The notes under the pieces: generated by a model
The model's database searches: none
What the model saw: only the letters and a program-made list of their open reading frames with translations
What the model was told of the DNA's origin: nothing
Translations under genes and position numbers: made by a program
Shown here: one piece after another, positions 1-64,000 of the stretch
How positions within the stretch are numbered: position 1 is the first letter of the stretch
Layout: each line of letters opens with the position of its first letter
Origin: Candidatus Methylomirabilis sp.
Lineage (GTDB): Bacteria > Muiribacteriota > Ozemobacteria > Ozemobacterales > Ozemobacteraceae
Assembly (NCBI GenBank): GCA_020722725.1
Contig: DYKG01000004.1
Location: 25,283-89,282 of the forward strand
DNA: 64,000 bases
Direction of reading: 5' to 3'

Positions 1-108
1 GAAGAGCCAAAGGACGATGCGCCTTCTGATGAAGAGCCAAAGGACGATGCACCTTCTGATGAAGAGCCAAAGGACGATGCACCTTCTGACGAAGAGCCAA
101 AAGACGAA
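1..108 (+). repeat. 30-bp in-frame tandem repeat
   Basis: Three and a half copies of a 30-bp unit, differing by only one or two bases (GCG/GCA and GAT/GAC changes), encode a ten-residue acidic repeat. The copy number may extend upstream of the window. Near-identity at synonymous sites suggests recent expansion by slippage or unequal recombination. Confidence 0.85.
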
Positions 109-114
109 GAATGA
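1..114 (+). CDS. C-terminal acidic repeat tail of a truncated-by-window protein
   Basis: Only the last 37 codons are inside the window; the gene begins upstream. The visible part is three exact copies of the decapeptide EEPKDDAPSD followed by a shortened copy, ending EEPKDEE and TGA at 112-114. Such Glu/Asp/Pro/Lys repeats are low-complexity, probably disordered tails or spacers. The main domain is not visible, so no function can be given. It converges on the glycosyltransferase operon that ends at 131. Confidence 0.75.
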   Translation, partial: EEPKDDAPSDEEPKDDAPSDEEPKDDAPSDEEPKDEE

Positions 115-130
115 TTCTTTCTAAAATTAG

Positions 131-153
131 TCAGGGGGCGCTTGCCCCCCTGA
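131..153. terminator. G/C-rich hairpin overlapping the stop of the glycosyltransferase gene
   Basis: TCAGGGGG and CCCCCTGA arms surround a short loop. The hairpin includes the stop codon of the minus-strand gene ending at 131. On the minus strand it is followed by an A/T-rich stretch with a short T run, so it may end transcription of that operon. There is no strong T tract, so intrinsic termination is only likely. Confidence 0.45.
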
Positions 154-973
154 TACATGCGGCTCTGAAAAACTGGTCGTCGAGGCTGCGCTCAAAGGGA
201 AGAATTGCATGTTTTTCCCGCATGCCCGCCATTTGTCTGCAAATGTTGAAGCCCGCCGCTGAAAATACTTTTTCTGCTTTTACAAAAAGGTGATTCGCTG
301 GGTAAATATCGCAGTGATGAATATGCTCAGGCAGAAAATCCGGTCTTGTGCCCGGCGTTACCAGTAAAATCTCTGGTTTTTTATCAAGAATTCTCGCAGT
401 TTCAACCGCATACTCAAACAGAATCCTGCTTTCTTCGACCATCGAATGAATCACCATCCAGATATTTTTTTCTGGAAAATTGATTTGTTCTGAATTCTGA
501 ACCGACTGGTCTTTTAGAGTTAAATCAATCAAATGATTAAAATTTTCTTTTAAAAAAAACAACTGGTCGGTGGGCAGGGTTTCAAGAATGAAAATCTTTT
601 CAAAATCAGGAAATCGCCCCTTTATTCTGGTAAGATATTTCTGCCACTTTAAAATTCTGGCAAGGTAGGTGCATGATATATTTTCAATTTCTTTTACCAG
701 AGAAAGCTCACCCAGAATTCCAGCTGGAAAAGCGTCAACAATTATTTCGCCAGGTTTTTGGTGCCTGATCAGCGAACCCAGCCATGCGGCCAATTCGTTG
801 GGAGAAATTGAATTTCCCGGTGGGTAGAAAACCTGGAAATTTCTGTCGATGCCAAGATGCTTAACCGCTATCGGGTTTGATGCTATCAGTGCGGGTCGAT
901 TCCGGGTCGTGAAACAATAAGCCAGAAAGCGGGTTAGATGCCCGAAGCCTCCGCCAAGCCCGTAATAAAGCAA
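131..973 (-). CDS. MurG-like GT-B glycosyltransferase
   Basis: A 280-residue protein with a glycine-rich N-terminal loop (YYGLGGGFGHLTR) and a C-terminal block (VFSAAGFNICRQMAGM, then LPFERSLDDQFFRA). That block matches the nucleotide-sugar-binding half of MurG-type GT-B enzymes. It is shorter than MurG itself (about 350 residues) and lies among two other glycosyltransferases, so a role in glycan or surface polymer assembly is more likely than peptidoglycan lipid II synthesis. The start is TTG, one base after the stop of the upstream lipoprotein gene, with AAGG about eight bases before it, so it is probably translationally coupled. Donor and acceptor are unknown. Confidence 0.7.
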   Translation of the reverse strand: MLYYGLGGGFGHLTRFLAYCFTTRNRPALIASNPIAVKHLGIDRNFQVFYPPGNSISPNELAAWLGSLIRHQKPGEIIVDAFPAGILGELSLVKEIENISCTYLARILKWQKYLTRIKGRFPDFEKIFILETLPTDQLFFLKENFNHLIDLTLKDQSVQNSEQINFPEKNIWMVIHSMVEESRILFEYAVETARILDKKPEILLVTPGTRPDFLPEHIHHCDIYPANHLFVKAEKVFSAAGFNICRQMAGMREKHAILPFERSLDDQFFRAACIRGASAP

Positions 974-974
974 A

Positions 975-1655
975 TTATCTGCCTTTTTTTAATATTTCAT
1001 TGACCATTATGCATCGTAATGAAACTGGTATATTGTTGAATAGTATTACTCCGGGTGCTGCGGAGTTTTTAGCATTTTTTAAAATCAGAATTTCATTTTC
1101 CTGAGCGTCTTTTACTTTGAGCTTGCCATTGTCTGCATAAAATTTTACGTTGCCAATTTCTTTGCCTTCGGCATCTCTAATTTCAGTTTTTTCTTCACTT
1201 TTGCCTTTCAATTCCTGGGAATTATTCATTTCTTCATTGTCGGAAATCTTAATTTTGTCGTCAGAAAATTTAATTTTGTACAAAAGTTTCTCATTCTGAT
1301 CTACCAGTTTGATACTGTCTTGCTTATATTTAACTTCAGCAATAAGATTGTTTTCATCACTGGCAGATTTGTATTTCAACCTTCCTTTATCGTTGGCTTT
1401 GGCCTTAAGGGTGATCTTTTCCCCGCTGAAATCAATTTCAAGTTTCTCGTGATCTGAGTATCTTTTAATATAAAGAGCCTCAGCATCATTGGCGGTTTTG
1501 AACTTGAATTTTTCACCGGGCTCTTCACCTTTAACGGAAGGGGTTGCTGCCTGGGTTGTTACCTGCGTAGTATTGCTGTTTGTCTGAGGCTGAGAACCAC
1601 AGCCTAAAAGAAAAAATGCGGCAAAAATAGTCAGCAAGCTGATGAATCTGGTCAT
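975..1655 (-). CDS. Predicted lipoprotein, Lys/Glu-rich
   Basis: A 226-residue protein with a clear type II signal peptide: basic MTRF, a hydrophobic core and the lipobox LLGC with Cys at about residue 19. The mature part opens with a Thr/Gln/Asn linker. It continues as a highly charged, beta-prone domain containing repeated short K-D-x-x-x-K-I-K-type strands (around residues 60-200). It is probably anchored to a membrane facing the periplasm or outside. It sits within the minus-strand operon, 12 bp after a GT4 gene and 1 bp before a MurG-like gene. I do not recognise the family. Confidence 0.75.
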   Translation of the reverse strand: MTRFISLLTIFAAFFLLGCGSQPQTNSNTTQVTTQAATPSVKGEEPGEKFKFKTANDAEALYIKRYSDHEKLEIDFSGEKITLKAKANDKGRLKYKSASDENNLIAEVKYKQDSIKLVDQNEKLLYKIKFSDDKIKISDNEEMNNSQELKGKSEEKTEIRDAEGKEIGNVKFYADNGKLKVKDAQENEILILKNAKNSAAPGVILFNNIPVSLRCIMVNEILKKGR

Positions 1656-1667
1656 TTTTTTCTCCTG

Positions 1668-2825
1668 TCAAGCTTTAATAAAGCCAATATTTGGTTTTTT
1701 ACAAGTATAATTTAAAATGTTTATATAATTTATGGTTTCAGTATTTTGATTGAAATGTTTCCTTATTGCTTCCTTTAGCTCTTTACCGGCCGATAGCCGA
1801 TCTTTTTTATCTGACCTGGCCGCATTCCAGAGGGCGGCCCGGCAGGCATGCCGATCTCCCGGATGGAAAGAAAAAGGAATTATTTGGGGGGAGTGAGAAA
1901 TTACATCAGAAATTCCACCTGCTTTGGCAGCAATGACAGGTATGCCAAGACCTCCGGCTTCCAGTAACACGTTCGGCATTCCGTCATAAAAAGAGGGCAG
2001 GGCAATAAAATCACAAATCGGATAAAATCGCAAAAGCTCAAAGTGATCAAGAAAGGGGATCTGTGAAATGGAAAAAGATGTTCCCTGCTGATCCAGCCAA
2101 TCCTGCATCTGAGGCGCAACATCACCGATTATGAGAAAGTGAAAATCATTCTGCAGATTTGCCGCAAGAACGTTCGTCAGAAAAAAAACTCCACCTTTTT
2201 TTGCCTTAAACTGCCCAATCAAACCGATAACCTTGCGGTCTGCCTCAACATTCTCTTTCTTCCATTGGTTTGCGAAGGCAATATCTGTTTCATCGGTATT
2301 CCAGGAATCCAGGTCGATTCCATTTGGAATCAGAGAAATTTTGTCGCAATCAGTTAATGCCGAAAGTTTTGCAAAAAGCTCCTCTGCCAGAATACATATT
2401 CGATCGGCAGCATCGATTGCATCAAGCAATAGGCCGCGTTTACCCGGGGAAAAGATTCCCAGATCGAAATCGTTGCCCCTGAGAAGCAAAATTGCGGCTG
2501 ATTTAAACCAATGTTTGAAAATTGGAAGGGCAATTATGGGAGTGGTGCCACCAAATGCGACAATGTGAGTGTATTCGGTTTTGTAAGAATCAGACTGCAG
2601 AAGATTATACAGGCAATTCAGGGTGTGCCCCGGACCATCCTGATCTGGGAATACGAACATTCTGCCATTCTGTTGCTGAATCACCCTGCTGTTCTGGTGC
2701 GGGCAAAAATGAACGAGATCGACGTTGATTCCAGATTGTCTCAGGTTATTTACTATCCGGTCGCATGCCTGGGCCATGCCTCCGCGCCTGGGTGGATAAT
2801 TCTCGGTAAGCCAGAGTATTCGCAT
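1668..2825 (-). CDS. GT4-family glycosyltransferase
   Basis: A 385-residue GT-B protein. The N-terminus (MRILWLTENYPPRRGGM) is the typical acceptor-domain start of family 4. LIPNGIDLDSW marks the interdomain hinge. The donor-binding part has SFYDGMPNVLLEAGGLG, the usual E-x7-E region with Asp in place of the first Glu. It probably moves a nucleotide-sugar residue onto a lipid- or protein-linked acceptor at the inner face of the membrane. The ATG start lies 2 bp after the stop of the zinc-ribbon gene, in the same operon as two other glycosyltransferases. Sugar specificity cannot be read from the sequence. Confidence 0.85.
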   Translation of the reverse strand: MRILWLTENYPPRRGGMAQACDRIVNNLRQSGINVDLVHFCPHQNSRVIQQQNGRMFVFPDQDGPGHTLNCLYNLLQSDSYKTEYTHIVAFGGTTPIIALPIFKHWFKSAAILLLRGNDFDLGIFSPGKRGLLLDAIDAADRICILAEELFAKLSALTDCDKISLIPNGIDLDSWNTDETDIAFANQWKKENVEADRKVIGLIGQFKAKKGGVFFLTNVLAANLQNDFHFLIIGDVAPQMQDWLDQQGTSFSISQIPFLDHFELLRFYPICDFIALPSFYDGMPNVLLEAGGLGIPVIAAKAGGISDVISHSPQIIPFSFHPGDRHACRAALWNAARSDKKDRLSAGKELKEAIRKHFNQNTETINYINILNYTCKKPNIGFIKA

Positions 2826-2827
2826 TT

Positions 2828-3241
2828 TCAGCTGTCGAAAGTGTTTGCCTGGTCGTCGAATTCTTCGGCCAGAAGCTCTTTACCATCATCTGATTTGTCG
2901 TCAAAAGATCTTACATCGAGTTCTGAATAATAGCTGTCGTTGAAATCATCGCCATCGTAAAGCGGCGAATATCTGTTGTTGTTGTAATAACTGTGACGAT
3001 AACCATAGCACCAGGTCGGTTCGTAGTAATAGTCATCGTCATAATAGCCCTGGTCTTTTCTGGCCTGTTTTTTCTGCATTTCTTTACCCAGGCAATCCAG
3101 GCAGGCTGGTTGATTTTTGCCTGGCATCATTTTTATATGCTCATGGCAAAATTCCCGACCGCAGATCGAGCAGGTTGCTGTTGCCTGCTTATCGCATTCG
3201 CGCAGATAAAAGAAGCCTTTTTTCATTTGACATTTTGCCAT
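2828..3241 (-). CDS. Cys/His-rich zinc-binding protein with Tyr/Asp-rich tail
   Basis: A 137-residue protein. Residues 4-50 hold a dense metal-ligand pattern (C4, C16, C24, C27, C32, H33, H35, C47, C50) resembling a B-box or RING-like treble-clef fold. From about residue 65 it becomes a low-complexity tail rich in Tyr, Asp and Asn. The fold suggests structural zinc and protein-protein contact rather than catalysis. It lies 3 bp after the membrane-protein gene and 2 bp before the GT4 gene, so it is certainly co-transcribed. No specific function is recognised. Confidence 0.7.
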   Translation of the reverse strand: MAKCQMKKGFFYLRECDKQATATCSICGREFCHEHIKMMPGKNQPACLDCLGKEMQKKQARKDQGYYDDDYYYEPTWCYGYRHSYYNNNRYSPLYDGDDFNDSYYSELDVRSFDDKSDDGKELLAEEFDDQANTFDS

Positions 3242-3244
3242 ATA

Positions 3245-4135
3245 TTACCCCGCTTTGCCCGCCGGTTTGGCGCTCATAAGGATTTTTCCGATCAATGCAA
3301 GCATCGAAACTGGTTCTAGAGTTTTTTCAAGGCTATTGCTGACTTCAACTCTGGTTAAACTAATGATATTCTTTCTATCGCCTTTTTTCTGCTTTATCCG
3401 GTCACCGGCACTGGTTATTGAAGGATCGGTGCTGAAGACATAATCTTTGTTCTTCAAGGCAAGCCCTACTTTAATTTTGCTTTTTACCTTATATTTGGTC
3501 TTCGATTTAACTTTTCCCCGGGGATTTTTCTTTTGGCGTGTGGTCATGGTTACAAAGTCGGTTACCGAAAAAAACAACCGGGAACCATCGCACAGAACCG
3601 CCGAGCCGTCGAACCAGCTGTCGCGATAGAAATATCTTTGAACTTTGGGGTAAGAAAACCAGCCTGGGTCATTGTTTTCTGCTTTGGTGCGCTTGGCCGA
3701 AATGGTTTGCCCGCGTAGGTCGAGCTTAACCTTCATTTTTTCTGCCTTTTCCATATCCTGGCTGATGGTATTCAGCACTGGTACAGCAAATTCCCGCAAT
3801 CTGTTGTTTATATCGATGCTTTTAAAATACCAATATAAAATCATAAAGAAAAAAAACAGGCAGCAGATCGCAATGACAAATGTCTCAAAAAAGGGTACAG
3901 GCGTTTCGGTAGATTTGATCAAAAGTATCGCAACACCTGAAAGAAAGGCAAAAAAAGCCAGCCATCCGCTTTGTCGCCTTGCCGCATCGCAGTCTTTGTC
4001 GAAACTGGCGAGCGGCTGCAAAGTTTTAATGATTTCGGCGGGCGGCGAAAGAAAAATTCGCTGACCGCCCTTTATGAAATCTTTTTGTTTTGAATCAAGG
4101 GCTGAATATTTCTTTAATGCATTGATGAGAATCAT
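3245..4135 (-). CDS. Two-helix membrane protein of unknown function
   Basis: A 296-residue protein with two predicted transmembrane helices at about residues 57-73 and 84-104. A soluble C-terminal region of nearly 190 residues follows and includes a very basic stretch around residues 195-225 with many Lys. Both termini probably lie in the cytoplasm. It lies in the glycosyltransferase operon, 23 bp downstream of a GT4 gene and 3 bp upstream of the zinc-ribbon gene. I recognise no family. Confidence 0.65.
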   Translation of the reverse strand: MILINALKKYSALDSKQKDFIKGGQRIFLSPPAEIIKTLQPLASFDKDCDAARRQSGWLAFFAFLSGVAILLIKSTETPVPFFETFVIAICCLFFFFMILYWYFKSIDINNRLREFAVPVLNTISQDMEKAEKMKVKLDLRGQTISAKRTKAENNDPGWFSYPKVQRYFYRDSWFDGSAVLCDGSRLFFSVTDFVTMTTRQKKNPRGKVKSKTKYKVKSKIKVGLALKNKDYVFSTDPSITSAGDRIKQKKGDRKNIISLTRVEVSNSLEKTLEPVSMLALIGKILMSAKPAGKAG

Positions 4136-4158
4136 TTTTATCCCTCTCGGAAAAACTT

Positions 4159-5526
4159 TTACACTTCACTATAGCATTTTGAATTTATCAGGTCATCATA
4201 AACTTGAATCAGTTTATTTTTGGAAATGTGCCAGGTGAATTTCTTCTGCAAAAGGCTGCGGGCTGCTTTGCCAAGCTCTCTGCTTTTTTCGGGGTGCAGA
4301 TAAAGCAGTCTGATTGCTCTTGCCAGTTCGGCAGGGCGGTCTGGTCTCACAAGGTATCCACAATCCTGATGCCGCAGAAGTTCTCTGACTACTGGCAGAT
4401 CGGAAGCGACTATCGGAACCCCGTGAGCCATCGATTCCACAATTTTCAGCGGGCAACAGCCCTGAACCAGATTCCTTGAGCATTCCACCAGCGGAACTAC
4501 CGACATTCTCGCGTGAGCAAGCCATTGATGAGCTTCTTTCTGGGGAAGACGAAGGTTCCAGATCAGGCGTTCAGAAATCTGCAGGTGCTCTGCCAATTTT
4601 TGCAGGCTTTTAAGCCGCGGTTTGCTGCCGGTTACGCAAAGAACCAGGTGAAGTTCAGGCAGATCACGTAAAAACTGCATGGCTTTGAAAAGAACCTCGA
4701 TTCCCTGCCAGCCTTGCACGGCACCAAGATAAATCAAATAGCTGCCGGGTGCGGTTTCGGGTCGAACCGGCATTTCTTCAGGCAATTCTGCGCCATTGGC
4801 AATAACTTGTATTTTTTTTCGTGAGCCGATCAGACTTTTCACGAATTCTTTAATCGTGTAAGATGGGCAAATAACTGAATCTGCCTCATTGAGGCAACGC
4901 AGTTCGATTGCTCTGATCTTTTCGAGAGTATTTTTGCTCAGTCCCGGATACTTCGATGGCAGTTCAATCGAGGGAAGCGCATTGACTTCAAAAACTGTTT
5001 TGAAAGACCGGTTCTCAACGTCAAGGATTGCCTGTCCTCCCCATGGGTCGCGGAAATGTGCGATTGCAATCGATTGTTTAACTGTTTCAATCTGATTTCT
5101 GACAAAATCGTAAAACTCAAAAGTGCGGATCAAATGATTGTTTGAATTAGATTGAAGCCTTCTGATCTGACAGTTATCTTCTATCTGCCAGGATGGGAGC
5201 GAATTATCACCCAGGGCGAGCAAGAGGCCGGGCGGGGAAAACTCAAACAACGTTTGCGAAAATTCGCGTATGTGAATTGCCGCACCCTTTGGTGCAGGGT
5301 AGGTGTCAAAAGCACAATAAATTGCTTTGGGCGGTGTCTGAGATTTTTCCAGAAATCGAATCCTCTTTTCAGGCTGTATGCATAATAATCCTGCCTGATT
5401 AAAAAGGCAAATTGACCCGCGAAAGTCAGCATCTGAATTGGTGATTGAGCATTTGTACAAATCAGGTGCAGAAATTATGGTTTTGTTATAGCCTTTATAA
5501 AAATGAGTGGAAAATCTAAAAACCAT
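4159..5526 (-). CDS. GT4-family glycosyltransferase, first gene of the minus-strand operon
   Basis: GT-B fold of family 4. The recognisable homology begins at AIYCAFDTYPAPKGAAIHIR; the hinge is VIANGAELPEE, and the donor site is CCPLKIVESMAHGVPIVAS. The open frame runs to 5700, but that would overlap the plus-strand gene at 5503 by nearly 200 bp. I chose the ATG at 5524-5526, the last in-frame ATG before the homology. None of the candidate starts (5700, 5544, 5526, TTG 5460) has a good Shine-Dalgarno, so the N-terminus is uncertain. It leads a six-gene operon whose products suggest assembly of a surface glycan. Confidence 0.75.
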   Translation of the reverse strand: MVFRFSTHFYKGYNKTIISAPDLYKCSITNSDADFRGSICLFNQAGLLCIQPEKRIRFLEKSQTPPKAIYCAFDTYPAPKGAAIHIREFSQTLFEFSPPGLLLALGDNSLPSWQIEDNCQIRRLQSNSNNHLIRTFEFYDFVRNQIETVKQSIAIAHFRDPWGGQAILDVENRSFKTVFEVNALPSIELPSKYPGLSKNTLEKIRAIELRCLNEADSVICPSYTIKEFVKSLIGSRKKIQVIANGAELPEEMPVRPETAPGSYLIYLGAVQGWQGIEVLFKAMQFLRDLPELHLVLCVTGSKPRLKSLQKLAEHLQISERLIWNLRLPQKEAHQWLAHARMSVVPLVECSRNLVQGCCPLKIVESMAHGVPIVASDLPVVRELLRHQDCGYLVRPDRPAELARAIRLLYLHPEKSRELGKAARSLLQKKFTWHISKNKLIQVYDDLINSKCYSEV

Positions 5527-6099
5527 AAGAATGAAAAGAAGCATCGGCCAAAAAAGACCGAAATAAATCTGGTCCCGGTTCAGGCCGGTCTGCCTGGTTT
5601 TTCTGAGATGGATAATCAGGCCGCAATCGACTTCCCGGTTCATGAAAACAGCCTGGCTGACCCGGTTTTCATTGCTCAAAGAAAAAAGCTGGTGAATCAC
5701 CTTTTTTCGATGGTGGTGGACAGTTATATTGAGGCCGAAACAATAATCGGTTTAAAGACAGAAATTGGTTGCCATATCAGAAAAAACGACTCACCTGATT
5801 TGAGCGGCATCGAATTGTTTGCCGAGGCTTTATTTAACCTTTTTAAAACTGTTCATCAGAATGATCTGCATCCACTTTTCCCGACTATTCTCGAAGACCT
5901 GGGATTTTCCAGTGACGAAGAGAGAGTGCTGGCGCTTTGGAATGATTTCTGGCCCGAAAACGTAAAAAAACTGTTCAGGCGGCACTCGTCTCTGATAAAT
6001 CTGCTGGCCGGGCGGCTTTTTCCAGATGAAGAAGGCCTGCACCAGGTTAACCTGCAGATGATTATACAAAAACTTATATTCACGAATGTAGATTTATGA
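5503..6099 (+). CDS. Hypothetical basic-N-terminus helical protein
   Basis: A 198-residue soluble protein. The first 25 residues are strongly basic and the rest is mainly alpha-helical, with an aromatic/acidic middle (about 120-150). No signal peptide or membrane segment is present. The start at 5503 lacks a clear ribosome-binding site, and its 5' end overlaps that of the divergent glycosyltransferase, so the true start may be further in (for example the Met at about residue 36). The stop overlaps the ATG of the next small gene. No family is recognised. Confidence 0.55.
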   Translation: MSGKSKNHKNEKKHRPKKTEINLVPVQAGLPGFSEMDNQAAIDFPVHENSLADPVFIAQRKKLVNHLFSMVVDSYIEAETIIGLKTEIGCHIRKNDSPDLSGIELFAEALFNLFKTVHQNDLHPLFPTILEDLGFSSDEERVLALWNDFWPENVKKLFRRHSSLINLLAGRLFPDEEGLHQVNLQMIIQKLIFTNVDL

Positions 6100-6269
6100 A
6101 TAAGAGAAATGGCTTTTTCATTCTGCATCATGGCGGCATGGATATTTCGAGTGTGGCAATGGCCAAATCTTCGGCCATGGAAAAAGATGGAGTCATGCCG
6201 GCAAAACTCATGGGGATTCTTGCTCTAATCGGGGTGCTGGGTGTAATATACTCGTTAGATGTGGCGTAA
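6096..6269 (+). CDS. Small single-helix membrane protein (57 residues)
   Basis: Its ATG overlaps the stop of the upstream gene (ATGA), the hallmark of coupled translation. The product starts MNKRNGFFILHHGG, has a Met/Ala/Ser-rich middle and ends with one hydrophobic helix (LMGILALIGVLGVIYSL, about residues 38-54). It stops 10 bp before the next start. I do not recognise it; the overlap and a plausible membrane helix are the only evidence that it is real. Confidence 0.45.
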   Translation: MNKRNGFFILHHGGMDISSVAMAKSSAMEKDGVMPAKLMGILALIGVLGVIYSLDVA

Positions 6270-6279
6270 AGGGGTTATT

Positions 6280-6624
6280 ATGCAGAATTTCAAAGCGGCA
6301 AAAATAGAAGTTTACCTGCCAGCAGAGGCATTGGAGGCAGTTAAGAACGCCATGCACGGAGCCGGTGCTGGTCGCCTGGGCGACTATGACTGCGCTGCTG
6401 CTGAAATTAAAGTTAAAGGCTACTGGCGCCCCCTGGCTGGTGCCAGGCCATATCTCGGAAGCTTGAATGAAATCTGCAGTGCCGATGAAATTAAAATTGA
6501 AGCATATTGTGCGCGCGAATACATCCGCGATGTTCTGCAGGCAATAAGAGCTTCTCACCCCTACGAAGAACCGGTTATCAATGTTATTCCTCTGGTCAAT
6601 CACCTGTTTGAAGGTCTCATTTGA
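6280..6624 (+). CDS. Stand-alone NIF3/YqfO-type PII-like domain protein
   Basis: A 114-residue protein matching the PII-like domain inserted in bacterial NIF3 (YqfO) proteins. It has an N-terminal KIEVYLPAEALEAVKNAMH strand-helix, then AGRLGDYDCAAAEIKVKGYW, and a C-terminal block ending HPYEEPVINVIPL. That HPYEEPxxxxxxL ending is diagnostic. The flanking metal-binding NIF3 halves are absent, so this is the domain alone, as in some CutA/PII relatives. It may bind a small ligand or a metal as a trimer. I chose the ATG at 6280 because AAAGGGG precedes it by about six bases; an in-frame ATG at 6259 has no such site. Confidence 0.7.
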   Translation: MQNFKAAKIEVYLPAEALEAVKNAMHGAGAGRLGDYDCAAAEIKVKGYWRPLAGARPYLGSLNEICSADEIKIEAYCAREYIRDVLQAIRASHPYEEPVINVIPLVNHLFEGLI

Positions 6625-6686
6625 ATCACTCGCTCAGGCTTTTCGCCGGTAAGCATTTTTGCAATTGCCGGCAAATATTAAATTTC

Positions 6687-6715
6687 TTTACTGATAGAGG
6701 TAATCCCTTTAAAAT
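6687..6715 (+). promoter_or_regulatory. Sigma70-like promoter before the prolyl oligopeptidase
   Basis: TTTACT, a 17-bp spacer and TAAAAT. It lies about 95 bp upstream of the peptidase start, within an otherwise gene-free gap (6625-6794). The -35 is imperfect, so this is a moderate prediction. Confidence 0.4.
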
Positions 6716-6809
6716 AATTCTCTGAAACAGTTGTCCGGTTAGCCTGCTGCTTTCGGCTGCGGGCCTCTGGACTTATAACTTCTCGAAAAAAAAATTGAAG
6801 GTGATTGCT

Positions 6810-8888
6810 TTGCAAAAAAAGGAAACATATCCCGAGAGCAGAATTTCAACGGTAAAAGAAAATATTCATGGTTACGAGAATATCGACCATTTCAGATGGC
6901 TGGAAGGTGATGAAAATGGCAACATCACCGATGAAGTCATCGCCTGGACCGAAAAACAGAACGCCTTTACCAGAAATATTCTGGATAATCTGCCCGGCCG
7001 CTCAGAGTTGGAAAATCGTATCAGACCTCTGCTTGAAACCGGCGCGTTTTCTCTGCCGGTAATTGCCGGCGAAAGGATTTTCTATTTTCGCCGAACCGGC
7101 AATCAGAACCAGCCGGTTAACTATTATGCCGACCACCTCTGGGATGAAGAAAAAGTTTTGATCGACCCCAACCAGATAGATCCTTTGGGTCTGACCGCAA
7201 TTGCCTGGCTGGCACCTTCCAAAGATGGTAATCTGGTTGCATATGGCAAATATCACAGTGGTGACGAGAATTACAATCTTGAGATAATCGATATGGAAAG
7301 CGGTCATAAGCTTGCCGAAAGCATTTCCGGAAAGGTGGTCGGAGTATATTGGCTGCCCGATAAAAGCGGTTTTATTTACTCGCGCCTGGCTGATGTTAAA
7401 AACCCTTATTCACGCCAGATTTGTCTGCATATGCTTGGTGAAAAGCCAGAAAGCGACCGGTTGATTTTTGAGCAATACAAAGAAGGCCCATTAGCAACAA
7501 CCTGGGGCCCTTTTGCATTTTTGAGTGAAGATGGCAGATGGCTGATTCTTGGGTATCATACCAGCACCCGCGCCAATGATCTGTGGTTGGCAGATTTTGC
7601 CCAATGGCGGCAAACCGGCAGGCTGAATCTGAAACCAATTGCGGTTGGAATCGATGCGACCTTTCATGCCGAAGTGCTCGGAGAAAACGTTTACTTATAC
7701 ACAAATCATCTGGCAACCAATGGAAAAATACTGGTTGTCGGGGTAAATGAGCCTGGTATCGAAAAGGCTGAAATTCTAATTGCCGAAAACCCTCGGGCGG
7801 TTATTGAAAACTGGCGCTTTACCAATGACTGTCTGCTGGTCGAATATCTTGAATGTGCCGCCACCCGAATCGCAGTTTATTCAAGAAAGGGCAAGTATCT
7901 TAAAGACATTGAACTGCCCGGAATCGGTCGTGCCTGCGTTTCTACCGATTATGACCGTTCTGATTTTCTGCTGAGTTACAGCTCTTTTAATTGTCCACAC
8001 CAGGTTTTACACATCGACCCGGAATCTGATTCAATTAAACTTTGGAAAAAACTCGAAGTGCCGGTGAATCTTGACGATATCCAAGTGAGCCGGCAATGGT
8101 TAAAATCATTCGATGGAACCAATGTCAGCATGTTTCTGGTTTCACGGAAAAACCTGCGCCGCGATGGCAATAACCCTACGTTGATCTATGGTTACGGTGG
8201 TTTTGCCATTTCCATGGTGCCGTCTTTCAGCCCTTTGCTCTGTCCATGGCTTGAAGATGGCGGTGTTTATGCAATGGTAAATCTGCGTGGTGGCGGCGAA
8301 TATGGCGACCAATGGCATCGCGATGGTATGCGTGATAAAAAGACCAACGTTTATGCCGACCTTGAAGCTGCCGCTGAATTTCTTATTGAACAAAAAATTA
8401 CCAGTTCTTCGAAACTGGCGGTGATGGGCCGTTCGAATGGTGGATTGCTTGCCGGTGCAGCATTGACCCGACGTCCTGAACTATATCGGGCAGTTGTCTG
8501 CGGGGTGCCTCTGCTTGACATGCTGCGCTACCAGAACTTTCTCATGGCCCGCTTCTGGGTTCCCGAATACGGCAGCGCCGAAGACCCCGAAGAATTCAAA
8601 TGGTTGATTGAATATTCTCCATATCAGAAAATCCGTGATGGCGTTGCGTATCCTGCTACATATATTCATTCTGGTGAAAATGACACCAGGGTACACCCAA
8701 TGCATGCGAGAAAAATGACCGCCGCTTTGCAGAAAGCGACTTGCCGACCCATGAGCGAGCCGATTCTTCTGTGGGTTGACCGTCATTCAGGCCATGGCGA
8801 AGGAAAACCTCTTTCGATCAGAGTGCTTGAAGAAACCGATCAGTGGATTTTTCTGCGCTGGCAGCTCGGCATGCTGGAAAACCAATGA
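6810..8888 (+). CDS. Prolyl oligopeptidase family serine peptidase (S9A)
   Basis: Cleaves short peptides after proline in the cytoplasm or periplasm. It has an N-terminal beta-propeller and a C-terminal alpha/beta-hydrolase domain. Counting from 6795, the triad is Ser547 in GRSNGG, Asp630 in GENDTRVHP and His667 in HSGHGEGK. LIYGYGGFAISM and NLRGGGEYG before the Ser are also family hallmarks. There is no signal peptide, so it is probably cytoplasmic. I chose TTG at 6810 because GAAGG lies eight bases before it; TTG at 6795 is the alternative. The neighbouring peptide importer (9556-16403) suggests the enzyme trims imported peptides. Confidence 0.92.
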   Translation: MQKKETYPESRISTVKENIHGYENIDHFRWLEGDENGNITDEVIAWTEKQNAFTRNILDNLPGRSELENRIRPLLETGAFSLPVIAGERIFYFRRTGNQNQPVNYYADHLWDEEKVLIDPNQIDPLGLTAIAWLAPSKDGNLVAYGKYHSGDENYNLEIIDMESGHKLAESISGKVVGVYWLPDKSGFIYSRLADVKNPYSRQICLHMLGEKPESDRLIFEQYKEGPLATTWGPFAFLSEDGRWLILGYHTSTRANDLWLADFAQWRQTGRLNLKPIAVGIDATFHAEVLGENVYLYTNHLATNGKILVVGVNEPGIEKAEILIAENPRAVIENWRFTNDCLLVEYLECAATRIAVYSRKGKYLKDIELPGIGRACVSTDYDRSDFLLSYSSFNCPHQVLHIDPESDSIKLWKKLEVPVNLDDIQVSRQWLKSFDGTNVSMFLVSRKNLRRDGNNPTLIYGYGGFAISMVPSFSPLLCPWLEDGGVYAMVNLRGGGEYGDQWHRDGMRDKKTNVYADLEAAAEFLIEQKITSSSKLAVMGRSNGGLLAGAALTRRPELYRAVVCGVPLLDMLRYQNFLMARFWVPEYGSAEDPEEFKWLIEYSPYQKIRDGVAYPATYIHSGENDTRVHPMHARKMTAALQKATCRPMSEPILLWVDRHSGHGEGKPLSIRVLEETDQWIFLRWQLGMLENQ

Positions 8889-9469
8889 AGATTGCTCTGT
8901 TCGATTTTGACAGAACCATTACCACCGGTGACAGCTATATTGAGCTGCTGAAATTTCTCTGCGGTTCAATGCGGTTTTATCTGGGTGTGGTCATTTTGAG
9001 CCCGGTTCTTTTTCTATATGTGCTTGGCCTTCTGCCGAATTACCGAGCTAAACCCATAGTTACCAGATTTTTTCTGCGCGGCATACGGCGAAAAGAATTT
9101 GAAGAAAAAGCTCAACTCTTTTGCGATGATCGGCTTGAAAAAATGGTCAGACCGGCAGCACTTGAAAAAATCAAATGGCACCAGCAACAGGGGCACCGTG
9201 TGGTTGTGGTTTCAGCTTCATTCGAAGATTACCTTTGCCTATGGTGTCAGTCTAAAGGGCTTGAACTGATCGGAACCCGCCTTGAATGGCAAAATGACCG
9301 GATAACCGGGAAATTTGCCACAGCCAACTGTTATGGGCCTGAAAAAGTGCGGCGTATCAGGCAGATGATCGATCTCGCGGCTTGCGAAGAAATTTTTGCC
9401 TATGGCGACAGTCGCGGTGATCGCGAAATGCTTGAAATTGCTCACCACAAGGGCTATCGGGTCTTCTGA
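8885..9469 (+). CDS. HAD-IB (SerB-like) phosphatase
   Basis: A 194-residue HAD-superfamily hydrolase. Motif I is FDFDRT (Asp nucleophile and second Asp within residues 6-8), motif II the Ser in VVVSASFEDY, motif III the Lys in GPEKVRRI, and motif IV AYGDSRGDREML. The alpha-helical cap with a hydrophobic stretch (about residues 30-60) is typical of subfamily IB, which includes phosphoserine and phospholipid-related phosphatases. The ATG overlaps the stop of the peptidase gene. An upstream in-frame start at 8843 exists but lies inside the peptidase. The substrate is unknown. Confidence 0.85.
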   Translation: MKIALFDFDRTITTGDSYIELLKFLCGSMRFYLGVVILSPVLFLYVLGLLPNYRAKPIVTRFFLRGIRRKEFEEKAQLFCDDRLEKMVRPAALEKIKWHQQQGHRVVVVSASFEDYLCLWCQSKGLELIGTRLEWQNDRITGKFATANCYGPEKVRRIRQMIDLAACEEIFAYGDSRGDREMLEIAHHKGYRVF

Positions 9470-9508
9470 TTTAACCCGTATTTTCTTTATGAGTCACCTG
9501 CGGGTTTA

Positions 9509-9517
9509 TGCTACAAT
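9509..9517 (+). promoter_or_regulatory. Extended -10 promoter before the peptide importer
   Basis: TGC followed directly by TACAAT, about 40 bp upstream of the substrate-binding-protein start. No convincing -35 is visible at 17 bp, which is acceptable for an extended -10 promoter. It would drive the five-gene importer operon. Confidence 0.45.
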
Positions 9518-9555
9518 CATGCAAAAATAGATTCACATAAGGGAAGGTGCTTAAA

Positions 9556-11556
9556 TTGAAAAACAACCGTTGTTTTTTATTCGCTTTGCTTCTTTTCGCC
9601 GTTCTGACAGGCAACCTGGCCGCTCAAACAGAAAAAGATGCGTTGGTTGAAAATACTGTGGCATTGAAAGAGAATACCCAGGCGGTTAAACGACTGACCG
9701 AGATGTTGGAAAAGGGCAATTTCGGCGGGTTTCAAGGCAGTGTGGCTCCGGCTCCCGATCTTTCTGGCGCCAATGTTCAGGCTGATCTTAAACAGATGCT
9801 TGCCGGCTTGAAATGGGAAACCAATGAAGAATACACGGGCATGGGAAGCAAAGAAGCCAAAAAGGGCGGAACCCTGAAATATGTTGAAAGCTCATTCCCT
9901 CCAACCCTTAGAACCTGCGGCAAAAATGCCAATTCAACTTTTGTATCGATGCTTACCGGCCTCTGTTATGAAACCATGCTTGATCTCGACCCGGTTACCC
10001 TTCATTATGCCCCTGCTCTTGCCAAAAAATGGGCGGTTGCCGACGACAAGGTTTCTTTCTTTTTCGAACTCGATGAACGGGCCAAATGGTCAGATGGTCA
10101 GCCGGTGGTGGCCAATGATGTTGTTGCAACCTGGAAACTTTACACCGACCCTGGTATTGAAGACCCTTTTTCAAATGATTATTATGGAAAATACGAAGCT
10201 CCTGTAGCGGTTACCGATCGCATTGTCATGATCAGGGCCAAACAGAAAAACTGGCGTGCTTTTATGTCGGCAGGCTTCATGACCATTCTTCCCGGGCACA
10301 TTATCGGTAAAATCGACGGCAAAAAATATCTCGAACAATATCAGTTCAACATGATGCCCGGATCTGGTCCATATACCTACGAAACATCAAAGGTCAATGA
10401 AGAAATTGTTCTCAGTCGCCGGTCTGATTGGTGGCAGGCCAATCTGCCAAGATCAACCGGCTATTACAATTTCGACAAGCTGCATTTCATTTTTATTGAA
10501 GATGAAAACCTGATCAAAGAAAAATTTAAAAAAGGCGAACTCGACTGGATTTATGTTAACGTTGCCCGCGAATGGCACCAGGACTTCACCCCGGCCTTGA
10601 TGCCCCAGCTTGCCAAAGGTTGGATACAGAAGCGAAAGATTTTTACTCATCGGGCTATCGGCGTTTCAGGCATTGCATACAATATGCGCAAGCCGCCATT
10701 CGATGATATACGAGTCCGCAAAGCAATTGCTCACCTTTATAACCGCGAAAAGATGATGGACAAGCTCTTTTTCAACGAATATGAATATCTCGATTCGTTT
10801 TACCCCAATACCCCTTACGCAAATCCCGAAAATCCCAGGATTCGCTTTGACCCGGATAAAGCGGTAAAATTGCTTGAAGAAGCCGGTTGGCTTCAGAAAA
10901 ATCGCGATTCAGAAGGTTGGCTTACCAAAGATGGCAAAAGGTTTGAACTTAGCCTGAATTATGTTCAGAAAAGCTCAGAGCGTATTATGACCATCTTTCA
11001 GGAAGACCTCAGGGATGTTGGTATAAAGCTGAACCTCAAACAGGTTACCTGGGCCACCGATATCAAGGAAGTGGGAGAGCACAACTTTGAGCTTTCTTCA
11101 CGGGCTTACGGCGGCATTCTGTTTCCCAACCCCGAGAGCTCCTTCCATTCAAAATTCGCTGATCTGCCCAACAATAACAATATCTGGGGTCTTAAAAACG
11201 CCCGCATCGATGAAATCTGCGATGCTTATCCGCTGATGTTCGATGCCGATGAGCGTATCAAAGCAGTTAGAGAAATTGACGGAATCGTATGCCGCGAGCA
11301 TCTTTATGCGCTTGGCTGGTTTGCCGCCCATTCCAGACTTCTGTTCTGGAACAAATTCGGCATGCCCGATTATATTCTTGCCAAAACCAGTGACCAGCGC
11401 AGTCTGGTAAGCCTCTGGTGGCACGACGAAGAAAAGGCAAAAAAACTTGAAGAAGCCAGAGCCAAAGGCCTTGAATTGCCAATCGGCCCTGAAATAGTGC
11501 GCTGGTGGGATGAGCATTTTCCCACAGATCAGACCAAAGCAGGGGAAATGAAGTAA
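9556..11556 (+). CDS. Peptide/oligopeptide ABC transporter substrate-binding protein (SBP family 5)
   Basis: Captures peptides outside the inner membrane and hands them to the permeases encoded next. It has a Sec signal peptide (basic MKNN, hydrophobic core, cleavage near AAQ at about residue 26). A predicted coiled-coil or linker (about residues 28-55) follows, with a two-lobe family 5 domain from about residue 95. Typical blocks are WSDGQPVVANDVVATWKLY, GSGPYTYE and RVRKAIAHLYNREKMM. I chose TTG at 9556, with GGAAGG eight bases upstream, over GTG at 9547. At 666 residues it is longer than OppA because of the N-terminal extension. It is the first gene of the importer operon. Confidence 0.9.
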   Translation: MKNNRCFLFALLLFAVLTGNLAAQTEKDALVENTVALKENTQAVKRLTEMLEKGNFGGFQGSVAPAPDLSGANVQADLKQMLAGLKWETNEEYTGMGSKEAKKGGTLKYVESSFPPTLRTCGKNANSTFVSMLTGLCYETMLDLDPVTLHYAPALAKKWAVADDKVSFFFELDERAKWSDGQPVVANDVVATWKLYTDPGIEDPFSNDYYGKYEAPVAVTDRIVMIRAKQKNWRAFMSAGFMTILPGHIIGKIDGKKYLEQYQFNMMPGSGPYTYETSKVNEEIVLSRRSDWWQANLPRSTGYYNFDKLHFIFIEDENLIKEKFKKGELDWIYVNVAREWHQDFTPALMPQLAKGWIQKRKIFTHRAIGVSGIAYNMRKPPFDDIRVRKAIAHLYNREKMMDKLFFNEYEYLDSFYPNTPYANPENPRIRFDPDKAVKLLEEAGWLQKNRDSEGWLTKDGKRFELSLNYVQKSSERIMTIFQEDLRDVGIKLNLKQVTWATDIKEVGEHNFELSSRAYGGILFPNPESSFHSKFADLPNNNNIWGLKNARIDEICDAYPLMFDADERIKAVREIDGIVCREHLYALGWFAAHSRLLFWNKFGMPDYILAKTSDQRSLVSLWWHDEEKAKKLEEARAKGLELPIGPEIVRWWDEHFPTDQTKAGEMK

Positions 11557-12773
11557 TGTTGAGCTATTTTATCCGCAGATTTCTCTTAATAATTCCAACA
11601 TTCATTGGAATTACTTTTCTTTGTTTTACCGTTACCAGATTTGTGCCCGGTGGCCCGGTTGAGCAGGCGGTGTTGCGGTTTCAACAGGCCGCTGCCCAGG
11701 AAGGCGAGGGTGGGGCGGGCAGCATGGGCTCGCTTGACAAGCGCGGCCAAATTTCCGAAGAAATGATGCAGAAGCTCAAAGAAATTTATGGTTTCGACAA
11801 ACCGTTTTATATTGCCTATGCCCGCTGGTTGTGGCGGGTAATGCATTTTGATCTGGGAGTTTCAGACACCTATTCGCGCCCGGTATGGGATCTGATTAAA
11901 GAAAAGTTTCCCGTATCGATCTGGTTTGGATTAACCGGTTTTCTTCTTTCTTACAGCATTTGTATTCCACTCGGGGTCTGGAAAGCGGTCAAACATGGTT
12001 CGCTATTCGATACCCTGAGCTCGGTTTTTGTGTTTATCGCCTATTCCGTTCCGGGTTGGACTGCCGGGGTGCTTTTACTGATGCTGCTTGGCGGTGGATC
12101 TTTCTGGAACGTTCTGCCTCTGGGTGGAATCGAAAGCACCACGATTACCCATGATTCGATTCTGGTTGGCTACCTGCTTGAAGGCGGCAAGGTTTCAGAC
12201 CTGCCGGCTGAAATTCGTAGTCAGCACCCCAATCTGAAAGATGACCAGTATATTAACTCAAATCACCCGGCTTTTCAGCATCTTCCCCTCGATCGCCGGG
12301 CTCGGCTTGCTACCGGCAGCCATGCAGATCTTACCGGATTCGGACGCTTTCTTGATAAGGCAAAACACATGATTTTGCCGGTTTTCTGTTATGTTCTGGG
12401 TATGTTTGCCTCGATGACGGTTCTGATGAAAAACTCGCTGATGGAAAACCTGGGTCAGGATTACGTTAGAACTGCCTTTGCCAAAGGGCTTTCTGAAAAG
12501 ACGGTAATTTTCAAACATGCCTTAAGAAATTCGCTTATTCCTATCGCCACCGGGCTTGGGCATATGCTTTCTCTGATTCTTGCAGGTTCGTACCTTATCG
12601 AGAAGGTTTTCAATATCAAAGGGTTCGGTTTGCTTGGCTATGAATCGCTGATCGCCCGTGATTACCCGGTAACCCTGGGAATTCTGGTTATCGGCTCGTT
12701 GCTCAAACTTTTCGGCAACATTTTTTCAGACATCCTCTATTGCATAATCGATCCGAGAATAAGGTTTTCATGA
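11556..12773 (+). CDS. Peptide ABC transporter permease, OppB/YejB type
   Basis: A 405-residue inner-membrane permease. MLSYFIRRFLLIIPTFIGIT is the standard first helix of the OppB/DppB group. The ABC-contact (EAA) loop is around FAKGLSEKTVIFKHALRNSL, about residues 307-327, and further helices run to the C-terminus. Two hydrophilic expansions (residues 45-70 and about 205-260) make it longer than OppB, as in the YejB-like subgroup. It overlaps the binding-protein stop by one base (TAATG) and the next permease by four, so expression is tightly coupled. Confidence 0.92.
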   Translation: MLSYFIRRFLLIIPTFIGITFLCFTVTRFVPGGPVEQAVLRFQQAAAQEGEGGAGSMGSLDKRGQISEEMMQKLKEIYGFDKPFYIAYARWLWRVMHFDLGVSDTYSRPVWDLIKEKFPVSIWFGLTGFLLSYSICIPLGVWKAVKHGSLFDTLSSVFVFIAYSVPGWTAGVLLLMLLGGGSFWNVLPLGGIESTTITHDSILVGYLLEGGKVSDLPAEIRSQHPNLKDDQYINSNHPAFQHLPLDRRARLATGSHADLTGFGRFLDKAKHMILPVFCYVLGMFASMTVLMKNSLMENLGQDYVRTAFAKGLSEKTVIFKHALRNSLIPIATGLGHMLSLILAGSYLIEKVFNIKGFGLLGYESLIARDYPVTLGILVIGSLLKLFGNIFSDILYCIIDPRIRFS

Positions 12774-14278
12774 TGATTACTAACTCGATAAAATACTATT
12801 TCGTGCGTCTGCTGGCTTTTCTCGGTTTCTACTGGCTGTTTAACCAGGTTTTGCCCGATTCCGGCAATCCTGCATCAACTGGCGAAAGCATGAGGGGACT
12901 TGCCGGTTTCATTCTGGCGGTTTTTTCGGTTATTTACCTTTTGCCTCTGATTGAATCGGGGTTTGACTCTTTCATAATCTTCTTTGCCAGTCCAATATTC
13001 AAACGGCGCTGGAACAAGTTCAAAAGCATGAAACGTGGCTATTACTCGTTCATTTTTGTAATAACCATATTTGTTTTGTCGTTCTTCAGCGAATTCCTCA
13101 TCAACAGCAATGCTTTGTTCGTTAAATACCAGGGCAAAATTCGTTTCACCCTTTTCAGTTTTGAGAGTGCCCGAACCTTCGGTATGAAAGGTTATGGGGT
13201 GCCCAACTATCGTTTGATGAAACAGGTGTATGCGACACGCAACCAGGAGCGAAAGGATCGTTTAGCTAAAGGTAACGCTACCGATGAAGACAAAAAGTAT
13301 CAGGAATGGGGCGATGACTGGGTGATGCTGCCGTTTTATCCTTATGGCCCGCTTGAATCTCTGCTCGACGAATTGCCATGCCGGCCGCCGCACCCGCCTA
13401 CCTGGGCTGAGAAGGCCTGGCGGCAGGAATTCTTTGATGAAAAACTTTTTGAATTTCCCGCTGAACGGCCAGCCGATGCTGAAATCGAACGAATGTTCGG
13501 ACCTGAAGCATTGAAGCTCGAAGAGATCAAGCTCTACCATAAAATGGCTCTGGCAGGAATGCTCAGCCTCAAGCCCGGTATTGAAAAGCCAGCTGCATTT
13601 CAACACCTGCTTGGCACCGACGACCGCGGTCGCGACGTCTTCGCACGCATGGTTTATGGCTTTAGAACTTCGGTTTCATTTGCTCTGGTCGTAACTTTTT
13701 TCGATTATCTGATTGGCATTACCATCGGCGCCTTGCTTGGCTTTTACGGCGGCAGGTTCGATATGATCATGCAGCGTTTTGTTGAAATCTGGTCAGCAAT
13801 GCCATTCTTGTACACCGTCATGATTTTTGCGGCGATAATGATACCCAATTTCTGGATGCTGGTGGTGATCCTGGTCATGTTCAAATGGATGGGCATGACT
13901 TATTACATTCGCGGCGAATTCCTGCGGGAAAAATCGAAAGATTATGTCGCGGCTGCCCGTGCTATTGGCTGCACCGACGGTGCGATCATTTTCAGACACA
14001 TTCTGCCCAACGCCCTTACTCCGGTAATATCTTTTGCACCGTTTGCCGTGGTGGCAAATGTTGGCTCTCTGGTTTCGCTTGACTTTCTTGGCTTTGGGCT
14101 CCCGGCTCCAACGCCATCCTGGGGCGAATTACTCGGTCAGGGTCTTGGGAATCTGCACAAGGAGTGGCTTATCATGTCGCCGACTCTTGCCATGTTTCTG
14201 ACCCTGCTTCTGGTTTCATTCATCGGTGAAGCGATCCGCGAAGCCTTTGATCCGAAACAGTATTCGAGATTGCGCTAA
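12770..14278 (+). CDS. Peptide ABC transporter permease, OppC/YejE type
   Basis: A 512-residue permease partner. The conserved module is C-terminal (about 280-512): HLLGTDDRGRDVFARMVYG starts it, and the EAA loop AARAIGCTDGAIIFRHILPN contacts the ATPases. The N-terminus has extra transmembrane helices (about residues 10-30, 45-65, 97-117) and a long external region, as in extended YejE-like permeases. The ATG at 12770 overlaps the oppB-type stop (ATGA). SD-driven starts further in are less likely because the first helices would be lost. Confidence 0.92.
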   Translation: MMITNSIKYYFVRLLAFLGFYWLFNQVLPDSGNPASTGESMRGLAGFILAVFSVIYLLPLIESGFDSFIIFFASPIFKRRWNKFKSMKRGYYSFIFVITIFVLSFFSEFLINSNALFVKYQGKIRFTLFSFESARTFGMKGYGVPNYRLMKQVYATRNQERKDRLAKGNATDEDKKYQEWGDDWVMLPFYPYGPLESLLDELPCRPPHPPTWAEKAWRQEFFDEKLFEFPAERPADAEIERMFGPEALKLEEIKLYHKMALAGMLSLKPGIEKPAAFQHLLGTDDRGRDVFARMVYGFRTSVSFALVVTFFDYLIGITIGALLGFYGGRFDMIMQRFVEIWSAMPFLYTVMIFAAIMIPNFWMLVVILVMFKWMGMTYYIRGEFLREKSKDYVAAARAIGCTDGAIIFRHILPNALTPVISFAPFAVVANVGSLVSLDFLGFGLPAPTPSWGELLGQGLGNLHKEWLIMSPTLAMFLTLLLVSFIGEAIREAFDPKQYSRLR

Positions 14279-14289
14279 GGAGCAGAGCC

Positions 14290-15282
14290 ATGGCCAAAGA
14301 ACTGCTGAGTGTTAAAAATTTAAAAACTTATTTTAAAACTGAAGCCGGCATTGCCAAAGCTGTAGATGGCGTCGATTTCAGTATTTACGAAAATGAAGTG
14401 CTTGGGATTGTGGGCGAATCAGGGTCAGGCAAATCGGTTACCTCGCTTTCAATCATGCAGCTCATTCCGAACCCACCGGGCGAAATAGTCGATGGTCAAA
14501 TTGTCTTCGAAGGCAAAGACCTGCTTGCTGCCTATCGGGCAAAAGACTATGATGCGATCAGAAAGATTCGCGGAAACAAAATTTCCATGATTTTTCAGGA
14601 ACCAATGACCAGTCTGAGTCCGGTTTTTACCATTGGATATCAGGTTGCCGAAGCGCTTATTCTTCACCAGGGTCTCGATAAACGTGCTGCCTTCGACCGC
14701 GCCGCTGAAATGCTTGACCTGGTAGGTATTCCATCAGCGCGTGAAAGACTGTTAGAGTATCCCCATCAGTTTTCCGGGGGAATGAGGCAGCGAGTCATGA
14801 TCGCCATGGCACTGGCCTGTAACCCCTCGTTGCTGATAGCCGATGAGCCGACAACTGCGCTCGATGTGACCATTCAAGCCCAGATACTCGAACTGATGCT
14901 TGATGTCAAAAAGAAAACCGCCAATGCTGCAATTCTGCTGATTACCCATGATATGGCGGTGGTCGCCGAAACATGTCAGCGGGTTGTTGTCATGTATTGT
15001 GGTAAAATCCAGGAAATTGCCGATGTTAGAACAATTTTTACCGGGCCGCAGCACCCATATACCCAGGGTCTGCTGGCATCTCTGCCAAAACCCGGGCAGA
15101 AAGTCAAACGTCTTTCAACCATTGATGGCATGGTTCCTTCTTTATTCAATCTTCCAGCCGGTTGCAGTTTCTGCACCCGCTGCCCGAAGAAGATTGATAT
15201 CTGTGAAAATAAGATGCCTGATATGATAGAAGTGGCGCCGGGGCATCTGGTGCGCTGTCACCTCGCTCGGGCAAAAAAATGA
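14290..15282 (+). CDS. Peptide ABC transporter ATP-binding protein, OppD type
   Basis: Powers peptide import as one of two cytoplasmic ATPases. It has Walker A GESGSGKS (about residues 41-48), signature FSGGMRQRV, Walker [13 protein letters not shown] and the switch His in ITHD. The C-terminal oligopeptide-transporter extension carries the Cys pattern CSFCTRCP...C...RCH, which in some family members binds an Fe-S cluster. AAGGAGCAGAGCC is a strong ribosome-binding site. It is the fourth gene of the operon. Confidence 0.93.
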
Positions 15283-15299
15283 AGGGAGTGCAGAAATAA

Positions 15300-16403
15300 A
15301 TGAAACACAAAAACGAAAATGCGAAAACCCTTCTTGAAGTAAAAGATCTGAAAATGTATTTTCCCGTTCTTGGCGGGGTTTTTCGCAGCAAAGTCGCCGA
15401 TGTTAAGGCAATCGACGGCATTTCCTTCACCTTGAAGGAAGGCGAAACTCTTGGCCTGGTCGGCGAATCTGGCTGCGGCAAATCCACTACCGGCAAATGC
15501 ATAATTAATCTCTATCAGCCAACCGCTGGCCAGATTCTTTTCAATTCAAAGTTAACCGGTGAAGTTCCGGTGGTTTCGATTAAAGAGGGTGGAGTGTCGG
15601 TAAAAGTGCCGGCCTTTACTGTCCCGACTCCGCTGACTGTAGATATCGCGCAGCTCGATAACAATCAGATGCGGCCATTTCGCTCTGAAATTCAAATGAT
15701 TTTTCAAGATCCTTATGCCTCGCTGAATCCTCGCATGACGGTCAGTGACATCGTCATGGAACCCATGCATATTCATGAACCTCACCTGTCTGACGGCCAG
15801 AAAAAAGACAAGGTTGCCTGGCTCATGGATAAAGTCGGCCTGAGCGCCGAACAATCTTTGCGTTATCCCCACGAATTTTCCGGCGGCCAGCGCCAGCGCA
15901 TCGGAATTGCCAGGGCTCTGGCCACCAACCCGCGCCTGGTAATCGCCGATGAACCCGTTTCTGCTCTCGATGTGTCGATTCAGGCCCAGGTTATCAACCT
16001 GATGCAGGATCTTCAGGAAGAATTCGGTCTGACCTATATTTTCATCGCCCACGATCTGGCAGTAGTAGGGCATATTTCAGACCGAATTGCCGTCATGTAT
16101 CTGGGTAATATCGTCGAACTGGCTGATTCAGAAGAGTTATTCAACAACCCGCGACACCCTTATACCAGGGCACTGTTATCGGCCATTCCACGCCCTGACC
16201 CTGTAAATCAGCGGGAAAAACGTATCGTTCTCGAAGGTGATGTTCCTACTCCGCTGAGAAAGCCGTCTGGTTGCGGGTTTAGAACCAGGTGCCCGATTGC
16301 CCGGCCTGAATGTGCTCAGCAGGTGCCCCCCATTCTCGAAGTTGGAAAAGGCCATCAGGTTGCCTGTCCTTATCATGATTCTTACAAAACAGACCGGAAT
16401 TGA
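15300..16403 (+). CDS. Peptide ABC transporter ATP-binding protein, OppF type
   Basis: The second ATPase of the importer. It has Walker A GESGCGKS, signature [15 protein letters not shown], Walker [13 protein letters not shown] and switch IAHD. The C-terminal extension has [14 protein letters not shown] and a final CPYH. At 367 residues it is longer than OppF because of an insert between Walker A and the Q-loop (about residues 82-118, Val/Pro-rich), which I cannot explain. It follows oppD-type by 17 bp with a GGAG-containing leader, completing a binding protein, two permeases and two ATPases. Confidence 0.92.
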
Positions 16404-16436
16404 GAGTGCCGTGTGTGGCACCGAAAGGGGTTCTGC

Positions 16437-17237
16437 ATGAAAAAACCGCTGATTATGGTTCTGATCGTTTTCGTTTTCTGCTCTCGTCTAACGGCTTCAC
16501 AATCACAGGATAATGCCGATCCGGTAAGTGTAACCCTCGGGGAAATAAATGAGGAACCCGCTAATGATCAGGGCTTTGCTGCTGACGCAGCACAACCTGA
16601 TGATTCAGTTGCTCAACCCAGTTACCCAGTCGGCCTGACCGAAGAAAACGAATATTTGATTTACGCCCCGGAAGGACTTTCAACCGCAAAAACTTACCCG
16701 TTGCTTGTAACCTTCTCTCCTGGAGCCAATGGTCATGGCTTGATAAAAGAATGGCAAGATCTTGCCGACAAGCATCAATGCATTCTTTTTGCCTCAAAAA
16801 TTGTGCGCAATGGTATGAATCCACCGCCTTACCTTGAACGCCTGGTAAAGATAATCAAAGAAAAGATTGCCGCCGAATACCCGATTAAAACCAATTGCAT
16901 CATTGCAGCCGGAACATCGGGTGGAGGAATGACCGCCCATCTGTTTTCTTTTTTGCAGCCCGAAACGGTTGCAGGTGTTATTACCAGCGTCGGCTACATT
17001 CATGAAAACAGTTTGAAACAGTCTGAGCATTACCCCGGAAACAAGGCCTGCGTTTTTCTGACCAGCCCCACCGATTTCAATTACAAGCTGATGAAAGAAG
17101 ATGTACGGTTCTTGAAAAAACATGACTGGAATACCCTTTGGCTTGAATTCGAAGGCGGGCATCGAACCGGCCCGTTGGAATTGCGCGATGAAGCTCTGGG
17201 ATGGATTTTACAGCAACCTGAAATTACCGATAAGTAG
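16437..17237 (+). CDS. Secreted alpha/beta-hydrolase, esterase-like
   Basis: A 266-residue exported hydrolase. A Sec signal (MKKPLIMVLIVFVFCSRLTAS) is followed by a disordered acidic linker (about 20-60). The alpha/beta-hydrolase domain opens with YLIYAPEGLSTAKTYPLLV; the likely nucleophile is the Ser in AAGTSGGGM and the likely catalytic His is in EGGHRTGP. This resembles feruloyl-esterase/PHB-depolymerase-like or phospholipase/carboxylesterase relatives, but the substrate is not evident. The ATG at 16437 has AAAGGGG six bases before it; the in-frame TTG/GTG starts upstream lack one. It lies between the importer and a GH31 glycosidase. Confidence 0.7.
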   Translation: MKKPLIMVLIVFVFCSRLTASQSQDNADPVSVTLGEINEEPANDQGFAADAAQPDDSVAQPSYPVGLTEENEYLIYAPEGLSTAKTYPLLVTFSPGANGHGLIKEWQDLADKHQCILFASKIVRNGMNPPPYLERLVKIIKEKIAAEYPIKTNCIIAAGTSGGGMTAHLFSFLQPETVAGVITSVGYIHENSLKQSEHYPGNKACVFLTSPTDFNYKLMKEDVRFLKKHDWNTLWLEFEGGHRTGPLELRDEALGWILQQPEITDK

Positions 17238-17245
17238 CCTTTTGC

Positions 17246-19414
17246 TTGAGCTCTTCATCACCAATACCTGAAATATATGCCGGCGATCTGAGAATTCAGA
17301 TTCTTTCAGACTGTCTTATCAGGTTTGAACGTGCTGATGCGTCCGGCTTTGAAGATCAGCCGACTTTTCACATTCAAAGTCGCTTTTTTTCAATGGCTGG
17401 TTTTGCTGCCAGATTGATGCCGGGATGTGTTAGAATTTCCACCAGATTGATCGAACTTCAAATTCCTGCTTACATTAAACATTTGAATGAAATTAAGTTT
17501 AGGATAGACGGCAGATGGCAAAATCTTAAAAAGCCCGAATCTTTGGCTCCAACAGACCTGCCCGAGCCGTCACTGCTCCCGGATTACTGGATCCTCGCTG
17601 ATTTCCCGCGAATTATTCCTCCTGAGCATGGTGCGACTGCACCAGGCCCGGATTTTTCCTCTGACTTGCTTTCTGGCTGGCAGATCAGCGATAACCATGA
17701 AGATTTCTACATCTTCTTTCCAGCGGCTGCAGGTTATTCTAGGTTCAGGCGCGAGCTTCTCGATCTCACCGGATCGATTCCCATGATTCCAAAACATGTT
17801 CTTGGCTTCATCTACAGCCGTTATCACCCCTTCAGAGATTCGGAAATCATTGAGCTGATCAGGCAATTTAAAATCAGAAGAATGCCTATCGACATGTTTG
17901 TTGTCGATACCGACTGGCGCTTCGGTGGCTCGAGCGGTTACGAAGTAAACACTGAGCTGTTTCCTGATCTTGAAGTATTTTTTAAAATTCTGCATGACAA
18001 AAATATCAGGGTAATGTTCAACGATCACCCTGAACCTTACGATCATCTGGCTTTATCTCCATTTGAGCTACAGGCAAGAGAAGAAGCCCTTGGAAATCTA
18101 TTGAACCAGGGACTCGACAGCTGGTGGTATGACCGAAACTGGAAAACGGCACTCGATGAGCCGGCTCCCGGACTTGGCAAAGATGTCTGGGGAATGCGCC
18201 TTTATTACGAAATTACCCGGAAAAAGAAGCCTTTGAATCGGGTGTTGATCATGGCCAATGTTCCCGGTATCAAAAATGGTGATAAGGTTGCCGCTTCAAA
18301 TGTGGCAACCCATCGCTACCCATTCTGGTGGACTGGCGACACCCAACCGGAATGGCTTTCTCTTAAAAAAGCGATTGAAAATGCGGTTAATGAAGGAATA
18401 AAAGCTCTGCTTCCATATGTAAGTGACGATATTGGTGCCCACTTTGGCAGCCCTGACCCCGAACTGTTTTCCCGTTATATTCAATTTGGCTGTCTTTCAC
18501 CGATTTTCAGACCTCATTGTACCAGTGGTGAATGCCGCGACCCATGGGAATTCGGTGAAGAAATTGAACGGGTAATGGGCAACTATCTTGGTTTGCGTTT
18601 AAAGCTGATACCATATCTTTATGCTGCAGCCAGAGAAGCCAGCGAAAGCGGCACCCCCCTGCTGTGTCGCTGCGATCTTGAATGGCCCGAATATAAAGAG
18701 GCCAGAGCCGCCGACCAATATCTTTTTGGCTCTGACCTTCTAATTGCTCCTGTTTTTACGCCGGCAAGAAAGCAGAAAAATGGCACCGCCGAATTTGCGG
18801 TCAGGGAAATCTGGATTCCACCAGGACTCTGGCACGATACCTGGACAGGAAAAATCTATCAGGGACCCGCGAAAAGATATTTTCGTTGCCAGCCCTGGGT
18901 TACCCCAATAATTGCAAGAGATGGGGCAATTATTGTCGGCCAGCCTGAAATTTTAAACACGGCGCAACAAACCTGGCAGAGCCTTACTCTTGATTTATTC
19001 GTTCCCGAACAGAAATGCCGGAAGAATTTTCAGCTTTACGAAGACGACGGAATTAGCAACAATTTTCTCGATGGTGAATTCTCAACCACATCGATAAGAT
19101 TCAGCCGGGCATCAGATTTATTGGAGCTGAAAATCGAACCGCCCGCGGGCGAATTCCAACATGGCTTTGCCCAAAGATCATGGCTTTTGCGCTTCCATTT
19201 CAGCCGGTTTTCGAAGTTAGCTTCCATTTCTTTCAATGGAACAATGCTTTTACCCGATTGCTATCGTTTTGTTTCTTCGATTGAAAGACCAGCTTCGTTA
19301 CCTTTTATCTGCAGGCCAGGATTCACTGGAAAAGAATCGGGGCAGACCCTTGAAGTTGCTATAGAAAACCACGATATAACTCAACATTTGCGCTTCAGGC
19401 TACAGATTGCCTGA
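17246..19414 (+). CDS. Glycoside hydrolase family 31 (alpha-glucosidase/xylosidase type)
   Basis: A 722-residue retaining glycosidase. An N-terminal beta-sandwich (residues 1-185) precedes a TIM barrel that starts at LGFIYSRYHPFRDSEII. FVVDTDWRFGGSSG and HRYPFWWTGDTQ are GH31 hallmarks. The nucleophile is probably the Asp in WWYDRNW and the acid/base the Asp in YVSDDIGAHFG. The usual x-D-M-N/G-E context of the nucleophile is replaced by Y-D-R-N-W, so substrate choice may be unusual. There is no signal peptide, suggesting a cytoplasmic enzyme for imported alpha-glycosides. The start is TTG with a weak ribosome-binding site, 8 bp after the esterase stop. Confidence 0.85.
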   Translation: MSSSSPIPEIYAGDLRIQILSDCLIRFERADASGFEDQPTFHIQSRFFSMAGFAARLMPGCVRISTRLIELQIPAYIKHLNEIKFRIDGRWQNLKKPESLAPTDLPEPSLLPDYWILADFPRIIPPEHGATAPGPDFSSDLLSGWQISDNHEDFYIFFPAAAGYSRFRRELLDLTGSIPMIPKHVLGFIYSRYHPFRDSEIIELIRQFKIRRMPIDMFVVDTDWRFGGSSGYEVNTELFPDLEVFFKILHDKNIRVMFNDHPEPYDHLALSPFELQAREEALGNLLNQGLDSWWYDRNWKTALDEPAPGLGKDVWGMRLYYEITRKKKPLNRVLIMANVPGIKNGDKVAASNVATHRYPFWWTGDTQPEWLSLKKAIENAVNEGIKALLPYVSDDIGAHFGSPDPELFSRYIQFGCLSPIFRPHCTSGECRDPWEFGEEIERVMGNYLGLRLKLIPYLYAAAREASESGTPLLCRCDLEWPEYKEARAADQYLFGSDLLIAPVFTPARKQKNGTAEFAVREIWIPPGLWHDTWTGKIYQGPAKRYFRCQPWVTPIIARDGAIIVGQPEILNTAQQTWQSLTLDLFVPEQKCRKNFQLYEDDGISNNFLDGEFSTTSIRFSRASDLLELKIEPPAGEFQHGFAQRSWLLRFHFSRFSKLASISFNGTMLLPDCYRFVSSIERPASLPFICRPGFTGKESGQTLEVAIENHDITQHLRFRLQIA

Positions 19415-19888
19415 TCAGGCTGGCGAGCTAACCTGCTCCTGCATACCTTGCTGGAAAGAATTCCATTTTGAGTATAGAAACATCTGAACTTCCAGTCTTG
19501 CCTCATTTCCTTCCAGATTTTTATTTGGGCAATAAGAATGTATCAGTTGTTTGTAATCGATGGTAACCTGGTGATCGACTTCGGCATTCAAAAAAGAATT
19601 GGCAATGATAACCGGTTCAATTATGTTGGCATAATTTCGACAGCTCAGATTGTGGTGTTCACGGGCACAGTCAAGCAGATAGGCCGGCAACCCCCACTCC
19701 AGACAAAGCCTTGAGCCGATTTCGCAATGATCCAGGCTAAAATAGCGGCGCTCAGCTTCAATAATCGAAACTTTCCGGGTTTTTTGAAAATTTACCACCT
19801 TTTTGTATTCTTCGGGAAAGCAGAACTGCACCGCAAGCGCTCCGATGTCGTGTAGCAGGCCGGCAACTTGCAAGTATAGTACAATCAC
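19415..19888 (-). pseudogene. 5'-truncated HDOD/HD-domain gene fragment
   Basis: The frame starts inside a conserved HDOD block: AGLLHDIGALA, then a Phe-Pro-x-x-Tyr segment, DHCEIGSRLCLEWGLP and an REHH motif. In intact HDOD proteins about 100 residues precede this block; here they are missing. The apparent GTG start falls within promoter-like DNA (19873-19901) with no ribosome-binding site. The likely history is a deletion that joined the promoter to the middle of the gene. The remaining 157 codons are open, so loss may be recent or a short product may still be made. Confidence 0.65.
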
Positions 19889-19901
19889 TCATTCTCGTCA
19901 A
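19873..19901 (-). promoter_or_regulatory. Near-consensus sigma70 promoter abutting the HDOD fragment
   Basis: On the minus strand, TTGACG, a 17-bp spacer and TATACT. The -10 lies inside the first codons of the HDOD fragment, which makes sense only if the original 5' coding part has been removed. Confidence 0.55.
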
Positions 19902-19998
19902 ATCGATCTTTTATCATGTCATACAGATGATGATTGATTTTTGTCTGGTTCAGGGGTATAAAAATATTTGTATATCAATCAGAACGCCTGAGTCGATT

Positions 19999-20378
19999 AT
20001 GAAAAACTTTCTTTTCTCTATTTGGCAGAACCAAAAAATTAAAACGATCATTTTTATTTTGTTATTGATTGTGATGGTTGCAATGCCTGTCAATGCGCAA
20101 AAGCCGGTAGAAAAAGTTGAGGTCGGACTTTATCTGCTTGATATTGCGCACCTCAATGTAAAAGAAAGTGAAATTTTCGCCGACCTCTGTATCGGGTACA
20201 AGGTCGCCAAAGTTCATTTTGCTGCTGATAATCATTGCCGGGATGGCGTATATGGTTTTCTTTATCAACTGCAAAAAAGAAGCGCATCGATATTGCAATA
20301 AAGCTTGGTGACTTCTTTAAAGTCGCTTATGTGGTGATTTTGGTAATTGGCGCAATAATGATTTATGGATTCAGCTAA
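19999..20378 (+). pseudogene. Remnant of a pentameric ligand-gated ion channel (Cys-loop family)
   Basis: Three pieces in three frames. Frame 1 from 19999 gives a signal peptide and the first strand of a channel ligand-binding domain (KVEVGLYLLDIAHLNVKES, then IFADL). Frame 2 (about 20203-20270) gives a hydrophobic helix resembling M3. Frame 3 (about 20273-20378) gives KKRIDIAIKLGDFFKVAY followed by a last helix ending IYGFS and a stop, the layout of M4 at the C-terminus of these channels. Most of the ligand-binding domain, M1 and M2 are gone. Intact prokaryotic channels are about 320 residues. The family assignment rests on short motifs. Confidence 0.5.
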
Positions 20379-20387
20379 GGAGCAGAT

Positions 20388-21209
20388 ATGAAGCCGCTTT
20401 TTGATGTTAAAGGAAAAATCACTTTTCCCGCACTGCTTGGTATGGTTCACGTAAAAGCCCTGCCAGGCACCCCTTTTTGTAATGAGAATATTTGCAAAGT
20501 TGTTGAAACAGCGGTTCAAGAAGCCGAGCTTTATCAGATTGCCGGGTTTGATGGAATAGTTATTGAGAATATGCATGATCGGCCATATTTAAAAGGCCAT
20601 GTCGGCCCCGAAATTGTGGCAGGAATGACCAGAGCCGCGGTTGAAATCAGGAGAAAAGTCGGTCAGAAATTTCCTGTGGGTGTTCAGATTCTTGCCGGTG
20701 CCAACATCGAGGCTCTGGCGGTGGCGCATCTGTCTGGCTGTGATTTCATCAGAGCAGAAGGCTGCGTTTTTGCCCATGTGGCTGATGAAGGCCTGATTGA
20801 AGCCTGTGCCGGCCAACTGCTGCGCGAGCGCTCCAGAATTGGTGCCGAACGAGTGAGAATCTGGACTGATATTCAGAAAAAACATTCTGCCCACGCCATA
20901 ACTGCAGATCTAGACCTTGAAGACTGGGTTCATGGTGCCGAGTTTTTTGGAATCGATGGCGTAATCATCACCGGGTCAGCAACCGGAAAGTCAGCCAGCC
21001 CCGAGGAAGTTATCAGAGCCAGAAGCGCCAGTCGCCTCCCTGTTATTGTCGGTTCTGGAATAACTGCAGAAAATGCCGGCGAATATGCAAAAGCAGATGC
21101 CTGGATCATTGGTTCAAGCATGAAATATGATGGTTTCTGGGAAAACCCCATCGACCCTGATCGCTTGAAAAAAATGGTCGCCTCCCGTGACCGGGTTGCA
21201 AGAAAGTAA
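20388..21209 (+). CDS. BtpA/SgcQ-family TIM-barrel protein
   Basis: A 273-residue protein whose blocks match the BtpA family: LLGMVHVKALPGTP at the N-terminus, then GFDGIVIENMHDRPY, GVQILAGANIEALAVA, DFIRAEGCVFAHVADEGL and a C-terminal PVIVGSGITAENAGEY phosphate-binding-like loop. BtpA affects photosystem I assembly in cyanobacteria, but most homologues are of unknown function and may be sugar-phosphate enzymes. AAGGAG five bases before the ATG gives a strong start. It lies directly after the channel remnant and may once have been co-transcribed with it. Confidence 0.85.
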   Translation: MKPLFDVKGKITFPALLGMVHVKALPGTPFCNENICKVVETAVQEAELYQIAGFDGIVIENMHDRPYLKGHVGPEIVAGMTRAAVEIRRKVGQKFPVGVQILAGANIEALAVAHLSGCDFIRAEGCVFAHVADEGLIEACAGQLLRERSRIGAERVRIWTDIQKKHSAHAITADLDLEDWVHGAEFFGIDGVIITGSATGKSASPEEVIRARSASRLPVIVGSGITAENAGEYAKADAWIIGSSMKYDGFWENPIDPDRLKKMVASRDRVARK

Positions 21210-21277
21210 GCGTATTTACTTGCGTTGTACCGATGCTTCGGCCACATTAATGTTGAAATCAAACCGGAAGGTTGTTT

Positions 21278-21697
21278 ATGAAAAACAGTCTCGACCAGAT
21301 TCGCAAACATCTGAAAATTATCGATCTCATTGAAGACCGTTTCAAAATCAAGCCCAACAACGATGTAGATGACCCACTGCTTTATTGTGGGGTTGCCAAT
21401 TCCAACATTATCGAAGAGCTGGCTGTTGAAGTGGAAAAAATCTTTGGGCCGCCTTACAAACCGGCTGGCGAAGGCGCCTTTTTCAAAAATTTCTTTGATA
21501 AATTTGTGCGCGAAGTTGGTGGTGCCAGAAAAGAACAAACCCTTTATCGACTGGTGGTTGATGATGTTACCTGCCTTTACTGTGCGTTCTGGCCATGGGG
21601 CTCTAACCCCGTGAAAACTTCAGTGCGTATCGGTCTGGTCTGTTATGGCGCCGATGAGCGAGAGATGTATGCCAAAGAGCTCAAAGGTGAACTCTGA
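21278..21697 (+). CDS. Hypothetical soluble protein
   Basis: A 139-residue protein with an amphipathic N-terminal helix and an alpha/beta C-terminal half (VVDDVTCLYCAFWPWGSNP). There is no signal peptide or membrane helix. I chose the ATG at 21278, six bases after GGAAGG, over a TTG at 21272. Its 3' end overlaps, on the opposite strand, the end of the amylase remnant. I recognise no family. Confidence 0.6.
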   Translation: MKNSLDQIRKHLKIIDLIEDRFKIKPNNDVDDPLLYCGVANSNIIEELAVEVEKIFGPPYKPAGEGAFFKNFFDKFVREVGGARKEQTLYRLVVDDVTCLYCAFWPWGSNPVKTSVRIGLVCYGADEREMYAKELKGEL

Positions 21698-21955
21698 CCT
21701 GTTAATCGGCGAACCAATTATATAGCCAGGCTTTGCTGCCGCCCCCTTTAAATCACCGCGATAATGGGGGTCGGTAGGGTCAATATTTTCCCGGTTGAAG
21801 AAATTGTTTTCGACATCACCATCAGAAAATCTTGACAGAATTATTGAATAAATTCTTTCACGCTGCAGGTCATTTGGTTTTATTTGCTCCTGGGCAAAAG
21901 CCTGAATCCCGTGAAGAACTAAACATATTAAAAAAGTTCTTATACGGAGTTTCAT
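21620..21955 (-). pseudogene. 3'-truncated secreted GH13 alpha-amylase fragment
   Basis: It begins properly: an ATG at 21955 with GGGAG upstream, a Sec signal (MKLRIRTFLICLVLHGIQAF) and the first barrel strand of GH13 enzymes (IYSIILSRFSDGD, then PHYRGDLKG). After that motif, at about residue 65, similarity ends. The frame continues through unrelated sequence and stops at 21620 inside the opposite gene. Intact alpha-amylases are about 450-600 residues. A deletion has removed almost the whole catalytic domain. Confidence 0.6.
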
Positions 21956-22052
21956 CTCAATCTCCCATGAATTCAAATAATTCGTGGTTATAAAAGAGTG
22001 CATTGAAAAATACTTTTCTGTCATCGCCCGTTAAAATTACAGCCCGCATGGT

Positions 22053-22727
22053 TTAAGGTACAATCGCAACCGGCGTGCCGCTGGCAAGAATCCAGTAGAT
22101 CTCTTCGAGATGCGCATTATGCATCGAGATGCTGCCATCGGCAGTCCAGTTGGACTCGGCACCGAAACCATGTATTCCCAGTGGGCCACCCAGAGCCGTA
22201 TTGACGGGCGGAACTCCATTGTTATCCCACGCATCAATTATTTTCTGTTCTTCTCCCGCTTTCAGCAATTGCTGAACCGAACCCCGCCTTGCATCGTCAG
22301 GCGCAGGATAGTTTAACTGCATAAATAAATGAAATCTATGCTGGTCGTCTTTCCGGCAGATATGATAATGGCCTTCAGGGGTTTTCCCGTCTTTGCCATT
22401 AAGCTTAATTCCAACCGGGTTTTTCCCAATTCCAATCGGGTAGGTGGCGATAACAAGGTTTTCAGAAAGAACTACCAGTTCCCGGCTTCTTTTTCTGATG
22501 AGAATCTGTGGTTCAAACTCCTTGAAGGTTAAACCGGCATCTTTCAGCTTCTGACGAAAAATCAAAGGCCCCCCTTTCTGCCCTCGAAGGTCGCCGAGCT
22601 TGATTATCTCTTTCCAGACAAAGTGTCGGGCAGGGGTTAGAACAATTGCGAAAAACGAAAGAATTGAGGTCGAAGCGAAAAGAATAAAAATGATGTCGCC
22701 GATTACTCGACCGGGATGCTGTTTCAT
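22053..22727 (-). CDS. L,D-transpeptidase (YkuD domain) with Ser in place of the catalytic Cys
   Basis: A 224-residue protein with an N-terminal membrane anchor (about residues 11-33) and a YkuD domain facing the periplasm. Domain features are LVIATYPIGIGKNPVG, GKDGKTPEGHYHI, the substrate-loop GPLGIHGFG and a terminal ASGTPVAIVP. In active enzymes the catalytic block reads G-C-I-x-[LM]; here it reads DGSISM, with an AGC Ser codon one base from TGC Cys. The ATG at 22727 follows the upstream stop by one base, so it is coupled to the VTT gene. It may be inactive, or a point mutation or assembly error may be involved. Confidence 0.75.
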   Translation of the reverse strand: MKQHPGRVIGDIIFILFASTSILSFFAIVLTPARHFVWKEIIKLGDLRGQKGGPLIFRQKLKDAGLTFKEFEPQILIRKRSRELVVLSENLVIATYPIGIGKNPVGIKLNGKDGKTPEGHYHICRKDDQHRFHLFMQLNYPAPDDARRGSVQQLLKAGEEQKIIDAWDNNGVPPVNTALGGPLGIHGFGAESNWTADGSISMHNAHLEEIYWILASGTPVAIVP

Positions 22728-22728
22728 T

Positions 22729-23316
22729 TCAGACCAGATATCCAAGATAAGCAACCACCAGATAACGCATGGTGCGGCTCACCAGACTTGCTACCACAAC
22801 CTTTAAGAGTGACATACTATAAATGCCGCCGATCCAGCAGACCGCCGAATAGGGAATTGGAGAGACTCCGGCAACAAAAATGGCTAGAGCGCCATGATCT
22901 CTGAACAGATCTCGTCCTTTTCTCAGCATTGCAGAGCCAAAAATCCTGCGAAAACGCCAGGGACCAAACCACCTGCCGATGTAATAGCCGGTCATACCGC
23001 CCATGCCGCTCGACATGCCTGCAACAATGGCAGTTTTGAAAAGATCAGCTCCGCCAAAAGCGCTGCCGAATACAATAACATCCGCCGGAATCGGCTGAAT
23101 TATTACATCTGAAGCCCAGCAGATAAGAAAAAGGGCGGGATAACCAAAGGTATTGACAGCATTTTCCGCCGCATGTTTAATGAGTTCGCGGTAACGGTAG
23201 AAAAGAAAAAACAGGCAGATCAGAAAGGCAAATAAAGCATAGGCCGAGTATTTTGCTGAATTACCTGACAGAAAATCTGTCAGAAAGTTGCTCTTTTTGC
23301 GATTATGGTCGCTCAT
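22729..23316 (-). CDS. VTT/DedA-like membrane protein
   Basis: A 195-residue polytopic membrane protein of the VTT (SNARE-associated, DedA-like) superfamily. It has a first helix at about 25-40, a re-entrant segment (IIQPIPADVIVFGSAFGG), a Gly-rich turn (GMSSGMGGMTGYYIGRWFG), then SPIPYSAVCWIGGIYSMS and a final helix. Relatives act in lipid flipping and membrane homeostasis. Transcription runs from here into the L,D-transpeptidase gene one base downstream, which suggests a joint envelope role. Confidence 0.8.
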   Translation of the reverse strand: MSDHNRKKSNFLTDFLSGNSAKYSAYALFAFLICLFFLFYRYRELIKHAAENAVNTFGYPALFLICWASDVIIQPIPADVIVFGSAFGGADLFKTAIVAGMSSGMGGMTGYYIGRWFGPWRFRRIFGSAMLRKGRDLFRDHGALAIFVAGVSPIPYSAVCWIGGIYSMSLLKVVVASLVSRTMRYLVVAYLGYLV

Positions 23317-23390
23317 TGGGCCTGGCTTTCAATTTAGTGTTTTGCCAATGTTTCGAATCAAATCATGGATTTGTTAACAATAAAAAAATA

Positions 23391-23430
23391 AAAAACCGGG
23401 GTCAAAATTTAATTTCGACCCCGGTTTTTT
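23391..23430. terminator. Bidirectional intrinsic terminator
   Basis: An inverted repeat with arms AAAAACCGGGGTC and GACCCCGGTTTTTT around a 13-base A/T loop. A tract of A on one side and T on the other makes it symmetrical. It can end the minus-strand gene at 23442-24122. There is no gene on the plus strand before it, so its main role is with that gene. Confidence 0.85.
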
Positions 23431-23441
23431 TGTTCAGTTTT

Positions 23442-24122
23442 TCAGAGTTCTACCAGGATTTTCTGGATGGATGCAGTCAATTCAGATACTTTGTTGTTGC
23501 TGGGGTTATGATTTACGATGAAATTCAATTTCGGCAGAATTTTCCGTAAAATCGGTTTGAAATTTTCAACGCCCCTGTCAGTTTTATATTTGTTCAGATA
23601 AGTTACCAGAACCCTTACTCTGACAAAATCTTCAGCTTCTATGTCCTGTAACAGCAGGTCAGCAAGAGTGTCCTGAACGAAGGCAAGGTATTTTGGATTT
23701 TTGAGGTGCCTGAGGCCAACTACATTAGCTGCAAAACTTGATTTATCAGTAATCTGAAGGCTTACGTGGGTAAGCATCCGGCCTTTTTTATCGCGAAGAA
23801 CCAGCCTGGTCTGGCCATTGTTCCATTTTTCCACATTACCGATTGCATGGGTAAGGAAATGACCCCTGGGATCGCGGACGACCCATTTTGATTTGCCATC
23901 CCATGATTCAAGTTTGCCAATGTTCCAGGTGATAAATTTGCCCTCACTGTTTCTGACCACGAACTTGATTCCCTGATTTTTCCAGGCTTCGTAAGCCTTG
24001 GTAAGATCTTTAACTGGTTTGTCGTCGGCGGGAATGATCGATGAAGCAGCCCAGAGACTTGAAAATTGCAGAACCAGAACCAATAGCAAAGCGATGAATG
24101 AAAAGTTTTTAAAAGATTTCAT
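23442..24122 (-). CDS. Secreted protein with three internal beta repeats
   Basis: A 226-residue protein with a Sec signal peptide (MKSFKNFSFIALLLVLVLQF, cleavage near AASS). Residues about 50-125 hold three tandem copies of a roughly 26-residue unit: a Val-rich strand, R-[ND]-x-x-G-[KH]-F/M-[LI]-T, then I-G-x-[LV]-E-x-W. The first two copies include FVVRNSEGKFITWNIGKLES and WVVRDPRGHFLTHAIGNVEK. The C-terminal 100 residues are helical. The repeat may form a small beta-propeller or beta-prism-like surface. I recognise no family. It is monocistronic, with a terminator just after the stop. Confidence 0.65.
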   Translation of the reverse strand: MKSFKNFSFIALLLVLVLQFSSLWAASSIIPADDKPVKDLTKAYEAWKNQGIKFVVRNSEGKFITWNIGKLESWDGKSKWVVRDPRGHFLTHAIGNVEKWNNGQTRLVLRDKKGRMLTHVSLQITDKSSFAANVVGLRHLKNPKYLAFVQDTLADLLLQDIEAEDFVRVRVLVTYLNKYKTDRGVENFKPILRKILPKLNFIVNHNPSNNKVSELTASIQKILVEL

Positions 24123-24185
24123 TTCAAAATACCTCCAAGATTTGTTTTTTCATTCTAACATATTTTCAATAAAGCGCAATTCTTT

Positions 24186-24193
24186 GCTATAAT
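24186..24193 (+). promoter_or_regulatory. Extended -10 promoter (TGC-TATAAT)
   Basis: TGC then a perfect TATAAT, 39 bp upstream of the ATG at 24232, which itself has GAGGAAAG as ribosome-binding site. A weak TTCAAT lies 17 bp upstream of the -10. Confidence 0.6.
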
Positions 24194-24231
24194 GCGGCTG
24201 AAAATATTCATCGCAATAAACGAGGAAAGAA

Positions 24232-27200
24232 ATGCCAAACCAGGAACTAATGCAGGTTTTCAAAAAATATAAATCAGACAGCGAGATCTTTCATGATCTG
24301 ATGCGCTTCAAAGTGCGCGAGCTGTTGCTGGTTGCCACGATTTTTGATGCATACGCGCTCGAGCAGGATGGGATGCTTGCTGAAAAGATTTTCGGCGAAT
24401 ATTTCCATTTGAATCTTACCAGTGCACCCCGCATTACCAGCGTTACTTCGTGCGGTGAAGCACTTGAAATGTTGAGCAAAAGGCAGTTTCACATGGTGGT
24501 TGTTCTGAGCCGCCTTAGTAAGATTGATATGATCAGAATTGGCGAAAAGGTTAAAGATAAATACCCGGATTTGCCGGTTCTTCTGCTGCTCAACGATAAT
24601 ACTGACCTTGAAGGCTTTGATGCAAAAAACGATCTTTGCCGGTTTTACAACCAGGTTTTCGTCTGGAACGGTAATTCTGAAATCTTTCTGGCGATGATCA
24701 AATACGTCGAAGATCAGCAGAACGCTGATCGCGACACGCAGATTGCCCAGGTCAGAATCATTCTGCTGGTAGAAGATTCGATCAGATACTATTCCCGCTA
24801 TCTTCCTCACCTTTATTCTGAGCTGATTCGCCAGACTTCAAAGCTGGTTGAAGAGGAAATGCAGGAAGAAACCAAAAAGGTTCTAAAAATCCGCTGCCGG
24901 CCAAAAATCATTCTGGCAACCGATTATGAAGAAGCGATGCGGCTTTTCGAATATTATCGCGATTTTCTTTTGTGCGTTATTACTGATGTGAAATACAATA
25001 AAGACGGGGTGCTCGACGATGAAGCCGGAATCAAGCTGTCGCGACGACTGAAAGAGCTTCAGCCTGATATGCCGATCCTGCTGCAGTCATCAGAACCGGA
25101 TATAGAAGCGGTGGCAAACCGAATTGGCGCTTCTTTCATTCATAAGGATTCTCAGTTTCTATCCAAACGACTGTCAAAATTCTTTTATCGCAATCTCGGT
25201 TTCGGCGATTTCGTTTTTCGCAATGCACGTGGCGAAGAAATTACCAGAGCCAGAACCATGGCCGATTTTCGCAATTGTCTGCGCATTGTACCCTCTGAAT
25301 CGATTGAATACCACGCTTCGCGCAACCACTTTTCCACCTGGCTTCTTGCCCGCGGTGAAGTGCAGACGGCAAAAGTCGTTTCGCGAATTCATGTTACTGA
25401 ATTCGACCGGGTCGAGGCTCTGCGTGACTTCCTGATCAATATGGGCAACTGGGTTTTCAGAATGAAGACTCGCGGCAAAGTTATTTCTTTCGACAAATCA
25501 TTCATTGGTGAAACCCGGCATCATATCAGCAAATTGGCCGAGGGCTCCATTGGTGGCAAAGCCAGGGGCATCGCGTTCATGAACTACCTTCTCTACAATT
25601 CGACAATGCTCGAGACAGTTGAGGACATTATTATCAGAATCCCCGAAACATTTATTATCGGGGTTGATGAATTCAGCAGTTTCATCGCCATGAACGATCT
25701 GGCCGAATTCATAACCTTCGAGAGAAATTACGATATAATCAAACGCCGCTTTCTTGAAAGCCGGCTTTCTGAAAAGATTCTTAATCGTCTGCGTATTGTT
25801 TTGCAGAAAATAAATTATCCGCTGGCCGTGCGTTCGAGCGGGGTTCTTGAAGACTCTGTCGCTCATTCAATGTCGGGGCTTTATGAAACCTTTTTTCTGC
25901 CCAACAATCACCCCGACCTCGAAACCAGGCTCAAGCAGGTGGAAGATGCGATAAAGCTGGTTTATGCCTCGGTTTATTCAAAAGAGGCGCGCGAATACTT
26001 CGATGCAATTAATTACAACATCGAAGAAGAAAAAATGGCGGTGGTTATTCAGCAGATTGTCGGCAAGCAGCACGGAAACCTTTTTTATCCCATGATTTCA
26101 GGGGTGGGGCAGTCTTATAATTATTATCCCTTCTCATATATTAAGCCGGATGATGGGGTGGGAATGCTGGTGCTGGGTCTGGGGCGCCTTGTAGTCGGGG
26201 GCGAGCGCTCTTTCCGCTTTTGCCCCGCATATCCGAATCTTGAAATTCTTACCCCCGAAGAGCTGGTTAAAAGCTCGCAGAAAAGGTTCTATGCACTTGA
26301 TCTCGGGAAAAATACCATAGACCTGTTCAACGGTGAAGATGCCACTCTCATAAAAACCGATATCTCTGATGCGGAGCCATCTGTTCTACGCCACACAGCC
26401 TCCACCTGGAACCACATCGATCAGCGGCTGGAAGTTGGCATCGACGCTCGCGGACCGCGGGTTCTCAATTTTGCCAACGTTATACAGTATGAATCAATTC
26501 CGCTGGCAAAGGCCATGAAACATATTCTCGATGTTTCGAAAGAAGCACTTGAAACTCCCGTTGAGATTGAATTTGCGGTAGATGTCGACCAGACTGAAGA
26601 AGGTGAAAAACCGGCATTTTATCTTCTGCAGCTCAAGCACATGCTGCGCGAATCTGAAGAATGCAATATCGATGTCAGCAAAATCGAACACGATAAGCTG
26701 GTGCTCTTGGCCGACGGTGGAATGGGTAACGGGCGCATGGATGAAATATCAGACATTATCTGGATAGACCCGGATAATTTCGACAAATCAAAAACCGAAG
26801 AAATGGCTCTCGAAGTAGAAGCTTTCAACCTGAAGCTGAAAGCCGAGGGCAGAAAATATCTGCTGCTTGGCCCCGGGCGCTGGGGTACCCGCGATCGCTG
26901 GCTCGGAATTCCCATTACCTGGCCCCAGGCCTCCTATGCAAAGGTCATTGTTGAATACTCTCTTGAAGGCTTCAGAGTAGATGCATCAATGGGATCGCAT
27001 TTTTTCCACAATGTAACAACCATGAATATCGGTTATTTCTCGGTCCGCCAGGATTCGGGTGGAGGGTTTATCGACTGGCAATGGCTGCGCAACCAGCCGG
27101 TTCTTGAAAACAGGCAATTTTTCTCCCATTCCAGAATTGAACACCCCATGGGAGTGTTAATGGATGGTCGCAAAGCAGTTTTCGTGATTTTTAAAAATCT

Positions 27201-27261
27201 TGATGACTCGAAAACCATTGAAGCAACCGAGGTTGAGATTAATGATTACAGCCTGCTTTAA
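24232..27261 (+). CDS. Receiver-like domains fused to a PEP/pyruvate-binding (PPDK N-terminal) domain
   Basis: A 1009-residue cytoplasmic protein. Residues about 30-165 and 170-325 look like two CheY-like receiver folds, the first without an obvious phosphoacceptor Asp, the second with ITDVKYNKDG. From about residue 440 comes the ATP-grasp PEP/pyruvate-binding domain: SIGGKARGIAFMNYLL, VRSSGVLEDSVAHSMSGLYETF, LLLGPGRWGTRDRWLGIPITW and DASMGSHFFHNVTTMNIGY. The phosphohistidine swivel and PEP-enolate domains of PPDK or PEP synthase are absent. It therefore probably does not make PEP by itself; it may be a regulatory phosphotransferase. Monocistronic with its own promoter. Confidence 0.8.
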   Translation: MPNQELMQVFKKYKSDSEIFHDLMRFKVRELLLVATIFDAYALEQDGMLAEKIFGEYFHLNLTSAPRITSVTSCGEALEMLSKRQFHMVVVLSRLSKIDMIRIGEKVKDKYPDLPVLLLLNDNTDLEGFDAKNDLCRFYNQVFVWNGNSEIFLAMIKYVEDQQNADRDTQIAQVRIILLVEDSIRYYSRYLPHLYSELIRQTSKLVEEEMQEETKKVLKIRCRPKIILATDYEEAMRLFEYYRDFLLCVITDVKYNKDGVLDDEAGIKLSRRLKELQPDMPILLQSSEPDIEAVANRIGASFIHKDSQFLSKRLSKFFYRNLGFGDFVFRNARGEEITRARTMADFRNCLRIVPSESIEYHASRNHFSTWLLARGEVQTAKVVSRIHVTEFDRVEALRDFLINMGNWVFRMKTRGKVISFDKSFIGETRHHISKLAEGSIGGKARGIAFMNYLLYNSTMLETVEDIIIRIPETFIIGVDEFSSFIAMNDLAEFITFERNYDIIKRRFLESRLSEKILNRLRIVLQKINYPLAVRSSGVLEDSVAHSMSGLYETFFLPNNHPDLETRLKQVEDAIKLVYASVYSKEAREYFDAINYNIEEEKMAVVIQQIVGKQHGNLFYPMISGVGQSYNYYPFSYIKPDDGVGMLVLGLGRLVVGGERSFRFCPAYPNLEILTPEELVKSSQKRFYALDLGKNTIDLFNGEDATLIKTDISDAEPSVLRHTASTWNHIDQRLEVGIDARGPRVLNFANVIQYESIPLAKAMKHILDVSKEALETPVEIEFAVDVDQTEEGEKPAFYLLQLKHMLRESEECNIDVSKIEHDKLVLLADGGMGNGRMDEISDIIWIDPDNFDKSKTEEMALEVEAFNLKLKAEGRKYLLLGPGRWGTRDRWLGIPITWPQASYAKVIVEYSLEGFRVDASMGSHFFHNVTTMNIGYFSVRQDSGGGFIDWQWLRNQPVLENRQFFSHSRIEHPMGVLMDGRKAVFVIFKNLDDSKTIEATEVEINDYSLL

Positions 27262-27267
27262 CAGGCA

Positions 27268-27296
27268 TTGCGGTTCTAACGATAAATCACTATAAT
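27268..27296 (+). promoter_or_regulatory. Sigma70 promoter TTGCGG-17-TATAAT
   Basis: The elements lie 25-53 bp before the ATG at 27321, with AGGAGGG as the ribosome-binding site of that gene. Spacing is the optimal 17 bp. Confidence 0.6.
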
Positions 27297-27320
27297 CGTC
27301 ATATCTCTCAGGAGGGAATC

Positions 27321-27872
27321 ATGAACAGTAAAAGTGCATGCAGGTCTATTTTAAGCCTGGTTCTCATATTTTCGCTGCTTTTTTCAGCTGCCGGCCTTGA
27401 GGCTGCAATTACCCGAACCGACATGCAAAAAGCGGTTAAATGGAGCACCGTTGGTGGTGTTTTGCTGGGTGCCGCAATTGGCGCGGCAGCATTTGGAATC
27501 GGCGGTCTGATTGTTGGTGCCGGCGTCGCAGCCCTGGCAACCTCTCTAACCTGGGACCACTTAGGCGTGAATCCCAAAGACCAGTGGAAAATGGTTTTTC
27601 CGAATTTCAAATTACCGTTTAAGTATAATCGCCAGAATCAGGGCAGCGGCCTTGGCGCCAGTATTCCGGTCACCGCCTCGGTTTCAGCCCCGAGCCTGAA
27701 TCGAACGGTCGGCAATAACAGTAGCCTTGCTAAAAAAATTCGTGAAAATTATCAGAAAGCTTACCAGAATTACACCGAAGCTGTTCAGAAAAGCAAAGAT
27801 TCTGGTCTTATTCGCAAAGCTCTCGATGCCTATAAAAAAGCCAAAGGTGAATTTGACAAGTTAACCGATTGA
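27321..27872 (+). CDS. Exported glycine-zipper protein
   Basis: A 183-residue protein. A Sec signal (about residues 1-28) is followed by a Gly/Ala-rich hydrophobic segment (VGGVLLGAAIGAAAFGIGGL, about 50-75) with GxxxG spacing typical of glycine-zipper helices. A Ser/Val linker then leads into a charged helical C-terminus (about 130-183). It is probably attached to or inserted in a membrane. It is monocistronic, flanked by a promoter at 27268 and a terminator at 27890. No family function is recognised. Confidence 0.65.
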   Translation: MNSKSACRSILSLVLIFSLLFSAAGLEAAITRTDMQKAVKWSTVGGVLLGAAIGAAAFGIGGLIVGAGVAALATSLTWDHLGVNPKDQWKMVFPNFKLPFKYNRQNQGSGLGASIPVTASVSAPSLNRTVGNNSSLAKKIRENYQKAYQNYTEAVQKSKDSGLIRKALDAYKKAKGEFDKLTD

Positions 27873-27889
27873 ACTCGTTTCGTCAGAAC

Positions 27890-27922
27890 AAAAAAAGCCC
27901 AGGTTTCTCTGGGCTTTTTTTT
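27890..27922 (+). terminator. Rho-independent terminator
   Basis: GCCCAG and CTGGGC arms with a six-base loop, flanked by AAAAAA and eight T. It lies 18 bp after the stop of the glycine-zipper gene. Confidence 0.9.
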
Positions 27923-28015
27923 CGCCACCGCTTTTCAAAATTGCCACATGACTGGAATTAATTGCAAAATTATGTTATTTTGTCATACCCCGTTTTAATC
28001 AGGAAATAATGTATC

Positions 28016-28372
28016 ATGGACATATCAACAATCATAATTATCACCGTTTTCATACTCTTTTTTGTTATTAAAAGTATGAGCCAGATAAATTCTGACAAGG
28101 CGAAAGAATTAATTCAGCAGGGGGCAGTAATTGTCGATGTTCGAACCCCCGGGGAGTTTGCCGGCGGATCAATCAAAAACGCCATCAATCTTCCTCTTGA
28201 CGACATTGCCAATCTCGCATCTAAACAACTGCCCGATCGCAACCAGCCAATTCTGGTTTTCTGCCTGAGTGGAACCCGGTCGGCGATGGCTAAAACCGTG
28301 CTTTCAAGATCTGGTTATACCAATGTTCATAATCTCGGATCTTTTATGCGTGCCAGATCCATCGCAGGTTGA
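28016..28372 (+). CDS. Membrane-anchored rhodanese-domain protein
   Basis: A 118-residue protein with one N-terminal transmembrane helix (about residues 4-20) and a single rhodanese domain: GAVIVDVRTPGEFAGGSI, then the active-site loop FCLSGTRSAMA with the catalytic Cys. It may transfer sulfane sulfur or sense redox state at the membrane. It starts a run of four tightly spaced genes (rhodanese, membrane protein, MOSC, Cys-rich PAS) plus an Mpv17-like gene, with gaps of 3 bp or less or overlaps. Confidence 0.85.
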   Translation: MDISTIIIITVFILFFVIKSMSQINSDKAKELIQQGAVIVDVRTPGEFAGGSIKNAINLPLDDIANLASKQLPDRNQPILVFCLSGTRSAMAKTVLSRSGYTNVHNLGSFMRARSIAG

Positions 28373-28375
28373 TCG

Positions 28376-28957
28376 ATGTCCTCAACTCTTCTCGAAAATC
28401 GCTACGAATTCACCCCGGATGGCAAGGCCATAATTGACATTACCGTAGAGTCGATCAGCGATTTATTCAACAGTTTTGATAAAAAAGCTGTTTTTTCCCG
28501 GCGCGAACTCGATCAGGATTTCGTTGATTATTTATTTGACTGTGTCAGAGAGATTGGTTCAGACGATTTTATGGTGCGGGTATCAATAGAACATGAATTC
28601 AACTCTTTACAGGAAAATAATTTGCGCAAGGCGATCATCAATTATTTTGCCTATGTCAGTGAGGTTGAAAAAATCAAGTTTCGCAATGAAATGGGTAAGT
28701 TTTTTCTGCTGATGCTTTTTGGCATAACCCTTCTGGCGCTATTGAGCAAATACAAAATTCCCGATACGGCCGAAGTGGAAGTATGGGTGAAAACTGCCCA
28801 GGAGGGCCTGGTAATCGCATCTTGGGTTGCCATTTGGGAAGCAATGACCGCAATTTTTTTCTGCTGGTCACCATATTTCGCCAAAACTGAAGTTTATAAT
28901 CGCATTCTCACTTCTGAAATCAATATTGTTAACGTTGTTTCAAGGCTGACCATTTAA
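28376..28957 (+). CDS. Hypothetical two-helix membrane protein
   Basis: A 193-residue protein with an acidic soluble N-terminal half (1-105) and two predicted membrane helices at about 108-124 and 143-163. The ATG lies 3 bp after the rhodanese stop. The context suggests a function linked to the rhodanese and MOSC proteins, but I recognise no family. Confidence 0.65.
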   Translation: MSSTLLENRYEFTPDGKAIIDITVESISDLFNSFDKKAVFSRRELDQDFVDYLFDCVREIGSDDFMVRVSIEHEFNSLQENNLRKAIINYFAYVSEVEKIKFRNEMGKFFLLMLFGITLLALLSKYKIPDTAEVEVWVKTAQEGLVIASWVAIWEAMTAIFFCWSPYFAKTEVYNRILTSEINIVNVVSRLTI

Positions 28958-28958
28958 A

Positions 28959-29429
28959 ATGAGCGGTTGTTTAAAACAAATATTTATTTCACCAGAAAAT
29001 GGCGGAATTCTTCTTGAAAAAAACTCGGTGAAAGCGGTTGCCAGTAAAGGCCTTGAAGGTGATCGATATTTTTCGCGGAATGATATGGATAATTTCAATG
29101 CCATTACCTTTATTGAAGAAAAGGCTGCCAACATTTGTCGCTCAAGACTCGGCAAAAATTTTGACACATCGCAATTCAGGCGTAATCTGATTGTCAGCGG
29201 TATCGATCTTAATTCTCTGGTTGGCCGGAAATTCCGGGTTGGCTCTGCCGAAATTCTGGGTTACGAATTGTGTCATCCATGCCGCTACCTTTCTGATCTG
29301 CTCGATGCCGACCTTCTCGATGGGTTGAAAAACATTGGCGGAATCCGGGCAAAAATTGTCAGATCTGCTACAATTAAAACAGGTGATTCGGTAGAAATAA
29401 TTCATAATGAAAGTGGCAGCTCAAAATGA
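28959..29429 (+). CDS. MOSC-domain protein
   Basis: A 156-residue single MOSC domain, the sulfur-carrier fold of molybdenum cofactor sulfurases. Motifs are VASKGLEGDRYF, FRRNLIVSGIDLN, a beta-strand GRKFRVGSAEILGYELC and the conserved Cys in CHPCRYL. Stand-alone MOSC proteins are thought to deliver or receive a persulfide. It lies one base after the stop of the membrane-protein gene and overlaps the Cys-rich PAS gene by four. A rhodanese in the same operon supports sulfur transfer. Confidence 0.85.
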   Translation: MSGCLKQIFISPENGGILLEKNSVKAVASKGLEGDRYFSRNDMDNFNAITFIEEKAANICRSRLGKNFDTSQFRRNLIVSGIDLNSLVGRKFRVGSAEILGYELCHPCRYLSDLLDADLLDGLKNIGGIRAKIVRSATIKTGDSVEIIHNESGSSK

Positions 29430-29944
29430 TTACCAGATGTGCATGGTGTCAGAAAATTATCAAAAACAGCGACCAGACACAGGAAAAATCCTTTCCGATT
29501 TCCCATGGGATCTGCGAAGAATGTGCCGGTATCATGGCTCAGCAGTTTGATTCGTCGGCGCAAACCTTTCTTGACCGCTTCAGCCAGGCTGTAGTGATGG
29601 TTGACAATCTTAACAATGTTACTGTGGCAAACAAAGCGGCCAAAAAGCTTTCTAAAATTGATTTCGCTATGTTTGAACAGTCACGTTTGGGAAATTTAAT
29701 CGGCTGTATTCATTCTGATGCGCCAGAGGGGTGTGGCGCTACGGTTCATTGCCAGGGCTGTGTCATCAGAAGAGCAATTTTGAAAACTGACAGAACCGGC
29801 AGGCCATGTCGTGAAATTGCCTGTGTTGATAAGTTTTTTTATCAGGGCGAGCGAGTGGCTACAATGGTTGTAACCACCGAAAAAGTCGGCGATAGAATTC
29901 TGGTGAAAATTGAGTCCATCGACGGAGAACCTGAAAAGACATGA
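29426..29944 (+). CDS. PAS-like protein with N-terminal CxxC and internal Cys cluster
   Basis: A 172-residue protein. The N-terminus has two CxxC pairs (CAWC at 5-8 and CEEC near 31), a zinc-ribbon-like knuckle. A PAS-like fold follows (SQAVVMVDNLNNVTVANKAA). It carries a Cys run GCGATVHCQGCVIRRA, a pattern seen in PAS domains thought to bind metal or sense redox. There is no output domain. The ATG overlaps the MOSC stop, and its own stop overlaps the next start. It may be a redox-sensing adaptor for the operon. Confidence 0.65.
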   Translation: MITRCAWCQKIIKNSDQTQEKSFPISHGICEECAGIMAQQFDSSAQTFLDRFSQAVVMVDNLNNVTVANKAAKKLSKIDFAMFEQSRLGNLIGCIHSDAPEGCGATVHCQGCVIRRAILKTDRTGRPCREIACVDKFFYQGERVATMVVTTEKVGDRILVKIESIDGEPEKT

Positions 29945-30477
29945 TCAATTCTTACATCGAGCTGGTTAAGGCTTATCCTGTTTACAGCGCCATGTTGCAG
30001 TTTGCTCTGCTCGGTACTCTTGGTGACCTTATCGGCCGCTGGATCATCGACCGAAAAATCACTTTGCCGCCGGGAAAATTAACCATTCCATTTAAAATGA
30101 TCGAATGGGCATTTCTCGCAATTCTTATTAAATACGCCTTTGCCGGCTTCAATGGCTTTGTCGATGCCCTGGTCAGTCACGATCTGCTGCCTGAACCGGG
30201 CCATTTCACCAGGGCTTTTGCTGTTTCCACAGCCATGAATCTTCAGTTTGGCCCTTTTCTCGTAATGATGCATCGCCTTCTTGACAACCTGATTACCGGG
30301 CAACCGAACTGGCAGAATATCGACAAAGGCTTCATGTCACTGCTCTGGTTCTGGATTCCCGCGCACACAGTTACATTTACCCTTGACAAGCCTCTTCAAA
30401 TAGGTCTGGCAGCATTGTGGTCGATAGTTCTCGGCATTATCCTCGGATTTTATAACCGACGACCACCCAATGCCTGA
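29941..30477 (+). CDS. Mpv17/PMP22-like membrane protein
   Basis: A 178-residue protein with four likely membrane segments. Its C-terminal block SLLWFWIPAHTVTFTL plus a following ALWSIVLGIILGFYN matches the conserved end of the eukaryotic Mpv17/PMP22 family, of which bacterial members are known. The family forms small channels of uncertain solute choice. The start overlaps the PAS gene stop by four bases, closing the operon. Confidence 0.7.
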   Translation: MINSYIELVKAYPVYSAMLQFALLGTLGDLIGRWIIDRKITLPPGKLTIPFKMIEWAFLAILIKYAFAGFNGFVDALVSHDLLPEPGHFTRAFAVSTAMNLQFGPFLVMMHRLLDNLITGQPNWQNIDKGFMSLLWFWIPAHTVTFTLDKPLQIGLAALWSIVLGIILGFYNRRPPNA

Positions 30478-30536
30478 TCCCCTTGCTTTTCGCACTGGGT
30501 AAGATTTTATATTGTACACAAAATTTGCACTTTACC

Positions 30537-30565
30537 TTGCTGAAAACATTTTTTTCTGCTACGAT
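30537..30565 (+). promoter_or_regulatory. Promoter of the chemosensory operon
   Basis: TTGCTG, 17 bp, then TACGAT with an upstream TGC (extended -10). It ends 42 bp before the STAS gene start, in the only sizeable gap (30478-30607) upstream of the operon. Confidence 0.55.
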
Positions 30566-30607
30566 GAAGTCAGAGAATAGAACAAACGTGTTTGCTGCGG
30601 GGTAAGT

Positions 30608-30949
30608 ATGCAGAACGTGGGTTGGGAACAGAAAATTGAGAGTGGTGCTGGCGGAATCATGACTGCGATTGCCGAACTTGGCGGCGATCTTTCTGTTACC
30701 AATGTTTCCCAGATCAAAAAACACCTTGAACAGGTTCTTGATGCAGAATGTAACCTTGAGCTGAAGGTTAGCTCAGTTATCGCAGTCGATACAGCTTTTT
30801 TTCAATTATGGCATAGCTATTTGAATATCAGTCGGGCCAACAATTTAAGATGCACCCTGGTAGAAGATCCTGCCGGGCTGGTTACCAGAGCCGCGGGTAT
30901 TGTCGGTCTCGACCACCTTATTTCATCTACAGCGGGAAAAAATCAATGA
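30608..30949 (+). CDS. STAS-domain protein (chemosensory operon)
   Basis: A 113-residue single STAS domain of the anti-sigma-antagonist type. AVDTAFFQLWHSYLNISR is the loop that in SpoIIAA-like proteins holds the phosphorylatable residue, here a Thr after Asp. Such proteins often open chemosensory operons; their partners there are largely unstudied. The start at 30608 has GGGG seven bases upstream; Met at 30659 is an alternative. Its stop overlaps the cheY start. Confidence 0.75.
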   Translation: MQNVGWEQKIESGAGGIMTAIAELGGDLSVTNVSQIKKHLEQVLDAECNLELKVSSVIAVDTAFFQLWHSYLNISRANNLRCTLVEDPAGLVTRAAGIVGLDHLISSTAGKNQ

Positions 30950-31311
30950 CAAAAATTCTGATTGCCGATGATTCACCCAGCATTCGCATGATGCTTGGCT
31001 CAGTTTTAAATGAAAACGGGTATCAGGTTCAGGACGCCGAAAACGGCCGGGTGGCCCTCGAAAAAGCGTCAGATTTCGGGCCGGATTTGGTTATAACCGA
31101 TCTTAACATGCCTGAAATGAACGGCATTACCCTTGTTCAAAATTTAAGGCGGAACAGCAGATTTAAATTTACTCCGATCCTTGTTTTGACCACCGAAGGC
31201 CAGGAAGAAAAAAGACAGTCCGGCCGTGCCGCCGGAGCAACCGGCTGGCTGGTAAAGCCATTCAATCCAGAAAAATTGATCGCAGTAGTAAAAAAACTCA
31301 CTAATCGCTGA
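30946..31311 (+). CDS. cheY: CheY-type single-domain response regulator
   Basis: A 121-residue receiver domain. It has the acidic pocket IADDS near residue 8, the phosphoacceptor Asp in VITDLNMPEMNG (about residue 53), the Thr in LTTEG and the Lys in VKPF. It takes a phosphoryl group from a CheA HPt histidine and signals to an effector. No flagellar or pilus genes lie in the window, so the target is unknown. It overlaps the STAS gene by four bases and lies 18 bp before the CheA-like gene. Confidence 0.9.
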   Translation: MTKILIADDSPSIRMMLGSVLNENGYQVQDAENGRVALEKASDFGPDLVITDLNMPEMNGITLVQNLRRNSRFKFTPILVLTTEGQEEKRQSGRAAGATGWLVKPFNPEKLIAVVKKLTNR

Positions 31312-31329
31312 GACAGGTAACACCCATTT

Positions 31330-33312
31330 ATGGATAAACAGATCCAGGCTTTTTTTGAAGAAGCTTTCGAACTCCTGCATGAGCTTGAACAGCTTCTTCT
31401 TGACCTGGAAAACTTTCCCGACAACCCCGAAATTGCTGCCGGCATTCTAAGAATTCTTCATACTCTTAAAGGCACTTCGGCAATGTTTGCCTTCAACGAA
31501 ATTTCTGATTTTGTTCACAAAATTGAAGCAATTTTTATTCATTTTCGCGATGCCCGGAAAACTATTGATAAATCTTTGATTGATGTTTTTATTGCCGCAG
31601 CCGATACGATTAGAAGAACTCTTCATGAAGAACCTCATCGGCTTGCCGATCAGAATCAGGTTATTGTTGATAAAATCAATCAAACTTTTGAATCATCCCT
31701 GCAGCAAAAAGAACACCAGGCACCAGAAAAGCTCGTAAAAAAGTCAGGCACCAAAAAGAAAACCGAGAAAAAAAATAAGAAAATCTGGCTGATCGAATTT
31801 ACCCCGGTTCCCGAATTCTTCTCCTCGGGGAACACCCCTGATCGAGTTTTTGCTGAACTTGGCGATCTGGGTGCGTTGAAAGTTGAATGCGACGTCAGCC
31901 GGATTCCGGATTTTCATCAGCTTAACCCTGAAAAATGCTATCTTTCATGGCAATTGACACTGGTTACCGATGCACCCCTTAACGAAATCAAAGATGTTTT
32001 TATTTTCGTTGAAGACCTGGCAAAAATCGACATTAAAGAAAAAATAGCGGATTTTAAAGAAAGCTCTGACCAGCCACCCGATATTCAGCCCCAAACAAAA
32101 ACAGACAAGATAGATGAAAAAAACAGGGTTGAGCCCCAGCCTTCAGATGTGAAAGGCAAGCTAGACAAACTTTCTGGTGTTCTTCCTCAAGATACTAAAT
32201 CCAATGCCCAGGATTTTTCAATTTCTGAAGAAAACGCAGAGACGGGTTTTCTTCAGGCCAATACTGAAAAGATGATTGCTCTTCTTGGCGACCTGGTCAC
32301 CGTTCAGTCGAAACTCAATCAAAAGGCTTCTATACACGGTGATCCTGAAATGATTTCCATTGCCAATGAACTTGAAAATATTACCGATGAATTGCGCGAT
32401 TGCGCCATACATTTAAGCATGTTTCCGATCGGCACTGTTTTTAATGATTTGCGAAATGCCGTTCTGAATGCAGGCAAAGGAAGAGTCACTCTTGAACTTC
32501 AAGGGGCATCGACCGAAATTGACCGATCAGCATTCATGATTGTTAAAACTGACTATGTCGCCATGTTTGCTGCTTTGGCAGCCTTTTCCTCTGATCGTAA
32601 GAATACTTCCCAGAACAAAATTTCTTTCTTTGCCTGTCATCAGGTTGGTAAAGCCCTTCTTGAAATTAAATATCGCTCAGACCCTGATTCAATTGGTCTG
32701 CTTGATTCTTTGAATAATTCCAACCCTGAACCGGATGAACCGGCTTTTTCTTTATTTGAATCGATCAAAGCCCTCGAATCTAAACTGCTGGTTTTGCATG
32801 GTTCTCTGGCTTTTGAAAAGCAGAATGAAGAAAATTTTCTGATTCGGGTCGGCATACCTTTGAATCTGGCCATTATTGAAAGCCTGATGGTGCAGGTTGG
32901 CAAAGGATTTTTCCTGTTGCCCCTGGCCGATATCGAAGAATGTATCGAGCTTTCCGAAGAAGACCAGAACAAAAGCTATCGTAAAAATGTGGCAATAGTC
33001 AGAGGGCAGTTTGTTCCATATCTGCATATTCGTGAAAAATTTTCGGTCAGCGGCAATGCGCCGCCGGTTCAGCAGATTGTCATCATGAAACTTGAGCAGC
33101 AGCGAATCGGCCTGGTGGTTGATCAGGTTGTCGGTGAATACCAGACCGCCATAAAAAACTGGGGTAATTTCTGCAAAGATGTTAATGGCATAAGCGGTGC
33201 GGCAATTCTTGGTGATGGCGGTATCGCTCTGCTCATCGATTTCCGCGCCCTTATCGATGAAGAAAAAGAACTGCTTGAAAATGCTTTGAAGGAAATCAGC
33301 CATGGCATTTAA
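31330..33312 (+). CDS. CheA-like protein with degenerate ATPase domain
   Basis: A 660-residue protein with CheA architecture. The HPt domain (about 1-105) has the phosphoacceptor His44 in ILHTLKGTSAM. A Lys-rich linker and a small alpha/beta domain (about 145-235) follow, then a P3-like helical hairpin (about 308-375) and a C-terminal CheW-like domain (about 515-650, GKGFFLLPLADIEECIEL to SGAAILGDGG). Where a CheA kinase should have the N-box RNxxDHG, DDGxG and GRGVGMD motifs, none is present; the region is short and reads FAALAAFSSDRKN. It should not bind ATP, but can still accept and donate phosphate through His44 and bind the array. Confidence 0.85.
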   Translation: MDKQIQAFFEEAFELLHELEQLLLDLENFPDNPEIAAGILRILHTLKGTSAMFAFNEISDFVHKIEAIFIHFRDARKTIDKSLIDVFIAAADTIRRTLHEEPHRLADQNQVIVDKINQTFESSLQQKEHQAPEKLVKKSGTKKKTEKKNKKIWLIEFTPVPEFFSSGNTPDRVFAELGDLGALKVECDVSRIPDFHQLNPEKCYLSWQLTLVTDAPLNEIKDVFIFVEDLAKIDIKEKIADFKESSDQPPDIQPQTKTDKIDEKNRVEPQPSDVKGKLDKLSGVLPQDTKSNAQDFSISEENAETGFLQANTEKMIALLGDLVTVQSKLNQKASIHGDPEMISIANELENITDELRDCAIHLSMFPIGTVFNDLRNAVLNAGKGRVTLELQGASTEIDRSAFMIVKTDYVAMFAALAAFSSDRKNTSQNKISFFACHQVGKALLEIKYRSDPDSIGLLDSLNNSNPEPDEPAFSLFESIKALESKLLVLHGSLAFEKQNEENFLIRVGIPLNLAIIESLMVQVGKGFFLLPLADIEECIELSEEDQNKSYRKNVAIVRGQFVPYLHIREKFSVSGNAPPVQQIVIMKLEQQRIGLVVDQVVGEYQTAIKNWGNFCKDVNGISGAAILGDGGIALLIDFRALIDEEKELLENALKEISHGI

Positions 33313-33465
33313 CATCCTCAGTCTGAAAGTTATCGCCAGTTTATTAAATGGCTTGAAAAATCCGGCGTTAAAGCCGTTTATGGAGGTCACGATCCACCAT
33401 TAATAGAAGATTTGCCACATGTTCTGCGCCACAGCATCAGCATTCTAAACCAGGTTCATTCTTAA
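33313..33465 (+). pseudogene. C-terminal remnant of a metallo-beta-lactamase-fold protein
   Basis: Directly after the cheA-like stop, in the same frame and without a start codon, 50 codons read SYRQFIKWLEKSGVKAVYGG, then HDPP, and end NQVHS. A Gly-Gly-His-Asp/Gly-Pro-Pro block following an amphipathic helix is the usual end of MBL-fold hydrolases, where the His is a metal ligand. The N-terminal domain with HxHxDH is missing. An alternative 33-codon ORF at 33302 overlaps it but looks random. Confidence 0.5.
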
Positions 33466-33490
33466 TCGGAACTAAATTCGAGGAGGGTAT

Positions 33491-36385
33491 ATGTTAGATA
33501 ATTTATCCTTGGCCAAGAAAATTTTTGGGGGGTTTATAATCGTAGCAGCTATAACACTTTTTGTGGGTTATATGGGCTACAGTGGAGGCGCAAGCCTTGG
33601 TGAGCATGTTAATGGGATCGCCGAAGTCCGGTTCCCCAGCGTGCAAAGCCTGCTGATCGTTGATCGGGAACTTGAAAAAATCAGCGCTGCGCAACGAACA
33701 ATGCTTAATCCGGAAATTTTTGATGAAGATTACAACCGGCAGCTTAAAATTGTTGAAAATGCCAGAAAAGCCTATAATGAAGCTTTGAAAATTTATGAGC
33801 CACTGCCAAAGTCCAAAGAAGAAGCAGACGAATACACAATTTTCAAAGCCGGGCTTGAAGGTTGGAAAATTGAAAACGACAAGGTTTTTCAATTTTTGGG
33901 CAAGAAAGAAGAAACTGGTATTCGTAACCCTAATGCTTTACGGGTTCTTATCGAAAGCTTCAGCAAGGATCACTATAAGCTTCAGGTTGGGTTGCTTGGA
34001 GAAATAGCCGACTCAAAATCAGGAACCGGTGGTGATGACCATACAGCCTGTAACTTTGGTAAATGGCTGGTAAATTTCAAAACCAGCAATGCCCAGGTAA
34101 ATCAGATTCTAAATGAAATGCGCGATCCTCACCGGGAATTTCACGCTTCGGTCAAGAGAATCAGAAGTTACCTGGATAATGCTGATAAGGACGGTGCCAT
34201 GAGAGTTTTCTCCACTCAAACCAAACCGGCTGCAGAAAAAGTTTTCTCTGCTTTCGCAAGTTTGATTGATGTTGCCGCGCAAATTCAAACATTTCATAAT
34301 CAAGCCACTGAAATTGCTTTTGGTTCTGGCATGCTAAAACAGAATGCCGCCATGGAATCTCTGGCAAAAATCGTTAAGATCAATACTGATTCGGCAATGC
34401 ACGAAGCAGGCGTTGCCAAAAATGATGTAACCAAGGTTAAAAATTTCACTCTTGGCGGTATGCTGCTGGGCTTTCTGCTGGCACTGTTTGCTGGTATTTA
34501 TCTAAGCAGAAATATTAACGGCATTCTTCAGGATTTCCTGGCGGAAATGAAATGGCTTGCGGAAGAAGTGGTTTCCGGAAAACTGGCATCACGTGGCCGT
34601 GCCGCCAAAATCAACTTTGAATTCAGACCTCTGGTTGAGGGAGTCAATCAAACGATTGATTCACTTGTTGGACTGCTTGATGCAATGCCTGCTCCAGCAA
34701 TGGTAATCGATGACAAATTCCAGGTTTGCTATATGAATAAAGTGGCAGCATCTACCGTAGGCCAGACGCAGGATTCAGTTGTTGGACAGCACTGCTATGA
34801 CCTTTTCAAAACCGAAGACTGCCGCACTGAGAAATGCGCCTGTCATCTGGCAATGAGAAATAACCGTGATATCAACAGCGAAACCAAAGCTAAACCCGCA
34901 GGCAAAAATCTTGACATAGCTTACTCAGGTGTGCCGATGAGAGACCAGAATGGTAAAATCATCGGTGCTTTCGAAGTGGTTACCGACCTTACCGCCATCA
35001 AGGCTGCAGGTAGAATTGCAAGAAAAGTGGCCCAATACCAGGAAAATGAAACGAAAAAGCTTACCGCCGGTCTCGGTGCGCTTGCCAAGGGTGATCTTAA
35101 CTTTAAGCTCATTGTTGACAAGGGTGATGATGATACCAAAGAAGCACGCGCCAGTTACGAAGAAATCGCTCATGCCGTGCATGAATGTTCAAATGCAATT
35201 CAGCGACTCTGTGATGATTCCGCTGCGCTTGTGCAATCAGCAATTAATGGTGAACTTGCTACCAGAGCTGATGCTACCAGACACCAGGGCGAATACCGTA
35301 CAATTATAGACGGCGTAAATAAAACCCTCGACGCAGTAATTGGCCCGTTGAAAGTCGCCGCAAATTACGTTGACCTGATCTCTCAGGGTGAAATTCCCGA
35401 AGAAATCACCGACAGTTACAACGGTGATTTCAACGAAATCAAGGAAAACCTCAACGCCTGTGTCAGAAATCTTTCCAGGGTTGCCATTGAAATCAAGACC
35501 GCATCCGATAATGTCGCCAACGGCAGCAATGAGCTCTCGGCCAGTGCCGAACAGTTGTCGAGCGGTGCCAATGAACAGGCCAGCGCGGCTGAAGAAGTTT
35601 CTTCTTCAATGGAAGAAATGAGTTCGAACATTCAGCAGAACGCCGATAACTCAGCACAGACCGAAAGAATAGCACAGAAAGCGGCTGAAGACGCAAGGCT
35701 TGGCGGAAAAGCGGTTACTGAAACCGTTTCGGCAATGAATGAAATTGCTTCGAAGATCGCAATCATCGAAGAAATTGCGCGCCAGACCAATCTGCTCGCT
35801 CTTAACGCCGCAATTGAAGCGGCCCGTGCCGGTGAACACGGCAAAGGCTTCGCGGTTGTTGCTTCCGAAGTTAGAAAACTTGCCGAAAGAAGCCAGCTCG
35901 CCGCCGGAGAAATCCGTGATCTCTCTGCTTCAAGCGTTAAGGTTGCCGCCCAGGCCGGTGAAATGCTGTCGAAAATCGTACCCGACATTCAGAAAACCGC
36001 CGAGCTCATTCAGGAAATCAGCGTCGCATCTAAAGAACAGAACTCGGGTGCCGAACAGATCAATAAGGCTATTCAGCAGCTCGATTCAATTATTCAGCAG
36101 AATGCCGGAGCCTCTGAAGAACTCGCCTCAACTGCCGAAGAGCTGAATTCTCAGGCTGAACAGATGCGTTCGGTAATCAGTTTCTTCAAATTGAAAGGTA
36201 TGGATCGTCAGAAGGTTGGCCGCAATCAGATGACTCACACCAAAACCAAACCCCAGCAGAAGTCTGCCCATGCCCCGGCGGAAAAGGCAGCAGAAAAAGG
36301 CAAGGTAGTAAAAAAAGGCGCGGGCGTCAGCATCAATCTTAACGACGATGTAGACGGCTACGACGCAGATTTCGAAAAATATTGA
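33491..36385 (+). CDS. Methyl-accepting chemoreceptor with CZB-like and Cys-rich PAS domains
   Basis: A 964-residue chemoreceptor. TM1 is at about residues 11-30 and TM2 at about 318-338. The sensory region contains a chemoreceptor zinc-binding-like motif ([10 protein letters not shown] near 183, and [13 protein letters not shown] near 215). After HAMP (about 339-390) comes a PAS domain (about 392-500) with the cluster [18 protein letters not shown], which may bind metal or heme or sense redox. The signalling hairpin tip is [20 protein letters not shown]. There is no NWETF-type pentapeptide at the C-terminus. GAGGAGGG precedes the ATG. It is probably the only receptor of this operon. Confidence 0.9.
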
Positions 36386-36397
36386 TCAACCGCGTTC

Positions 36398-36420
36398 CCC
36401 GGGGCGTTAATCGCCCCGGG
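36398..36420 (+). terminator. Strong hairpin between receptor and cheW
   Basis: CCCGGGGCG and CGCCCCGGG arms with a short loop. Only a short T run follows (CTTTT ten bases on), so it may attenuate or protect the mRNA 3' end rather than fully terminate, lowering expression of cheW onwards relative to the receptor. Confidence 0.5.
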
Positions 36421-36443
36421 ACCTGACTTTTACGGAGGAAAAA

Positions 36444-36965
36444 ATGTCTAACGAATCGGGTACTATCAACCAGTATCTGGCTTTTAAACTTGGTGAAGAG
36501 GTTTATGCGGTAGAAGTAGGGAAGGTTCGTGAAATTCTTGATTTCCCGCCGATTACCAAAGTGCCGCGAACCCCTGATTTCATGCGCGGAGTCATCAACC
36601 TTCGCGGCAGCGTTGTTCCTGTTGTTGACATGCGCCTGAAATTCGGCATGAGCCGAACCGAAAAATCGGTAAATACCTGCATTATCGTCGTTGAGGCGAT
36701 GGTAGAGAGCGAAATTACCACGATCGGGGCCCTGGCCGACTCGGTCCAGGAAGTATTTGAATTAAGCGATGCCAATATTGAACCTCCTCCCAAGATTGGC
36801 ACCCGCCTTAAAGTTGAATTTCTGAAAGGCATGGGAAAAATTGGTGAGAGCTTTCTCATGATTCTCGACATCGACAAGGTGTTCTCTTCAACCGAAATCC
36901 TGATGGTTAAGGATGCCGCAGCAACCGGTCAGCATCTGGTAGAGCCAGACAACTATACCGATTAA
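36444..36965 (+). CDS. cheW: Chemotaxis adaptor CheW
   Basis: A 173-residue CheW domain linking receptors to the kinase. It has YLAFKLGEEVYAVEVGKVRE, the binding-loop block RTPDFMRGVINLRGSVVPVVDMR, and GMGKIGESFLMILDIDKVF. The ATG has ACGGAGG eight bases upstream. It is followed 8 bp later by cheR. Confidence 0.95.
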   Translation: MSNESGTINQYLAFKLGEEVYAVEVGKVREILDFPPITKVPRTPDFMRGVINLRGSVVPVVDMRLKFGMSRTEKSVNTCIIVVEAMVESEITTIGALADSVQEVFELSDANIEPPPKIGTRLKVEFLKGMGKIGESFLMILDIDKVFSSTEILMVKDAAATGQHLVEPDNYTD

Positions 36966-36973
36966 CATGAGGT

Positions 36974-37843
36974 TTGCTCGAAGTGCTTGATGAACAGCTA
37001 AAAAACAACGATTCTATTCCCCGGTTGACCGACCAGGATTATCGGCGTCTTGCTGAATTCGTTACCAACAACTGGGGAATCAAACTGCCGCCGGCGAAAA
37101 AAGTGATGCTTGAAGGTCGCCTTCGCCGGCGGTTAACCGCTTTGAAGATGACGACTTACAAAGAATATTGTGATTATCTGTTCAATTCAGATAATCATCA
37201 GGCTGAAGCCCTTGAAATGATCGATTTTGTCTCTACCAACAAAACCGATTTTTTTCGTGAATCAGATCATTTCAGGTTCCTTCAGGAAACCGTCCTGCCG
37301 GCCCTGATTGAACGCCATGCCAACCTTAACCTGCAGCTCTGGAGTGCCGGTTGTTCCAGCGGCGAAGAACCTTATACTCTCGCCATGGTCATCAGAGATT
37401 TTCAACGGGAAAACCGGAGTTTTCCCGTTAGAATTCTCGCTTCAGATATTTCCGCCAGGGTTTTGCAGCAGGCAAAAATGGCGATCTATAAGGAAGATAA
37501 GATTGCCCCGATTCCTTTCGATCTGCGAAAAAAATATCTCTTAAGGTCCAAAGACCACAAGAATAAAGTTGTGCGATTTGTTCCCGAAATTCGCAATATG
37601 ATTGATTTTGCCCGGGTGAATCTCATGCAGCTTGAAAATTACAATATCGGCTCCCCATTCCATATTATTTTTTGCCGAAATGTAATTATTTATTTCGACC
37701 GGGAAAACCAGGAACGGCTTGTGCAAAACTTTTACGATCGACTCGAACCTGAAGGCTACTTGTTTATGGGGCATTCAGAAGCACTCCCGGGATTAAAAGT
37801 TCCATTTAAAACCGTGGCCCCCATGGTCTACCAGAAAGCTTGA
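36974..37843 (+). CDS. cheR: Chemotaxis methyltransferase CheR
   Basis: Transfers methyl from S-adenosylmethionine to receptor Glu residues. The helical N-terminal domain (to about 75) and the Rossmann-like domain are both present: [10 protein letters not shown], the SAM loop [26 protein letters not shown] and [11 protein letters not shown]. The start is uncertain: TTG 36974 lies too close to GAGG, and GTG 36983 lies 11 bp from it; both are upstream of the first domain. The receptor in this operon lacks a CheR-binding pentapeptide, so CheR must dock directly. Confidence 0.93.
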
Positions 37844-37845
37844 AA

Positions 37846-38910
37846 ATGACGGAAAAACGTTTAAAAACCTTAATCGTCGACGATTCTGCCGTAGTTCGTC
37901 AGGTTTTGACCGAAATTCTCGGTAGTGATCCTGATATTGAAGTCATTGGCGCAGTTGCCAACCCATTTCTTGCCGTCGACCGTATGGCCGAAAATGCGCC
38001 AGACGTTATCGTTCTCGATATAGAAATGCCGAGAATGGATGGACTTACTTTTCTGAAAAAAATCATGACGCAGCACCCGATTCCGGTGGTGATCTGCTCA
38101 AGTCTTGCCGGTCCGGGCGAAGAAACGACCTTCAGAGCCCTTGAACTTGGGGCCGTAGACATAATTACCAAGCCACAGGTCGGTACCCGCGAGTTTCTTG
38201 CCGAATCGAAAATTCGTGTGTGTGACGCAGTTAAAGCAGCTGCCAAAGCCAAAATAGGTAAAATTATTCCCCGCGAAAGGCTGGTTAAGCATACTGCCGA
38301 TGTAATTCTTCCTGCAAAAAAGGTGGCTCTGACTAAAACAACTGACCGGGTGGTGGTTATCGGTGCTTCAACCGGCGGAACCGAAGCCTTGAAAGAACTG
38401 ATTACCAATCTTCCGCTCGATTGCCCTGGAGTGGCAATAGTTCAACATATGCCAGAACATTTTACCGCTTCTTTCGCCAGAAGGCTCAACGATCTTTCAT
38501 GTGTTACTGTTAAAGAAGCGGAAAATGGCGATTCCATGCTGCGCGGTCAGGTTCTCATTGCCCCGGGCAATAAGCACATGCTTCTCAAGCTCAGCGGGGC
38601 AAGATACTTTGTTGAAATCCGCGATGGCCCTCTGGTTTCGCGGCACCGACCTTCTGTTGATGTGCTGTTTCGTTCTTCTGCCAGATATGCTGGCAAGAAT
38701 GCAGTCGGCGTGATTCTTACCGGTATGGGTGATGATGGTGCCCGTGGATTACTGGAGATGCGTGAAGCCGGCGCCAGAACCATTGCCCAGGATGAAAAAA
38801 CTTCGGTAGTCTTTGGCATGCCAAATGAAGCAATTAAACTTGACGCGGCTGAATTCGTGTTACCATTAAATCAGATAAATCAGAAAGTGATTCGATTATG
38901 CCAAGATTGA
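37846..38910 (+). CDS. cheB: Chemotaxis methylesterase/response regulator CheB
   Basis: A receiver domain (1-120; IVDDSAVVR, phosphoacceptor in [13 protein letters not shown]) is joined by a linker to the methylesterase domain. The catalytic triad is Ser in [11 protein letters not shown], His in VQHMPEHFT and Asp in GMGDDGARG. It removes methyl groups from receptors and deamidates Gln when phosphorylated. I chose the ATG at 37846 rather than the TTG at 37840 inside the cheR stop. It overlaps cheD by 13 bp. Confidence 0.95.
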
Positions 38911-39485
38911 ATTCAGAGCTGAGAATCAGGCACAGCGACTTTATCAATGTCGATATTGGCAGCTATTACGCGTGCAAAGATGGTTCAGTTCTTCGCACCC
39001 TTCTTGGGTCATGTGTTTCTACATGCCTATATGATCCACTTTCCGGAGTCGCAGGGATGAACCACATTCTGCTTTCGGAAGTCGCCGACATGAAGAGGTT
39101 TGACGCCAATGCCCGCTATGGCATTCATGCCATGGAAATTCTGATAAACGAAATGGTTAAACTGGGCGCCATCCGCAATCGCATAAAAGCCAAGGCTTTT
39201 GGCGGTTCGAACGTATTGAGGTCTCTTAACGATAACATGTCTCCAGGGGAAAAGAATATCAAATTCATAGTGGAATACCTTGAAATGGAAAGAATACCGC
39301 TGATGGCCAAAGATCTCGGTGGCGATAAAACCAGGGTGATTTTTTTTCATACTGATACCTTCGAAGTTTTTGTCAGAAAAACTTCAACCTCACAGACAAA
39401 ACAGGCCATTTCCAAAGAAACGACACGCAAAACCCAGGTGGTCGAAGAAAAAGACCAGGCCGGCGATATCGAGCTTTTCGAATGA
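38898..39485 (+). CDS. cheD: Chemoreceptor glutamine deamidase CheD
   Basis: A 195-residue protein with the family's catalytic residues: Cys in [13 protein letters not shown], His in AGMNHILL and a Thr in [11 protein letters not shown]. It deamidates receptor glutamines to glutamates that CheR can methylate. A Lys/Thr-rich C-terminal tail (about 165-195) goes beyond the usual 160 residues. It lies between cheB and the HPt gene. Confidence 0.93.
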
Positions 39486-39498
39486 AACAGGAGCTTTT

Positions 39499-40458
39499 AT
39501 GGATCGAGAAACGATGAGCATCTATCTGGAAGGAGCCAATGAGCTTCTTGCCGAAATGGAGGAAGCAATTCTTCGTCTTGGTGACAATCCTGATGAAATG
39601 AGCGAAATTAACCGGCTTTTTCGGGTTATGCATTCCCTTAAAGGCTCTTCTGCGATGGTAGAGCTAAATGATGTCTCAGAATTTGCCCACAAGCTTGAAG
39701 GTGAATGTGATTATTTTCGCCAGGGTAAAGCCAGAGTAAATTCTGAATTTCTTAAACTGGTTCTTAAATCTCACGATCAGATAAAAATTCTTATTTTTTC
39801 TCATTTTGGCGGGGTTAAAGCTGATCACAAGGTTTCTGAATATCTTATCAATGAAATTAAAAAGTTTCGAGGTGGTTCGGTCGCCAGTTCTTTCAGTTTT
39901 GAAAAAGAAGAGCTGCGACTTGTAAGACTTCTGGCGACTATTCAGGATTCAATCAAACATTTAAAAGAATTTTCCATGGATGAAGTTATAAAACTCAGTA
40001 AAGACCTTACATGTTTCCTTCTTTTGAGCCGAAGAATGCAGAAAGAAAGCCTGACAGAATTTATGGCTCCATTCGAAAGGTTTTTAAGAGATTGCAAAAA
40101 ACTTGCCATTGTTCCGCCTGCTGAATTTACCGGATGTCTGCGCGAAGTTCTGGCAGAGGCTTCCAGATTATTGAATGAAAGCGATGTTCAGATCAATGAA
40201 GCGGATTTTTCTCCGGAATCTCTTTTAAGATCGCTGCAGATACCCATGGAACTCAAAGACCGTCTTAACCGAATAAAGGTGAGTATCGATTTTCCCGATG
40301 CAAGATTGCCTGATGAAAAAGAGTATCTGGTCAGACTTGACCAGATTGCTGAAAATATGAAAATTTTTAACCCACAGACGATTGTTGATGCTTTAAGCCT
40401 TTTAGGCAGTGTCAACCAAAAGTCAGATCTTAATTTTCAGAAGGAAAATGGTGCCTGA
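39499..40458 (+). CDS. Stand-alone HPt protein with long helical tail (detached CheA P1)
   Basis: A 319-residue protein. Residues 1-105 are a CheA-type HPt domain with phosphoacceptor His45 in VMHSLKGSSAM and the matching glutamate/lysine helix EFAHKLEGECDYFR. The remaining ~190 residues are predicted helical and match no CheA domain that I know; there is no ATPase or CheW part. The kinase gene follows directly and overlaps by 11 bp, so the pair looks like a CheA cut after P1. AGGAG six bases before the ATG at 39499 fixes the start; an ORF start at 39370 lies inside cheD. Confidence 0.8.
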   Translation: MDRETMSIYLEGANELLAEMEEAILRLGDNPDEMSEINRLFRVMHSLKGSSAMVELNDVSEFAHKLEGECDYFRQGKARVNSEFLKLVLKSHDQIKILIFSHFGGVKADHKVSEYLINEIKKFRGGSVASSFSFEKEELRLVRLLATIQDSIKHLKEFSMDEVIKLSKDLTCFLLLSRRMQKESLTEFMAPFERFLRDCKKLAIVPPAEFTGCLREVLAEASRLLNESDVQINEADFSPESLLRSLQIPMELKDRLNRIKVSIDFPDARLPDEKEYLVRLDQIAENMKIFNPQTIVDALSLLGSVNQKSDLNFQKENGA

Positions 40459-42004
40459 GATGTCTTCTGCTATTGAGTTGCTTCTTAAAACCGAATTAAC
40501 CAGAGAAGAAATTGAAGATCTGCTTGAATTTCTGGTTAAAGACCAGGCACTTTTCGACGTTACACCTGCGGCAAATTTGCCGGTTAGCCCGATTAACCCT
40601 CTGGTAACTCCCAAAATTGGTAAAATTCTGCTTGAAAAAGGTGAGATAACCCAAGAGCAGCTTGAAAAGTCTCTTTCAAAGCAGAAAAGAATCGGAGAGC
40701 ACCTGGTTGATGAAGGACTTATCAGCAGAGAAAAGCTTGATGAAGCACTGAAAGATCAGAACCGCCAGCGGGTTAAAATTGAAGCCCTGAAAAAATCGGA
40801 TATCAGCGCTAACATTAAAGTTAATGCCGGAAAGCTTGATAAGTTGTTCGATCTTATTGGCGAACTGGTAACCGTCCAGGAAAGGCTTTCTCAGGCATCA
40901 AGCGTCATTCGCAAAACACGACCTGAAAATTTGGGGCGGGTAATTGGAGAACTTGATTTAGAAGCCATTTCAGAAGAAATCAGTATGCTGACCAATTCTT
41001 TGCGTGATAATGCCTTGAGTGTACGCATGCTGCCGATCGAATCCACTTTTTCCAAATTCAGACGGCTGATTCATGACCTTTCGGCCGAGTTGCACAAAAG
41101 CATTGAATTATCCATGTCTGGCACCGAAACTGAAATTGATAAAACCGTAATCGATAAACTCGATGAGCCACTGATGCATATCATCAGAAATTGCGCCGAC
41201 CACGGCATTGAAAGCCCGGAAGATCGAAGAAAAGCCGGTAAGCCGGTTAAGGGGAATATTCACCTTTCAGCGGAACATGATGCCGGAAATGTGGTTATAC
41301 ACATTCGAGACGATGGAGCCGGGCTGAATCGCAAACGTATTTTTGAAATTGCTCTGCAGCGCGGTATGATAACTGAAGATACCGTTCTAACTGATGGTCA
41401 GGTTTATAATCTTATCTTTGAACCAGGGTTTTCAACCGCAAAAAACGTTACCAGCATCTCAGGCAGAGGCGTGGGAATGGACGTTGTCAAGAAAACGATC
41501 GAGGGGCTTGGTGGACACGTTAACGTGCTTTCCACCGAAGGAAAAGGCACACAGATCGATATTACCCTGCCGCTGACCCTTGCCATTATTGACGGTCTGC
41601 TGGTTTCTATTGCGCATCAGAGCTTTGTTTTTCCACTGAATGTGGTTAACGAATGTGTTGAACTTCGCAGGAATACTATCGACCAGAGCACCGGCGGCAA
41701 CCTGGCAAATGTCAGGGGGGCTCTTATTCCTTACATAAGACTGCGAGACCTGTTTGAGTTTTCCGGGGAAGCCCCGGAAATCGAACAGATTGTTATCAGT
41801 AGTCTTAATGGAAGGGTTATTGGGTTTGTGGTAGATGAGGTAATCGGTGGTCACAAAACCGTAATCAAGCCTGTCGGCAAGATGTATAAAGCCGTTCCCG
41901 AATTTTCCGGGGCATCTATTCTTGGCGATGGCTCAATTGCGATTATTGTTGACCCGTTTCGAATCCTAAAAATCGCTGAGGCCGCCGAAGCACTGAAAAA
42001 CTGA
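40448..42004 (+). CDS. cheA: CheA histidine kinase lacking HPt, with MshEN-like N-terminal motifs
   Basis: About 517 residues. Instead of P1 and P2, the N-terminus (about 40-105) has two copies of a 24-residue motif: KIGKILLEKGEITQEQLEKS and RIGEHLVDEGLISREKLDEA, each ending L-x-x-Q. This resembles the c-di-GMP-binding MshEN motif. P3 dimerisation (about 110-200) follows. The intact ATPase has N-box HIIRNCADHGIE, DDGAG and GRGVGMDVV. The CheW-like P5 ends SGASILGDGSIAII. It should phosphorylate an HPt in trans, most likely the one encoded just upstream. The start is uncertain between ATG 40448, GTG 40451 and ATG 40460. Confidence 0.88.
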   Translation: MVPEMSSAIELLLKTELTREEIEDLLEFLVKDQALFDVTPAANLPVSPINPLVTPKIGKILLEKGEITQEQLEKSLSKQKRIGEHLVDEGLISREKLDEALKDQNRQRVKIEALKKSDISANIKVNAGKLDKLFDLIGELVTVQERLSQASSVIRKTRPENLGRVIGELDLEAISEEISMLTNSLRDNALSVRMLPIESTFSKFRRLIHDLSAELHKSIELSMSGTETEIDKTVIDKLDEPLMHIIRNCADHGIESPEDRRKAGKPVKGNIHLSAEHDAGNVVIHIRDDGAGLNRKRIFEIALQRGMITEDTVLTDGQVYNLIFEPGFSTAKNVTSISGRGVGMDVVKKTIEGLGGHVNVLSTEGKGTQIDITLPLTLAIIDGLLVSIAHQSFVFPLNVVNECVELRRNTIDQSTGGNLANVRGALIPYIRLRDLFEFSGEAPEIEQIVISSLNGRVIGFVVDEVIGGHKTVIKPVGKMYKAVPEFSGASILGDGSIAIIVDPFRILKIAEAAEALKN

Positions 42005-42005
42005 T

Positions 42006-42512
42006 TCAGGGCAATTTGATTACCTCGCTGAGCATTGCATGCTCTTCGGCGGCAACCGATCCGCCCATTATTTTCGCAATGTTTCCGCCAAAAAGCTTAC
42101 CCATAAGACCCATATTCATTCCAGATATGTAAACTTTTCCGTCGTTTCCTGTATATACGCCCCAAGAACACGGCATAAGAGTTGAAACCTCGGGATTGGT
42201 ATCGAGAACTTCTTTTGCGTATTGTGCTTTGCAAAGCTCTACAAGTCTGACAGTGCGGGAACTCGGGTGCCCACCCTTTTCCATGGATTCGTTCATATTT
42301 CTAACCATGGGTGAGTTCCAGCCATGGCTGCTTATGGCTGCCTGGAGTTTGCTTACCGTTTCTTCGACTGAAGCAAATTTGCTTTCATGAACAGTTAGCA
42401 TCATCGATGGAACGAAAGCATACATCAGGCCTGCCAATAATAAAACGCCTGTTGTCAACCCCGCGAAAAAGCTTATTAAACTGAAGCTCGACTGATTGTT
42501 TGAATTATCCAC
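42006..42512 (-). CDS. DUF302-family membrane-anchored protein
   Basis: A 168-residue protein with one N-terminal membrane helix (about 13-35). A DUF302-like domain follows: ESKFASVEETVSKLQAAISS, HGWNSPMVRNM, then LCKAQYAKEVL and MPCSWGVY. DUF302 proteins are small, often found near membrane or stress genes, with no settled function; the Cys residues (about 103 and 124) might bind a ligand. It converges on the cheA gene with a 1-bp gap and has its own promoter at 42545-42573. Confidence 0.75.
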   Translation of the reverse strand: MDNSNNQSSFSLISFFAGLTTGVLLLAGLMYAFVPSMMLTVHESKFASVEETVSKLQAAISSHGWNSPMVRNMNESMEKGGHPSSRTVRLVELCKAQYAKEVLDTNPEVSTLMPCSWGVYTGNDGKVYISGMNMGLMGKLFGGNIAKIMGGSVAAEEHAMLSEVIKLP

Positions 42513-42544
42513 TTTTTTTCTCCTTCAGGATTTTTAATGGTGTT

Positions 42545-42573
42545 ATTTTATAATACAAAAAACTTTCTGGCAA
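42545..42573 (-). promoter_or_regulatory. Sigma70 promoter of the DUF302 gene
   Basis: On the minus strand TTGCCA, 17 bp, TAAAAT. It ends 33 bp before the start codon at 42512; an AAGGAG-like leader lies between. Confidence 0.5.
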
Positions 42574-42646
42574 GCAGAAAAAAGTGGAAAATTATGGGCA
42601 AAAACGTTAGATTACTGCAATAGAAACCATTCTGAAAGGAAACAAT

Positions 42647-42997
42647 ATGAGCGAAGATAGAATTAAAAAGTTCGAGAACCGTCGCAAAGAACTTGAAAAA
42701 ATGACTGATGAACAGCTTAAATCACGCTTCTGGGAACTCTGCCAGAAAGTTGTCGAACCAATGGTCGATTACGGCAAAAATTATACTTCTCCCTCAATTG
42801 AACGCTCTGTGCTGCTTAGAATGGGAATCGACAGCCCGACCACCCAGGGTGCCGTTCTTCGCATCAACGAAGCCGGTCTGCTCGGCAAAGGTGCCGGACA
42901 TGTCGTTTTAAAGGTTTCAGACAAACATAAAATTACCATTCGCGAAGCCGCAAAGCGAATCGCTGAAGACAAGACTGTTCTCGAAGGTCTTTTTTAA
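42647..42997 (+). CDS. oraS: D-ornithine 4,5-aminomutase small subunit OraS
   Basis: A 116-residue protein. KKFENRRKELEKMTDEQLKS, FWELCQKVVEPMVDYGKNY and a C-terminal AGHVVLKVSDKH are recognised features of OraS. This is the small subunit of the B12- and PLP-dependent enzyme that converts D-ornithine to 2,4-diaminopentanoate. It is always paired with OraE, which follows 13 bp downstream. AAGGAAAC gives the ribosome-binding site. Expression probably begins in the 42513-42646 gap, where I see no convincing plus-strand promoter. Confidence 0.92.
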   Translation: MSEDRIKKFENRRKELEKMTDEQLKSRFWELCQKVVEPMVDYGKNYTSPSIERSVLLRMGIDSPTTQGAVLRINEAGLLGKGAGHVVLKVSDKHKITIREAAKRIAEDKTVLEGLF

Positions 42998-43010
42998 GGG
43001 GGGATACCAG

Positions 43011-45209
43011 ATGACCAAAATTCTTGATCCAAAAAAGAAACTCGATATCGAAGAAATTCTCAACAACCTCGAAGACTACCACCCCCGGCGCAAAGGCTGG
43101 ACCTGGAGAGAAAAAACCGATTATAAAGTCGAAAAGTTCCATTTCAAGGATATGACAAAACCCTTGAAAAATTCGGTTCCGTTGCCCGCATCCAAATATT
43201 TTAATTTTATTGATCCCCAGCCCACACCGGTTATTACCACTGAAATAGCCTCCGGCAGATTTGAAGACGATATCCGGCGCATGCGCATGGCCGCATGGCA
43301 TGGGGCTGACCACATAATGGTTATTCGCACCACCGGTCAGAGCCACATTGATGGCCTGCTTGAAGGCACTCCCGAAGGCGTTGGCGGAGTTCCCATAACC
43401 CGCAAGCAGATTCGCGCATCGCGCAAAGCCTGTGACATGATCGAAGATGAAGTAGGCCGGCCAATTAATTTCCATTCCTATGTTTCCGGTGTTGCTGGTC
43501 CCGAAGTTGCTGTTCTTTTCGCCGAGGAAGGCATCAACGGCGCCCACCAGGATCCGCAGTATAACGTGCTTTATCGCAATGTTAACATGTACAGATCATT
43601 TACCGATGCCGCTTCAGCCAAAAAGGTAATGGCCGATGCCCGCATCTTCCAGATTGATGGTGCCCACAATGCCAATGCTACCGCCAAGGAAGGCTGGTCT
43701 GTCATGCCCGAACTGCTGGTACAGCATGGTATCAACTGCGCATTCTCTGCCGCCTGCGGCATGCCCAAAGACCAGATCGGCCTTTCAACCGTTCCACCCT
43801 GTGCTCCGCCTGCCCCCAAACTCTGGTATGACCTTCCCTATGCGGTTGCCCTGCGCGATTTCTTCAAAGAATACAAGTTTCGGGCGCAGCAGAATACCCG
43901 CTACATTGAGGCCGACATCGAAGAAGCAACCCGCACCCATGTTATTGATACCCTGATTTCAGCCCTTACTCATGCTGACATTCAGAGCACCATCACACCA
44001 GATGAAGGCCGCAATGTGCCCTGGCATTACAATAACATTCGCGGTATTGAAACTGCCAAGCAGACCCTGGTCGCACTTGACGGGATAAAACAGTTGATTA
44101 AAATCGACCGTGACGGCCCGCTAGGTGAAATGGTACGTGACCTCAAGGAACGGGCGATCTGCTTTTTAGAAGAAATGCTTGAAAGCGGCGGCTATTTTTT
44201 TGCGGTAGAAAAGGGCTTTTTCGTTGATTCAGCCCGTTACCCGGAAAGAAATGGCGATGGCATTGCCCGCGACGGAAAAGGCGGAGTTGGAACCGGCTCG
44301 ATCGTCGAGCGCGAAGCCGATTATATGGCCCCGGTCTGCAGCGTGTTCGGCAAAAATAATCTGCCCGCTGGCCTTAAGAAACCCTGCGATCTCATCGATG
44401 GCTGCACTTTGTGCAAACCTGAAAAAATCTTTTATCTTGATGAAATTGACCCCAATGATAACTGCAATCTGCGCCTGAAAAAGACCGAAGAATTTCGCAA
44501 AGGCGATAAGATCAGACCAGAAGTGGAATGGGCCGGCGATGGAACCGTGCTGATTCAGCTTTTTCTGCCCGAAGAAATCGAAGTGGCAAGAGTTGCAGCC
44601 CTTGAAGTCGCCAAAAAAATGGGGTTGAATGAACCCGAGGTTATCAACGCCCAGGTCATGCACCCTTCTGAAGGCACTTTTCTTGAAGTTAAGGGCAAGG
44701 TCGATTTCAGTATCGATAGAAAATCCCTGAAGATTCCACCGAAAGAAGAAATGCTCAGCGAAGAAGAAATTCGCGCCGGAATCAAAAAAGTCGGTTTTAA
44801 AGTCGTTGCCGGTACCGTGGGAGAAGACGAGCATTCGGTCGGTCTGCGTGAAATTCTTGATATCAAGCATGGCGGCATCGAAAAATACGGGGTAAAATAC
44901 CACTACCTCGGAACCTCGGTTCCCATAGGAAAAATGGTCGATGCAGCCATCGAAACCGGAGCCCAGGCCATTCTTATCAGCACCATCATCAGCCACAACG
45001 ATGTGCATCGCAAAAATATGCGCAAACTTGACGAATTGTGCCGAGAAAAAGGCATCAGAGACAACCTGATTCTGATTTGCGGCGGCACCCAGGTTACCCG
45101 TGAAATTGCCAGAGAATGTGGCATGGATGACGGTTTTGGTCGTGGCACCAAAGGAATTCATGTGGTTAATTCAATGGTTAAAACCATGAAAGCCAAAGGA
45201 AAAATCTAA
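43011..45209 (+). CDS. oraE: D-ornithine 4,5-aminomutase large subunit OraE
   Basis: A 732-residue catalytic subunit. The N-terminal TIM-barrel part (1-~590; HGADHIMVIRTTGQSHIDGL) is followed by a C-terminal Rossmann B12-binding domain. The base-off cobalamin motif D-x-H-x-x-G appears as DEHSVG, and TSVPIGKMVDAAIETGAQ and ICGGTQV complete the cobalamin fold. It uses adenosylcobalamin and PLP to move the amino group from C5 to C4 of D-ornithine, an anaerobic amino-acid fermentation step. It is the full length of the family. A structured repeat and a terminator-like hairpin follow the stop. Confidence 0.95.
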   Translation: MTKILDPKKKLDIEEILNNLEDYHPRRKGWTWREKTDYKVEKFHFKDMTKPLKNSVPLPASKYFNFIDPQPTPVITTEIASGRFEDDIRRMRMAAWHGADHIMVIRTTGQSHIDGLLEGTPEGVGGVPITRKQIRASRKACDMIEDEVGRPINFHSYVSGVAGPEVAVLFAEEGINGAHQDPQYNVLYRNVNMYRSFTDAASAKKVMADARIFQIDGAHNANATAKEGWSVMPELLVQHGINCAFSAACGMPKDQIGLSTVPPCAPPAPKLWYDLPYAVALRDFFKEYKFRAQQNTRYIEADIEEATRTHVIDTLISALTHADIQSTITPDEGRNVPWHYNNIRGIETAKQTLVALDGIKQLIKIDRDGPLGEMVRDLKERAICFLEEMLESGGYFFAVEKGFFVDSARYPERNGDGIARDGKGGVGTGSIVEREADYMAPVCSVFGKNNLPAGLKKPCDLIDGCTLCKPEKIFYLDEIDPNDNCNLRLKKTEEFRKGDKIRPEVEWAGDGTVLIQLFLPEEIEVARVAALEVAKKMGLNEPEVINAQVMHPSEGTFLEVKGKVDFSIDRKSLKIPPKEEMLSEEEIRAGIKKVGFKVVAGTVGEDEHSVGLREILDIKHGGIEKYGVKYHYLGTSVPIGKMVDAAIETGAQAILISTIISHNDVHRKNMRKLDELCREKGIRDNLILICGGTQVTREIARECGMDDGFGRGTKGIHVVNSMVKTMKAKGKI

Positions 45210-45234
45210 AAAACAGCGGTTGCTGAACTCGTCA

Positions 45235-45276
45235 CCTATATGGTCGCTGAACCTGTAAAACGGGTCAAAGCGACAG
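45235..45276 (+). repeat. 42-bp structured repeat, copy 1
   Basis: ACCTATAT followed by a two-part hairpin: the outer stem GTCGCT/AGCGAC (45244-45249 with 45270-45275) and the inner stem ACCTG/CGGGT. A second copy lies at 60613-60654 with compensatory changes. It starts 26 bp after the oraE stop. Confidence 0.65.
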
Positions 45277-45299
45277 TAAGCACTTAAAGTTTTTAAAAA

Positions 45300-45333
45300 C
45301 AGCCGGGTCTGGGCTTCTCAGCCCGGCTTTTTG
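45300..45333 (+). terminator. Intrinsic terminator after oraE
   Basis: AGCCGGG and CCCGGCT arms around a loop that can also pair internally (GGGCT/AGCCC), followed by five T. It would end the oraS-oraE transcript. Confidence 0.75.
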
Positions 45334-45343
45334 CTGCCGGTAG

Positions 45344-45372
45344 TTGCGGAAAACTTCAAATAAAGCTATCAT
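45344..45372 (+). promoter_or_regulatory. Sigma70 promoter TTGCGG-17-TATCAT
   Basis: Optimal spacing, 35 bp before the ATG at 45407. It separates this gene from oraSE, which end in a terminator just upstream. Confidence 0.6.
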
Positions 45373-45406
45373 GCCGGAAGCAGAAAAGATATTTAGGAGA
45401 GAAAAT

Positions 45407-46072
45407 ATGATAGATTATGCATTTGAGCTGGATAATGGAAAAAAGGTTGGTTTCAAGGTTCAGTTTAACCGAAATGAATGGCTTACCGAAGATAAAGCCC
45501 TGTTTCCCGAATGGACTCGCATGGCGTTTCAGCAATGCACGATCTGCCCATTTTCTGCGACGGAGCATTTCTATTGCCCGACTGCAGTTGATGTAAAAAA
45601 TGTTGTTTCCGAGTTCGCCGAGATTTCTTCAATTAATGAAATGAACGTTGTCGTTCGCGTGCAGGATCGCACCATTCGCAAGCGATGTCATGCCCAGATC
45701 GGACTCAATTCTCTTATGGGGCTGCTGATGGCAACAAGTGCCTGCCCGGTTCTGGCAAAGCTGAATTCGCTGGCTCGGTATCACCTGCCTTTCGCTTCTT
45801 TTAATGAGACTCTCTATCGAACGGTCGGTGATTATTTGATTAAGCAGTATCTGATCAAAGCTGAAGGGGGTACCCCCGATTTTGAACTGATCGGCCTGGA
45901 AGCCCTTTATCGCGACCTGGGCGAACTCAATAGATGTTTTCTTAACCGAATCAAGGAAGTGGCAAAACTTGATGCTTCTTTGAATGTTATTGCGAACCTT
46001 TCCAGTCTGTCGATGATAATGCAGATCTCAATCAGCGATCGTCTGAAATCTTTCAAAAACGATCTGATCTGA
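45407..46072 (+). CDS. DUF6901-like protein in the ornithine cluster
   Basis: A 221-residue soluble protein. Recognisable blocks are TICPFSATEHFYCPTAVD (Cys pair and His), a central GLNSLMGLLMATSACPVL and RYHLPFASFNETLYRTVGDY. From memory they resemble the DUF6901 family, whose function is not known to me. The Cys/His block suggests metal binding. AGGAGA before the ATG at 45407 sets the start; the open frame to 45344 overlaps the promoter. It lies between oraE and the glmL-like gene but has its own promoter, so a link with ornithine breakdown is only suggested. Confidence 0.6.
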   Translation: MIDYAFELDNGKKVGFKVQFNRNEWLTEDKALFPEWTRMAFQQCTICPFSATEHFYCPTAVDVKNVVSEFAEISSINEMNVVVRVQDRTIRKRCHAQIGLNSLMGLLMATSACPVLAKLNSLARYHLPFASFNETLYRTVGDYLIKQYLIKAEGGTPDFELIGLEALYRDLGELNRCFLNRIKEVAKLDASLNVIANLSSLSMIMQISISDRLKSFKNDLI

Positions 46073-46099
46073 TTCTTTTTTCTTTAAAATTTCATATAG

Positions 46100-46128
46100 T
46101 TGTTTAAGAACCTTGGTTATGCTAAGAT
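46100..46128 (+). promoter_or_regulatory. Promoter of the glmL-like/orr/alr operon
   Basis: TTGTTT, 17 bp, TAAGAT with TGC directly before the -10 (extended -10). It ends 30 bp before the ATG at 46159. Confidence 0.55.
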
Positions 46129-46158
46129 TACCCTGAATTTTTCAGGTAAGGTCAAAGC

Positions 46159-47496
46159 ATGAGAAAAAAAATCGATATTCTTACCCTTGAAGTTGGCAGC
46201 ACCATAACCAAAGCCAACGGGTTTGTCCGCACTCACAATGATTCACTGCAGCATATTGCCCAGGGGTTTGCCCCTACCACGGTTGACCAGGGCAATGTGG
46301 GAATCGGTTTGAAGGATGCCATTGATAATCTTGAACAGAACTCAGGCTGCAGCACCGATAATGCCGATATTTTCGCAAACAGCTCAGCTGCCGGCGGTTT
46401 GCGGGTAACGGTTCACGGTTTAACCTGCAACATGACAGCCCGGGCTGCCCGAGAAGCCAGTCTTGGTGCCGGGGCAATCATAAAAATGGTGACAGCTGGC
46501 GATATCAGTGAATTTGATCTCGAAGAAATTGAAGAAATCAATCCCAACATGATTGTTCTGGCCGGCGGGGTTGATTTCGGCGCCAGCGACATCGTTATTC
46601 AGAATGCGATAAAAATTGCTTCACTCGATCAACGGGTGCCGATTGTTTATGCCGGCAACAGCGCGTTGAAGCGGGCTATCGAAAATATTTTCAAGAAATC
46701 AGGCTTTGAACTGCTGATTGCCCCGAATGTTTTTCCTGATGTTGATGTGCTTGATGTGGAGCCTTTGAGAAAACGCATGCAGGAACTGTTTTCGCGCCAT
46801 ATCATTCATGCACCGGGTATGCATCGCCTGCAAAGCCTGACCGGTCGCCAGATCATACCGACCCCGGGGGCTGTTCTTCGCGGTGCTGAGCTTTTTGCTG
46901 AAGTTGCCGGTGATTGTATGGTCGTCGATGTTGGTGGTGCAACCACCGATGTTCATTCGGTTACCGATGGATCCAGGGAATTTGCCGATAAACTTATCGA
47001 CCCTGAACCGCGCAGCAAAAGAACGGTTGAGGGAGATCTCGGAGTTTTCGTAAATGCCGCCAACGTTCTGGAATTGGCAGAAGACGATGCCTGGATGGCC
47101 CGCCGTGATGAAATAAGGGCAATGCCGAAAACCGAAAGAGAAGTTGAGATTACCCGCTGGCTCTGCCAAAAGGCGGTGGATGTCGGAGTAAAACGCCATG
47201 CCGGAAACGTTTCAGATCTTTTTACCCCTTCCGGAAAAAAACAGATCATCAAAGGGAAAGATCTGTCTGCAGTCAAATGGGTAATTGGCACCGGCGGAGC
47301 GCTGACCAGAGTTCCGGGGGGTGCAGATATTCTTGGTTCTGTCTGCACCGGTCCGTCACGATCACTGCTGCCAAAACCAGATGCAAAAATTCTTCTTGAT
47401 AAAAACTACCTGTTTTCTGCCCTGGGAACCGTTGCCATTGAGTTCCCGGATTTGGTGAAAAACACCTTTAAGGAATGGATTGAAGCAAATGTTTAA
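46159..47496 (+). CDS. GlmL-related (MutL-type) ornithine-degradation accessory protein
   Basis: A 445-residue protein of the ASKHA ATPase fold. ILTLEVGSTITKANGF is the phosphate-1 loop, CMVVDVGGATTDVHSV phosphate-2 and KWVIGTGGALTRVPGG the adenosine loop. GlmL/MutL proteins sit beside B12-dependent mutases and are thought to act as reactivating chaperones. Its neighbours oraE and orr point to the ornithine mutase as partner. It is the first gene of an operon with orr and alr; its stop overlaps the start of orr. Confidence 0.88.
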   Translation: MRKKIDILTLEVGSTITKANGFVRTHNDSLQHIAQGFAPTTVDQGNVGIGLKDAIDNLEQNSGCSTDNADIFANSSAAGGLRVTVHGLTCNMTARAAREASLGAGAIIKMVTAGDISEFDLEEIEEINPNMIVLAGGVDFGASDIVIQNAIKIASLDQRVPIVYAGNSALKRAIENIFKKSGFELLIAPNVFPDVDVLDVEPLRKRMQELFSRHIIHAPGMHRLQSLTGRQIIPTPGAVLRGAELFAEVAGDCMVVDVGGATTDVHSVTDGSREFADKLIDPEPRSKRTVEGDLGVFVNAANVLELAEDDAWMARRDEIRAMPKTEREVEITRWLCQKAVDVGVKRHAGNVSDLFTPSGKKQIIKGKDLSAVKWVIGTGGALTRVPGGADILGSVCTGPSRSLLPKPDAKILLDKNYLFSALGTVAIEFPDLVKNTFKEWIEANV

Positions 47497-48598
47497 TTTA
47501 AATGAAAATATTTCAATTGGAAGAAAAACCCCACGCCTTGAGATTTACCCGGACAGAATCAGGGCAAATGCCGCTGCCATAATCGGCCAATGCCACAGTG
47601 CCGGGGTAAAAGTTGCGTGTGTTACCAAGGTTACTGCGGCTCATCCTGCAGTTGCTTCGGCTATGGCTCAGGCAGGTGCCGATATGCTTGCCGATTCGAG
47701 AATTGAAAACCTCTGGAAATTAAGAAATGCCGGTTTCAGGGGGCCCTTCATGCTTTTGCGCCTGCCTGCCATTTCGCAGTCTGCTGCAGTAGTAGAAGTT
47801 GCTGATTACAGTCTCAATTCAAGTTTAACCACGATGAAGGCGCTTTCTGACGCGGCATTAACGAGAAACATCCGGCATCGCGTGATAATAATGATTGACG
47901 TTGGTGACCTGCGCGAAGGTGTCTGGCCAGATAAAGCCGTTGACCTGGTAAAAAGAGCCGCCGAGCTAAAAGGCATTGAAGTTGCCGGGCTCGGCTGCAA
48001 TCTTGCATGCTATGGCGGGGTTATTCCATCTGAAGAAAACATGAAGCTTTTTGTTGACACGGTTGTTGAATGTCGCAAGGCAAGCGGTCTTGAATTGCCG
48101 ATACTTTGCGGCGGCAACAGCTCGGGCCTGCCAATTCTTGCTGACGGTAAGCTTATGGCCGAAGTAAACCTTTATCGTATCGGTGAGGCAATAGTTCTCG
48201 GACGCAATGTAATCGACCGCTCCCCCTGGACTGGAACGCGTCAGGATACGGTTGTGTGTGTGGCTGAAGTTATTGAGGCTCAAATCAAGCCTTCCATTCC
48301 CATAGGCAATCGCGGGCAGGACGCTTTTGGTGGCTCTCAGGATTTTGTCGATCGTGGCAACCGAAAACGGGTGATATGTAATATTGGCCGCCAGGATGTC
48401 GTTGTAGACGGCATTACCCCGGTAGAAGACGGCATCATGGTTCTTGGTGGGTCGAGTGACCACCTGCTTCTCGACGTTCACGACTGCGCCCGCGAGCTGA
48501 AAGTTGGCGATGAAATTGCGTTTTACCCTGGCTATGGGGCCCTGCTTGCCCTTTCCACTTCTGAATATGTTCATAAAACGGTGATTTCGGGAGAATGA
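47489..48598 (+). CDS. orr: Ornithine racemase (PLP-dependent)
   Basis: A 369-residue fold-type III PLP enzyme of the alanine-racemase N-terminal-like family. The N-terminal LEIYPDRIRANAAAIIGQCH and the PLP-lysine block KVACVTKVTAAHP are clear; NLACYGGVIPSEENMKLF and GGNSSGLPIL match the Orr/YhfX subgroup. It makes D-ornithine from L-ornithine for OraSE. I chose the ATG at 47489; a TTG at 47480, in frame, is possible. Its stop overlaps the start region of alr, so both racemases are translationally linked. Confidence 0.85.
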   Translation: MFNLNENISIGRKTPRLEIYPDRIRANAAAIIGQCHSAGVKVACVTKVTAAHPAVASAMAQAGADMLADSRIENLWKLRNAGFRGPFMLLRLPAISQSAAVVEVADYSLNSSLTTMKALSDAALTRNIRHRVIIMIDVGDLREGVWPDKAVDLVKRAAELKGIEVAGLGCNLACYGGVIPSEENMKLFVDTVVECRKASGLELPILCGGNSSGLPILADGKLMAEVNLYRIGEAIVLGRNVIDRSPWTGTRQDTVVCVAEVIEAQIKPSIPIGNRGQDAFGGSQDFVDRGNRKRVICNIGRQDVVVDGITPVEDGIMVLGGSSDHLLLDVHDCARELKVGDEIAFYPGYGALLALSTSEYVHKTVISGE

Positions 48599-48600
48599 CC

Positions 48601-49725
48601 ATGCTATACCAGACCCACGCTCGTATTCACCTGGCAAACATCAGAAACAATCTTGAAAACATCAGAAAAGCAGTAGGTAAAGACCGCAAAATACTTATTG
48701 CCGTCAAAGCCAATGCCTACGGTCACGGTGCCGTCGAGGTTTCGAGAATGGCCGAAAAAATTGGAATCGATTGGCTCGGCGTTGCAACTGTTCCTGAAGG
48801 GCTACAGCTTCGCGAGGCGGGAATAAATTTACCAATACTAAAATTCAGTCCCGCTTTTGCTGAAGAAATGGAAGCAGCGGTGAAAAATAAACTTGACCTG
48901 GCAATTGTAGAAATTGAAAATGCCAGGCAGTTACAGAAGTGCTGCGTTGATCTTGGTTTGAGAGCAAGAGTTCATTTGAAAATTGAAACCGGTATGGGAA
49001 GAATCGGGGCAACCCCTGAAGATGCATTAAAAATAGCCGAAGAAATCAGGCAGAATTGCCCGAACCTTGAGTTGTTCGGAGCCATGACTCATCTGCCGGT
49101 CAGTGACGAAGCAAGTAAAACCTTTACCAGTCGTCAGATTGATCGGTTCAAAAAATATGTTGATGATATCGAAACTGCTTTGAGCTTTAAATTTCCCCTG
49201 GTTCATTGCTCTAATTCTGGCGCCGTTCTCGCTCATCCTGACGGGTGGTTCGATATGGTCAGGCCTGGTATTATGATTTATGGCTTTTATCCCGATCGTG
49301 AGACCCCGCAAACCATAGACCTCAAACCGGGTCTGAGTTTTATTACCCGTGTCTCTTTTGTTAAAAAGGTCGAAAAAGGTTGTTCAATCGGTTATGGCCG
49401 CAGCTGGGTCGCTTCTGAAGACACTTTTATCGCCACTTTCCCAGCCGGTTACGCCGATGGTTTCAATCGCCTTTTTTCAAATTCCGGGCGGGTATTGATC
49501 AACGGAAAATCATACCCGATTGCCGGGCGGGTATGCATGGATCAGAGCATGTGCAATCTTGGCTCGAAAACCACGGTAAAACCGGGAGACAAAGTCACAT
49601 TAATTGGAACTGACGGTAAAGAAAACATTTCTGTCTATGAATGGGCGGAAAAACTCAAAACCATAACCTATGAGGTTACCTGTCAGATCAACAGCCGTGT
49701 TTGCCGGTATTTTGATGAGTATTGA
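48601..49725 (+). CDS. alr: Alanine racemase
   Basis: A 374-residue PLP enzyme supplying D-alanine for peptidoglycan. The catalytic Lys is in LIAVKANAYGHGAVEV (about residue 37) and the catalytic Tyr in CSIGYGRSW (about 264). LKIETGMGRIG, HCSNSGAVL, MVRPGIMIYG and GRVCMDQSM are also standard. The start ATG at 48601 lies seven bases after GGGAG; the ATG at 48595, overlapping the orr stop, is too close to it. Co-transcription with the ornithine genes is unusual for a cell-wall gene. Confidence 0.95.
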   Translation: MLYQTHARIHLANIRNNLENIRKAVGKDRKILIAVKANAYGHGAVEVSRMAEKIGIDWLGVATVPEGLQLREAGINLPILKFSPAFAEEMEAAVKNKLDLAIVEIENARQLQKCCVDLGLRARVHLKIETGMGRIGATPEDALKIAEEIRQNCPNLELFGAMTHLPVSDEASKTFTSRQIDRFKKYVDDIETALSFKFPLVHCSNSGAVLAHPDGWFDMVRPGIMIYGFYPDRETPQTIDLKPGLSFITRVSFVKKVEKGCSIGYGRSWVASEDTFIATFPAGYADGFNRLFSNSGRVLINGKSYPIAGRVCMDQSMCNLGSKTTVKPGDKVTLIGTDGKENISVYEWAEKLKTITYEVTCQINSRVCRYFDEY

Positions 49726-49782
49726 AAATCCTCTGCAAAAAAAGCTTGAATGAAACGAAGGGTACTAATAGAATAACCCGCA

Positions 49783-50214
49783 ATGGCAGTTAAAACAGTA
49801 GCAAAAGAAACTTTCAAAGAAATCCTGCAAATTCTTGGTTTGGCCAGGTTTTCGCGCCCATACGCCGCTATGATTGATCCTGGCGATTTTGGATCAGTAG
49901 CGACTTATATCCCTCTTTTTCCCGTGGAATACCGGAAGCTGCCGCCGCGCCTTCAGGCTCAGGTTTATCTCGTTTCCCCGGGGCAATATGGCCTGATTGC
50001 ATTTCTGCCCAGAACTTTTGAAGCCCCTGACGGCGGCAAACCCACCGAGGTTTCTACCACTCACAATGTCTGGGGAAAAATGGTCAGAGTGGCCTATAAA
50101 ACCGACCGGGGCGGAGAATTTGAAACCGAGCACAGCATTCGTCGCGACAAATTGCTGCTTTATGCTAAAAAGAAAAAACTGCCGATTTCAAACTCGGTAA
50201 CTATTTCATCCTGA
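49783..50214 (+). CDS. Hypothetical protein
   Basis: A 143-residue soluble protein with a helical N-terminus (KETFKEILQILGLARF) and a beta-rich middle (QVYLVSPGQYGLIAFLP), ending in a basic KKKK segment. There is no signal peptide. It lies 57 bp after alr and 19 bp before the beta-CASP nuclease gene, so it may be co-transcribed with the latter. I recognise no family. Confidence 0.55.
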   Translation: MAVKTVAKETFKEILQILGLARFSRPYAAMIDPGDFGSVATYIPLFPVEYRKLPPRLQAQVYLVSPGQYGLIAFLPRTFEAPDGGKPTEVSTTHNVWGKMVRVAYKTDRGGEFETEHSIRRDKLLLYAKKKKLPISNSVTISS

Positions 50215-50233
50215 TTACAAGGAAGGGATACGT

Positions 50234-51826
50234 ATGAAAATCACTTTTTACGGAGCCGCTGGCTGCGTAACCGGTTCTAACTATCTGATCGAAACCGAAA
50301 AATTTAAATTTGTCGTTGACTGTGGCATGTTTCAGGGCAGCAAAACTTTAAAAGAAAATAACTATAAAGAATTTGCCTATGATCCGAAATCCGTTGATTT
50401 TGCCCTGGTTACCCATGCTCACATCGACCACACCGGTCTTTTGCCAAAGCTGGTTAAAAAAGGCTTCACCGGCCCGATTTATGCGACCGAACCCACCGTA
50501 GATCTGCTTGGCTTTCTTCTTCCCGATTCCGCTCACATTCAGGATGTTGAAGTGATGCAGAAAAACCGGCGCAATGAGCGCAAGGGTCTGCCGCCACTCG
50601 AACCGATCTATGACGAATTCGATGCACAGAAAGCCATTTCCCTGCTCAAGGGCGTAAAAAGATATGATGCGTTCAACCCGGTACCTGGCTGCACGGTTAA
50701 ATTTTATAATGCCGGCCATGTGCTTGGTTCTTCTTCCATTGAAGTAATAATCGAAGAAAAGGGTGAAAGCCGCAAAATCGTATTCTCTGGCGATCTCGGT
50801 GAAAAAGATCACCCGATTGTCAATGATCCAGACCAGTTCAAGCAGACCGACTATCTTCTGGTCGAATCAACCTATGGAACCAGGGTAAGAGAAGAAGTTA
50901 CCAAAGAAGAAAGGCTAAACAAGCTTGCCGATGTTTTCGCCAGAGCCATTGAACGTGGCGGAAACATTATAATACCGGCCTTTGCTCTCGAACGAACCCA
51001 GGATCTGCTGCACGACATTCTTACTCTTAAACAGAGGGGCCAGGCAAGGGAAATTAAGGTTGTTATCGATTCTCCGCTGGCAACTGATATTACCAGGGTT
51101 TTCACCAGATACCCCGAATGTTATGACGAAGATGCCCGTGAAATTCTGCAAAAAATGGGCAATTTATTCGACCATCCTGATTTTCGTTTTACCGCAACCG
51201 TTGAAGAGTCGAAAGCCCTGAACGAGGAAAAAGGCATCGTAATAATGTCGGCCAGCGGAATGTGCGATGCTGGCAGAATAAAGCATCATCTCAAGCATAA
51301 CCTCTGGAAGCCTGAAAATACCGTGATTTTTGTCGGTTACCAGGCTGAGGGCACTCTGGGACGCCTGATTATTGAAGGAATAAAAACCGTCAGAATTCAT
51401 GGCGAAGAAGTGTCGGTAGAAGCCCAGATCGAGCAGATAACCGGTTATTCAGGCCATGCCGATCAGAATGGTCTGCTTGAATGGATGGGCTCAATTGAGT
51501 CGGTGCGTGGAAACGTTTTTGTAATTCATGGCGAACCCGATTCATCCGAAGGATTTGCTTCTCTGATTCAGCAAAAATTTGGTTTCAGGGCGATTGCACC
51601 GAAAATGGGTGAAACCTTCGATCTGCCTGCCTCAGTTAAAGAGGCCCATAAGCAGGAAATCAAGCCGGTTTATGCAATGTCTGGCGTTGCCCAGGTTCCA
51701 CCACAGGGGCCCGATTCTCACAATCTTTATGCCGAGCTTATGCTGAAACTTGCCGAATTCATGCGCTATACCAAAGACGAGAACAAACGCCGCCAGAAAT
51801 TGCAGGAATTGCTGGGTCGTCTCTGA
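50234..51826 (+). CDS. Beta-CASP metallo-beta-lactamase ribonuclease-like protein
   Basis: A 530-residue protein. The MBL domain starts MKITFYGAAGCVTGSNYLIE; the metal motif is VTHAHIDHTGLLP, with ligands in NAGHVLGSSS and GDLGEKDHP. The beta-CASP part has IIPAFALERTQDLLH, VIMSASGMCDAGRIKHHLKH and a C-terminal GYSGHADQNGLL. This is the YSH1/CPSF-like RNA-specificity exonuclease family, probably acting in RNA processing or decay in the cytoplasm. AAGGAAGGG precedes the ATG. The C-terminal 75 residues form a helical extension. Confidence 0.9.
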   Translation: MKITFYGAAGCVTGSNYLIETEKFKFVVDCGMFQGSKTLKENNYKEFAYDPKSVDFALVTHAHIDHTGLLPKLVKKGFTGPIYATEPTVDLLGFLLPDSAHIQDVEVMQKNRRNERKGLPPLEPIYDEFDAQKAISLLKGVKRYDAFNPVPGCTVKFYNAGHVLGSSSIEVIIEEKGESRKIVFSGDLGEKDHPIVNDPDQFKQTDYLLVESTYGTRVREEVTKEERLNKLADVFARAIERGGNIIIPAFALERTQDLLHDILTLKQRGQAREIKVVIDSPLATDITRVFTRYPECYDEDAREILQKMGNLFDHPDFRFTATVEESKALNEEKGIVIMSASGMCDAGRIKHHLKHNLWKPENTVIFVGYQAEGTLGRLIIEGIKTVRIHGEEVSVEAQIEQITGYSGHADQNGLLEWMGSIESVRGNVFVIHGEPDSSEGFASLIQQKFGFRAIAPKMGETFDLPASVKEAHKQEIKPVYAMSGVAQVPPQGPDSHNLYAELMLKLAEFMRYTKDENKRRQKLQELLGRL

Positions 51827-51860
51827 TTTAAATAATTATTTATTTGAATTACAGAAGAAA

Positions 51861-51900
51861 CATGCGCAGGGGCCTGCCACTGCGCCGGCCCGCTCCATAT
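51861..51900. repeat. G+C-rich intergenic palindrome, copy A
   Basis: In the 200-bp gap between the nuclease gene and the ABC-F remnant. The core reads GGGCCTGCCACTGCGCCGG then CCCGCTC, with GGGCC/GGCCC arms, in an A/T-rich surround. It resembles copies at 53364 and 58821. I see no gene in 51827-52027. Confidence 0.5.
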
Positions 51901-52027
51901 ATTTGTAAGGCGCGCTAATCAAAAGTTATTAATTTAATAAATTATAACCTCTGCCACAGTCAAGGCAAACAAGTTTATTTCTATTATCTTGTTTTAACAG
52001 ACTTTAAAATCTGATTCAGGCAGGGGG

Positions 52028-52504
52028 CTATTGAATCTGCCCCTGACGCTCAGCGATTTTTCTCTGATAATAATCATAGTCGCCTTCGTAAATTCTCAAA
52101 GCACCGTGGTCTACCTCGAATACCCGATTTACCAGATGTTTGAGAAAGTAGCGGTCGTGGCTGACAATAATGATGGTGCCATCGAATTCCTGCAGGGCTT
52201 CGAGCAGCACTTCGCGGCTGGTTTCACCGGCAACTTCAACCGTACGACTGCAGATTCTCGTCATGAATTCTCGGTCGTGACTGGTCATTACCAGTGCGCC
52301 CTTGAAATCTTTCAACCAGCTTTCAAGCCAGATAATACTTTCGATGTCGAGGTGGTTGGTCGGTTCGTCGATCAGCAATACATCAGGATTCAGCAAAAGA
52401 ATTTTGGCCAGGCCGATTTTATCGCCGGGTCTGACTAGAAAACTGGCGTTTTCGAAAAGAACTCTGCTGCCATAGGCTACTTTTACATTTGCTAAGTTAA
52501 CCAT
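52028..52504 (-). pseudogene. ABC-F ATPase gene with two large in-frame deletions
   Basis: The 158 codons join distant parts of an ABC-F protein. They open with VNLANVKVAYGSRVLFENAS and RPGDKIGL, then jump, without Walker A, Q-loop or LSGGQ, to AKILLLNPDVLLIDEPTNHL. Around residue 94 a second jump leads to TSREVLLEALQEFDGTIII of the second ATPase half, ending GDYDYYQRKIAERQ. Family members are 500-650 residues. Both deletions keep the frame. Without either P-loop it cannot be an ATPase. Confidence 0.75.
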
Positions 52505-52542
52505 GGGGCAGAATTCTATGAAACTATCGGTCAGTTGTCAAA

Positions 52543-53298
52543 CTATTCGGTTAAAAAATCGCATGATATCCCGATTTTTTCAAGAAGTGTCATGAACTCA
52601 CCGGGTGGGTCTGCTTTGATTGATACTGTCTCTTGAGAAACCGGGTGGTTGAAATTCAAATTCCAGGAATGCAACATCAATCTTGAAAGGCCGTAATGTT
52701 CAGTGAGCATTCGATTATGCCAGGCATCGCCATGTTTCGGGTCGCCGATAATCGGGTGAAAGATGCTTTTTAAATGGCGGCGAATCTGGCGCTGCCTGCC
52801 GGTTAACGGCTGAGCCTCAATCAGACTGTAACGCGAAGAGGGGTGGGGTCTCACCGCAATCGGCAATTCTACTCGACTCACGGTTTTATAGACGGTTTGG
52901 GCATCTTGAGCCGGCTTGTCTTTTTTTACTTTGCGGTCGGTCATTTTGTCCCAGATTTCTTTCAGCGGATGGTCAATCAAACCTTCATCGTCAGTGTATC
53001 CACGAACCAGGGCCAAATACTTCTTCTGCGTTTCATGCTGAAAAAATTGATCACAAAGAAGAGAGGCTACCTCACTGCTCAAAGCAAAGATCAGCACTCC
53101 AGAGGTGGGGCGGTCAAGTCGGTGAACCGGGTAAACCCATTGTCCGAGCAGGTCGCGCAATTGTTTCATTGCGCATTCGCTTTCGTGCCGGTCAATGAAA
53201 CTTGGGTGAACCAGAAGACCAGCCGGTTTGTTAACCGCAACGAAAAACTCATCGCGAAAGATTATTGAACTTGGATTCAGAGAAATTTTTAGAGGCAC
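52543..53298 (-). CDS. RNA pseudouridine synthase, RluA/TruC family
   Basis: A 251-residue enzyme converting uridine to pseudouridine in RNA. It has VNKPAGLLVHPS near the N-terminus, the catalytic Asp in PVHRLDRPTSG (about residue 61), a QKKYLALVRG strand and GRQRQIRRHLKSI with IGDPKHGD. There is no S4 domain, and its length matches TruC (tRNA position 65) or small RluA relatives; the exact target is uncertain. It lies upstream of the ABC-F remnant on the same strand. Confidence 0.9.
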   Translation of the reverse strand: MPLKISLNPSSIIFRDEFFVAVNKPAGLLVHPSFIDRHESECAMKQLRDLLGQWVYPVHRLDRPTSGVLIFALSSEVASLLCDQFFQHETQKKYLALVRGYTDDEGLIDHPLKEIWDKMTDRKVKKDKPAQDAQTVYKTVSRVELPIAVRPHPSSRYSLIEAQPLTGRQRQIRRHLKSIFHPIIGDPKHGDAWHNRMLTEHYGLSRLMLHSWNLNFNHPVSQETVSIKADPPGEFMTLLEKIGISCDFLTE

Positions 53299-53338
53299 TT
53301 TTGAATCTTTCTAACTTTATTTCGTTGTGCAATTATAT

Positions 53339-53344
53339 TATAAT
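53339..53344 (+). promoter_or_regulatory. -10-like TATAAT upstream of the hybrid kinase
   Basis: TATAAT with TTTATT 17 bp upstream, about 110 bp before the kinase start. Two further TATAAT copies follow at 53396 and 53402, on the far side of palindrome copy B, so the start point is ambiguous. Confidence 0.35.
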
Positions 53345-53363
53345 ACAGATCGGGGAAAGTATA

Positions 53364-53395
53364 TTCGTATGGGCTGGCCACTGTGCCGACCCGCT
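53364..53395. repeat. G+C-rich intergenic palindrome, copy B
   Basis: ATTCGTATGGGCTGGCCACT followed by GTGCCGACCCGC, between divergent genes (truC-like minus, hybrid kinase plus). The arms GGGCTGGC and GCCGACCC pair imperfectly. It shares ATTCGTA and GCCGACCCGCT with copy C. Confidence 0.55.
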
Positions 53396-53452
53396 TATAA
53401 TTATAATACGCTGATTTGTCATGGGAAGGTAAAAATCTTTGGGAGAAGATAG

Positions 53453-55393
53453 ATGGTAAAGAAGGCAAAGTCAATTTCACAAATCGAAAAGGAAATAGCT
53501 GATCTTAAAAAGCAGCTTGCCGACTCCAAGGGTCTGCTGGCATTGGTATTCAACCATGCTAAAGACTGGATCTTCGTAAAAGATGAAAATCTTAAGTTCA
53601 AACTGGTTAACCCGTCGATGTGCCAGTCTTACGGCATGGAGCCAGATGAAATTATTGGTAAAACAGAATTTGATCTTTTTGGCGACAAAATTAATGAAAC
53701 AGAAATCGATGCCGAAGTTTTCGATGGAAGACGGGTAGAGGTACAACTCAAGCGTCTAATAAAAGGTGAATGGCGAAATTTTCTTTGCCAGCGCTTGCCG
53801 ATTTTTTCTCCAGAAGGCAATGTCATCGGGATTTGCGGTATAGCTAGAGATGTAACTTCACATCAGAAAGTGGAACATGATTGCCAGATGCTGGTCAAGA
53901 GCATGCTCGATGGCTTTGCTCTGTATGAAATGATTTTCGTCGATGATAAGCCGGTTGATTATCGGTTTGTTGATGTAAACCCGGCGTTTGAAAGAATTAC
54001 CGGCCTCAGAAGACCTGAGGTGGTCGGCAGAACGGTAATGGAACTGATGCCAGACACCGAAAATTTTTGGATTGAAAAATACGGTCAGATCGTTCAAACC
54101 GGAATTCCCGACTCATTTGAAAACTATTCTCAATCTCTGAAAAAGCATTTTGAGGTAACTGCGTTTAGATACTCCAAAACCCAGGTTGCGTGCATCTTTC
54201 GGGATGTTACCGATCGAAAAAGCATTGCAGAAGAAAATGAGAAAATGCGGAATCAGCTTTTGCAGGCCCGGAAAATGGAATCTGTCGGGCGCCTTGTCGG
54301 CGGGGTCGCCCATGATTTCAACAATCTTATCGGGGTAATCATGGGTTACGCTGAAATGGCTCAACTTAAGCTGAAAATAGGCGCAAACATCGATTCTGAA
54401 CTCGATGGCATTTTTAAAACCGCCGAGCGCTCCGCTGACCTTACCAGGCAACTGCTCGCATTCGCTCGTCGCCAGCCTGTTTCCCCATCGGTTATAAATT
54501 TGAATGAAGCAGTTGAAGGCATGCATCAGATGCTGAAGCGTTTGATCGGTGAACAGGTCGAACTGGAATTTCTTCCTGGAAAGGAATTGTGGCCGATAAA
54601 GTTTGACCCGGGCCAGATTCAACAGATTTTGACCAATCTTTGTGTTAATGCCAGAGACGCGGTCGCAGGCAGTGGAAAAATTATCATTTCCACCGATAAC
54701 CATGAATTTGATGAGCTGAGCTGCATCGATAATATTGGTCTAAAACCAGGTTGCTATGTGTCTCTTACGGTCAGCGACAACGGTTCAGGCATGGATGCGG
54801 AGACGGTTAAACACATGTTTGAACCATTCTATACAACCAAAGAAAAAGGCAAGGGAACCGGGCTTGGTTTGGCGACGGTTTATGGCATAATCAATCAGAA
54901 TGAAGGCTATATAAAGGTTTTCAGTCAGCCTGGCAAAGGAACCTCAATCAGGGTTTTTATTCCCAAAACTCAAACGGTTCAGAATCAAAAAAAAAATGAT
55001 ATAGTTGCTGTTGAAAAGCCGGCTGAGGGCCATGAAACCATAATGATCGTTGAAGATGACGAAACGCTTCTCGATCTTGCCCGGAGAATTCTGCAAAGCC
55101 TCGGCTATCGAGTTTTCACTGCCTCAAGACCAGATACAGCCATTTCAATTGCCGAAAAATGTGAAGACAAAATCGACCTGCTGATTGCCGATGTCGTTAT
55201 GCCAGAAATGAACGGTAAAGAACTTTCTACAAAAATCATGGAACGTTTTCCGGATTTGAAGGTTATTTTTATGTCAGGCTATGCTGCTGAAATTATTTTC
55301 ACCCACGGGGTAAAACATGGCGAAAATTTTATGCAGAAACCATTTCATATGCAGGAACTCGCCCTAAAAGTAAGTCAAATTCTCAATAGCTGA
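53453..55393 (+). CDS. Hybrid sensor histidine kinase (PAS-PAS-HisKA-HATPase-receiver)
   Basis: A 646-residue cytoplasmic kinase with no membrane helix. A coiled start (1-30) precedes PAS1 (about 30-145) and PAS2 (about 150-262). HisKA has the phospho-His287 in GGVAHDFNNLIGVIMGYAEM, and the ATPase has NLCVNARDAV, DNGSGMD and GTGLGLATVYGI. The C-terminal receiver (about 518-646) has Asp580 in IADVVMPEMNGKEL. This layout is common in nitrogen- or energy-related soluble sensors. There is no partner regulator next to it. GGGAGAAG precedes the ATG. Confidence 0.93.
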   Translation: MVKKAKSISQIEKEIADLKKQLADSKGLLALVFNHAKDWIFVKDENLKFKLVNPSMCQSYGMEPDEIIGKTEFDLFGDKINETEIDAEVFDGRRVEVQLKRLIKGEWRNFLCQRLPIFSPEGNVIGICGIARDVTSHQKVEHDCQMLVKSMLDGFALYEMIFVDDKPVDYRFVDVNPAFERITGLRRPEVVGRTVMELMPDTENFWIEKYGQIVQTGIPDSFENYSQSLKKHFEVTAFRYSKTQVACIFRDVTDRKSIAEENEKMRNQLLQARKMESVGRLVGGVAHDFNNLIGVIMGYAEMAQLKLKIGANIDSELDGIFKTAERSADLTRQLLAFARRQPVSPSVINLNEAVEGMHQMLKRLIGEQVELEFLPGKELWPIKFDPGQIQQILTNLCVNARDAVAGSGKIIISTDNHEFDELSCIDNIGLKPGCYVSLTVSDNGSGMDAETVKHMFEPFYTTKEKGKGTGLGLATVYGIINQNEGYIKVFSQPGKGTSIRVFIPKTQTVQNQKKNDIVAVEKPAEGHETIMIVEDDETLLDLARRILQSLGYRVFTASRPDTAISIAEKCEDKIDLLIADVVMPEMNGKELSTKIMERFPDLKVIFMSGYAAEIIFTHGVKHGENFMQKPFHMQELALKVSQILNS

Positions 55394-55437
55394 TCGACCT
55401 GAAATTTTCTGTTATCATTTCTTTCGACCATCTTTAA

Positions 55438-55626
55438 TTAAAAGATCTGCCCGAACAAATTGACCGGGCTGCTGCGCTTGTTAGCCTTTCTGTAAGCGGA
55501 TCGCCCGATGGCAAAAACCCGTCTGAAGAGGTTTTTGAAAACTCAGATCCGCGTCAAACTTCCGTTCTTCGGCAGCAATATTGTGTGACTATTCTGCCAT
55601 TAACCAGCTTCGATCATTTTTCATGA
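55438..55626 (+). other. Gap 55394-55743 with a start-less open frame
   Basis: This 350-bp gap contains a 62-codon open frame, without any start codon, whose composition looks coding (LPEQIDRAAALVSLS, SPDGKNPSEEVFENSDPRQ). I do not recognise it; it may be the middle of a lost gene. The same DNA can fold into nested stems CGGATC/GATCCG and AAAAACC/GGTTTTT (55497-55555). Confidence 0.3.
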
Positions 55627-55688
55627 CAAATTTTTGGCCTGGGAAAGAGATTTGGTGCAGGCAGTAAATTTTTCGATGCTGCAAAAAG

Positions 55689-55717
55689 TTGTTTTATTTT
55701 AAAGCCGGTGATAGGAT
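55689..55717 (+). promoter_or_regulatory. Promoter of the small lipoprotein gene
   Basis: TTGTTT, 17 bp, TAGGAT, ending 27 bp before the putative ATT start at 55744. Confidence 0.45.
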
Positions 55718-55743
55718 GAAGCATCGAATTTCGGAGAAATAAA

Positions 55744-56070
55744 ATTAATAAATTTAACAAACTGGTTATAGTTCTTGCTTTAATCGTATCAGTTGGCGTT
55801 GTGGGTTGTGGCTCGACTGGCTCTACCCCCGCAACTCAGGCTCCGGCAGGCACTGCTGCTCCCGCTGCCCAGGCACCCGCTAATGCCGTTCAGGTTGGTG
55901 ATGTGAAGGTCCAGACTGGCCAATCGGGAACTGAAGTTGCCGTTCCTGGTGTTGAAGTCAAAACAGACCAGAGTGGCAATGCAACCGTGAATGCTCCTGG
56001 CAGTGCCGGAACCCCGGCCCCGGTGGCAACTCCTGCTCCTGATGCCGCTCCAGCCCCTTCAGGACAATAA
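55744..56070 (+). CDS. Small Pro/Ala-rich lipoprotein with apparent ATT start
   Basis: The frame has a perfect lipoprotein signal, NKFNKLVIVLALIVSVGVVGC, with Cys at about residue 22. The only codon placed correctly after the ribosome-binding site (GGAG, seven bases) is ATT at 55744. The first standard start, GTG at 55801, falls two codons before the lipobox Cys and would leave no signal peptide. The mature 87 residues are Ala/Pro/Thr-rich with Val-Gln beta segments (VQVGDVKVQTGQSGTEVAV), probably a membrane-attached spacer. It has a promoter and terminator of its own. Confidence 0.65.
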   Translation: MNKFNKLVIVLALIVSVGVVGCGSTGSTPATQAPAGTAAPAAQAPANAVQVGDVKVQTGQSGTEVAVPGVEVKTDQSGNATVNAPGSAGTPAPVATPAPDAAPAPSGQ

Positions 56071-56089
56071 TTCTTCAGGTTAAAGACCG

Positions 56090-56125
56090 GCTGCCCGGTT
56101 AAATTTTTCGGGCAGCTTTTTTTAA
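56090..56125 (+). terminator. Rho-independent terminator
   Basis: GCTGCCCG and CGGGCAGC arms with an 11-base loop, followed by seven T, 19 bp after the lipoprotein stop. Confidence 0.9.
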
Positions 56126-56129
56126 ACCA

Positions 56130-56258
56130 ATGTCGGATTACGATTTGATAATTGTCGGCGGCGGTGCATCAGGGAGTATGGCGGCGATTCATGCAGCCAT
56201 GTCAGTATTTAATTACATTTCAGTGGCAAAAAAATCAGCTGAAGCAGGCCAGTTTTGA
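56130..56258 (+). pseudogene. N-terminal stub of an FAD-dependent oxidoreductase
   Basis: An ATG opens MSDYDLIIVGGGASGSMAAI followed by HAAM. This is the beta-alpha-beta dinucleotide-binding start (GxGxxG) of BaiN/HI0933-type flavoproteins. Similarity stops there and the frame runs into the antisense end of pgl, stopping at 56258. The rest of the ~400-residue enzyme is missing, and no ribosome-binding site is evident because the terminator T run lies directly upstream. Confidence 0.6.
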
Positions 56259-56965
56259 ACCGTTTCCGGGGCAAGAATCCATTCTGTGGAACGTTCAGCT
56301 GCAATAAACCCTGCGGGAATGCTGCGGTCTTTTTTTATCAGTGCACGGGTTAAAGCATCGTTTTTATCGGTTCCCGAAACTAAGAATACCAGGAGTCTGG
56401 CCTGAAGAATTCGTTCAAGGGTAAGGCTGATTCGCTGCTCAGGCTGGCTTTTCGGCGAAAAAATCTGATAGCCTGTTTTACTCTCGGCTTTCTGCCATTT
56501 TTCATCAGGAAAAAGGCTTGCCGTATGCCCATCCTGGCCCATGCCCATAATCAGCAGGTCAATCGGCCGCGGAGGCTCAAGCTCGGCAGGCAACCCAGGC
56601 ATCACATGCCTGAGTTGCTCTGAGAAGTCATGGTTGCCTGGTTTGATCATGCAAAAATGCCGGGCAGGCAGACCTTTTTGCCCAAACATTGACTTTATAA
56701 TCTCATGCTGGTTGCTTCGCGGAGAATTGTTGGCGACATTGCGTTCATCAACCTGAATGAAATAAAAACCGGCGAATTCATCAGAAATTTTCATGGCCGC
56801 CGCCAGCTTTTCATAAACCGGTAATGGGGTTTTGCCGCCTGAAAGGCCGATTAAAGCATCCTGATTGGCAAACCGCCTGAGACTTTTCATTATTTGAGCA
56901 GCGGCTTCTTCAGCAAAATCATGGTGAGTCTGGCTGACTTTGGGGTGTGTTTCAGTCATTTTCAT
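56213..56965 (-). CDS. pgl: 6-phosphogluconolactonase
   Basis: A 250-residue enzyme hydrolysing 6-phosphogluconolactone in the oxidative pentose phosphate pathway. It has the phosphate loop LIGLSGGKTPLPVYEKLA, VDERNVANNSPRSNQHEI, LLIMGMGQDGHTASLFP and SLTLERILQARLLVFLVSG. I chose the ATG at 56965 (AGGAG three to four bases upstream; ATG 56959 is also possible). The open frame to 57091 lies inside zwf. It overlaps the end of zwf by 14 bp. Confidence 0.93.
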   Translation of the reverse strand: MKMTETHPKVSQTHHDFAEEAAAQIMKSLRRFANQDALIGLSGGKTPLPVYEKLAAAMKISDEFAGFYFIQVDERNVANNSPRSNQHEIIKSMFGQKGLPARHFCMIKPGNHDFSEQLRHVMPGLPAELEPPRPIDLLIMGMGQDGHTASLFPDEKWQKAESKTGYQIFSPKSQPEQRISLTLERILQARLLVFLVSGTDKNDALTRALIKKDRSIPAGFIAAERSTEWILAPETVQNWPASADFFATEM

Positions 56966-58445
56966 TTTCTCCTGATTCGGAAGGATACCATTGATGTCCA
57001 TGCTTCGCCAGCAGCTGGTCGGCCTCCTGCGGGCCGGCAGAATTGGCTTTGTAGGTAAACATTGGCTGGGCACCAGGTGAATGCCAGGCATTGATTATCG
57101 GGTCGATGAATTTCCAGGCTTCGGCTATTTCATTGCTGCTCAGAAACAGAGATGAATCTGCTTTCAGCGCATCCAGAAGCAGTCTTTCGTAAGCATCGGG
57201 TCGATAAGAGCCGAATTCAGCTTCATAAGAGAACTTCAGGCCCACATCGGTTACTTTCATGTGCATTCCAGGTGGCTTTGAATTCAATTTCATCGTAATG
57301 CTCTCATCGGGCTGAATTCTTATAAACAGACGATTCGGAGTAATACCAGAGCCCAGATCTTTAAAAATAGAGTGGGGGAGCGCTTTGAAACTGATGCAAA
57401 TTTCTGTCAGGCTTTTGCTTAACCGTTTACCTGCCCGCAGATAAAATGGCACCCCGCTCCAACGCCAGCTATCAATAAAAAGCCGGCCAGCCGCAAATGT
57501 TTCAGTTGTAGAACCTGGCTTAACTCCTGGCTCTTGAAGATACCCTGAAATTGATTTTGCGGGATCAGCAATATATTGGGCTCTTACCGTTTCTTCTGCA
57601 ACCTGGTCAGCGCTGTAGCGCCTGATTGCCTTGAGAACCTTGTTCTTCTCAAGATGAAGATCAGACGGGCGGTTACTCAATGGCGGTTCCATCGCCACCA
57701 TGCAGAGAACCTGCAATAGATGGTTCTGTATCACATCCCGCAAAATGCCGGTCTGATCAAAATAACCTGCCCGGCTGCCAATTCCGATTTTCTCGGCAAA
57801 AGAAATCTGTACATTATCGATGAAATGATTGTTCCACACCGGTTCGAAGAAGATGTTGGCAAAGCGCATGAAAAGAATGTTTTGAACCGCTTCTTTGCCA
57901 AGATAATGGTCGATTCTAAGAATCTGATCTTCTCTGAATGTTTCAAGCAAACGTTTGTTTAATTCAATCGATGATTCAAGATTATGCCCGAATGGCTTTT
58001 CAACCAAAACCCTGATCGGGCAGCCCGGGTGCAGATTTTTATCTGAAAATGGTTTAATCAGCTTGATAAAGCTTCCCATGCTTTCTGGTGGAACGGCAAG
58101 ATAAAAAAGACGGGCAGGGGCCGCCTGGGTTTCAACCTGATTGAGCCGCTGATAAAAGTTGTTTTCTTCATTATCAGCCTGGGGGTCAGCGGCAACGTAA
58201 ACAATTCTGCTTTTAAGCTTTTCAAAACCATCTTTCAAAACTGCGTCCTTTTCCAGCCCTGCCTTAGCCGTAAATTTTTCGATGAATTCATGGCTGCCCA
58301 TCATGGATCTGCCGGTTACATAAACATGAAAGTCTCTGACCAGCAGGCCGGCCGATTCCAGACGGCAAAGCGCCGGAATGAGCTTACGAAGAGAAAGATC
58401 GCCTGTTCCGCCAAAAATAACGATTGATGATGCGCAGAAAAACAT
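56952..58445 (-). CDS. zwf: Glucose-6-phosphate dehydrogenase
   Basis: A 497-residue NAD(P)-dependent enzyme making 6-phosphogluconolactone. It has the nucleotide-binding SIVIFGGTGDLSLRKLIPAL, the active-site RIDHYLGKEAVQNILFMRFA, LVEKPFGH and WSGVPFYLRAGKRL with the Lys. It is full length. It forms an operon with pgl. Its start is about 50 bp after the end of the DUF6485 gene region, with the weak leader GGAATAAACCC before the ATG. Confidence 0.95.
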   Translation of the reverse strand: MFFCASSIVIFGGTGDLSLRKLIPALCRLESAGLLVRDFHVYVTGRSMMGSHEFIEKFTAKAGLEKDAVLKDGFEKLKSRIVYVAADPQADNEENNFYQRLNQVETQAAPARLFYLAVPPESMGSFIKLIKPFSDKNLHPGCPIRVLVEKPFGHNLESSIELNKRLLETFREDQILRIDHYLGKEAVQNILFMRFANIFFEPVWNNHFIDNVQISFAEKIGIGSRAGYFDQTGILRDVIQNHLLQVLCMVAMEPPLSNRPSDLHLEKNKVLKAIRRYSADQVAEETVRAQYIADPAKSISGYLQEPGVKPGSTTETFAAGRLFIDSWRWSGVPFYLRAGKRLSKSLTEICISFKALPHSIFKDLGSGITPNRLFIRIQPDESITMKLNSKPPGMHMKVTDVGLKFSYEAEFGSYRPDAYERLLLDALKADSSLFLSSNEIAEAWKFIDPIINAWHSPGAQPMFTYKANSAGPQEADQLLAKHGHQWYPSESGENEND

Positions 58446-58511
58446 GGGTTTATTCCTTTTGTGGCACGGTTGAAAGCTCTATAAGCCGGCGATTGAATCT
58501 GATTTTTATCC

Positions 58512-58697
58512 TTATTTTTTCTGATCGCGAATGAATGCCTCGATGCTGCGGTCATATGTTTTTTCGCCTTCTTTGCTGAAAAAGCAGCCGGGAATCTCGT
58601 TCATTCTGCGGTGATAAGCAACGCACTCACAGCATTTATGCCTCTTTCCACAAGAATAAGTGCAGGTGCAGGGCAGTTTATTGTCACATGAACTCAT
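58512..58697 (-). CDS. DUF6485-type small Cys-rich protein
   Basis: A 61-residue protein. The pattern CTCTYSCGKRHKCCECVAYH followed by EIPGCFF is that of the DUF6485 family (from memory). Seven Cys in the first 40 residues suggest a zinc or iron-sulfur knuckle. GGAGGG lies six bases before the ATG. It lies upstream of zwf on the same strand, with a 66-bp gap. Confidence 0.8.
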   Translation of the reverse strand: MSSCDNKLPCTCTYSCGKRHKCCECVAYHRRMNEIPGCFFSKEGEKTYDRSIEAFIRDQKK

Positions 58698-58820
58698 ATT
58701 TTCCCTCCGGTTTTTTTGCTATTGTACCTTTTTTATGAAAGTTCTTCAAATAGTCTGAAGCTCGAAAAAAGCCCTGGACTTTTTTGTCTCTTTTTATAAC
58801 TTGTATTGATTACCGAATTT

Positions 58821-58853
58821 ATTCGTAATGGTCGGACCCCGCGCCGACCCGCT
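58821..58853. repeat. G+C-rich intergenic palindrome, copy C
   Basis: ATTCGTAATGGTCGGACCCC then GCGCCGACCCGCT, in the 270-bp gap between divergent genes (58698-58969). The arms GGTCGG/CCGACC are perfect. The rest of this gap is A/T-rich and shows no gene. Confidence 0.55.
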
Positions 58854-58969
58854 AAATTAATTGTGTGATTAAACAAATGATTGGCATTAATCGGTTTTGC
58901 GAATTGGTAACTTTGCCAGAATGAAATGGTGGCATGATCGAACAGTGGAATAAACATTCTATGAGGACT

Positions 58970-60610
58970 ATGAAAAATAAGCATACACGATCAATTTTGA
59001 ACATTTTTATGCTTGGGCTGGCTATTTCTGCGATTGTAATGATAAGCATGCTTGAAGCAGAGCCGGTTAACGAAAAAAGCTCTGAATATTTCAGTCAGAA
59101 ACCAACGATCGGTAATCTGAAGCCCGACCAGTTCGATGCTGCCTGGACCACCTATCCCCGGTTCAACGACCGCACCCATTATCAGGTACAGCTTAACCAC
59201 AGCCTGTACGGGTCATCATTGAAAACCCTTAATACTACGGTAAAACACCTTGAACCTGGCGGAAACTACGAAGTTGCCGTAGTAACCTACCAGGATGGCG
59301 TGGTGGTAGGCGTTTCAAGTGCTGTTACACTTCTGATGCCCCCTGGTGCTCCCACCGGTGTAACCGTATATGACATTGCTTCGTCTGGTTTCAAAGTTAT
59401 CTGGCAGCAGGTCAGCAGTGCCCTTAAATATCGGGTTTACCGTTTTCCTGACCAGCTGCTTGCCGAGGTGGACGAGCCGGCAAACAAGGCATCTGTAGCC
59501 GGTTTGAACCCAAGTGAAAGATTCAATATTTTTGTTACTTCAGTTAACTCAAGTGGCGAATCTTACCCGTCTGAATCTCAATTGGTGCAGCTGTTACCGC
59601 CTCCCCCGGCTCTCAGTATAGTCGAGCAGGAAATCGGGCAGACCTGGGTCGGCATTAAATGGAACGCCATCGAAAATGCCACTGCTTATCGAATCATTGT
59701 CAACGAAGCCGAAGTCGCCAATCTCGCATCGGGCACGCTTGCTTATAGAATCGAAAACCTCGCGGCGGGAACCACCGTCAGCATAAAAATGCGTGCCGAA
59801 AACACTCAGGGCCTCTCTGAGGAATCTGAAGCCATAATTGTTCAACTGCTCCCCGCAACCCCATTTCTGGCAGTAACCGACATTTCGTCGTTTTCATGCA
59901 ATCTCCAGTGGTCGATTGCCACCGGCTCGACTTATTACAAGGTTTTTGAAAACAATGACTGGTGCATTCAAAATCTGCCCGCATCCAACAATCAGTTTAC
60001 CGTCAGCCAGTATGTCACCCCGGGAATGACCGCAACTTACACCATCAAAGCCGGCAATGGCACCGGTGAGTCAGAATTTTCAAACGCGGTTGTCGTAACT
60101 TTCACCAGCTCGTCAGCAACCCGCATCGAGCCACTTGCATCAGATCTTTTACCCGATCTTCTACAGGCAAACGGCAGTCGCCTTGGCGAAGCCTTGCGTG
60201 GGGCACCGCTGGTAACCGTTTATTTTCCCCATGATCTTACCGGTCTGGAGCTCTCGCTTGAGGCGACCTGGCTTGACCGTCTTTCTTCAGATACGAGTCT
60301 GCGAAAGGTTCAGTTCATGGGCATTTTCACTGTCGGGCCAGGCTTCTTTAAAGCGGCACGCCGTCATAACATGAACTGGAAAACCCCGCGCAACAATTCT
60401 GATCGCTATTATCTGCCGGGAAATCTGCCGCTGGTACGTTTCTATGACAGCGATGGCTGGTTGCGCCGCATGACCCGGGTGTCATTGTCGATTCTTACCC
60501 CAGAAGACGTTTTCAAAGAATTGCCGGAAGCTTTCGAGAGCGAATCTGATCTGATTCAACTTTACCAGGAAGACAGAGAAAACTTCGAAACCCTGCACCA
60601 GACCCCTTGA
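58970..60610 (+). CDS. Secreted protein with several fibronectin type III-like repeats
   Basis: A 546-residue protein. An N-terminal signal or anchor (MKNKHTRSILNIFMLGLAIS) is followed by three to four FN3-like domains of about 85 residues. Each opens near PGAPTGVTVYDI, PPPALSIVEQEI or PATPFLAVTDISS and has the W and Y-R/K-V-Y core positions. A distinct C-terminal domain (about 390-545; VTVYFPHDLTGLELSLEATW) may be thioredoxin-like but has no Cys pair. It is likely a surface adhesin or structural protein. ATG 58970 is preceded by GAGG; 58934 and 58961 are alternatives. Confidence 0.75.
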   Translation: MKNKHTRSILNIFMLGLAISAIVMISMLEAEPVNEKSSEYFSQKPTIGNLKPDQFDAAWTTYPRFNDRTHYQVQLNHSLYGSSLKTLNTTVKHLEPGGNYEVAVVTYQDGVVVGVSSAVTLLMPPGAPTGVTVYDIASSGFKVIWQQVSSALKYRVYRFPDQLLAEVDEPANKASVAGLNPSERFNIFVTSVNSSGESYPSESQLVQLLPPPPALSIVEQEIGQTWVGIKWNAIENATAYRIIVNEAEVANLASGTLAYRIENLAAGTTVSIKMRAENTQGLSEESEAIIVQLLPATPFLAVTDISSFSCNLQWSIATGSTYYKVFENNDWCIQNLPASNNQFTVSQYVTPGMTATYTIKAGNGTGESEFSNAVVVTFTSSSATRIEPLASDLLPDLLQANGSRLGEALRGAPLVTVYFPHDLTGLELSLEATWLDRLSSDTSLRKVQFMGIFTVGPGFFKAARRHNMNWKTPRNNSDRYYLPGNLPLVRFYDSDGWLRRMTRVSLSILTPEDVFKELPEAFESESDLIQLYQEDRENFETLHQTP

Positions 60611-60612
60611 AA

Positions 60613-60654
60613 ACCTATACGGTCATTGAGCCTGCAACGCAGGTCGAAATGACC
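60613..60654 (+). repeat. 42-bp structured repeat, copy 2
   Basis: ACCTATAC then GGTCATT/AATGACC as the outer stem and CCTG/CAGG as the inner stem. Compared with copy 1 (45235) the outer stem changes GC to AT pairs on both sides. It starts 2 bp after the stop of the FN3 gene. Confidence 0.65.
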
Positions 60655-60662
60655 TGAAACAA

Positions 60663-60705
60663 AGCCCGGCCACTTCGACCTCTTGAAGAGTCTCAGTGAC
60701 CGGCT
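60663..60705. terminator. Imperfect long hairpin between convergent genes
   Basis: AGCCCGGCCACT pairs with AGTGACCGGCT (one bulge and one wobble), with CTCTT/AAGAG in the loop. There is no T tract; it may be a processing signal or terminator for either convergent gene. Confidence 0.4.
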
Positions 60706-60728
60706 ATACACAACCAGTTTCTTTTAAC

Positions 60729-63700
60729 TTATTCAGTAATCTTCATTACGAAGCTTTCTGAATGGCTGTTGAATTCAGGAGCATACATGCACTGAATTTC
60801 AGCCATGCCCGACTGATAAACGCCCTGATGCTGAACCCTCAGTTCATATTCGAATACATAGACGCCCTTGGGCAGGTAATCAATATAGAAATGGGTTGCC
60901 GTATCCCTGGTGGCTTCATAATATGCCAGGCCATCCTGATATTTATACTGTGAAAGCACACTGGTTGGCTCCATTCCGCTGCCGCGCTGGTCTTTCATGT
61001 GAATGTATTCCATGTCACGGTCGGTGCGCAGTTCGATGCGAACAACCAGCAGATCCCCAACTTTCAGGCTGTCGCCAACCGGAGTAATGGTCGGACCCTT
61101 ATCGGTATCCTTTTTGACGAACAGGGTCTTTTTAAGTTTGAGGTTGGTTTCGTGAGGCGTCACTTTGCTCATATCTTCGAGATACTGCCAGTGAACCGCG
61201 CCCCAGGCAATTCCCGCATCTTTTTTGACCACCTCAATGTTACCCATTTCCGGCTTAACTTCAGCGCCTGAGTAAATTTTCTGGTAGTAACCGGTTCCGG
61301 CTTCGACCTTTTCGGGCTCAACCATGGCGCCGCCAAGATAAACTTCGACAAGCTTATCTGAAGCCAGCAGGTCGGTTCCGCGAAGAAGCAGCGCATATAC
61401 CGCATCGGCGGTAGCCTTGGTGGTTTTCCAGTTCTGCGTCTGTTTCTGCTTGAGCAGCCAGATTTTGCAGTCTTCAACCATCTGTTTGTCATTGGCAACT
61501 TCATCGAAAAGCTCGATCATAACGGCTTGAGTTTCAATCTCGGCACGATACCACCAGAACGAGATTTCGTTTTCGCGCCAGAAACTGCCCATTTCTTCAT
61601 CGGTTACGCTGCGCTCTTTGATGCTGTTTACGATATCGCCCGGAACCTTTTTGTCGCCAAAACGCTTAAGTGCAATTGCCATGTGACCCTGGGCAAGTCT
61701 TGAACCAACTCTCAGCCATTTTTCTCTGGCTTCGTCGAGGAAAAATTCAACTGCGGTTCTTGCGTTGGCAGGTATCGGCCGTTCTTTCAGGAAAAAGCTG
61801 CGGCCATAGAGATACATCGCGTAGGTCGGGTTGATATTGCAATTCTTCTGGTAACCGGGGTGTTTGATGATTTCACGATATTCCCGATCGATCCAGGCGT
61901 CGAGATAGTTCAATGACTTGAGCGCCATATCGACGTTCACATCGACACCAAGATGCTGCATGCGTCCAAAACCGGTCATTATATACAGGGTAATGAATGA
62001 ATTGGGATACCCGCCGGGGAACCAGGGGAATCCGCCGTCAGAAAGCTGGTAAGCTTCTAATTTTTTCATCGACCGGCCCATTTCGCTTTCAATGCGGTTG
62101 GTGTCGAAAAGAACGCCGATTCGATGTTTCTGCTCGGTTTCATTCTTTGCATCGAGAACCCATGGAGTTTCAAGCAGAGCTACCGATTTCAAATGTTCAT
62201 TTTTCTCAAGATTTGAATACAGGGCCTTGCCGCCCTGGGCTTCTTCCGCCTTCCAGGTATCAAAAACCTTTTTGATTTTCTTGTCTGAATTGGCAATGAA
62301 GGCAGCGATCCGGTTAGCGTAAATACGGTTGAAAATCTGCTCTGAACATTCATGAGGATATTCAAGCAGATATGGCAGAGCCTGAACCGCATACCACGCC
62401 GGGTTAGAAGTTACTTCCACGGTTAGGCCCTGGTGTTCAAGTGTTTTCGATGATTTTGATTCAACCAGCTTTTTGAAGGTGAATTTCTTCTTTTCGTTGC
62501 CTTTAATCGGCAGGGGCAGAGACTCGGTTACGAAAATGCGGCTCGAAAGTATCGGCAGCATTCCTTCTTCACCGTCAGAAAGATTGCTGGTTGCTCCTAC
62601 CACCGTATATTTAACCATTCCCGGGGTATAAGGAACCGAAAGTTCCCATCCGAAACCCTTTGATTCTCCAGCCGGAACACTGAATTCAAAAACATTTTCA
62701 CTGAGCCTGAATTCTTCATTGCGGTTTTTATCGGTTACCGGATCCTGCAGAGTCAGGCGAATCTTGCCCTTCTGCTCAACATCTGAAAGGTTGGTAACTT
62801 TGGCAGTAAACCTCAGTTTGTCGCCTTCACGCAGAAATCTTGGCGGGTTGGGCTGAACCATCAGGTCTTTCTGAGTTACGGTTTCACCGATCAGGCCACC
62901 CGCCTGGGCATTGTTGCCATGGGCAAAGCCCAGAAATTTCCAGGTGGTCAGGGCTTCCGGAACGGTGAATTCCATGGTTACCACGCCTTCTTTGTCTGTC
63001 AGAAGGTGGGGAAAGAAAAAAGCCGTTTCATTCAGATTGCTTCTCGCCGAAACCTTGTCAAGATCTGGCTCGGGGCCTGCTGCTTTTTCTGGTGCTGCTT
63101 CCTGAGGAGCATTTCCTGGTGCGTCTTTTTTCTTCTCTTCAATGCTTTCAATTTCGGCAAAACCGTCGGCCATATCGGCTCTCTGCATCACGGGTGCAGC
63201 AGCTTCAGACATCATCAGGCCTTCTCGGTTCATTGATGCCATTGGTGCGGGCGGTACTGCACCAACTGAAAATCGCATCGATTTTGATCTGGGCATGTCA
63301 TCAAAAAAATAATTTAAAAAGTCATTTTGAATGTTCCATGGCAGCTGCGGATAGGTTCTGGTGCCAACCCCGGAATAATTGTTCAGGTCATTGCGCCAGC
63401 AGTAAAGGCTCGAATTGTAGTTGGTATAAGTTGGATTGATGTAATTCCGATCCTGATAGAAAAAGCTGAATCCGTTCATCCAGCCGTGGGCCGCAAAAGC
63501 GTCGAGACTGGCGTCATACATGGCAGCCAGCATTTCTATTGCCCCGGCTTCAGCCTCTTCTCCAGATATCTCAATTTTCCAGGTGTCTTTCTGCCCGGGC
63601 ATAAGCTTTGATGACATGTGGGCAAACTTCAGATTCAGCTGCTTATTGGTCCAATTGATCGGTACATACTGAACATGATAGTATTCACGGTTTTCTTTAA

Positions 63701-64000
63701 CCTGCATGATTCGAATATTGAAGCCCCCACGCATATCTTCAGTGATTGGAACTTCAATCGCGACTTTGTTTTCTGCCGGGTCGGTCCAGAATGATTTGAG
63801 CAATTTGCGGCGATGCTCAACTTCAATGTAAGCCGGGCCCCTGTCATATCCGGTTGCCCAGAAACCTTTGTATGTGTCTCCCGGTTTGGCTGGGCTACTG
63901 GTTGTGTGATAAAAGAAGGGAACTTTGACCGAGAAGTTCTTCGCTTTATAATCAACAACCGTGAAGTTAAATATATATTTAACCTGATTGTTGTAGCGGT
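60729..64000 (-). CDS. Alpha-2-macroglobulin family protein, C-terminal part (N-terminus outside window)
   Basis: The frame stays open to base 64000, so at least 1090 residues are visible and the start lies beyond the window. There are macroglobulin/bait-type beta domains first. A Pro/Ala/Glu-rich spacer follows (about 62,990-63,230), then the TTWKFLGFAHGNN block, and the thioester region YPHECSEQIFNRIYAN (near 62,340) with the C-x-E-Q pair retained. An alpha-alpha toroid (FPWFPGGYPNSFITLYIMTG) and a C-terminal receptor-like beta domain complete the visible part. Bacterial members trap invading proteases in the envelope. Its usual partner, penicillin-binding protein 1C, is not in view. Confidence 0.88.
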   Translation of the reverse strand, partial: RYNNQVKYIFNFTVVDYKAKNFSVKVPFFYHTTSSPAKPGDTYKGFWATGYDRGPAYIEVEHRRKLLKSFWTDPAENKVAIEVPITEDMRGGFNIRIMQVKENREYYHVQYVPINWTNKQLNLKFAHMSSKLMPGQKDTWKIEISGEEAEAGAIEMLAAMYDASLDAFAAHGWMNGFSFFYQDRNYINPTYTNYNSSLYCWRNDLNNYSGVGTRTYPQLPWNIQNDFLNYFFDDMPRSKSMRFSVGAVPPAPMASMNREGLMMSEAAAPVMQRADMADGFAEIESIEEKKKDAPGNAPQEAAPEKAAGPEPDLDKVSARSNLNETAFFFPHLLTDKEGVVTMEFTVPEALTTWKFLGFAHGNNAQAGGLIGETVTQKDLMVQPNPPRFLREGDKLRFTAKVTNLSDVEQKGKIRLTLQDPVTDKNRNEEFRLSENVFEFSVPAGESKGFGWELSVPYTPGMVKYTVVGATSNLSDGEEGMLPILSSRIFVTESLPLPIKGNEKKKFTFKKLVESKSSKTLEHQGLTVEVTSNPAWYAVQALPYLLEYPHECSEQIFNRIYANRIAAFIANSDKKIKKVFDTWKAEEAQGGKALYSNLEKNEHLKSVALLETPWVLDAKNETEQKHRIGVLFDTNRIESEMGRSMKKLEAYQLSDGGFPWFPGGYPNSFITLYIMTGFGRMQHLGVDVNVDMALKSLNYLDAWIDREYREIIKHPGYQKNCNINPTYAMYLYGRSFFLKERPIPANARTAVEFFLDEAREKWLRVGSRLAQGHMAIALKRFGDKKVPGDIVNSIKERSVTDEEMGSFWRENEISFWWYRAEIETQAVMIELFDEVANDKQMVEDCKIWLLKQKQTQNWKTTKATADAVYALLLRGTDLLASDKLVEVYLGGAMVEPEKVEAGTGYYQKIYSGAEVKPEMGNIEVVKKDAGIAWGAVHWQYLEDMSKVTPHETNLKLKKTLFVKKDTDKGPTITPVGDSLKVGDLLVVRIELRTDRDMEYIHMKDQRGSGMEPTSVLSQYKYQDGLAYYEATRDTATHFYIDYLPKGVYVFEYELRVQHQGVYQSGMAEIQCMYAPEFNSHSESFVMKITE

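Follow-up and report, generated by a model that had tools for sequence, protein, structure and literature searches.

Immediately upstream of an intact btpA gene in the window (the whole stretch of 64,000 nucleotides analysed here), 380 bases of the forward strand, 19999-20378, encode three short peptides that resemble parts of a pentameric ligand-gated ion channel (pLGIC). Are these the remains of a channel gene and, if so, which kind of channel was it and how was it lost? The first-pass annotation had taken the segment for the fossil of such a channel, with a signal peptide and first ligand-binding strand, an M3-like helix and an M4-like C-terminus in three frames. The features concerned are as follows.

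19999..20202, plus strand: N-terminal remnant (piece 1), a signal-peptide-like segment and strands 1-2 of the ligand-binding domain, in frame 1 with its ATG at 19999
20203..20209, plus strand: deletion junction 1; profile positions 63-206 (most of the ligand-binding domain) are gone and the frame shifts
20210..20269, plus strand: M1 helix remnant (piece 2), KFILLLIIIAGMAYMVFFIN, in frame 2, profile positions 207-229
20270..20270, plus strand: deletion junction 2, approximate; profile positions ~230-287 (M2-M3) are gone and the frame shifts
20271..20378, plus strand: M4 helix remnant (piece 3), AKKKRIDIAIKLGDFFKVAYVVILVIGAIMIYGFS, with the native stop, in frame 3 (coding part 20271-20375, TAA 20376-20378)
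20376..20382, plus strand: TAAGGAG, the channel stop overlapping the likely Shine-Dalgarno sequence of btpA, retained
20388..21209, plus strand: btpA, intact (PF03437, E 4e-62), 74-76% identical to the five btpA proteins of the related genus g4
21272..21697, plus strand: 141-aa ORF following btpA, with 72-76% identity to its counterparts at loci L040-L044 (5/5)

A profile, A1, was built from six intact relatives, five from g4 of Ca. Riflebacteria and one from g8, and scanned against the 2370 six-frame peptides of the window with a length of at least 15 aa. Piece 1 matched profile positions 9-62 of 323 (45.8 bits, E 2.7e-13), piece 2 positions 207-229 (32.0 bits, E 7.1e-9) and piece 3 positions 288-323 (27.7 bits, E 1.4e-7), while the fourth-best of the 2370 peptides was found at E 0.5. 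When the 380 bases were shuffled 1000 times with dinucleotides preserved, no piece exceeded 8.8 bits and no third-best piece exceeded 0.8 bits. All three peptides, one per forward frame, are thus recognized as channel-derived and are collinear with an intact channel. Piece 1 shares 36-49% blastp identity with the six intact relatives, and piece 2 shares 70-83% over 23 aa. The helix in the middle had been read as M3; its alignment to profile positions 207-229, right after the ligand-binding domain, rules this out and identifies it as M1, so that this element of the first description had to be changed and the two outer ones were kept. The M1 remnant carries the substitution P213L at a proline that is invariant in the six relatives.

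When the pieces were searched alone against Pfam, no channel family was matched up to E 10, which makes Pfam too weak a test for isolated pieces. The search against Neur_chan_LBD and Neur_chan_memb that had been suggested for them was informative with the intact relatives, all six of which matched Neur_chan_memb (PF02932; best 5e-10, one member at 35.8 bits, above the cut-off of 28.1) and, at E up to 1, Neur_chan_LBD (PF02931; best 1.3e-5, one member at 25.2 bits, just below the curated cut-off of 26). Against the PDB, profile A1 matched 273 distinct sequences at E up to 0.01, with a GLIC/GABA-A alpha1 chimera on top (1.6e-20) and GLIC itself (3eam) at 9.3e-18. An AlphaFold monomer model derived from eight intact proteins, of moderate confidence given its mean pLDDT of 79 and pTM of 0.58, matched GLIC over the full length (E 2.4e-19, probability 1.00, TM-score 0.64) and contains four long helices (H203-226, H232-256, H260-292 and H296-324). 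Because the intact proteins agree in their Pfam, PDB profile and fold matches, the ancestral gene is, as judged from sequence and predicted structure, a prokaryotic pLGIC of the Cys-less, "Pro-loop" type.

Several details of the intact proteins are in keeping with this assignment. Residues Y116 P117 F118 D119 are invariant in the six relatives and aligned to the YPFD/FPFD of PDB chains, a site which we take to be the Pro-loop between strands 6 and 7. In ungapped alignments of M2 with the GLIC/GABA-A chimeras, the intact proteins have a Leu, a Glu in place of Pro and a Gln in place of Arg, presumably at positions 9', -2' and 0', respectively. By analogy, the Glu at -2' suggests that the ancestral channel was cation-selective, and the protein may be pictured as a homopentameric, probably cation-selective membrane sensor. 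GLIC, the proton-gated pLGIC of Gloeobacter violaceus (glr4197), has the same architecture as the intact orthologues, a ligand-binding domain followed by four helices, and like them has no long M3-M4 loop; it differs in sequence, with ~19% identity in the fold alignment, and the window copy itself is broken.

If the pieces derive from such a gene, related genomes could still hold it next to btpA, as the first-pass annotation had anticipated. This was indeed observed: five g4 genomes carry an intact pLGIC of ~325 aa immediately upstream of btpA and in the same orientation, and together with the A1 matches they bear out the reading of the segment as a pLGIC fossil. A search of 95 genomes with the frame-1 ORF gave matches at E 1e-5 or better in nine genomes besides its own, these five g4 genomes included, and every such match lies within a long open frame. 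The btpA gene is present in 19 of the 24 genomes of the taxonomic family, the window's own included; at the other 18 loci, for which flanks of ~1.5 kb (some shorter, with one btpA partial) were inspected, a channel adjoins btpA in 5, all from g4, and not in 13. A sixth g4 genome, G021 (75% complete), yielded neither btpA nor a channel. At the g4 loci L040-L044 the order channel, btpA, 141-aa ORF is kept in 5/5, and four of the five are recorded under the names Ca. Riflebacteria or Ca. Rifleibacterium amylolyticum CH46. At the remaining one, L044 (SABV01000137.1), the same block stands under the label "Erysipelotrichia bacterium", which looks like a misclassification.

Across the phylum, A1 matched 21 of 39 genomes, the window's own by its three fragments only. 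Channels are thus not rare in this phylum, a correction to the earlier remark that prokaryotic members are uncommon. Among the 31 A1 matches listed in the phylum, none has internal stops. A weak match with stops in G013 (L012, E 0.02) was not accepted as a second pseudogene. No second channel copy was found with A1 in the window's genome, a draft of 89 contigs and 91% completeness; A1 was used for this search, the PF02931 search there having matched no control genome. In a tree of 18 of the 19 btpA rows (the partial btpA of G005 was omitted), the branching of the window relative to g4, g6 and g11 was left undecided, and what ties the window to g4 is therefore the btpA identity together with the gene order that they have in common.

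The junction with btpA is conserved as well. The end of the channel before btpA, TTCAGCTAAGGAG, is the same in the window, G004 and G011, and TAAGGAG precedes btpA in G004, G011 and G016, with TGAGGAG in G022. Since this string is conserved before btpA, the channel stop overlaps the likely ribosome-binding site of the downstream gene, and it is plausible that the 3' end of the channel was kept, stop included, because that site lies there. The ancestral channel would probably have been expressed from the operon of btpA.

What is missing from the window copy argues most directly for a pseudogene. Of the 323 profile positions, 113 survive, and these are divided among different frames. Neither M2 nor M3 is left, nor is the greater part of the ligand-binding domain, and no single open frame connects the three remaining pieces, as would be needed for a working channel. 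The order is that of a channel with its middle removed, as first described, with the difference that there are two separate gaps: since each changes the frame, at least two deletions must have occurred, one that took most of the ligand-binding domain and another that took the pore helix M2 together with M3. With two frame-changing internal deletions, no channel can be made. The relatives are too divergent for the exact break points and any microhomology to be settled.

Substitutions tell a milder story. At 8 of the 36 positions that are invariant in the six intact proteins the remnant is altered, including the M1 proline and the strand-2 Trp, compared with 0-2 of 36-38 positions when each of the five g4 proteins was left out in turn. 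However, among the 57 positions that do not vary within g4, 15 are altered in the remnant and 21 in L007, an intact but more distant protein, so that the argument from substitutions is weak when taken alone. Over 85 residues, the remnant shares 51-56 with g4 proteins, and the G022 channel shares 64-69 with those of the other four g4 genomes; the corresponding btpA identities lie close together, at 74-76% for the window against g4 and 77-79% for G022 against the other four. In strands 1-2, dN to four g4 genomes is 0.17-0.22, and for btpA it is 0.19-0.21 (dS is saturated over the 32 codons compared, so dN alone was used). Because dN in the first strands resembles that of btpA, decay by substitution is modest there. 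Taken together, these figures are compatible with a modest relaxation of constraint and with a channel that was lost fairly recently. It is the deletions, not the substitutions, that are the real proof of a pseudogene.

The wider neighbourhood bears traces of the same process. Upstream of the remnant lie the following features.

9547..17237, plus strand: oligopeptide-type ABC transporter (SBP_bac_5, two permeases, two ATPases; by Pfam) and a hydrolase-like gene
19415..19888, minus strand: 5'-truncated HDOD gene, matching residues 242-385 of a 386-aa homologue in G001

Homologues of the transporter and hydrolase genes precede the channel in G004, G011 and G016, within the limits set by flanks of 6 kb. 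G016 and G011 have the order oligopeptide-type transporter genes, hydrolase, channel, btpA, 141-aa ORF; in G004, ~2.5 kb and an extra ORF (sensor-kinase-like by eye) separate hydrolase and channel. The G022 contig begins at the channel, and in G023 the 3.6 kb upstream contain neither transporter nor hydrolase; both keep the channel-btpA-141-aa ORF block. The window retains the order of G016 and G011, with a GH31 gene and the truncated HDOD gene placed before the channel remnant. The HDOD remnant covers positions 123-195 of the 196-position HDOD profile, and apart from the G001 homologue nothing matched it better than E 0.068. G001, which belongs to the window's genus and is 84% complete, shows transporter, hydrolase, GH31 and a full-length HDOD gene (386 aa), after which another gene follows; a channel and btpA were both looked for in this genome and not found. 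A truncated HDOD gene beside a gutted channel implies several deletions between GH31 and btpA. The hydrolase-like protein itself (16413-17237, plus strand; so named by eye) is conserved and has no Pfam match at 0.001; its gene lies in synteny with the transporter genes both in G001 and in three genomes of g4.

We then asked whether the locus could be accounted for in another way. The frame-1 ORF, 100 aa from 19999, is open, starts at an ATG, carries a signal-like segment and, judged by dN, has two strands conserved to the same degree as btpA; it might thus be a new short secreted or membrane-anchored protein that incorporates an old receptor fragment, the rest being debris. Yet no significant short homologue was found in the other 94 of the 95 genomes (the best match in a short frame, 96 aa in G079, was dismissed, at E 0.017 and aligned over the hydrophobic start only), and a collection of plasmids searched at E up to 1 yielded none. 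The first-pass annotation had named two observations that would overturn the fossil, such short relatives or a lack of channel hits for every piece, and neither was made. In addition, the ORF terminates in frame-shifted M1/M4 sequence, has lost F57, Y58 and W60, which are invariant in the six intact relatives, and comprises two strands of a ligand-binding domain, which are not expected to fold by themselves. Its ATG has no clear Shine-Dalgarno sequence by eye, though the intact g4 genes likewise lack one. We consider a functional short protein very improbable. In a draft genome of 89 contigs and 91% completeness, the living cell could also hold an intact gene that was collapsed locally or lies in an unassembled part, but a collapse would create neither two deletions nor substitutions of invariant residues such as P213L in M1, the adjoining HDOD gene is truncated too, and the same-genus genome G001 (84% complete) is also without a detected channel. 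An assembly artefact is accordingly regarded as exceedingly improbable.

We conclude that 19999-20378 is almost certainly a pseudogene of a pLGIC whose gene directly preceded btpA in an ancestor shared with g4 of Ca. Riflebacteria; this status and the two deletions are shown by sequence and synteny. Most likely, the pseudogene was left by the loss of a sensor channel that was dispensable. A more ambitious proposal, which we regard as rather unlikely, is that Riflebacteria possess an undescribed unit in which a GLIC-like channel, its stop overlapping the btpA ribosome site, lies 3' of an oligopeptide-type ABC transporter and senses a substrate handled by both the transporter and BtpA; the window would then have lost the sensor and kept the enzyme.

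What the window holds is a commonplace pseudogene from a family already known, produced by an ordinary process, and it had been recognized correctly from the raw sequence. The literature already covers the channel family, a distribution marked by frequent loss and the fusions with Cache domains, as the available excerpts of PMC549065 and PMC4795631 make clear. In those of Tasneem et al. (PMC549065), bacterial ART-LGICs are described with receptor genes near PBP-II genes, Cache-domain fusions and frequent loss. The PBP-II neighbourhoods are resembled here by the oligopeptide-type solute-binding protein and transporter upstream, and the Cache fusions are paralleled by Riflebacteria proteins that join Cache-like and channel-like parts; these excerpts mention neither Riflebacteria nor btpA, and the window copy is a visibly decayed gene instead of an inferred absence. 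Similarly, in the excerpts of Jaiteh et al. (PMC4795631), Pro-loop receptors have a sparse distribution and a high loss rate, with losses inferred from distribution. A point in common is the Tyr-Pro-Phe-Asp motif at the presumed Pro-loop, invariant in our six intact relatives. A point of difference is the presumed M2 0' position, which by the ungapped alignments is Gln in the Riflebacteria channels and not Arg/Lys.

In a library of open-licence papers we found no report of pLGICs or ion channels in Riflebacteria and, in those parts of it on ligand-gated channels and pseudogenes that were available, no mention of bacterial pLGIC remnants. While pLGIC loss is usually inferred from a patchy distribution (PMC4795631, from the same excerpts), its remains are directly visible here as an intermediate, with the channel intact in g4, gutted in the window and not found in the same-genus G001. 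Views on how pLGICs work are left unchanged; the btpA-linked Riflebacteria channel could supply new GLIC-like proteins for study.

Several additional, divergent pLGIC-like proteins (L058-L066, L075 and L077) were seen in other Riflebacteria genera, two or three of them in some genomes. L072, L073 and L074 are single open frames of 596-680 aa in which an N-terminal Cache-like stretch (PF02743, E 1.2e-11 to 1.7e-6; L074 at the curated cut-off, L072 and L073 below it) is followed by a channel-like stretch matching A1 at E 7.6e-15 to 2.7e-10. L067 and L068 (594 aa) also match A1, with zero Pfam families.

Follow-up and report, generated by a model that had tools for sequence, protein, structure and literature searches.

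What can a CheA homologue contribute to a chemotaxis operon once the ATP-binding motifs of its kinase domain are gone? The question is raised by X, a 660-residue protein encoded in the window (the whole 64,000-nucleotide stretch of DNA analyzed here, from a member of the Riflebacteria). A previous sequence-only reading described it as a CheA with His44 in an HPt domain, a P3-like hairpin, and a P5 domain, devoid of every ATP-binding motif and with a shortened ATPase region. It proposed that X could be a phosphate sink, a scaffold, or a second HPt in a composite kinase completed by a split kinase encoded about 8 kb downstream in the same operon. The frame of X occupies exactly the positions listed in Table 1; it starts with ATG and is free of stops and frameshifts.

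Table 1. Location in the window of X, its domains, and the genes of the surrounding chemotaxis cluster
Feature	Position	Strand	Remarks
X, pseudokinase CheA, P1-P2-like-P3-P4*-P5, 660 aa	31330..33312	+	ORF, Pfam, alignment, model
X P1 (HPt), residues 4-100	31339..31629	+	Phospho-acceptor His44, with Lys47, Gly48, His63, Glu66
X P2-like domain, residues 151-242	31780..32055	+	β-α-β-β-α-β in model
X P3 dimerization hairpin, residues ~304-361, short form	32239..32412	+	Weak Pfam H-kinase_dim match; model
X P4*, degenerate GHKL domain, residues 362-509	32413..32856	+	Without N, G1, F, and G2 boxes and ATP lid
X P5 (CheW-like), residues 510-645	32857..33264	+	Pfam CheW, E = 5.6e-21, residues 518-645
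STAS-domain protein, head of cluster	30608..30949	+	STAS_2, 6.7e-5, below curated cutoff
CheY, single receiver domain, directly upstream of X	30946..31311	+	Likely phosphate acceptor
Chemoreceptor (4HB, CZB, PAS, HAMP, MCPsignal)	33491..36385	+	
CheW	36444..36965	+	Pfam, 4.4e-38
CheR	36974..37843	+	Pfam, 3.3e-60
CheB	37840..38910	+	Pfam, 1.1e-66
CheD	38898..39485	+	Pfam, 6.2e-27
Free HPt protein, 319 aa: P1 and C-terminal extension without Pfam match	39499..40458	+	Hpt, 3.1e-14
CheA core: half P2-like domain, MshEN-like tandem motif, P3, intact P4, P5; no P1	40448..42004	+	

Domain architecture of X and the state of its P4 domain

The N-terminal P1 domain of X is recognized by the Pfam Hpt model (residues 6 to 95, E = 1.3e-13). 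In the structural model it is similar to the P1 domains of Salmonella CheA (1i5n; Z = 17.8) and of Rhodobacter sphaeroides CheA3 (3kyi; Z = 16.8), and the phospho-acceptor His44 and its active-site neighbors are invariant in an alignment of 47 homologues. The P3 hairpin consists of two helices (residues 301 to 336 and 339 to 363) in the model, in agreement with the alignment; its Pfam match (residues 314 to 357) scores 19.2 bits, below the cutoff of 23. The modeled P5 domain matches that of CheA structure 4jpb (Z = 18.6; root mean square deviation [rmsd] of 1.8 over 129 residues). Thus, the three domains named in the sequence-only reading are all present. That reading overlooked a further domain, predicted with pLDDT above 90 over most of its residues in the full-length model and common to 46 homologues. 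It has no match in Pfam and none among PDB profiles, and no P2 domain is listed in the fold-search tables; its putative assignment as a P2-like domain relies on its position between P1 and P3 and on the order of its strands and helices. Pfam searches show neither a receiver domain nor a recognized phosphatase domain in X.

The region between P3 and P5, here referred to as P4*, gives no HATPase_c match at E ≤ 1 in Pfam, whereas the downstream CheA core scores 2e-17. A profile made from 145 intact CheA P4 domains likewise fails to match X with the HMMER filters switched off and E ≤ 10. In the alignment of X with the core, the N-box Asn is replaced (by eye, the core reads HIIRNCADHGIE, as opposed to MFAALAAFSSD in X), the DxGxG motif of the G1 box is gone, and the lid and the GxGxG motif of the G2 box are deleted. 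Only ~148 residues separate the end of P3 from the start of P5 in X, compared with 183 in the core. Both the proposed absence of ATP-binding motifs and the shortening of the ATPase region are therefore borne out, and with its P4 boxes absent X is a CheA homologue but not an active CheA kinase.

Structure prediction, which had been suggested as a check on the GHKL fold, indicates that the fold is still there. In the full-length model, built with 47 sequences, P4* shows pLDDT values mostly of 75 to 90 and resembles CheA P4 structures with Z of ~14.6. Because intact homologues could bias such a model, P4* was refolded with an alignment of the four dead orthologues only. The resulting model has a pLDDT of 83.8 and a pTM of 0.79, and its best structural match is the CheA P4 domain 1i58 (Z = 15.1; rmsd of 3.0 over 144 residues). 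Loss of the whole domain, rather than just its motifs, was ruled out because the Bergerat fold is still predicted from the dead orthologues only. Since the ATP boxes are lost while the fold is kept, X is best described as a pseudokinase rather than a truncated CheA. Judging from the alignments and the models, it is a genuine, maintained CheA pseudokinase, whose P4* is predicted to keep the GHKL fold after loss of every ATP-binding box.

The operon and its second CheA

X is the third gene in a same-strand cluster that runs from the STAS-domain protein and CheY through the chemoreceptor, CheW, CheR, CheB, and CheD to the free HPt protein and the CheA core. Intergenic gaps in this cluster do not exceed ~180 bp. 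From X to the receptor gene, the plus strand is devoid of terminator-like sites, and one follows the core at positions 42048 to 42065; promoter-like matches inside the operon are fewer than in shuffled sequence and were disregarded. The split kinase starts 6.2 kb past the end of X, or ~8 kb from its start. CheY is also found upstream of X in relatives. A CheR-like methyltransferase of ~200 residues is encoded directly after the X-position CheA in relatives (L034:13036-13656, L036:12899-13540, L037:14409-15032, and L031:8183-8788) and is missing from the window. The receptors in related operons (L034:16432-19998 and L198:411-4976) carry long tandem segments of ~95 residues that resemble repeated HAMP units. 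Outside the cluster, the window encodes an upstream 1009-residue protein (positions 24232 to 27261) with a pyruvate phosphate dikinase N-terminal domain (PPDK_N) and a weak receiver-like region. A gene for an ornithine 4,5-aminomutase-like protein (Lys-AminoMut_A, OAM dimer, and B12-binding domains) follows the operon closely, at positions 43011 to 45209.

The core retains the N, G1, F, and G2 boxes, as seen both in Pfam and in the alignment, and its P3 hairpin is 12 residues longer than that of X. Among X, the free HPt, and the core, X is the sole carrier of a complete P2-like domain. The same genome encodes two further complete CheAs, on contigs C52 and C82. The core also contains an MshEN-related tandem motif (positions 40613 to 40759; E = 7.2e-14), which scores 51.3 bits in NCBIfam against a cutoff of 38. 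The MshEN criterion calls for two 24-residue RLG..Q motifs with a 5-residue spacer; in the core the spacer is a single residue, which makes binding of c-di-GMP uncertain, and the first Arg is variable among relatives. This segment is lost from X, although relatives with an intact CheA in place of X have kept it. Wang et al. had already pointed out fusion of MshEN with CheA in 2016 (PMC5013675).

Phyletic distribution, selection, and repeated loss of the P4 boxes

All boxes are kept in 155 of 164 CheA-like ORFs from Riflebacteria and many other phyla. The box-lacking exceptions come down to seven distinct genes, all of them from Riflebacteria: five X proteins, one gene in genome G007, and one in G002. 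The orthologues of X share the P4 loss and form a five-genome clade (G000, which is the genome of the window, and G005, G017, G021, and G022) with support of 100/99 in a tree of P3 and P5 from which most of P4 was left out. Intact CheAs at the equivalent operon position fall outside this clade, so that the orthologues, which the sequence-only reading had singled out as a possible source of intact domains, turned out to share the loss throughout. X has full open frames in all five genomes at ~35 to 39% identity (39% over the whole length for the G022 orthologue). The N and G2 boxes are lost and G1 (DDGQG) is kept in G005 and G017, whereas G021, G022, and the window's X have lost every box. Within the clade, the window's X has diverged furthest and sits on the longest terminal branch.

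The same five genomes share the partner proteins. Among the 39 genomes of the phylum, they alone have proteins related to the free HPt over its full length (E ≤ 4.5e-39). The P1-less core is likewise encoded in all five, at 57 to 71% identity, and in none of the 34 others, whose CheA matches represent full-length proteins or score lower. The core of G021 is split into two ORFs. The order CheY-X-MCP-CheW-CheR-CheB-CheD-HPt-core is repeated in G017 and appears in fragments, located at the ends of contigs, in G005, G021, and G022. The pairing goes back to a single origin in these five genomes, so that the co-occurrence amounts to about one event that was kept five times. In G002 and G014, the corresponding place in the operon is taken by an intact CheA with the same architecture, and neither genome has such an HPt and core. 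On contig C29 of G017 (L200:8947-11877), a 977-residue frame encodes an unsplit core-type CheA with HPt, an MshEN-like motif, and P3-P4-P5, adjoining its own CheR, CheW, CheB, CheD, and receptor. It is probably the ancestral form of the split HPt and core. Together with the half P2-like domain that the cores contain, it makes the HPt and the core look like halves of one former CheA.

Rates of change differ sharply among domains. In X, identity to orthologues is 55 to 60% for P5, the most conserved domain, 38 to 42% for P1, 38 to 47% for the P2-like domain, and 17 to 23% for P4*, the fastest. In the core, P4 (65 to 69% identity) ranks first in conservation, or close to first, whichever genomes are compared. 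Between G005 and G017, dN/dS is 0.19 for P4*, compared with 0.06 for the core P4, 0.14 for P1, and 0.11 for P5 of X, so P4* is relaxed but not free. By these figures, the constraint on catalysis has shifted from X to the core, but P4* is still held, as would be expected of a structural spacer.

P4 loss is also seen elsewhere in the phylum. The CheA at the X position in G007 (contig C22, L034:11038-13049) is split into a 332-residue frame, P1-P2-like-MshEN, and a 350-residue frame, P3-P4*-P5, the latter with the lid and G2 deleted. In the P3 and P5 tree it groups with the intact G014 protein (99/94), apart from X, and its P4 was probably lost independently. No P1-less core was found in G007, and P4 loss therefore does not strictly need a core partner. 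On contig C165 of G002, a 412-residue P3-P4*-P5 protein without P1 (L212:4536-5771) is encoded directly upstream of an intact CheA (602 residues, L212:5582-7387). A single P4 loss for the X clade, G007, and this G002 gene is rejected (approximately unbiased [AU] P = 0.005), and one for the X clade and G007 is borderline (AU P = 0.046). By these topology tests, P4 was lost at least two times, probably three, in Riflebacteria. A sister relationship of X and the core as duplicates is neither shown nor rejected (AU P = 0.19).

Role of X and comparison with known split kinases

X and the core probably make up a composite kinase: the core would phosphorylate His44 of X in trans, and X would pass the phosphate to CheY. 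Classical CheA dimers phosphorylate across subunits, and P1-only and P4-only subunits can therefore complement each other. The core would be the sole ATPase of the system, acting either within a P3-linked heterodimer with X or between neighboring homodimers in the receptor array; its longer P3 hairpin may favor homodimers and hence the array version. Docked by P5 to CheW and the receptor, X would hand the phosphate to the CheY encoded just upstream, its presumed target. The free HPt would also be charged by this core and, as a second and mobile donor, perhaps carry phosphate to CheB or to some other regulator, and the dead P4 would be kept for structural reasons, spacing P3 from P5. X would have arisen from a full-length CheA whose P4 lost its function after catalysis had become available from another CheA, one divided into HPt and core. 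Of the roles offered by the sequence-only reading, the composite kinase is the best supported, favored by the five-genome co-occurrence and by the reciprocal constraint seen in the sequences, with P4 relaxed in X and conserved in the core; scaffolding is compatible with it, and nothing specific speaks for a sink. Two counterpoints deserve mention: the free HPt alone could be the substrate of the core, which would leave X a scaffold, and the complete CheAs encoded on contigs C52 and C82 might act on X.

That X is only a scaffold, with P3 and P5 filling CheA positions in the array to lower kinase density or to couple receptors and with P1 as a leftover, seems unlikely. The strong conservation of P5 fits this role, and the P1-less dead CheA encoded next to a live one in G002 shows that a dead CheA can persist without P1. 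However, His44 and its active-site neighbors are kept in all five orthologues, with P1 under the constraint given above, and the P2-like domain is kept as well; a pure scaffold needs neither. The maintenance of these two domains makes scaffolding as the whole role less likely, whereas the conservation of P5 makes it compatible with the composite kinase and probably part of what X does. That X is a pseudogene in decay, or the product of a local error in assembly, is very improbable: the divergence and long end branch of the window's X would fit, but five genomes have full open frames with conserved P1 and P5, dN/dS between G005 and G017 is well below 1 in every domain, and the same boxes are missing in separately assembled genomes. 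Open orthologues with the same loss rule out this explanation.

It is quite improbable that X functions as a phosphate sink, its HPt taking phosphate from CheY-P, or as a phosphatase that speeds CheY-P hydrolysis. No CheX or CheC match is found on the window's contig, and CheZ was not found in the genome; in addition, CheA3 of R. sphaeroides, the closest analogue, is bifunctional and in its free form speeds CheY6-P hydrolysis (PMC3591291). Yet other contigs of the genome (C82, C61, and C52) carry CheX and CheC matches, so that a sink is possible but not needed, and X lacks any receiver or recognized phosphatase domain. The sink and phosphodonor roles are not mutually exclusive.

A kinase fold maintained without full catalytic function is also known from the pseudo-histidine kinase DivL of Caulobacter, whose structure 4q20 is a low-ranked Foldseek match. 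Unlike X, DivL has a sensor-kinase architecture and is not a CheA array protein. A closer parallel is the CheA3:CheA4 pair of Rhodobacter (Cereibacter) sphaeroides, in which CheA3 (P1, dead P4, P5) receives its phosphate from CheA4 (P3-P4-P5) (PMC10782961, PMC6829392). In both systems, two cheA-type genes lie in one operon, one product has HPt and P5 around a degenerate P4, and its partner has P3-P4-P5 without P1. The route of origin suggested here for X also corresponds to that proposed by Berry et al. in 2023 for CheA3, whose P4 is degenerate but has kept its fold and would have lost its function after the core was duplicated (PMC10782961). CheA3 is much longer between the HPt and CheW domains (794 residues), where it carries two further degenerate Hpt domains, three in all, whereas X has a normal CheA length and a single Hpt. 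Further differences are the activity of CheA3 as a CheY6-P phosphatase and the separate free HPt gene, which the Riflebacteria set adds. The window's free HPt and P1-less core by themselves correspond to the split arrangement described in PMC10782961, to which X adds a third protein with its own P1. X may thus be likened to CheA3 in its working, as an analogue rather than as a member of the CheA3 group. Its origin appears to be independent, as judged from phylum and architecture, the trees having been built without CheA3 and CheA4 sequences.

In the survey of Berry et al., P1, P3, P4, and P5 were the core domains of all CheAs; the CheA3:CheA4 arrangement was called unique, was found in twenty other Rhodobacteraceae genomes, and was reported only from that family (PMC10782961). 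Split kinases with a phosphatase can yield ultrasensitivity, as argued by Amin et al. (PMC3591291), and De Beyer et al. reported that CheA3 and CheA4 couple to different receptors (PMC6829392). Within the literature collection searched, no paper dealt with a CheA pseudokinase and its P4, and nothing relevant concerned chemotaxis in Riflebacteria.

More tentatively, a single core might charge two phosphodonors, the array-anchored X, held through P5 and acting as an obligate heterodimer partner, and the diffusible HPt. Receptor output would then follow two branches, one bound to the array and leading to CheY, the other mobile; c-di-GMP could feed in through the MshEN-like motif, and pseudokinase CheAs would have arisen at least two, probably three, times in the phylum. 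This extended scheme is conceivable, if rather doubtful as a whole.

Surveys that demand a HATPase_c domain will miss proteins such as X. The half-degraded proteins of G005 and G017, with only G1 left, and their intact relatives form an evolutionary series on which ideas about the origin of an obligate composite kinase can be tested. As a probable independent case in another phylum, X suggests that CheA can repeatedly split into phosphodonor and catalytic subunits.

Follow-up and report, generated by a model that had tools for sequence, protein, structure and literature searches.

A CheA kinase encoded as separate HPt and kinase proteins in an uncultured family of Candidatus Riflebacteria

A che cluster that ends in a two-gene CheA

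The window, by which we mean the whole 64,000-nucleotide stretch of DNA analysed here, comes from a 3.6 Mb MAG (91% complete) in which no 16S rRNA was found; the named organisms closest to it are Ca. Riflebacteria, Ca. Ozemobacter sibiricus among them. The window carries a che cluster on one strand (+) in the order STAS, CheY, CheA2, MCP, CheW, CheR, CheB, CheD, HPt, kinase. First comes a STAS-domain protein (30608–30949; STAS_2 6.7e-5, below the STAS_2 cut-off); a STAS-like gene lies upstream of cheY-cheA in genomes G014 and G007 too. A CheY-type receiver protein (30946–31311, start ATG 30946; Response_reg 7.6e-30) and CheA2 (31330–33312), a pseudokinase CheA described below, are followed by a methyl-accepting chemotaxis protein with 4HB, CZB, PAS, HAMP and MCP signal domains (33491–36385; Pfam), CheW (36444–36965; CheW 4.4e-38), the CheR methyltransferase (36974–37843; CheR 3.3e-60), CheB (37840–38910; CheB_methylest 1.1e-66, Response_reg 3.6e-23) and CheD (38898–39485; CheD 6.2e-27). 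Two full-length CheA genes lie elsewhere in the genome, on contigs C82 and C52, the one on C52 adjoining flhB/flhA/flhF-like genes as judged from the open reading frames. Downstream of the che cluster, the translations at 42647–49725 read as an ornithine aminomutase-like cluster with small and large subunits, a MutL/GlmL-like protein and two alanine-racemase-like proteins.

The first gene of the terminal pair (39499–40458, +) encodes a 319-aa HPt protein, the N-terminal fragment of the split CheA, which is kept in four other genomes. Pfam places an Hpt domain at residues 6–94 (3.1e-14) and finds no other domain at E ≤ 0.1, and thus neither a kinase nor a CheW domain. The predicted P1 phosphorylation site, His45 (39631–39633), sits in a VMHSLKG motif and is invariant in all aligned HPt relatives, and the P1 model resembles CheA P1 structures, R. 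sphaeroides CheA3 P1 among them. What the original prediction had called a helical tail is indeed helical, and can be described more closely as a second HPt-like bundle (39898–40284): AlphaFold2 models it as five helices, and the tail-bundle profile matches the P1 of the same proteins (E 5.3e-8, score 49.6), a score that none of 150 column permutations reached (maximum 18.8). No conserved histidine was found in this second bundle among the aligned HPt relatives. Another stand-alone relative of the HPt protein is a free 496-aa protein in G007 (L088 7609–9099, contig C8), composed of an HPt domain, a second HPt-like bundle and a C-terminal partial receiver and adjoining a full CheA.

The second gene (40448–42004, +) encodes the C-terminal fragment, an HPt-less CheA kinase of 518 aa recognized by Pfam and by its orthologues (56–60% identity in L077, L078 and L081, and a two-piece one in L079). 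It contains the P3 dimerization domain (40811–41020; H-kinase_dim 9.5e-9), a P4 ATPase domain (41165–41578; HATPase_c 1.9e-17) with intact N, G1 and G2 boxes (RNCADHG at residue 247, DDGAG at 288 and GRGVGMD at 339) and a P5 CheW-like domain (41594–41971; CheW 5.6e-26), and the Pfam search found no Hpt domain in it, N-terminus included. The two genes overlap by 11 nt in the window, with an alternative kinase start at an in-frame ATG (40460) directly 3' of the HPt stop. Searching both proteins for Hpt, HATPase_c and CheW thus bore out the content predicted from the letters: an HPt-type protein with His45 and no kinase, overlapping a kinase with P3, intact ATPase boxes and P5 and no HPt. Considered as a two-protein unit, the pair has a P1 with a phosphorylatable histidine, P3, boxed P4 and P5, and departs from a CheA in not being a single polypeptide, being encoded by two genes in five genomes. 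We conclude that it is a genuine split CheA, a finding confirmed by these searches and by the conservation described next.

The kinase also carries, between its N-terminal region and P3, two MshEN-type 24-residue motifs (40613–40759; NCBIfam NF053729, 51.3 bits against a cut-off of 38), and these repeats match PilF 6f8l (8e-8). As MshEN is a c-di-GMP receptor, the motifs suggest that a c-di-GMP input to CheA is possible. Binding by this kinase is nevertheless uncertain, because an MshEN domain has two RLGxx..LxxxLxxQ motifs with a 5-residue spacer, whereas the spacer here is 1 residue and several relatives have another residue in place of the motif Arg. Fused CheAs of the family have similar MshEN-type repeats, as does L106.

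Conservation and origin of the split

Among 40 genomes of the phylum, 5 contain the split: the window genome, G022, G021, G017 and G005, which represent three genus groups of one Ca. Riflebacteria family. The order CheD-HPt-kinase is identical across them, and MCP-CheW-CheR-CheB lies upstream of the pair wherever the contig extends that far; in G022 it is found on a second contig, together with CheA2. Across genera, the P3-P4-P5 regions of the split kinases are 59–72% identical and keep all boxes. The split kinase was not found in the other genomes of the family, including G001 from the same genus group. At the thresholds used, G001 has no orthologue of the split kinase, the HPt protein or CheA2, and has a flagellar CheA; the che cluster may be accessory, or it may be missing from G001, an 84% complete MAG.

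The junctions between the two genes differ from genome to genome. Alongside the 11-nt overlap in the window there is an ATGA overlap in G022, an 8-nt gap in G021 and a 13-nt gap in G017, and in G005 a contig ends between the HPt gene and the kinase gene. Relative to the HPt gene, the kinase frame is +1 in the window and G017 and +2 in G022 and G021, and no slippery site or homopolymer common to the junctions was found when those of the split genomes were compared. With stops, spacings and relative frames differing in this way, the cases cannot all be put down to a single indel or a single conserved frameshift. A frameshift or assembly error merging the two genes was one of two threats to the original prediction, and the separate frames and differing junctions of four further genomes speak against it, just as the Hpt-free N-terminus of the kinase removes the other concern, that an HPt domain had been overlooked there.

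Further candidate splits were rejected. The G021 kinase seemed to be split a second time, but that internal break is a run of N. A CheA on contig C22 of G007, a genome without the HPt/kinase split, is broken by a frameshift at a 13-A homopolymer (L089 7900–8200), probably a sequencing error, and its P4 is degenerate too. A candidate independent split in an Oligoflexia bacterium (L166 8185–11062) is not HPt-less, because the kinase has its own Hpt; that locus comprises a stand-alone 318-aa HPt protein directly before this kinase, a CheA whose CheW domain is truncated.

Phylogenies of both parts point to the same source. The kinase tree (P3-P5) unites the five split kinases and one fused CheA, on contig C29 of G017, in a single clade (100/99); the tree of the N-terminal part likewise joins the five HPt proteins and this fused CheA in one clade (100/98), with the same inner order as in the kinase tree. 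This agreement indicates that the pair descends from one fused CheA and not from the recruitment of an unrelated HPt protein. The kinase tree leaves the position of G017:C29 unresolved, and the N-terminal tree places it beside the split proteins of G017 and G005 (98/93). Constraining the five split proteins to one clade was not rejected (AU p 0.306 for the kinase, 0.074 combined). The history may therefore have been one fission, one fission followed by a re-fusion, or two fissions, with G017:C29 either unsplit or re-fused. The ordinary CheAs of the family (G002:C100, G014:C110, G007:C6 and G017:C29, the last being the closest and sharing a clade with the split proteins) have the same module order as the pair, namely P1, second HPt-like bundle, P2-like domain, MshEN-type repeats, P3, P4 and P5, but as one polypeptide.

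A divided P2-like domain and a pseudokinase neighbour

In the fused relatives, an 83-residue P2-like domain lies between the second HPt-like bundle and P3. Its complete form in CheA2 (31786–32034, +), which served as our reference (15-member alignment, AlphaFold2, Foldseek), is modelled at pLDDT 95 as beta-alpha-beta repeated twice. Foldseek searches with this model return ferredoxin-like folds, and T. maritima CheA P2 is among the matches (TM 0.57/0.59, probability 1.00, but E 6.9e-3). The domain resembles CheA P2 (Thermotoga maritima 1u0s_A) in having a ferredoxin-like fold and in lying between P1 and P3; unlike that domain it is here divided between two proteins, and the resemblance comes without a sequence match, the P2-like profile matching no solved chain among PDB sequences.

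Each partner of the split pair appears to retain one beta-alpha-beta half. The five HPt-protein tails align with positions 1–31 of the P2-like domain (40321–40425 in the window; profile-profile score 21.2), and the five kinase N-termini with positions 54–83 (40466–40561; 26.8); none of 200 permutations scored as high in either case (maximum 13.9 and 14.0, respectively). Single-sequence scores were weak for most HPt-protein tails, that of the window included, and a search of the fused G017:C29 with the two halves combined in one composite profile gave no match to the domain above shuffles. Folded alone with AlphaFold2, the C-terminal half-domain of the window HPt protein has low pLDDT, which would be expected of a half-domain and is also compatible with disorder. 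As judged from these profiles, the split lies within a ferredoxin-like domain that resembles CheA P2 and is complete in CheA2, and both halves are kept at complementary profile positions. Since each partner keeps half of the domain, the pair may be tethered by re-association of the two halves.

The cluster had also been predicted to hold a second, inactive CheA, and CheA2 (31330–33312, +) is indeed such a protein. It has a P1 with His44 (Hpt 1.3e-13), the P2-like domain, a P3 (H-kinase_dim only below the cut-off), a degenerate P4 and a P5 (CheW 5.6e-21); Pfam found no HATPase_c in the window copy, and the N-box and GRGxG are lost. The pattern is shared: in all five split genomes the N-box asparagine and the GRGxG box have disappeared from the CheA2 next to CheY, and the G1 aspartate-glycine box is left only in G017 and G005, whereas the ATP-site boxes are present in the split kinases of 5/5 genomes. 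The five CheA2 proteins form one clade (100/98), with mean pairwise identities of 45% for P1, 49% for the P2-like domain, 53% for P3, 29% for P4 and 62% for P5; for comparison, P4 identity in the intact G002–G014 pair is 63%. The phosphorylatable histidine is present in the HPt protein in 5/5 genomes and in CheA2 in all 4 copies with P1 in the sequence (the G017 copy is cut there). The alignments thus indicate that the ATP site of CheA2 has decayed in all five split genomes while P1, P2-like domain, P3 and P5 have been kept. The five genomes share ancestry, so this coincidence with the split does not represent five independent events; and because non-split G007 also has a degenerate CheA at the STAS-CheY position, the association is strong but not exclusive.

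Proposed phosphotransfer in trans and its precedents

In CheA, P4 depends on P1 as its substrate, and it is through P5 that the kinase is attached to receptors and CheW. The split kinase lacks P1 and so must act in trans; phosphotransfer between proteins is what the predicted anatomy requires, and the cluster offers two sources of P1, the HPt protein and CheA2. We propose that the kinase protein (half P2-like domain, MshEN-type repeats and P3-P4-P5) would dimerize through P3 and join the MCP-CheW array through P5, and that the HPt protein (P1, histidine-less HPt-like bundle and half P2-like domain) would offer His45 in trans to the kinase dimer, after which phosphorylated His45 would serve the cluster's own CheY and CheB. 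The P2-like halves would most likely re-associate, docking the HPt protein onto the kinase, and CheA2, which can sit in the array because it has P5, is probably a second phospho-acceptor or scaffold for the split kinase. To this explanation as a whole, comprising a genuine split CheA, phosphorylation of His45 in trans, half-domain docking and CheA2 as acceptor or scaffold, we assign a probability of about 0.7. More tentatively, the family may have a kinase that was cut in the middle of a docking domain and is held together by half-domain complementation, and a paralogue turned into a dedicated pseudokinase acceptor in the same array, so that one ATPase would work with two P1 donors.

The true substrate could instead be the P1 of CheA2, reached within the array or in a heterodimer much as CheA4 reaches CheA3, which would make the HPt protein a phosphate sink or shuttle and not the main acceptor. 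The retention of P1, P3 and P5 with loss of P4 alone in 5/5 split genomes fits such a role, as does the characterized CheA3/CheA4 precedent, in which both proteins have P5 (PMC3591291). We nonetheless consider it unlikely, as the HPt protein and the kinase share a fused-CheA ancestry, are adjacent wherever contigs allow and each keep their P2-like half, which suggests that they still cooperate. We therefore favour the HPt protein as the main partner and CheA2 as an additional acceptor or scaffold. Decay of the whole cluster, with the split and the dead CheA as stages of loss and without function, seems improbable: the strong degradation of the CheA2 P4 and the absence of the split kinase from the family's other genomes searched, same-genus G001 included, would suit it, but the P3-P4-P5 identity across genera, with all boxes kept, the retained P1, P3 and P5 of CheA2 and the persistence of the split in three genus groups argue against it. 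Least credible is the idea that one full-length CheA is concealed by a programmed frameshift or by an error in sequencing or assembly; the window kinase frame is open for 39 nt upstream of its start, so that a single indel would join the frames, but five assemblies with differing stops and spacings, both frame relations and no common slippery site or homopolymer largely refute it.

CheA-like kinases encoded in two pieces have precedents. Synechocystis PilL-N/PilL-C (Hik36-Hik43) is one such kinase and is like the window pair in this respect. As the original prediction had noted, split CheAs are known in a few bacteria, such as the CheA3/CheA4 pair of R. sphaeroides (PMC3591291, PMC2829493). 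There, CheA4 (P3-P4-P5) phosphorylates CheA3 (P1 and P5), and neither protein functions without the other (PMC3591291). Among the species that Hamer et al. examined, only four others had CheA4-like proteins (PMC2829493), and a survey, as cited in PMC3591291, gives 11 split against 470 complete CheAs (11/481). Modelling ties split kinases to switch-like responses (PMC3591291).

The window pair shares with CheA3/CheA4 a P1-less P3-P4-P5 kinase, a separate P1 protein and, by prediction, phosphorylation in trans (PMC3591291, PMC2829493). It differs in its P1 protein: CheA3 has P5 and a 794-residue linker with phosphatase activity, whereas the HPt protein has no P5 and carries the histidine-less HPt-like bundle and half of the P2-like domain instead. 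The kinase differs from CheA4 in bearing the other P2-like half and the MshEN-type repeats, and the cluster in including a pseudokinase CheA with P1 and P5, although CheA2 also has P3 and a P4 remnant. Because P5 on the P1 partner is a defining feature of CheA3/CheA4, we regard the window pair as a variant of that type and not a member. Split CheA as such is already known; a P5-less P1 protein, a divided domain and an adjacent pseudokinase CheA are a different solution. Split CheAs are reported to be rare, with R. sphaeroides as the biochemically characterized case, and the present one is conserved in an uncultured phylum. The half-domain tether, if true, would be a route, open to direct testing, by which evolution could divide a signalling enzyme.

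Follow-up and report, generated by a model that had tools for sequence, protein, structure and literature searches.

The locus described here raises the question of whether a chemotaxis kinase of the CheA type could be tuned directly by the second messenger cyclic di-GMP (c-di-GMP). In a preliminary description of the window (the whole stretch of DNA analysed, 64,000 nucleotides in length), two adjacent 24-residue motifs were reported at 40612-40764, at the N-terminus of a putative CheA, with the pattern through which MshE and the type II secretion/pilus ATPases bind this nucleotide. The host has its nearest named relatives among the Candidatus Riflebacteria, Ca. Ozemobacter sibiricus being one of them. 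Its genome contains 16 GGDEF matches, 13 matches to the motif model, two PilZ matches and one flagellar FlhA. The CheA encoded on the FlhA contig, the P3 of which lies about 4.6 kb from FlhA, contained no motif pair and was matched only from model position 54.

The motif pair of the kinase

The kinase and its two motifs are located as follows:

40448-42004, + strand: P1-less CheA kinase of 518 amino acids, with the C-terminal half of P2, the motif pair, P3, P4 and P5 (Pfam; AlphaFold2)
40613-40684, + strand: MshEN-type motif I, kinase residues 56-79 (NF053729 match; AlphaFold2 helices 57-63 and 69-77)
40688-40759, + strand: MshEN-type motif II, kinase residues 81-104 (NF053729 match; AlphaFold2 helices 82-88 and 94-118)

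The kinase ORF begins with an ATG at 40448 and its stop codon ends at 42004. That the host protein is a CheA kinase was borne out, with Pfam placing H-kinase_dim, HATPase_c and CheW domains downstream of the pair and with the N, G1 and G2 boxes all present (RNCADHG, DDGAG and GRGVG). Both motifs were likewise recovered inside the interval first given for them. They read K56-IGKILLEKGEITQEQLEKSLSK-Q79, K80, R81-IGEHLVDEGLISREKLDEALKD-Q104, that is, two 24-residue copies of the MshEN type separated by the single residue Lys80, whereas MshEN is a 53-residue domain with a spacer of five residues.

NCBIfam model NF053729, a curated model of 53 positions entitled "cyclic di-GMP-binding domain-containing protein, MshE-related", matched the pair with 51.3 bits against a cut-off of 38 (E-value=7.3e-14). 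The alignment was broken into two stretches, which we attribute to the five-residue spacer that the model expects. When the PDB sequences were searched, the best match was PilF of Thermus thermophilus (E-value=1.8e-13), followed by MshE (5HTL; E-value=0.0055). The motif pair goes beyond a chance resemblance. The sameness of pattern with MshE that had been proposed thus survives as homology to its c-di-GMP-binding half, in profile, PDB sequence and predicted fold, but not in the spacing of the motifs. Since the spacer is a single residue, and spacers of one or two residues are the commonest state among CheA-borne pairs, the pair is classified from its sequence as MshEN-like, short-spacer variant.

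The check that had been suggested, an HMM search for T2SSE_N/MshEN, would have been misleading: a Pfam search found no match to PF05157 on the kinase, and NF053729 scored above its cut-off. PF05157, although now named MshEN in Pfam, models the C-terminal subdomain (MshEN_C) and not the motif pair, and was therefore rejected as a test of the latter. In the pilus/secretion-type proteins of this genome it covers 90 positions directly after the motif pair, for instance on the minus strand of C61, where the motif lies at 32431-32589 and the PF05157 match at 32176-32430. The isolated MshEN_N (residues 1-62) of V. cholerae binds c-di-GMP with a KD of 0.35 uM, MshEN_C being dispensable for binding (PMC5013675), so the missing PF05157 match says little against c-di-GMP binding. 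DUF4388 was rejected as the identity of the pair (18-22 bits versus a cut-off of 25, over a partial stretch), and matches to Fumarase C_C, Mnd1 and SHOCT were dismissed as subthreshold helix noise.

A CheA divided within P2

The motifs had been thought to occupy the place of P1 and P2. This proved wrong, as the upstream gene and the head of the kinase reveal:

39499-40458, + strand: Hpt protein of 319 amino acids, with P1 and the N-terminal half of P2 (Pfam Hpt, E-value=3e-14)
40324-40455, + strand: N-terminal half of P2, forming the tail of the Hpt protein (compared with a profile of 59 intact P2 domains)
40466-40558, + strand: C-terminal half of P2, kinase residues 7-37 (profile comparison with intact P2 domains)

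P1 (Hpt) is absent from the kinase chain and is encoded by the overlapping upstream ORF, making this a bipartite CheA; ahead of the motifs the kinase has the second, C-terminal half of P2. P2 was investigated with a profile of 59 P2 domains gathered through iterated HMM searches, the query being the tail of the Hpt protein plus the head of the kinase from four genomes. Joined, the two segments scored 40.1 against the profile, with 80 columns aligned, P=3e-7 and a probability of 93%; shuffling of the columns, repeated 200 times, gave no score above 20.9. Singly, the kinase head gave P=7.5e-6 and the Hpt-protein tail P=0.003. Because the joined tail and head match the P2 profile, the break lies in the interior of P2, both halves of which are kept in four genomes. 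The two halves likely re-pair; each could instead be a relic. In the bipartite CheAs surveyed by Berry et al. (2023; PMC10782961) Hpt is, as here, specified by its own gene in the same operon, but in the present case the break falls inside P2.

Might this be one CheA gene, interrupted by an assembly error or read by programmed frameshifting, so that its product is a CheA of the usual full length into which MshEN has been inserted? The cut through the middle of P2 could be taken in this sense, as could the existence of a fused homologue in Ca. Ozemobacter (L040) in which P1, the P2 region, the pair, P3, P4 and P5 lie in one chain. We nevertheless consider it very improbable, as the two-ORF split is found in four Riflebacteria with differing junctions: an overlap of 11 nt in the window, a classic ATGA overlap of 4 nt in L010/L039, and gaps of 13 nt in L012 and 8 nt in L041/L014. 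The corresponding phase shifts are +1, -1, +1 and -1, and every kinase starts with ATG. Such differing phases argue against a shared frameshift signal as well as against an assembly error.

The operon and its second CheA

Upstream of the Hpt gene the operon specifies the following products, all identified with Pfam:

30946-31311, + strand: CheY-like stand-alone receiver (Response_reg, E-value=1.7e-29; ORF listed from 30850)
31330-33312, + strand: second CheA with P1, P2, a P3-like region, a degenerate P4 and P5, a putative pseudokinase (Hpt, CheW)
33491-36385, + strand: chemoreceptor with 4HB, CZB (zinc-binding), PAS, HAMP and MCP signalling domains
36444-36965, + strand: CheW
36974-37843, + strand: CheR
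37840-38910, + strand: CheB
38898-39485, + strand: CheD

In the second CheA (31330-33312) Pfam found no HATPase_c domain, and none of the N, G1 and G2 motifs is present; these motifs are likewise missing from L188 and L190, of two other Riflebacteria, whose genomes also carry the split kinase. Judged by its motifs, the kinase at 40448-42004 is predicted to be the only catalytically competent CheA of the operon. A comparable arrangement occurs in Rhodobacter (Cereibacter) sphaeroides, where CheA3 consists of P1, a degenerate kinase region and P5, and CheA4 is without P1 (PMC3591291, PMC10782961). In both organisms a P1-less P3-P4-P5 kinase and a partner composed of P1, a dead kinase and P5 are encoded in one operon, a likeness of genes, with trans-phosphorylation of P1 and CheY-P phosphatase activity putative for the operon described here. 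The latter differs in that its kinase carries a c-di-GMP-type module and that a third protein, Hpt plus half of P2, is present. The operon shows no direct link to a diguanylate cyclase.

Several other genes were noted. The genome encodes a second, unsplit CheA (L008:529-2889, contig C82), whose single chain spans P1 to P5 and includes a motif pair with a spacer of two residues. Within the window, the 1009 amino acid protein specified at 24232-27261 combines, unusually, a PPDK_N ATP-binding domain (residues 439-818) with a stretch weakly resembling a receiver (209-298, below the cut-off). Adjoining the chemotaxis operon, at 43011-47496, are genes for a D-ornithine 4,5-aminomutase-like large subunit with a B12-binding domain, a DUF6901 protein and a MutL-family protein, suggesting amino-acid fermentation. 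The minus strand at 60729-63803 encodes a bacterial alpha-2-macroglobulin-type protein (A2M and bMG10 domains).

Predicted structure

Kinase residues 1-127 were modelled with AlphaFold2 from a nine-row alignment, giving a pLDDT of about 85 across residues 61-110. In the model the pair folds into four helices (57-63, 69-77, 82-88 and 94-118), the number expected of the MshEN_N bundle. Structural comparison with c-di-GMP-bound MshE (5htl) yielded Z=9.1 and an rmsd of 1.6 A over 56 residues, figures to be read with the caution that small helical bundles match easily and that AlphaFold2 may know the fold and ignore the length of the linker. Model residues 52-107 superpose on residues 5-64 of the 5htl chain, a 4-residue deletion being absorbed between the motifs; by arithmetic from these ranges K56, Q79, R81 and Q104 would pair with Arg9, Gln32, Arg38 and Gln61 of MshE. 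The PilF GSPII-B structures came next (rmsd 1.4 A), and the first entry outside MshE, PilF and PilB had a Z of 4.8. With Foldseek, the first six matches were all to c-di-GMP-bound PilF GSPII-B at 33-42% identity, with the weak E-values (0.14-0.6) of a small domain. A full-length AlphaFold2 model of the kinase matches CheA structures and places the first P3 helix at 127-156.

Ligand-contact positions

In each motif of MshE, c-di-GMP is contacted by Arg1, Leu2, Gly3 together with the next backbone NH, Leu17, Leu21 and Gln24 (PMC5013675). The corresponding residues of the kinase are K56, I57, G58, L72, L76 and Q79 in motif I and R81, I82, G83, L97, L101 and Q104 in motif II, all of them kept or conservatively replaced. 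The Arg/Gln ligand positions, on which the preliminary description had made its proposal depend, are thus present on alignment, with both Gln retained and Lys or Arg at both first positions. Lys for Arg in the first copy had been named as a potential refuting sign, and does not act as one: PilF GSPII-B, whose KD is 6 nM, likewise has Lys as the first residue of motif I, as do other binders (PMC11731258). In an engineered PilF GSPII-A, Ile in place of Leu at two positions caused only a 2.4-fold loss (PMC12002112), and E. coli NfrB, in whose motif I positions 1 and 24 are Pro and Arg, binds c-di-GMP with a KD of 1.0 uM (PMC8669469, PMC8669472). Since PilF, GSPII-A and NfrB tolerate substitutions, the contact residue set of the MshEN type is permissive. 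The spacer is another matter. NfrB was entertained as a proven binder with a one-residue spacer and rejected, as Gly491 and Gly519 lie 28 apart, which leaves a spacer of four; that of the kinase is shorter than in any proven binder checked (four or five residues).

Three proteins serve for comparison. The kinase pair shares with the MshEN of V. cholerae MshE (PDB 5HTL; Wang et al. 2016, PMC5013675) the two 24-residue motifs, the four-helix bundle (predicted in the kinase), Gly3, hydrophobic residues at positions 2, 17 and 21, and Gln24. It differs in its spacer (1 versus 5), in the Lys for Arg of motif I, in having no MshEN_C and in being fused to CheA rather than to an ATPase. T. thermophilus PilF GSPII-B (PDB 8PDK; PMC11731258), the top Foldseek match, resembles it in the Lys at position 1 of motif I; unlike the kinase pair, it has a spacer of 5 and a C-terminal subdomain and is part of a pilus ATPase. 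NfrB also carries its MshEN module on a non-ATPase catalytic domain and is a proven binder in spite of degenerate positions 1 and 24 in motif I, but its spacer is 4 and it is a glycosyltransferase.

Motif pairs in other CheA proteins

Conservation was analyzed in 46 distinct CheA proteins with both motifs aligned (HMM alignment), the counts being conditional on a match to a profile that was itself derived from ten proteins of this kind. The spacer is one residue in 20 proteins, two in 10, five in 5 and 6-17 in the rest. Gly3 is present in both motifs of all 46, as is the Gln24 of motif II; at position 24 of motif I Gln is found in 32, the other 14 having Lys, His or, once, Arg. Lys or Arg occupies position 1 of motif I in 30/46 and of motif II in 24/46, Pro being next, and the turn residue Gly10 is kept in 41/46 and 29/46, respectively. 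In 28 of the 46 Gly3, Gln24 and the hydrophobic residues at 2, 17 and 21 are kept in both motifs. The replacement of the motif I Gln24 in 14 proteins, and by His in the orthologue L010, implies that c-di-GMP binding may not be uniformly kept.

The pair is situated shortly before P3 in these CheAs. One other phylum, sampled through 198 genomes, yielded matches at an E-value of 1e-22 or better in 61 of them, most of the matches spanning the pair and P3, and the named hosts of pair-bearing CheAs include Riflebacteria, Deltaproteobacteria, Oligoflexia, SAR324 and Lambdaproteobacteria. As far as sequence can tell, the motif pair is a recurrent CheA element.

Proposed mechanism and alternatives

The explanation we favour, with a probability of roughly 0.55, is that the split CheA is tuned through direct binding of c-di-GMP to its MshEN_N-type bundle. 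It starts from the observed sequence, domain order, split and contact-residue conservation, and from the predicted fold; from these we infer both the binding and its effect on the kinase. A compact four-helix bundle, placed immediately ahead of the helices through which P3 of the sole competent CheA of the operon dimerises, would bind one c-di-GMP, with one guanine per motif. The P1 phosphorylated in trans by this P1-less kinase would be that of the small Hpt protein, likely held to the kinase by re-pairing of the P2 halves; the pseudokinase CheA (31330-33312), joining through P3 and P5, may be an alternative or additional P1 acceptor. c-di-GMP would stiffen the bundle or redirect its final helix (94-118), the one running towards the first helix of P3. 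The altered presentation of P1/P2 to P4 would change the rate of phosphotransfer in either direction, and the cellular c-di-GMP level would in this way set the gain of phosphotransfer to CheY. In favour of this tuning we count the NF053729 score, the AlphaFold2 and Foldseek matches, the contact residues and the substitutions tolerated there, the conservation of Gly3 and Gln24, the 16 GGDEF domains of the genome, the conserved split with its P2 halves and the pseudokinase partner. Counted against it are the spacer of 1 versus 4-5, the motif I Gln24 lost in 14/46, the non-binding GSPII-A, the possible indifference of AlphaFold2 to linker length and the want of a diguanylate cyclase link in the operon.

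Several of these adverse points fit a different explanation, in which the MshEN_N fold has been kept and ligand binding lost, the bundle between P2 and P3 serving as a rigid spacer or as a surface on which, for example, the Hpt protein or the array of receptors docks. PilF GSPII-A is a precedent, keeping the fold without binding even when the consensus is restored (PMC12002112), and the one-residue spacer, the range of spacers among CheA pairs (1-17), the frequency of Pro at position 1 and the losses of the motif I Gln24 all agree with it. Loss of the ligand is harder to reconcile with the invariance, in the aligned set, of the guanine-contacting Gly3 (backbone NH) and the motif II Gln24 while the fold-only Gly10 is more variable, or with the retention in this kinase of both Gln and of Lys or Arg at both first positions; we regard it as quite possible, though short of probable. 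The short spacer could also favour pairing between chains, c-di-GMP being bound only between the two chains of a CheA dimer with one motif from each, or the ligand may be another cyclic dinucleotide such as cGAMP, which MshEN binds weakly (PMC5013675). Both variants appear improbable: modelled as a single chain, the pair already superposes on bound MshE (rmsd 1.6 A, 56 residues), and c-di-AMP is excluded in MshE on geometry.

Tuning by c-di-GMP may be carried a step further. CheA would then function as two proteins whose P2 re-forms from its halves, the short-spacer bundle between P2 and P3 would gate assembly or output, and the pseudokinase would compete as second acceptor. We advance this only tentatively and hold it to be rather unlikely in its entirety; if true, c-di-GMP would decide the coupling of the phosphoacceptor to the kinase.

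Significance

The pair had been presented as an unusual input into chemosensory signalling, a claim to be tempered in that the combination is not wholly new. Where Wang et al. (2016; PMC5013675) list MshEN-bearing proteins, CheA is among them as a prediction from sequence, and the same domain combination stands uncharacterised in that list. The main text of the 2023 survey of CheA architecture (Berry et al., PMC10782961) makes no mention of c-di-GMP or T2SSE, and no experiment on an MshEN-bearing CheA, or on c-di-GMP binding by CheA, was found in the open-access literature searched. Seemingly undescribed are the short-spacer sub-type as the usual form of the pair in CheA, a break located within P2, and the association with a CheA whose kinase is dead.

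In the direct links between c-di-GMP and chemotaxis for which we found descriptions, the target is a receptor or an adaptor (PilZ-bearing receptors, MapZ); a kinase-borne pair would put the c-di-GMP input on CheA itself. The split P2 and the dead-kinase partner together offer a natural system for studies of bipartite CheA. Binding by one pair-bearing CheA, if shown, would make a widespread and unstudied input testable, and would provide a function for a stretch of CheA that is often treated as a linker.
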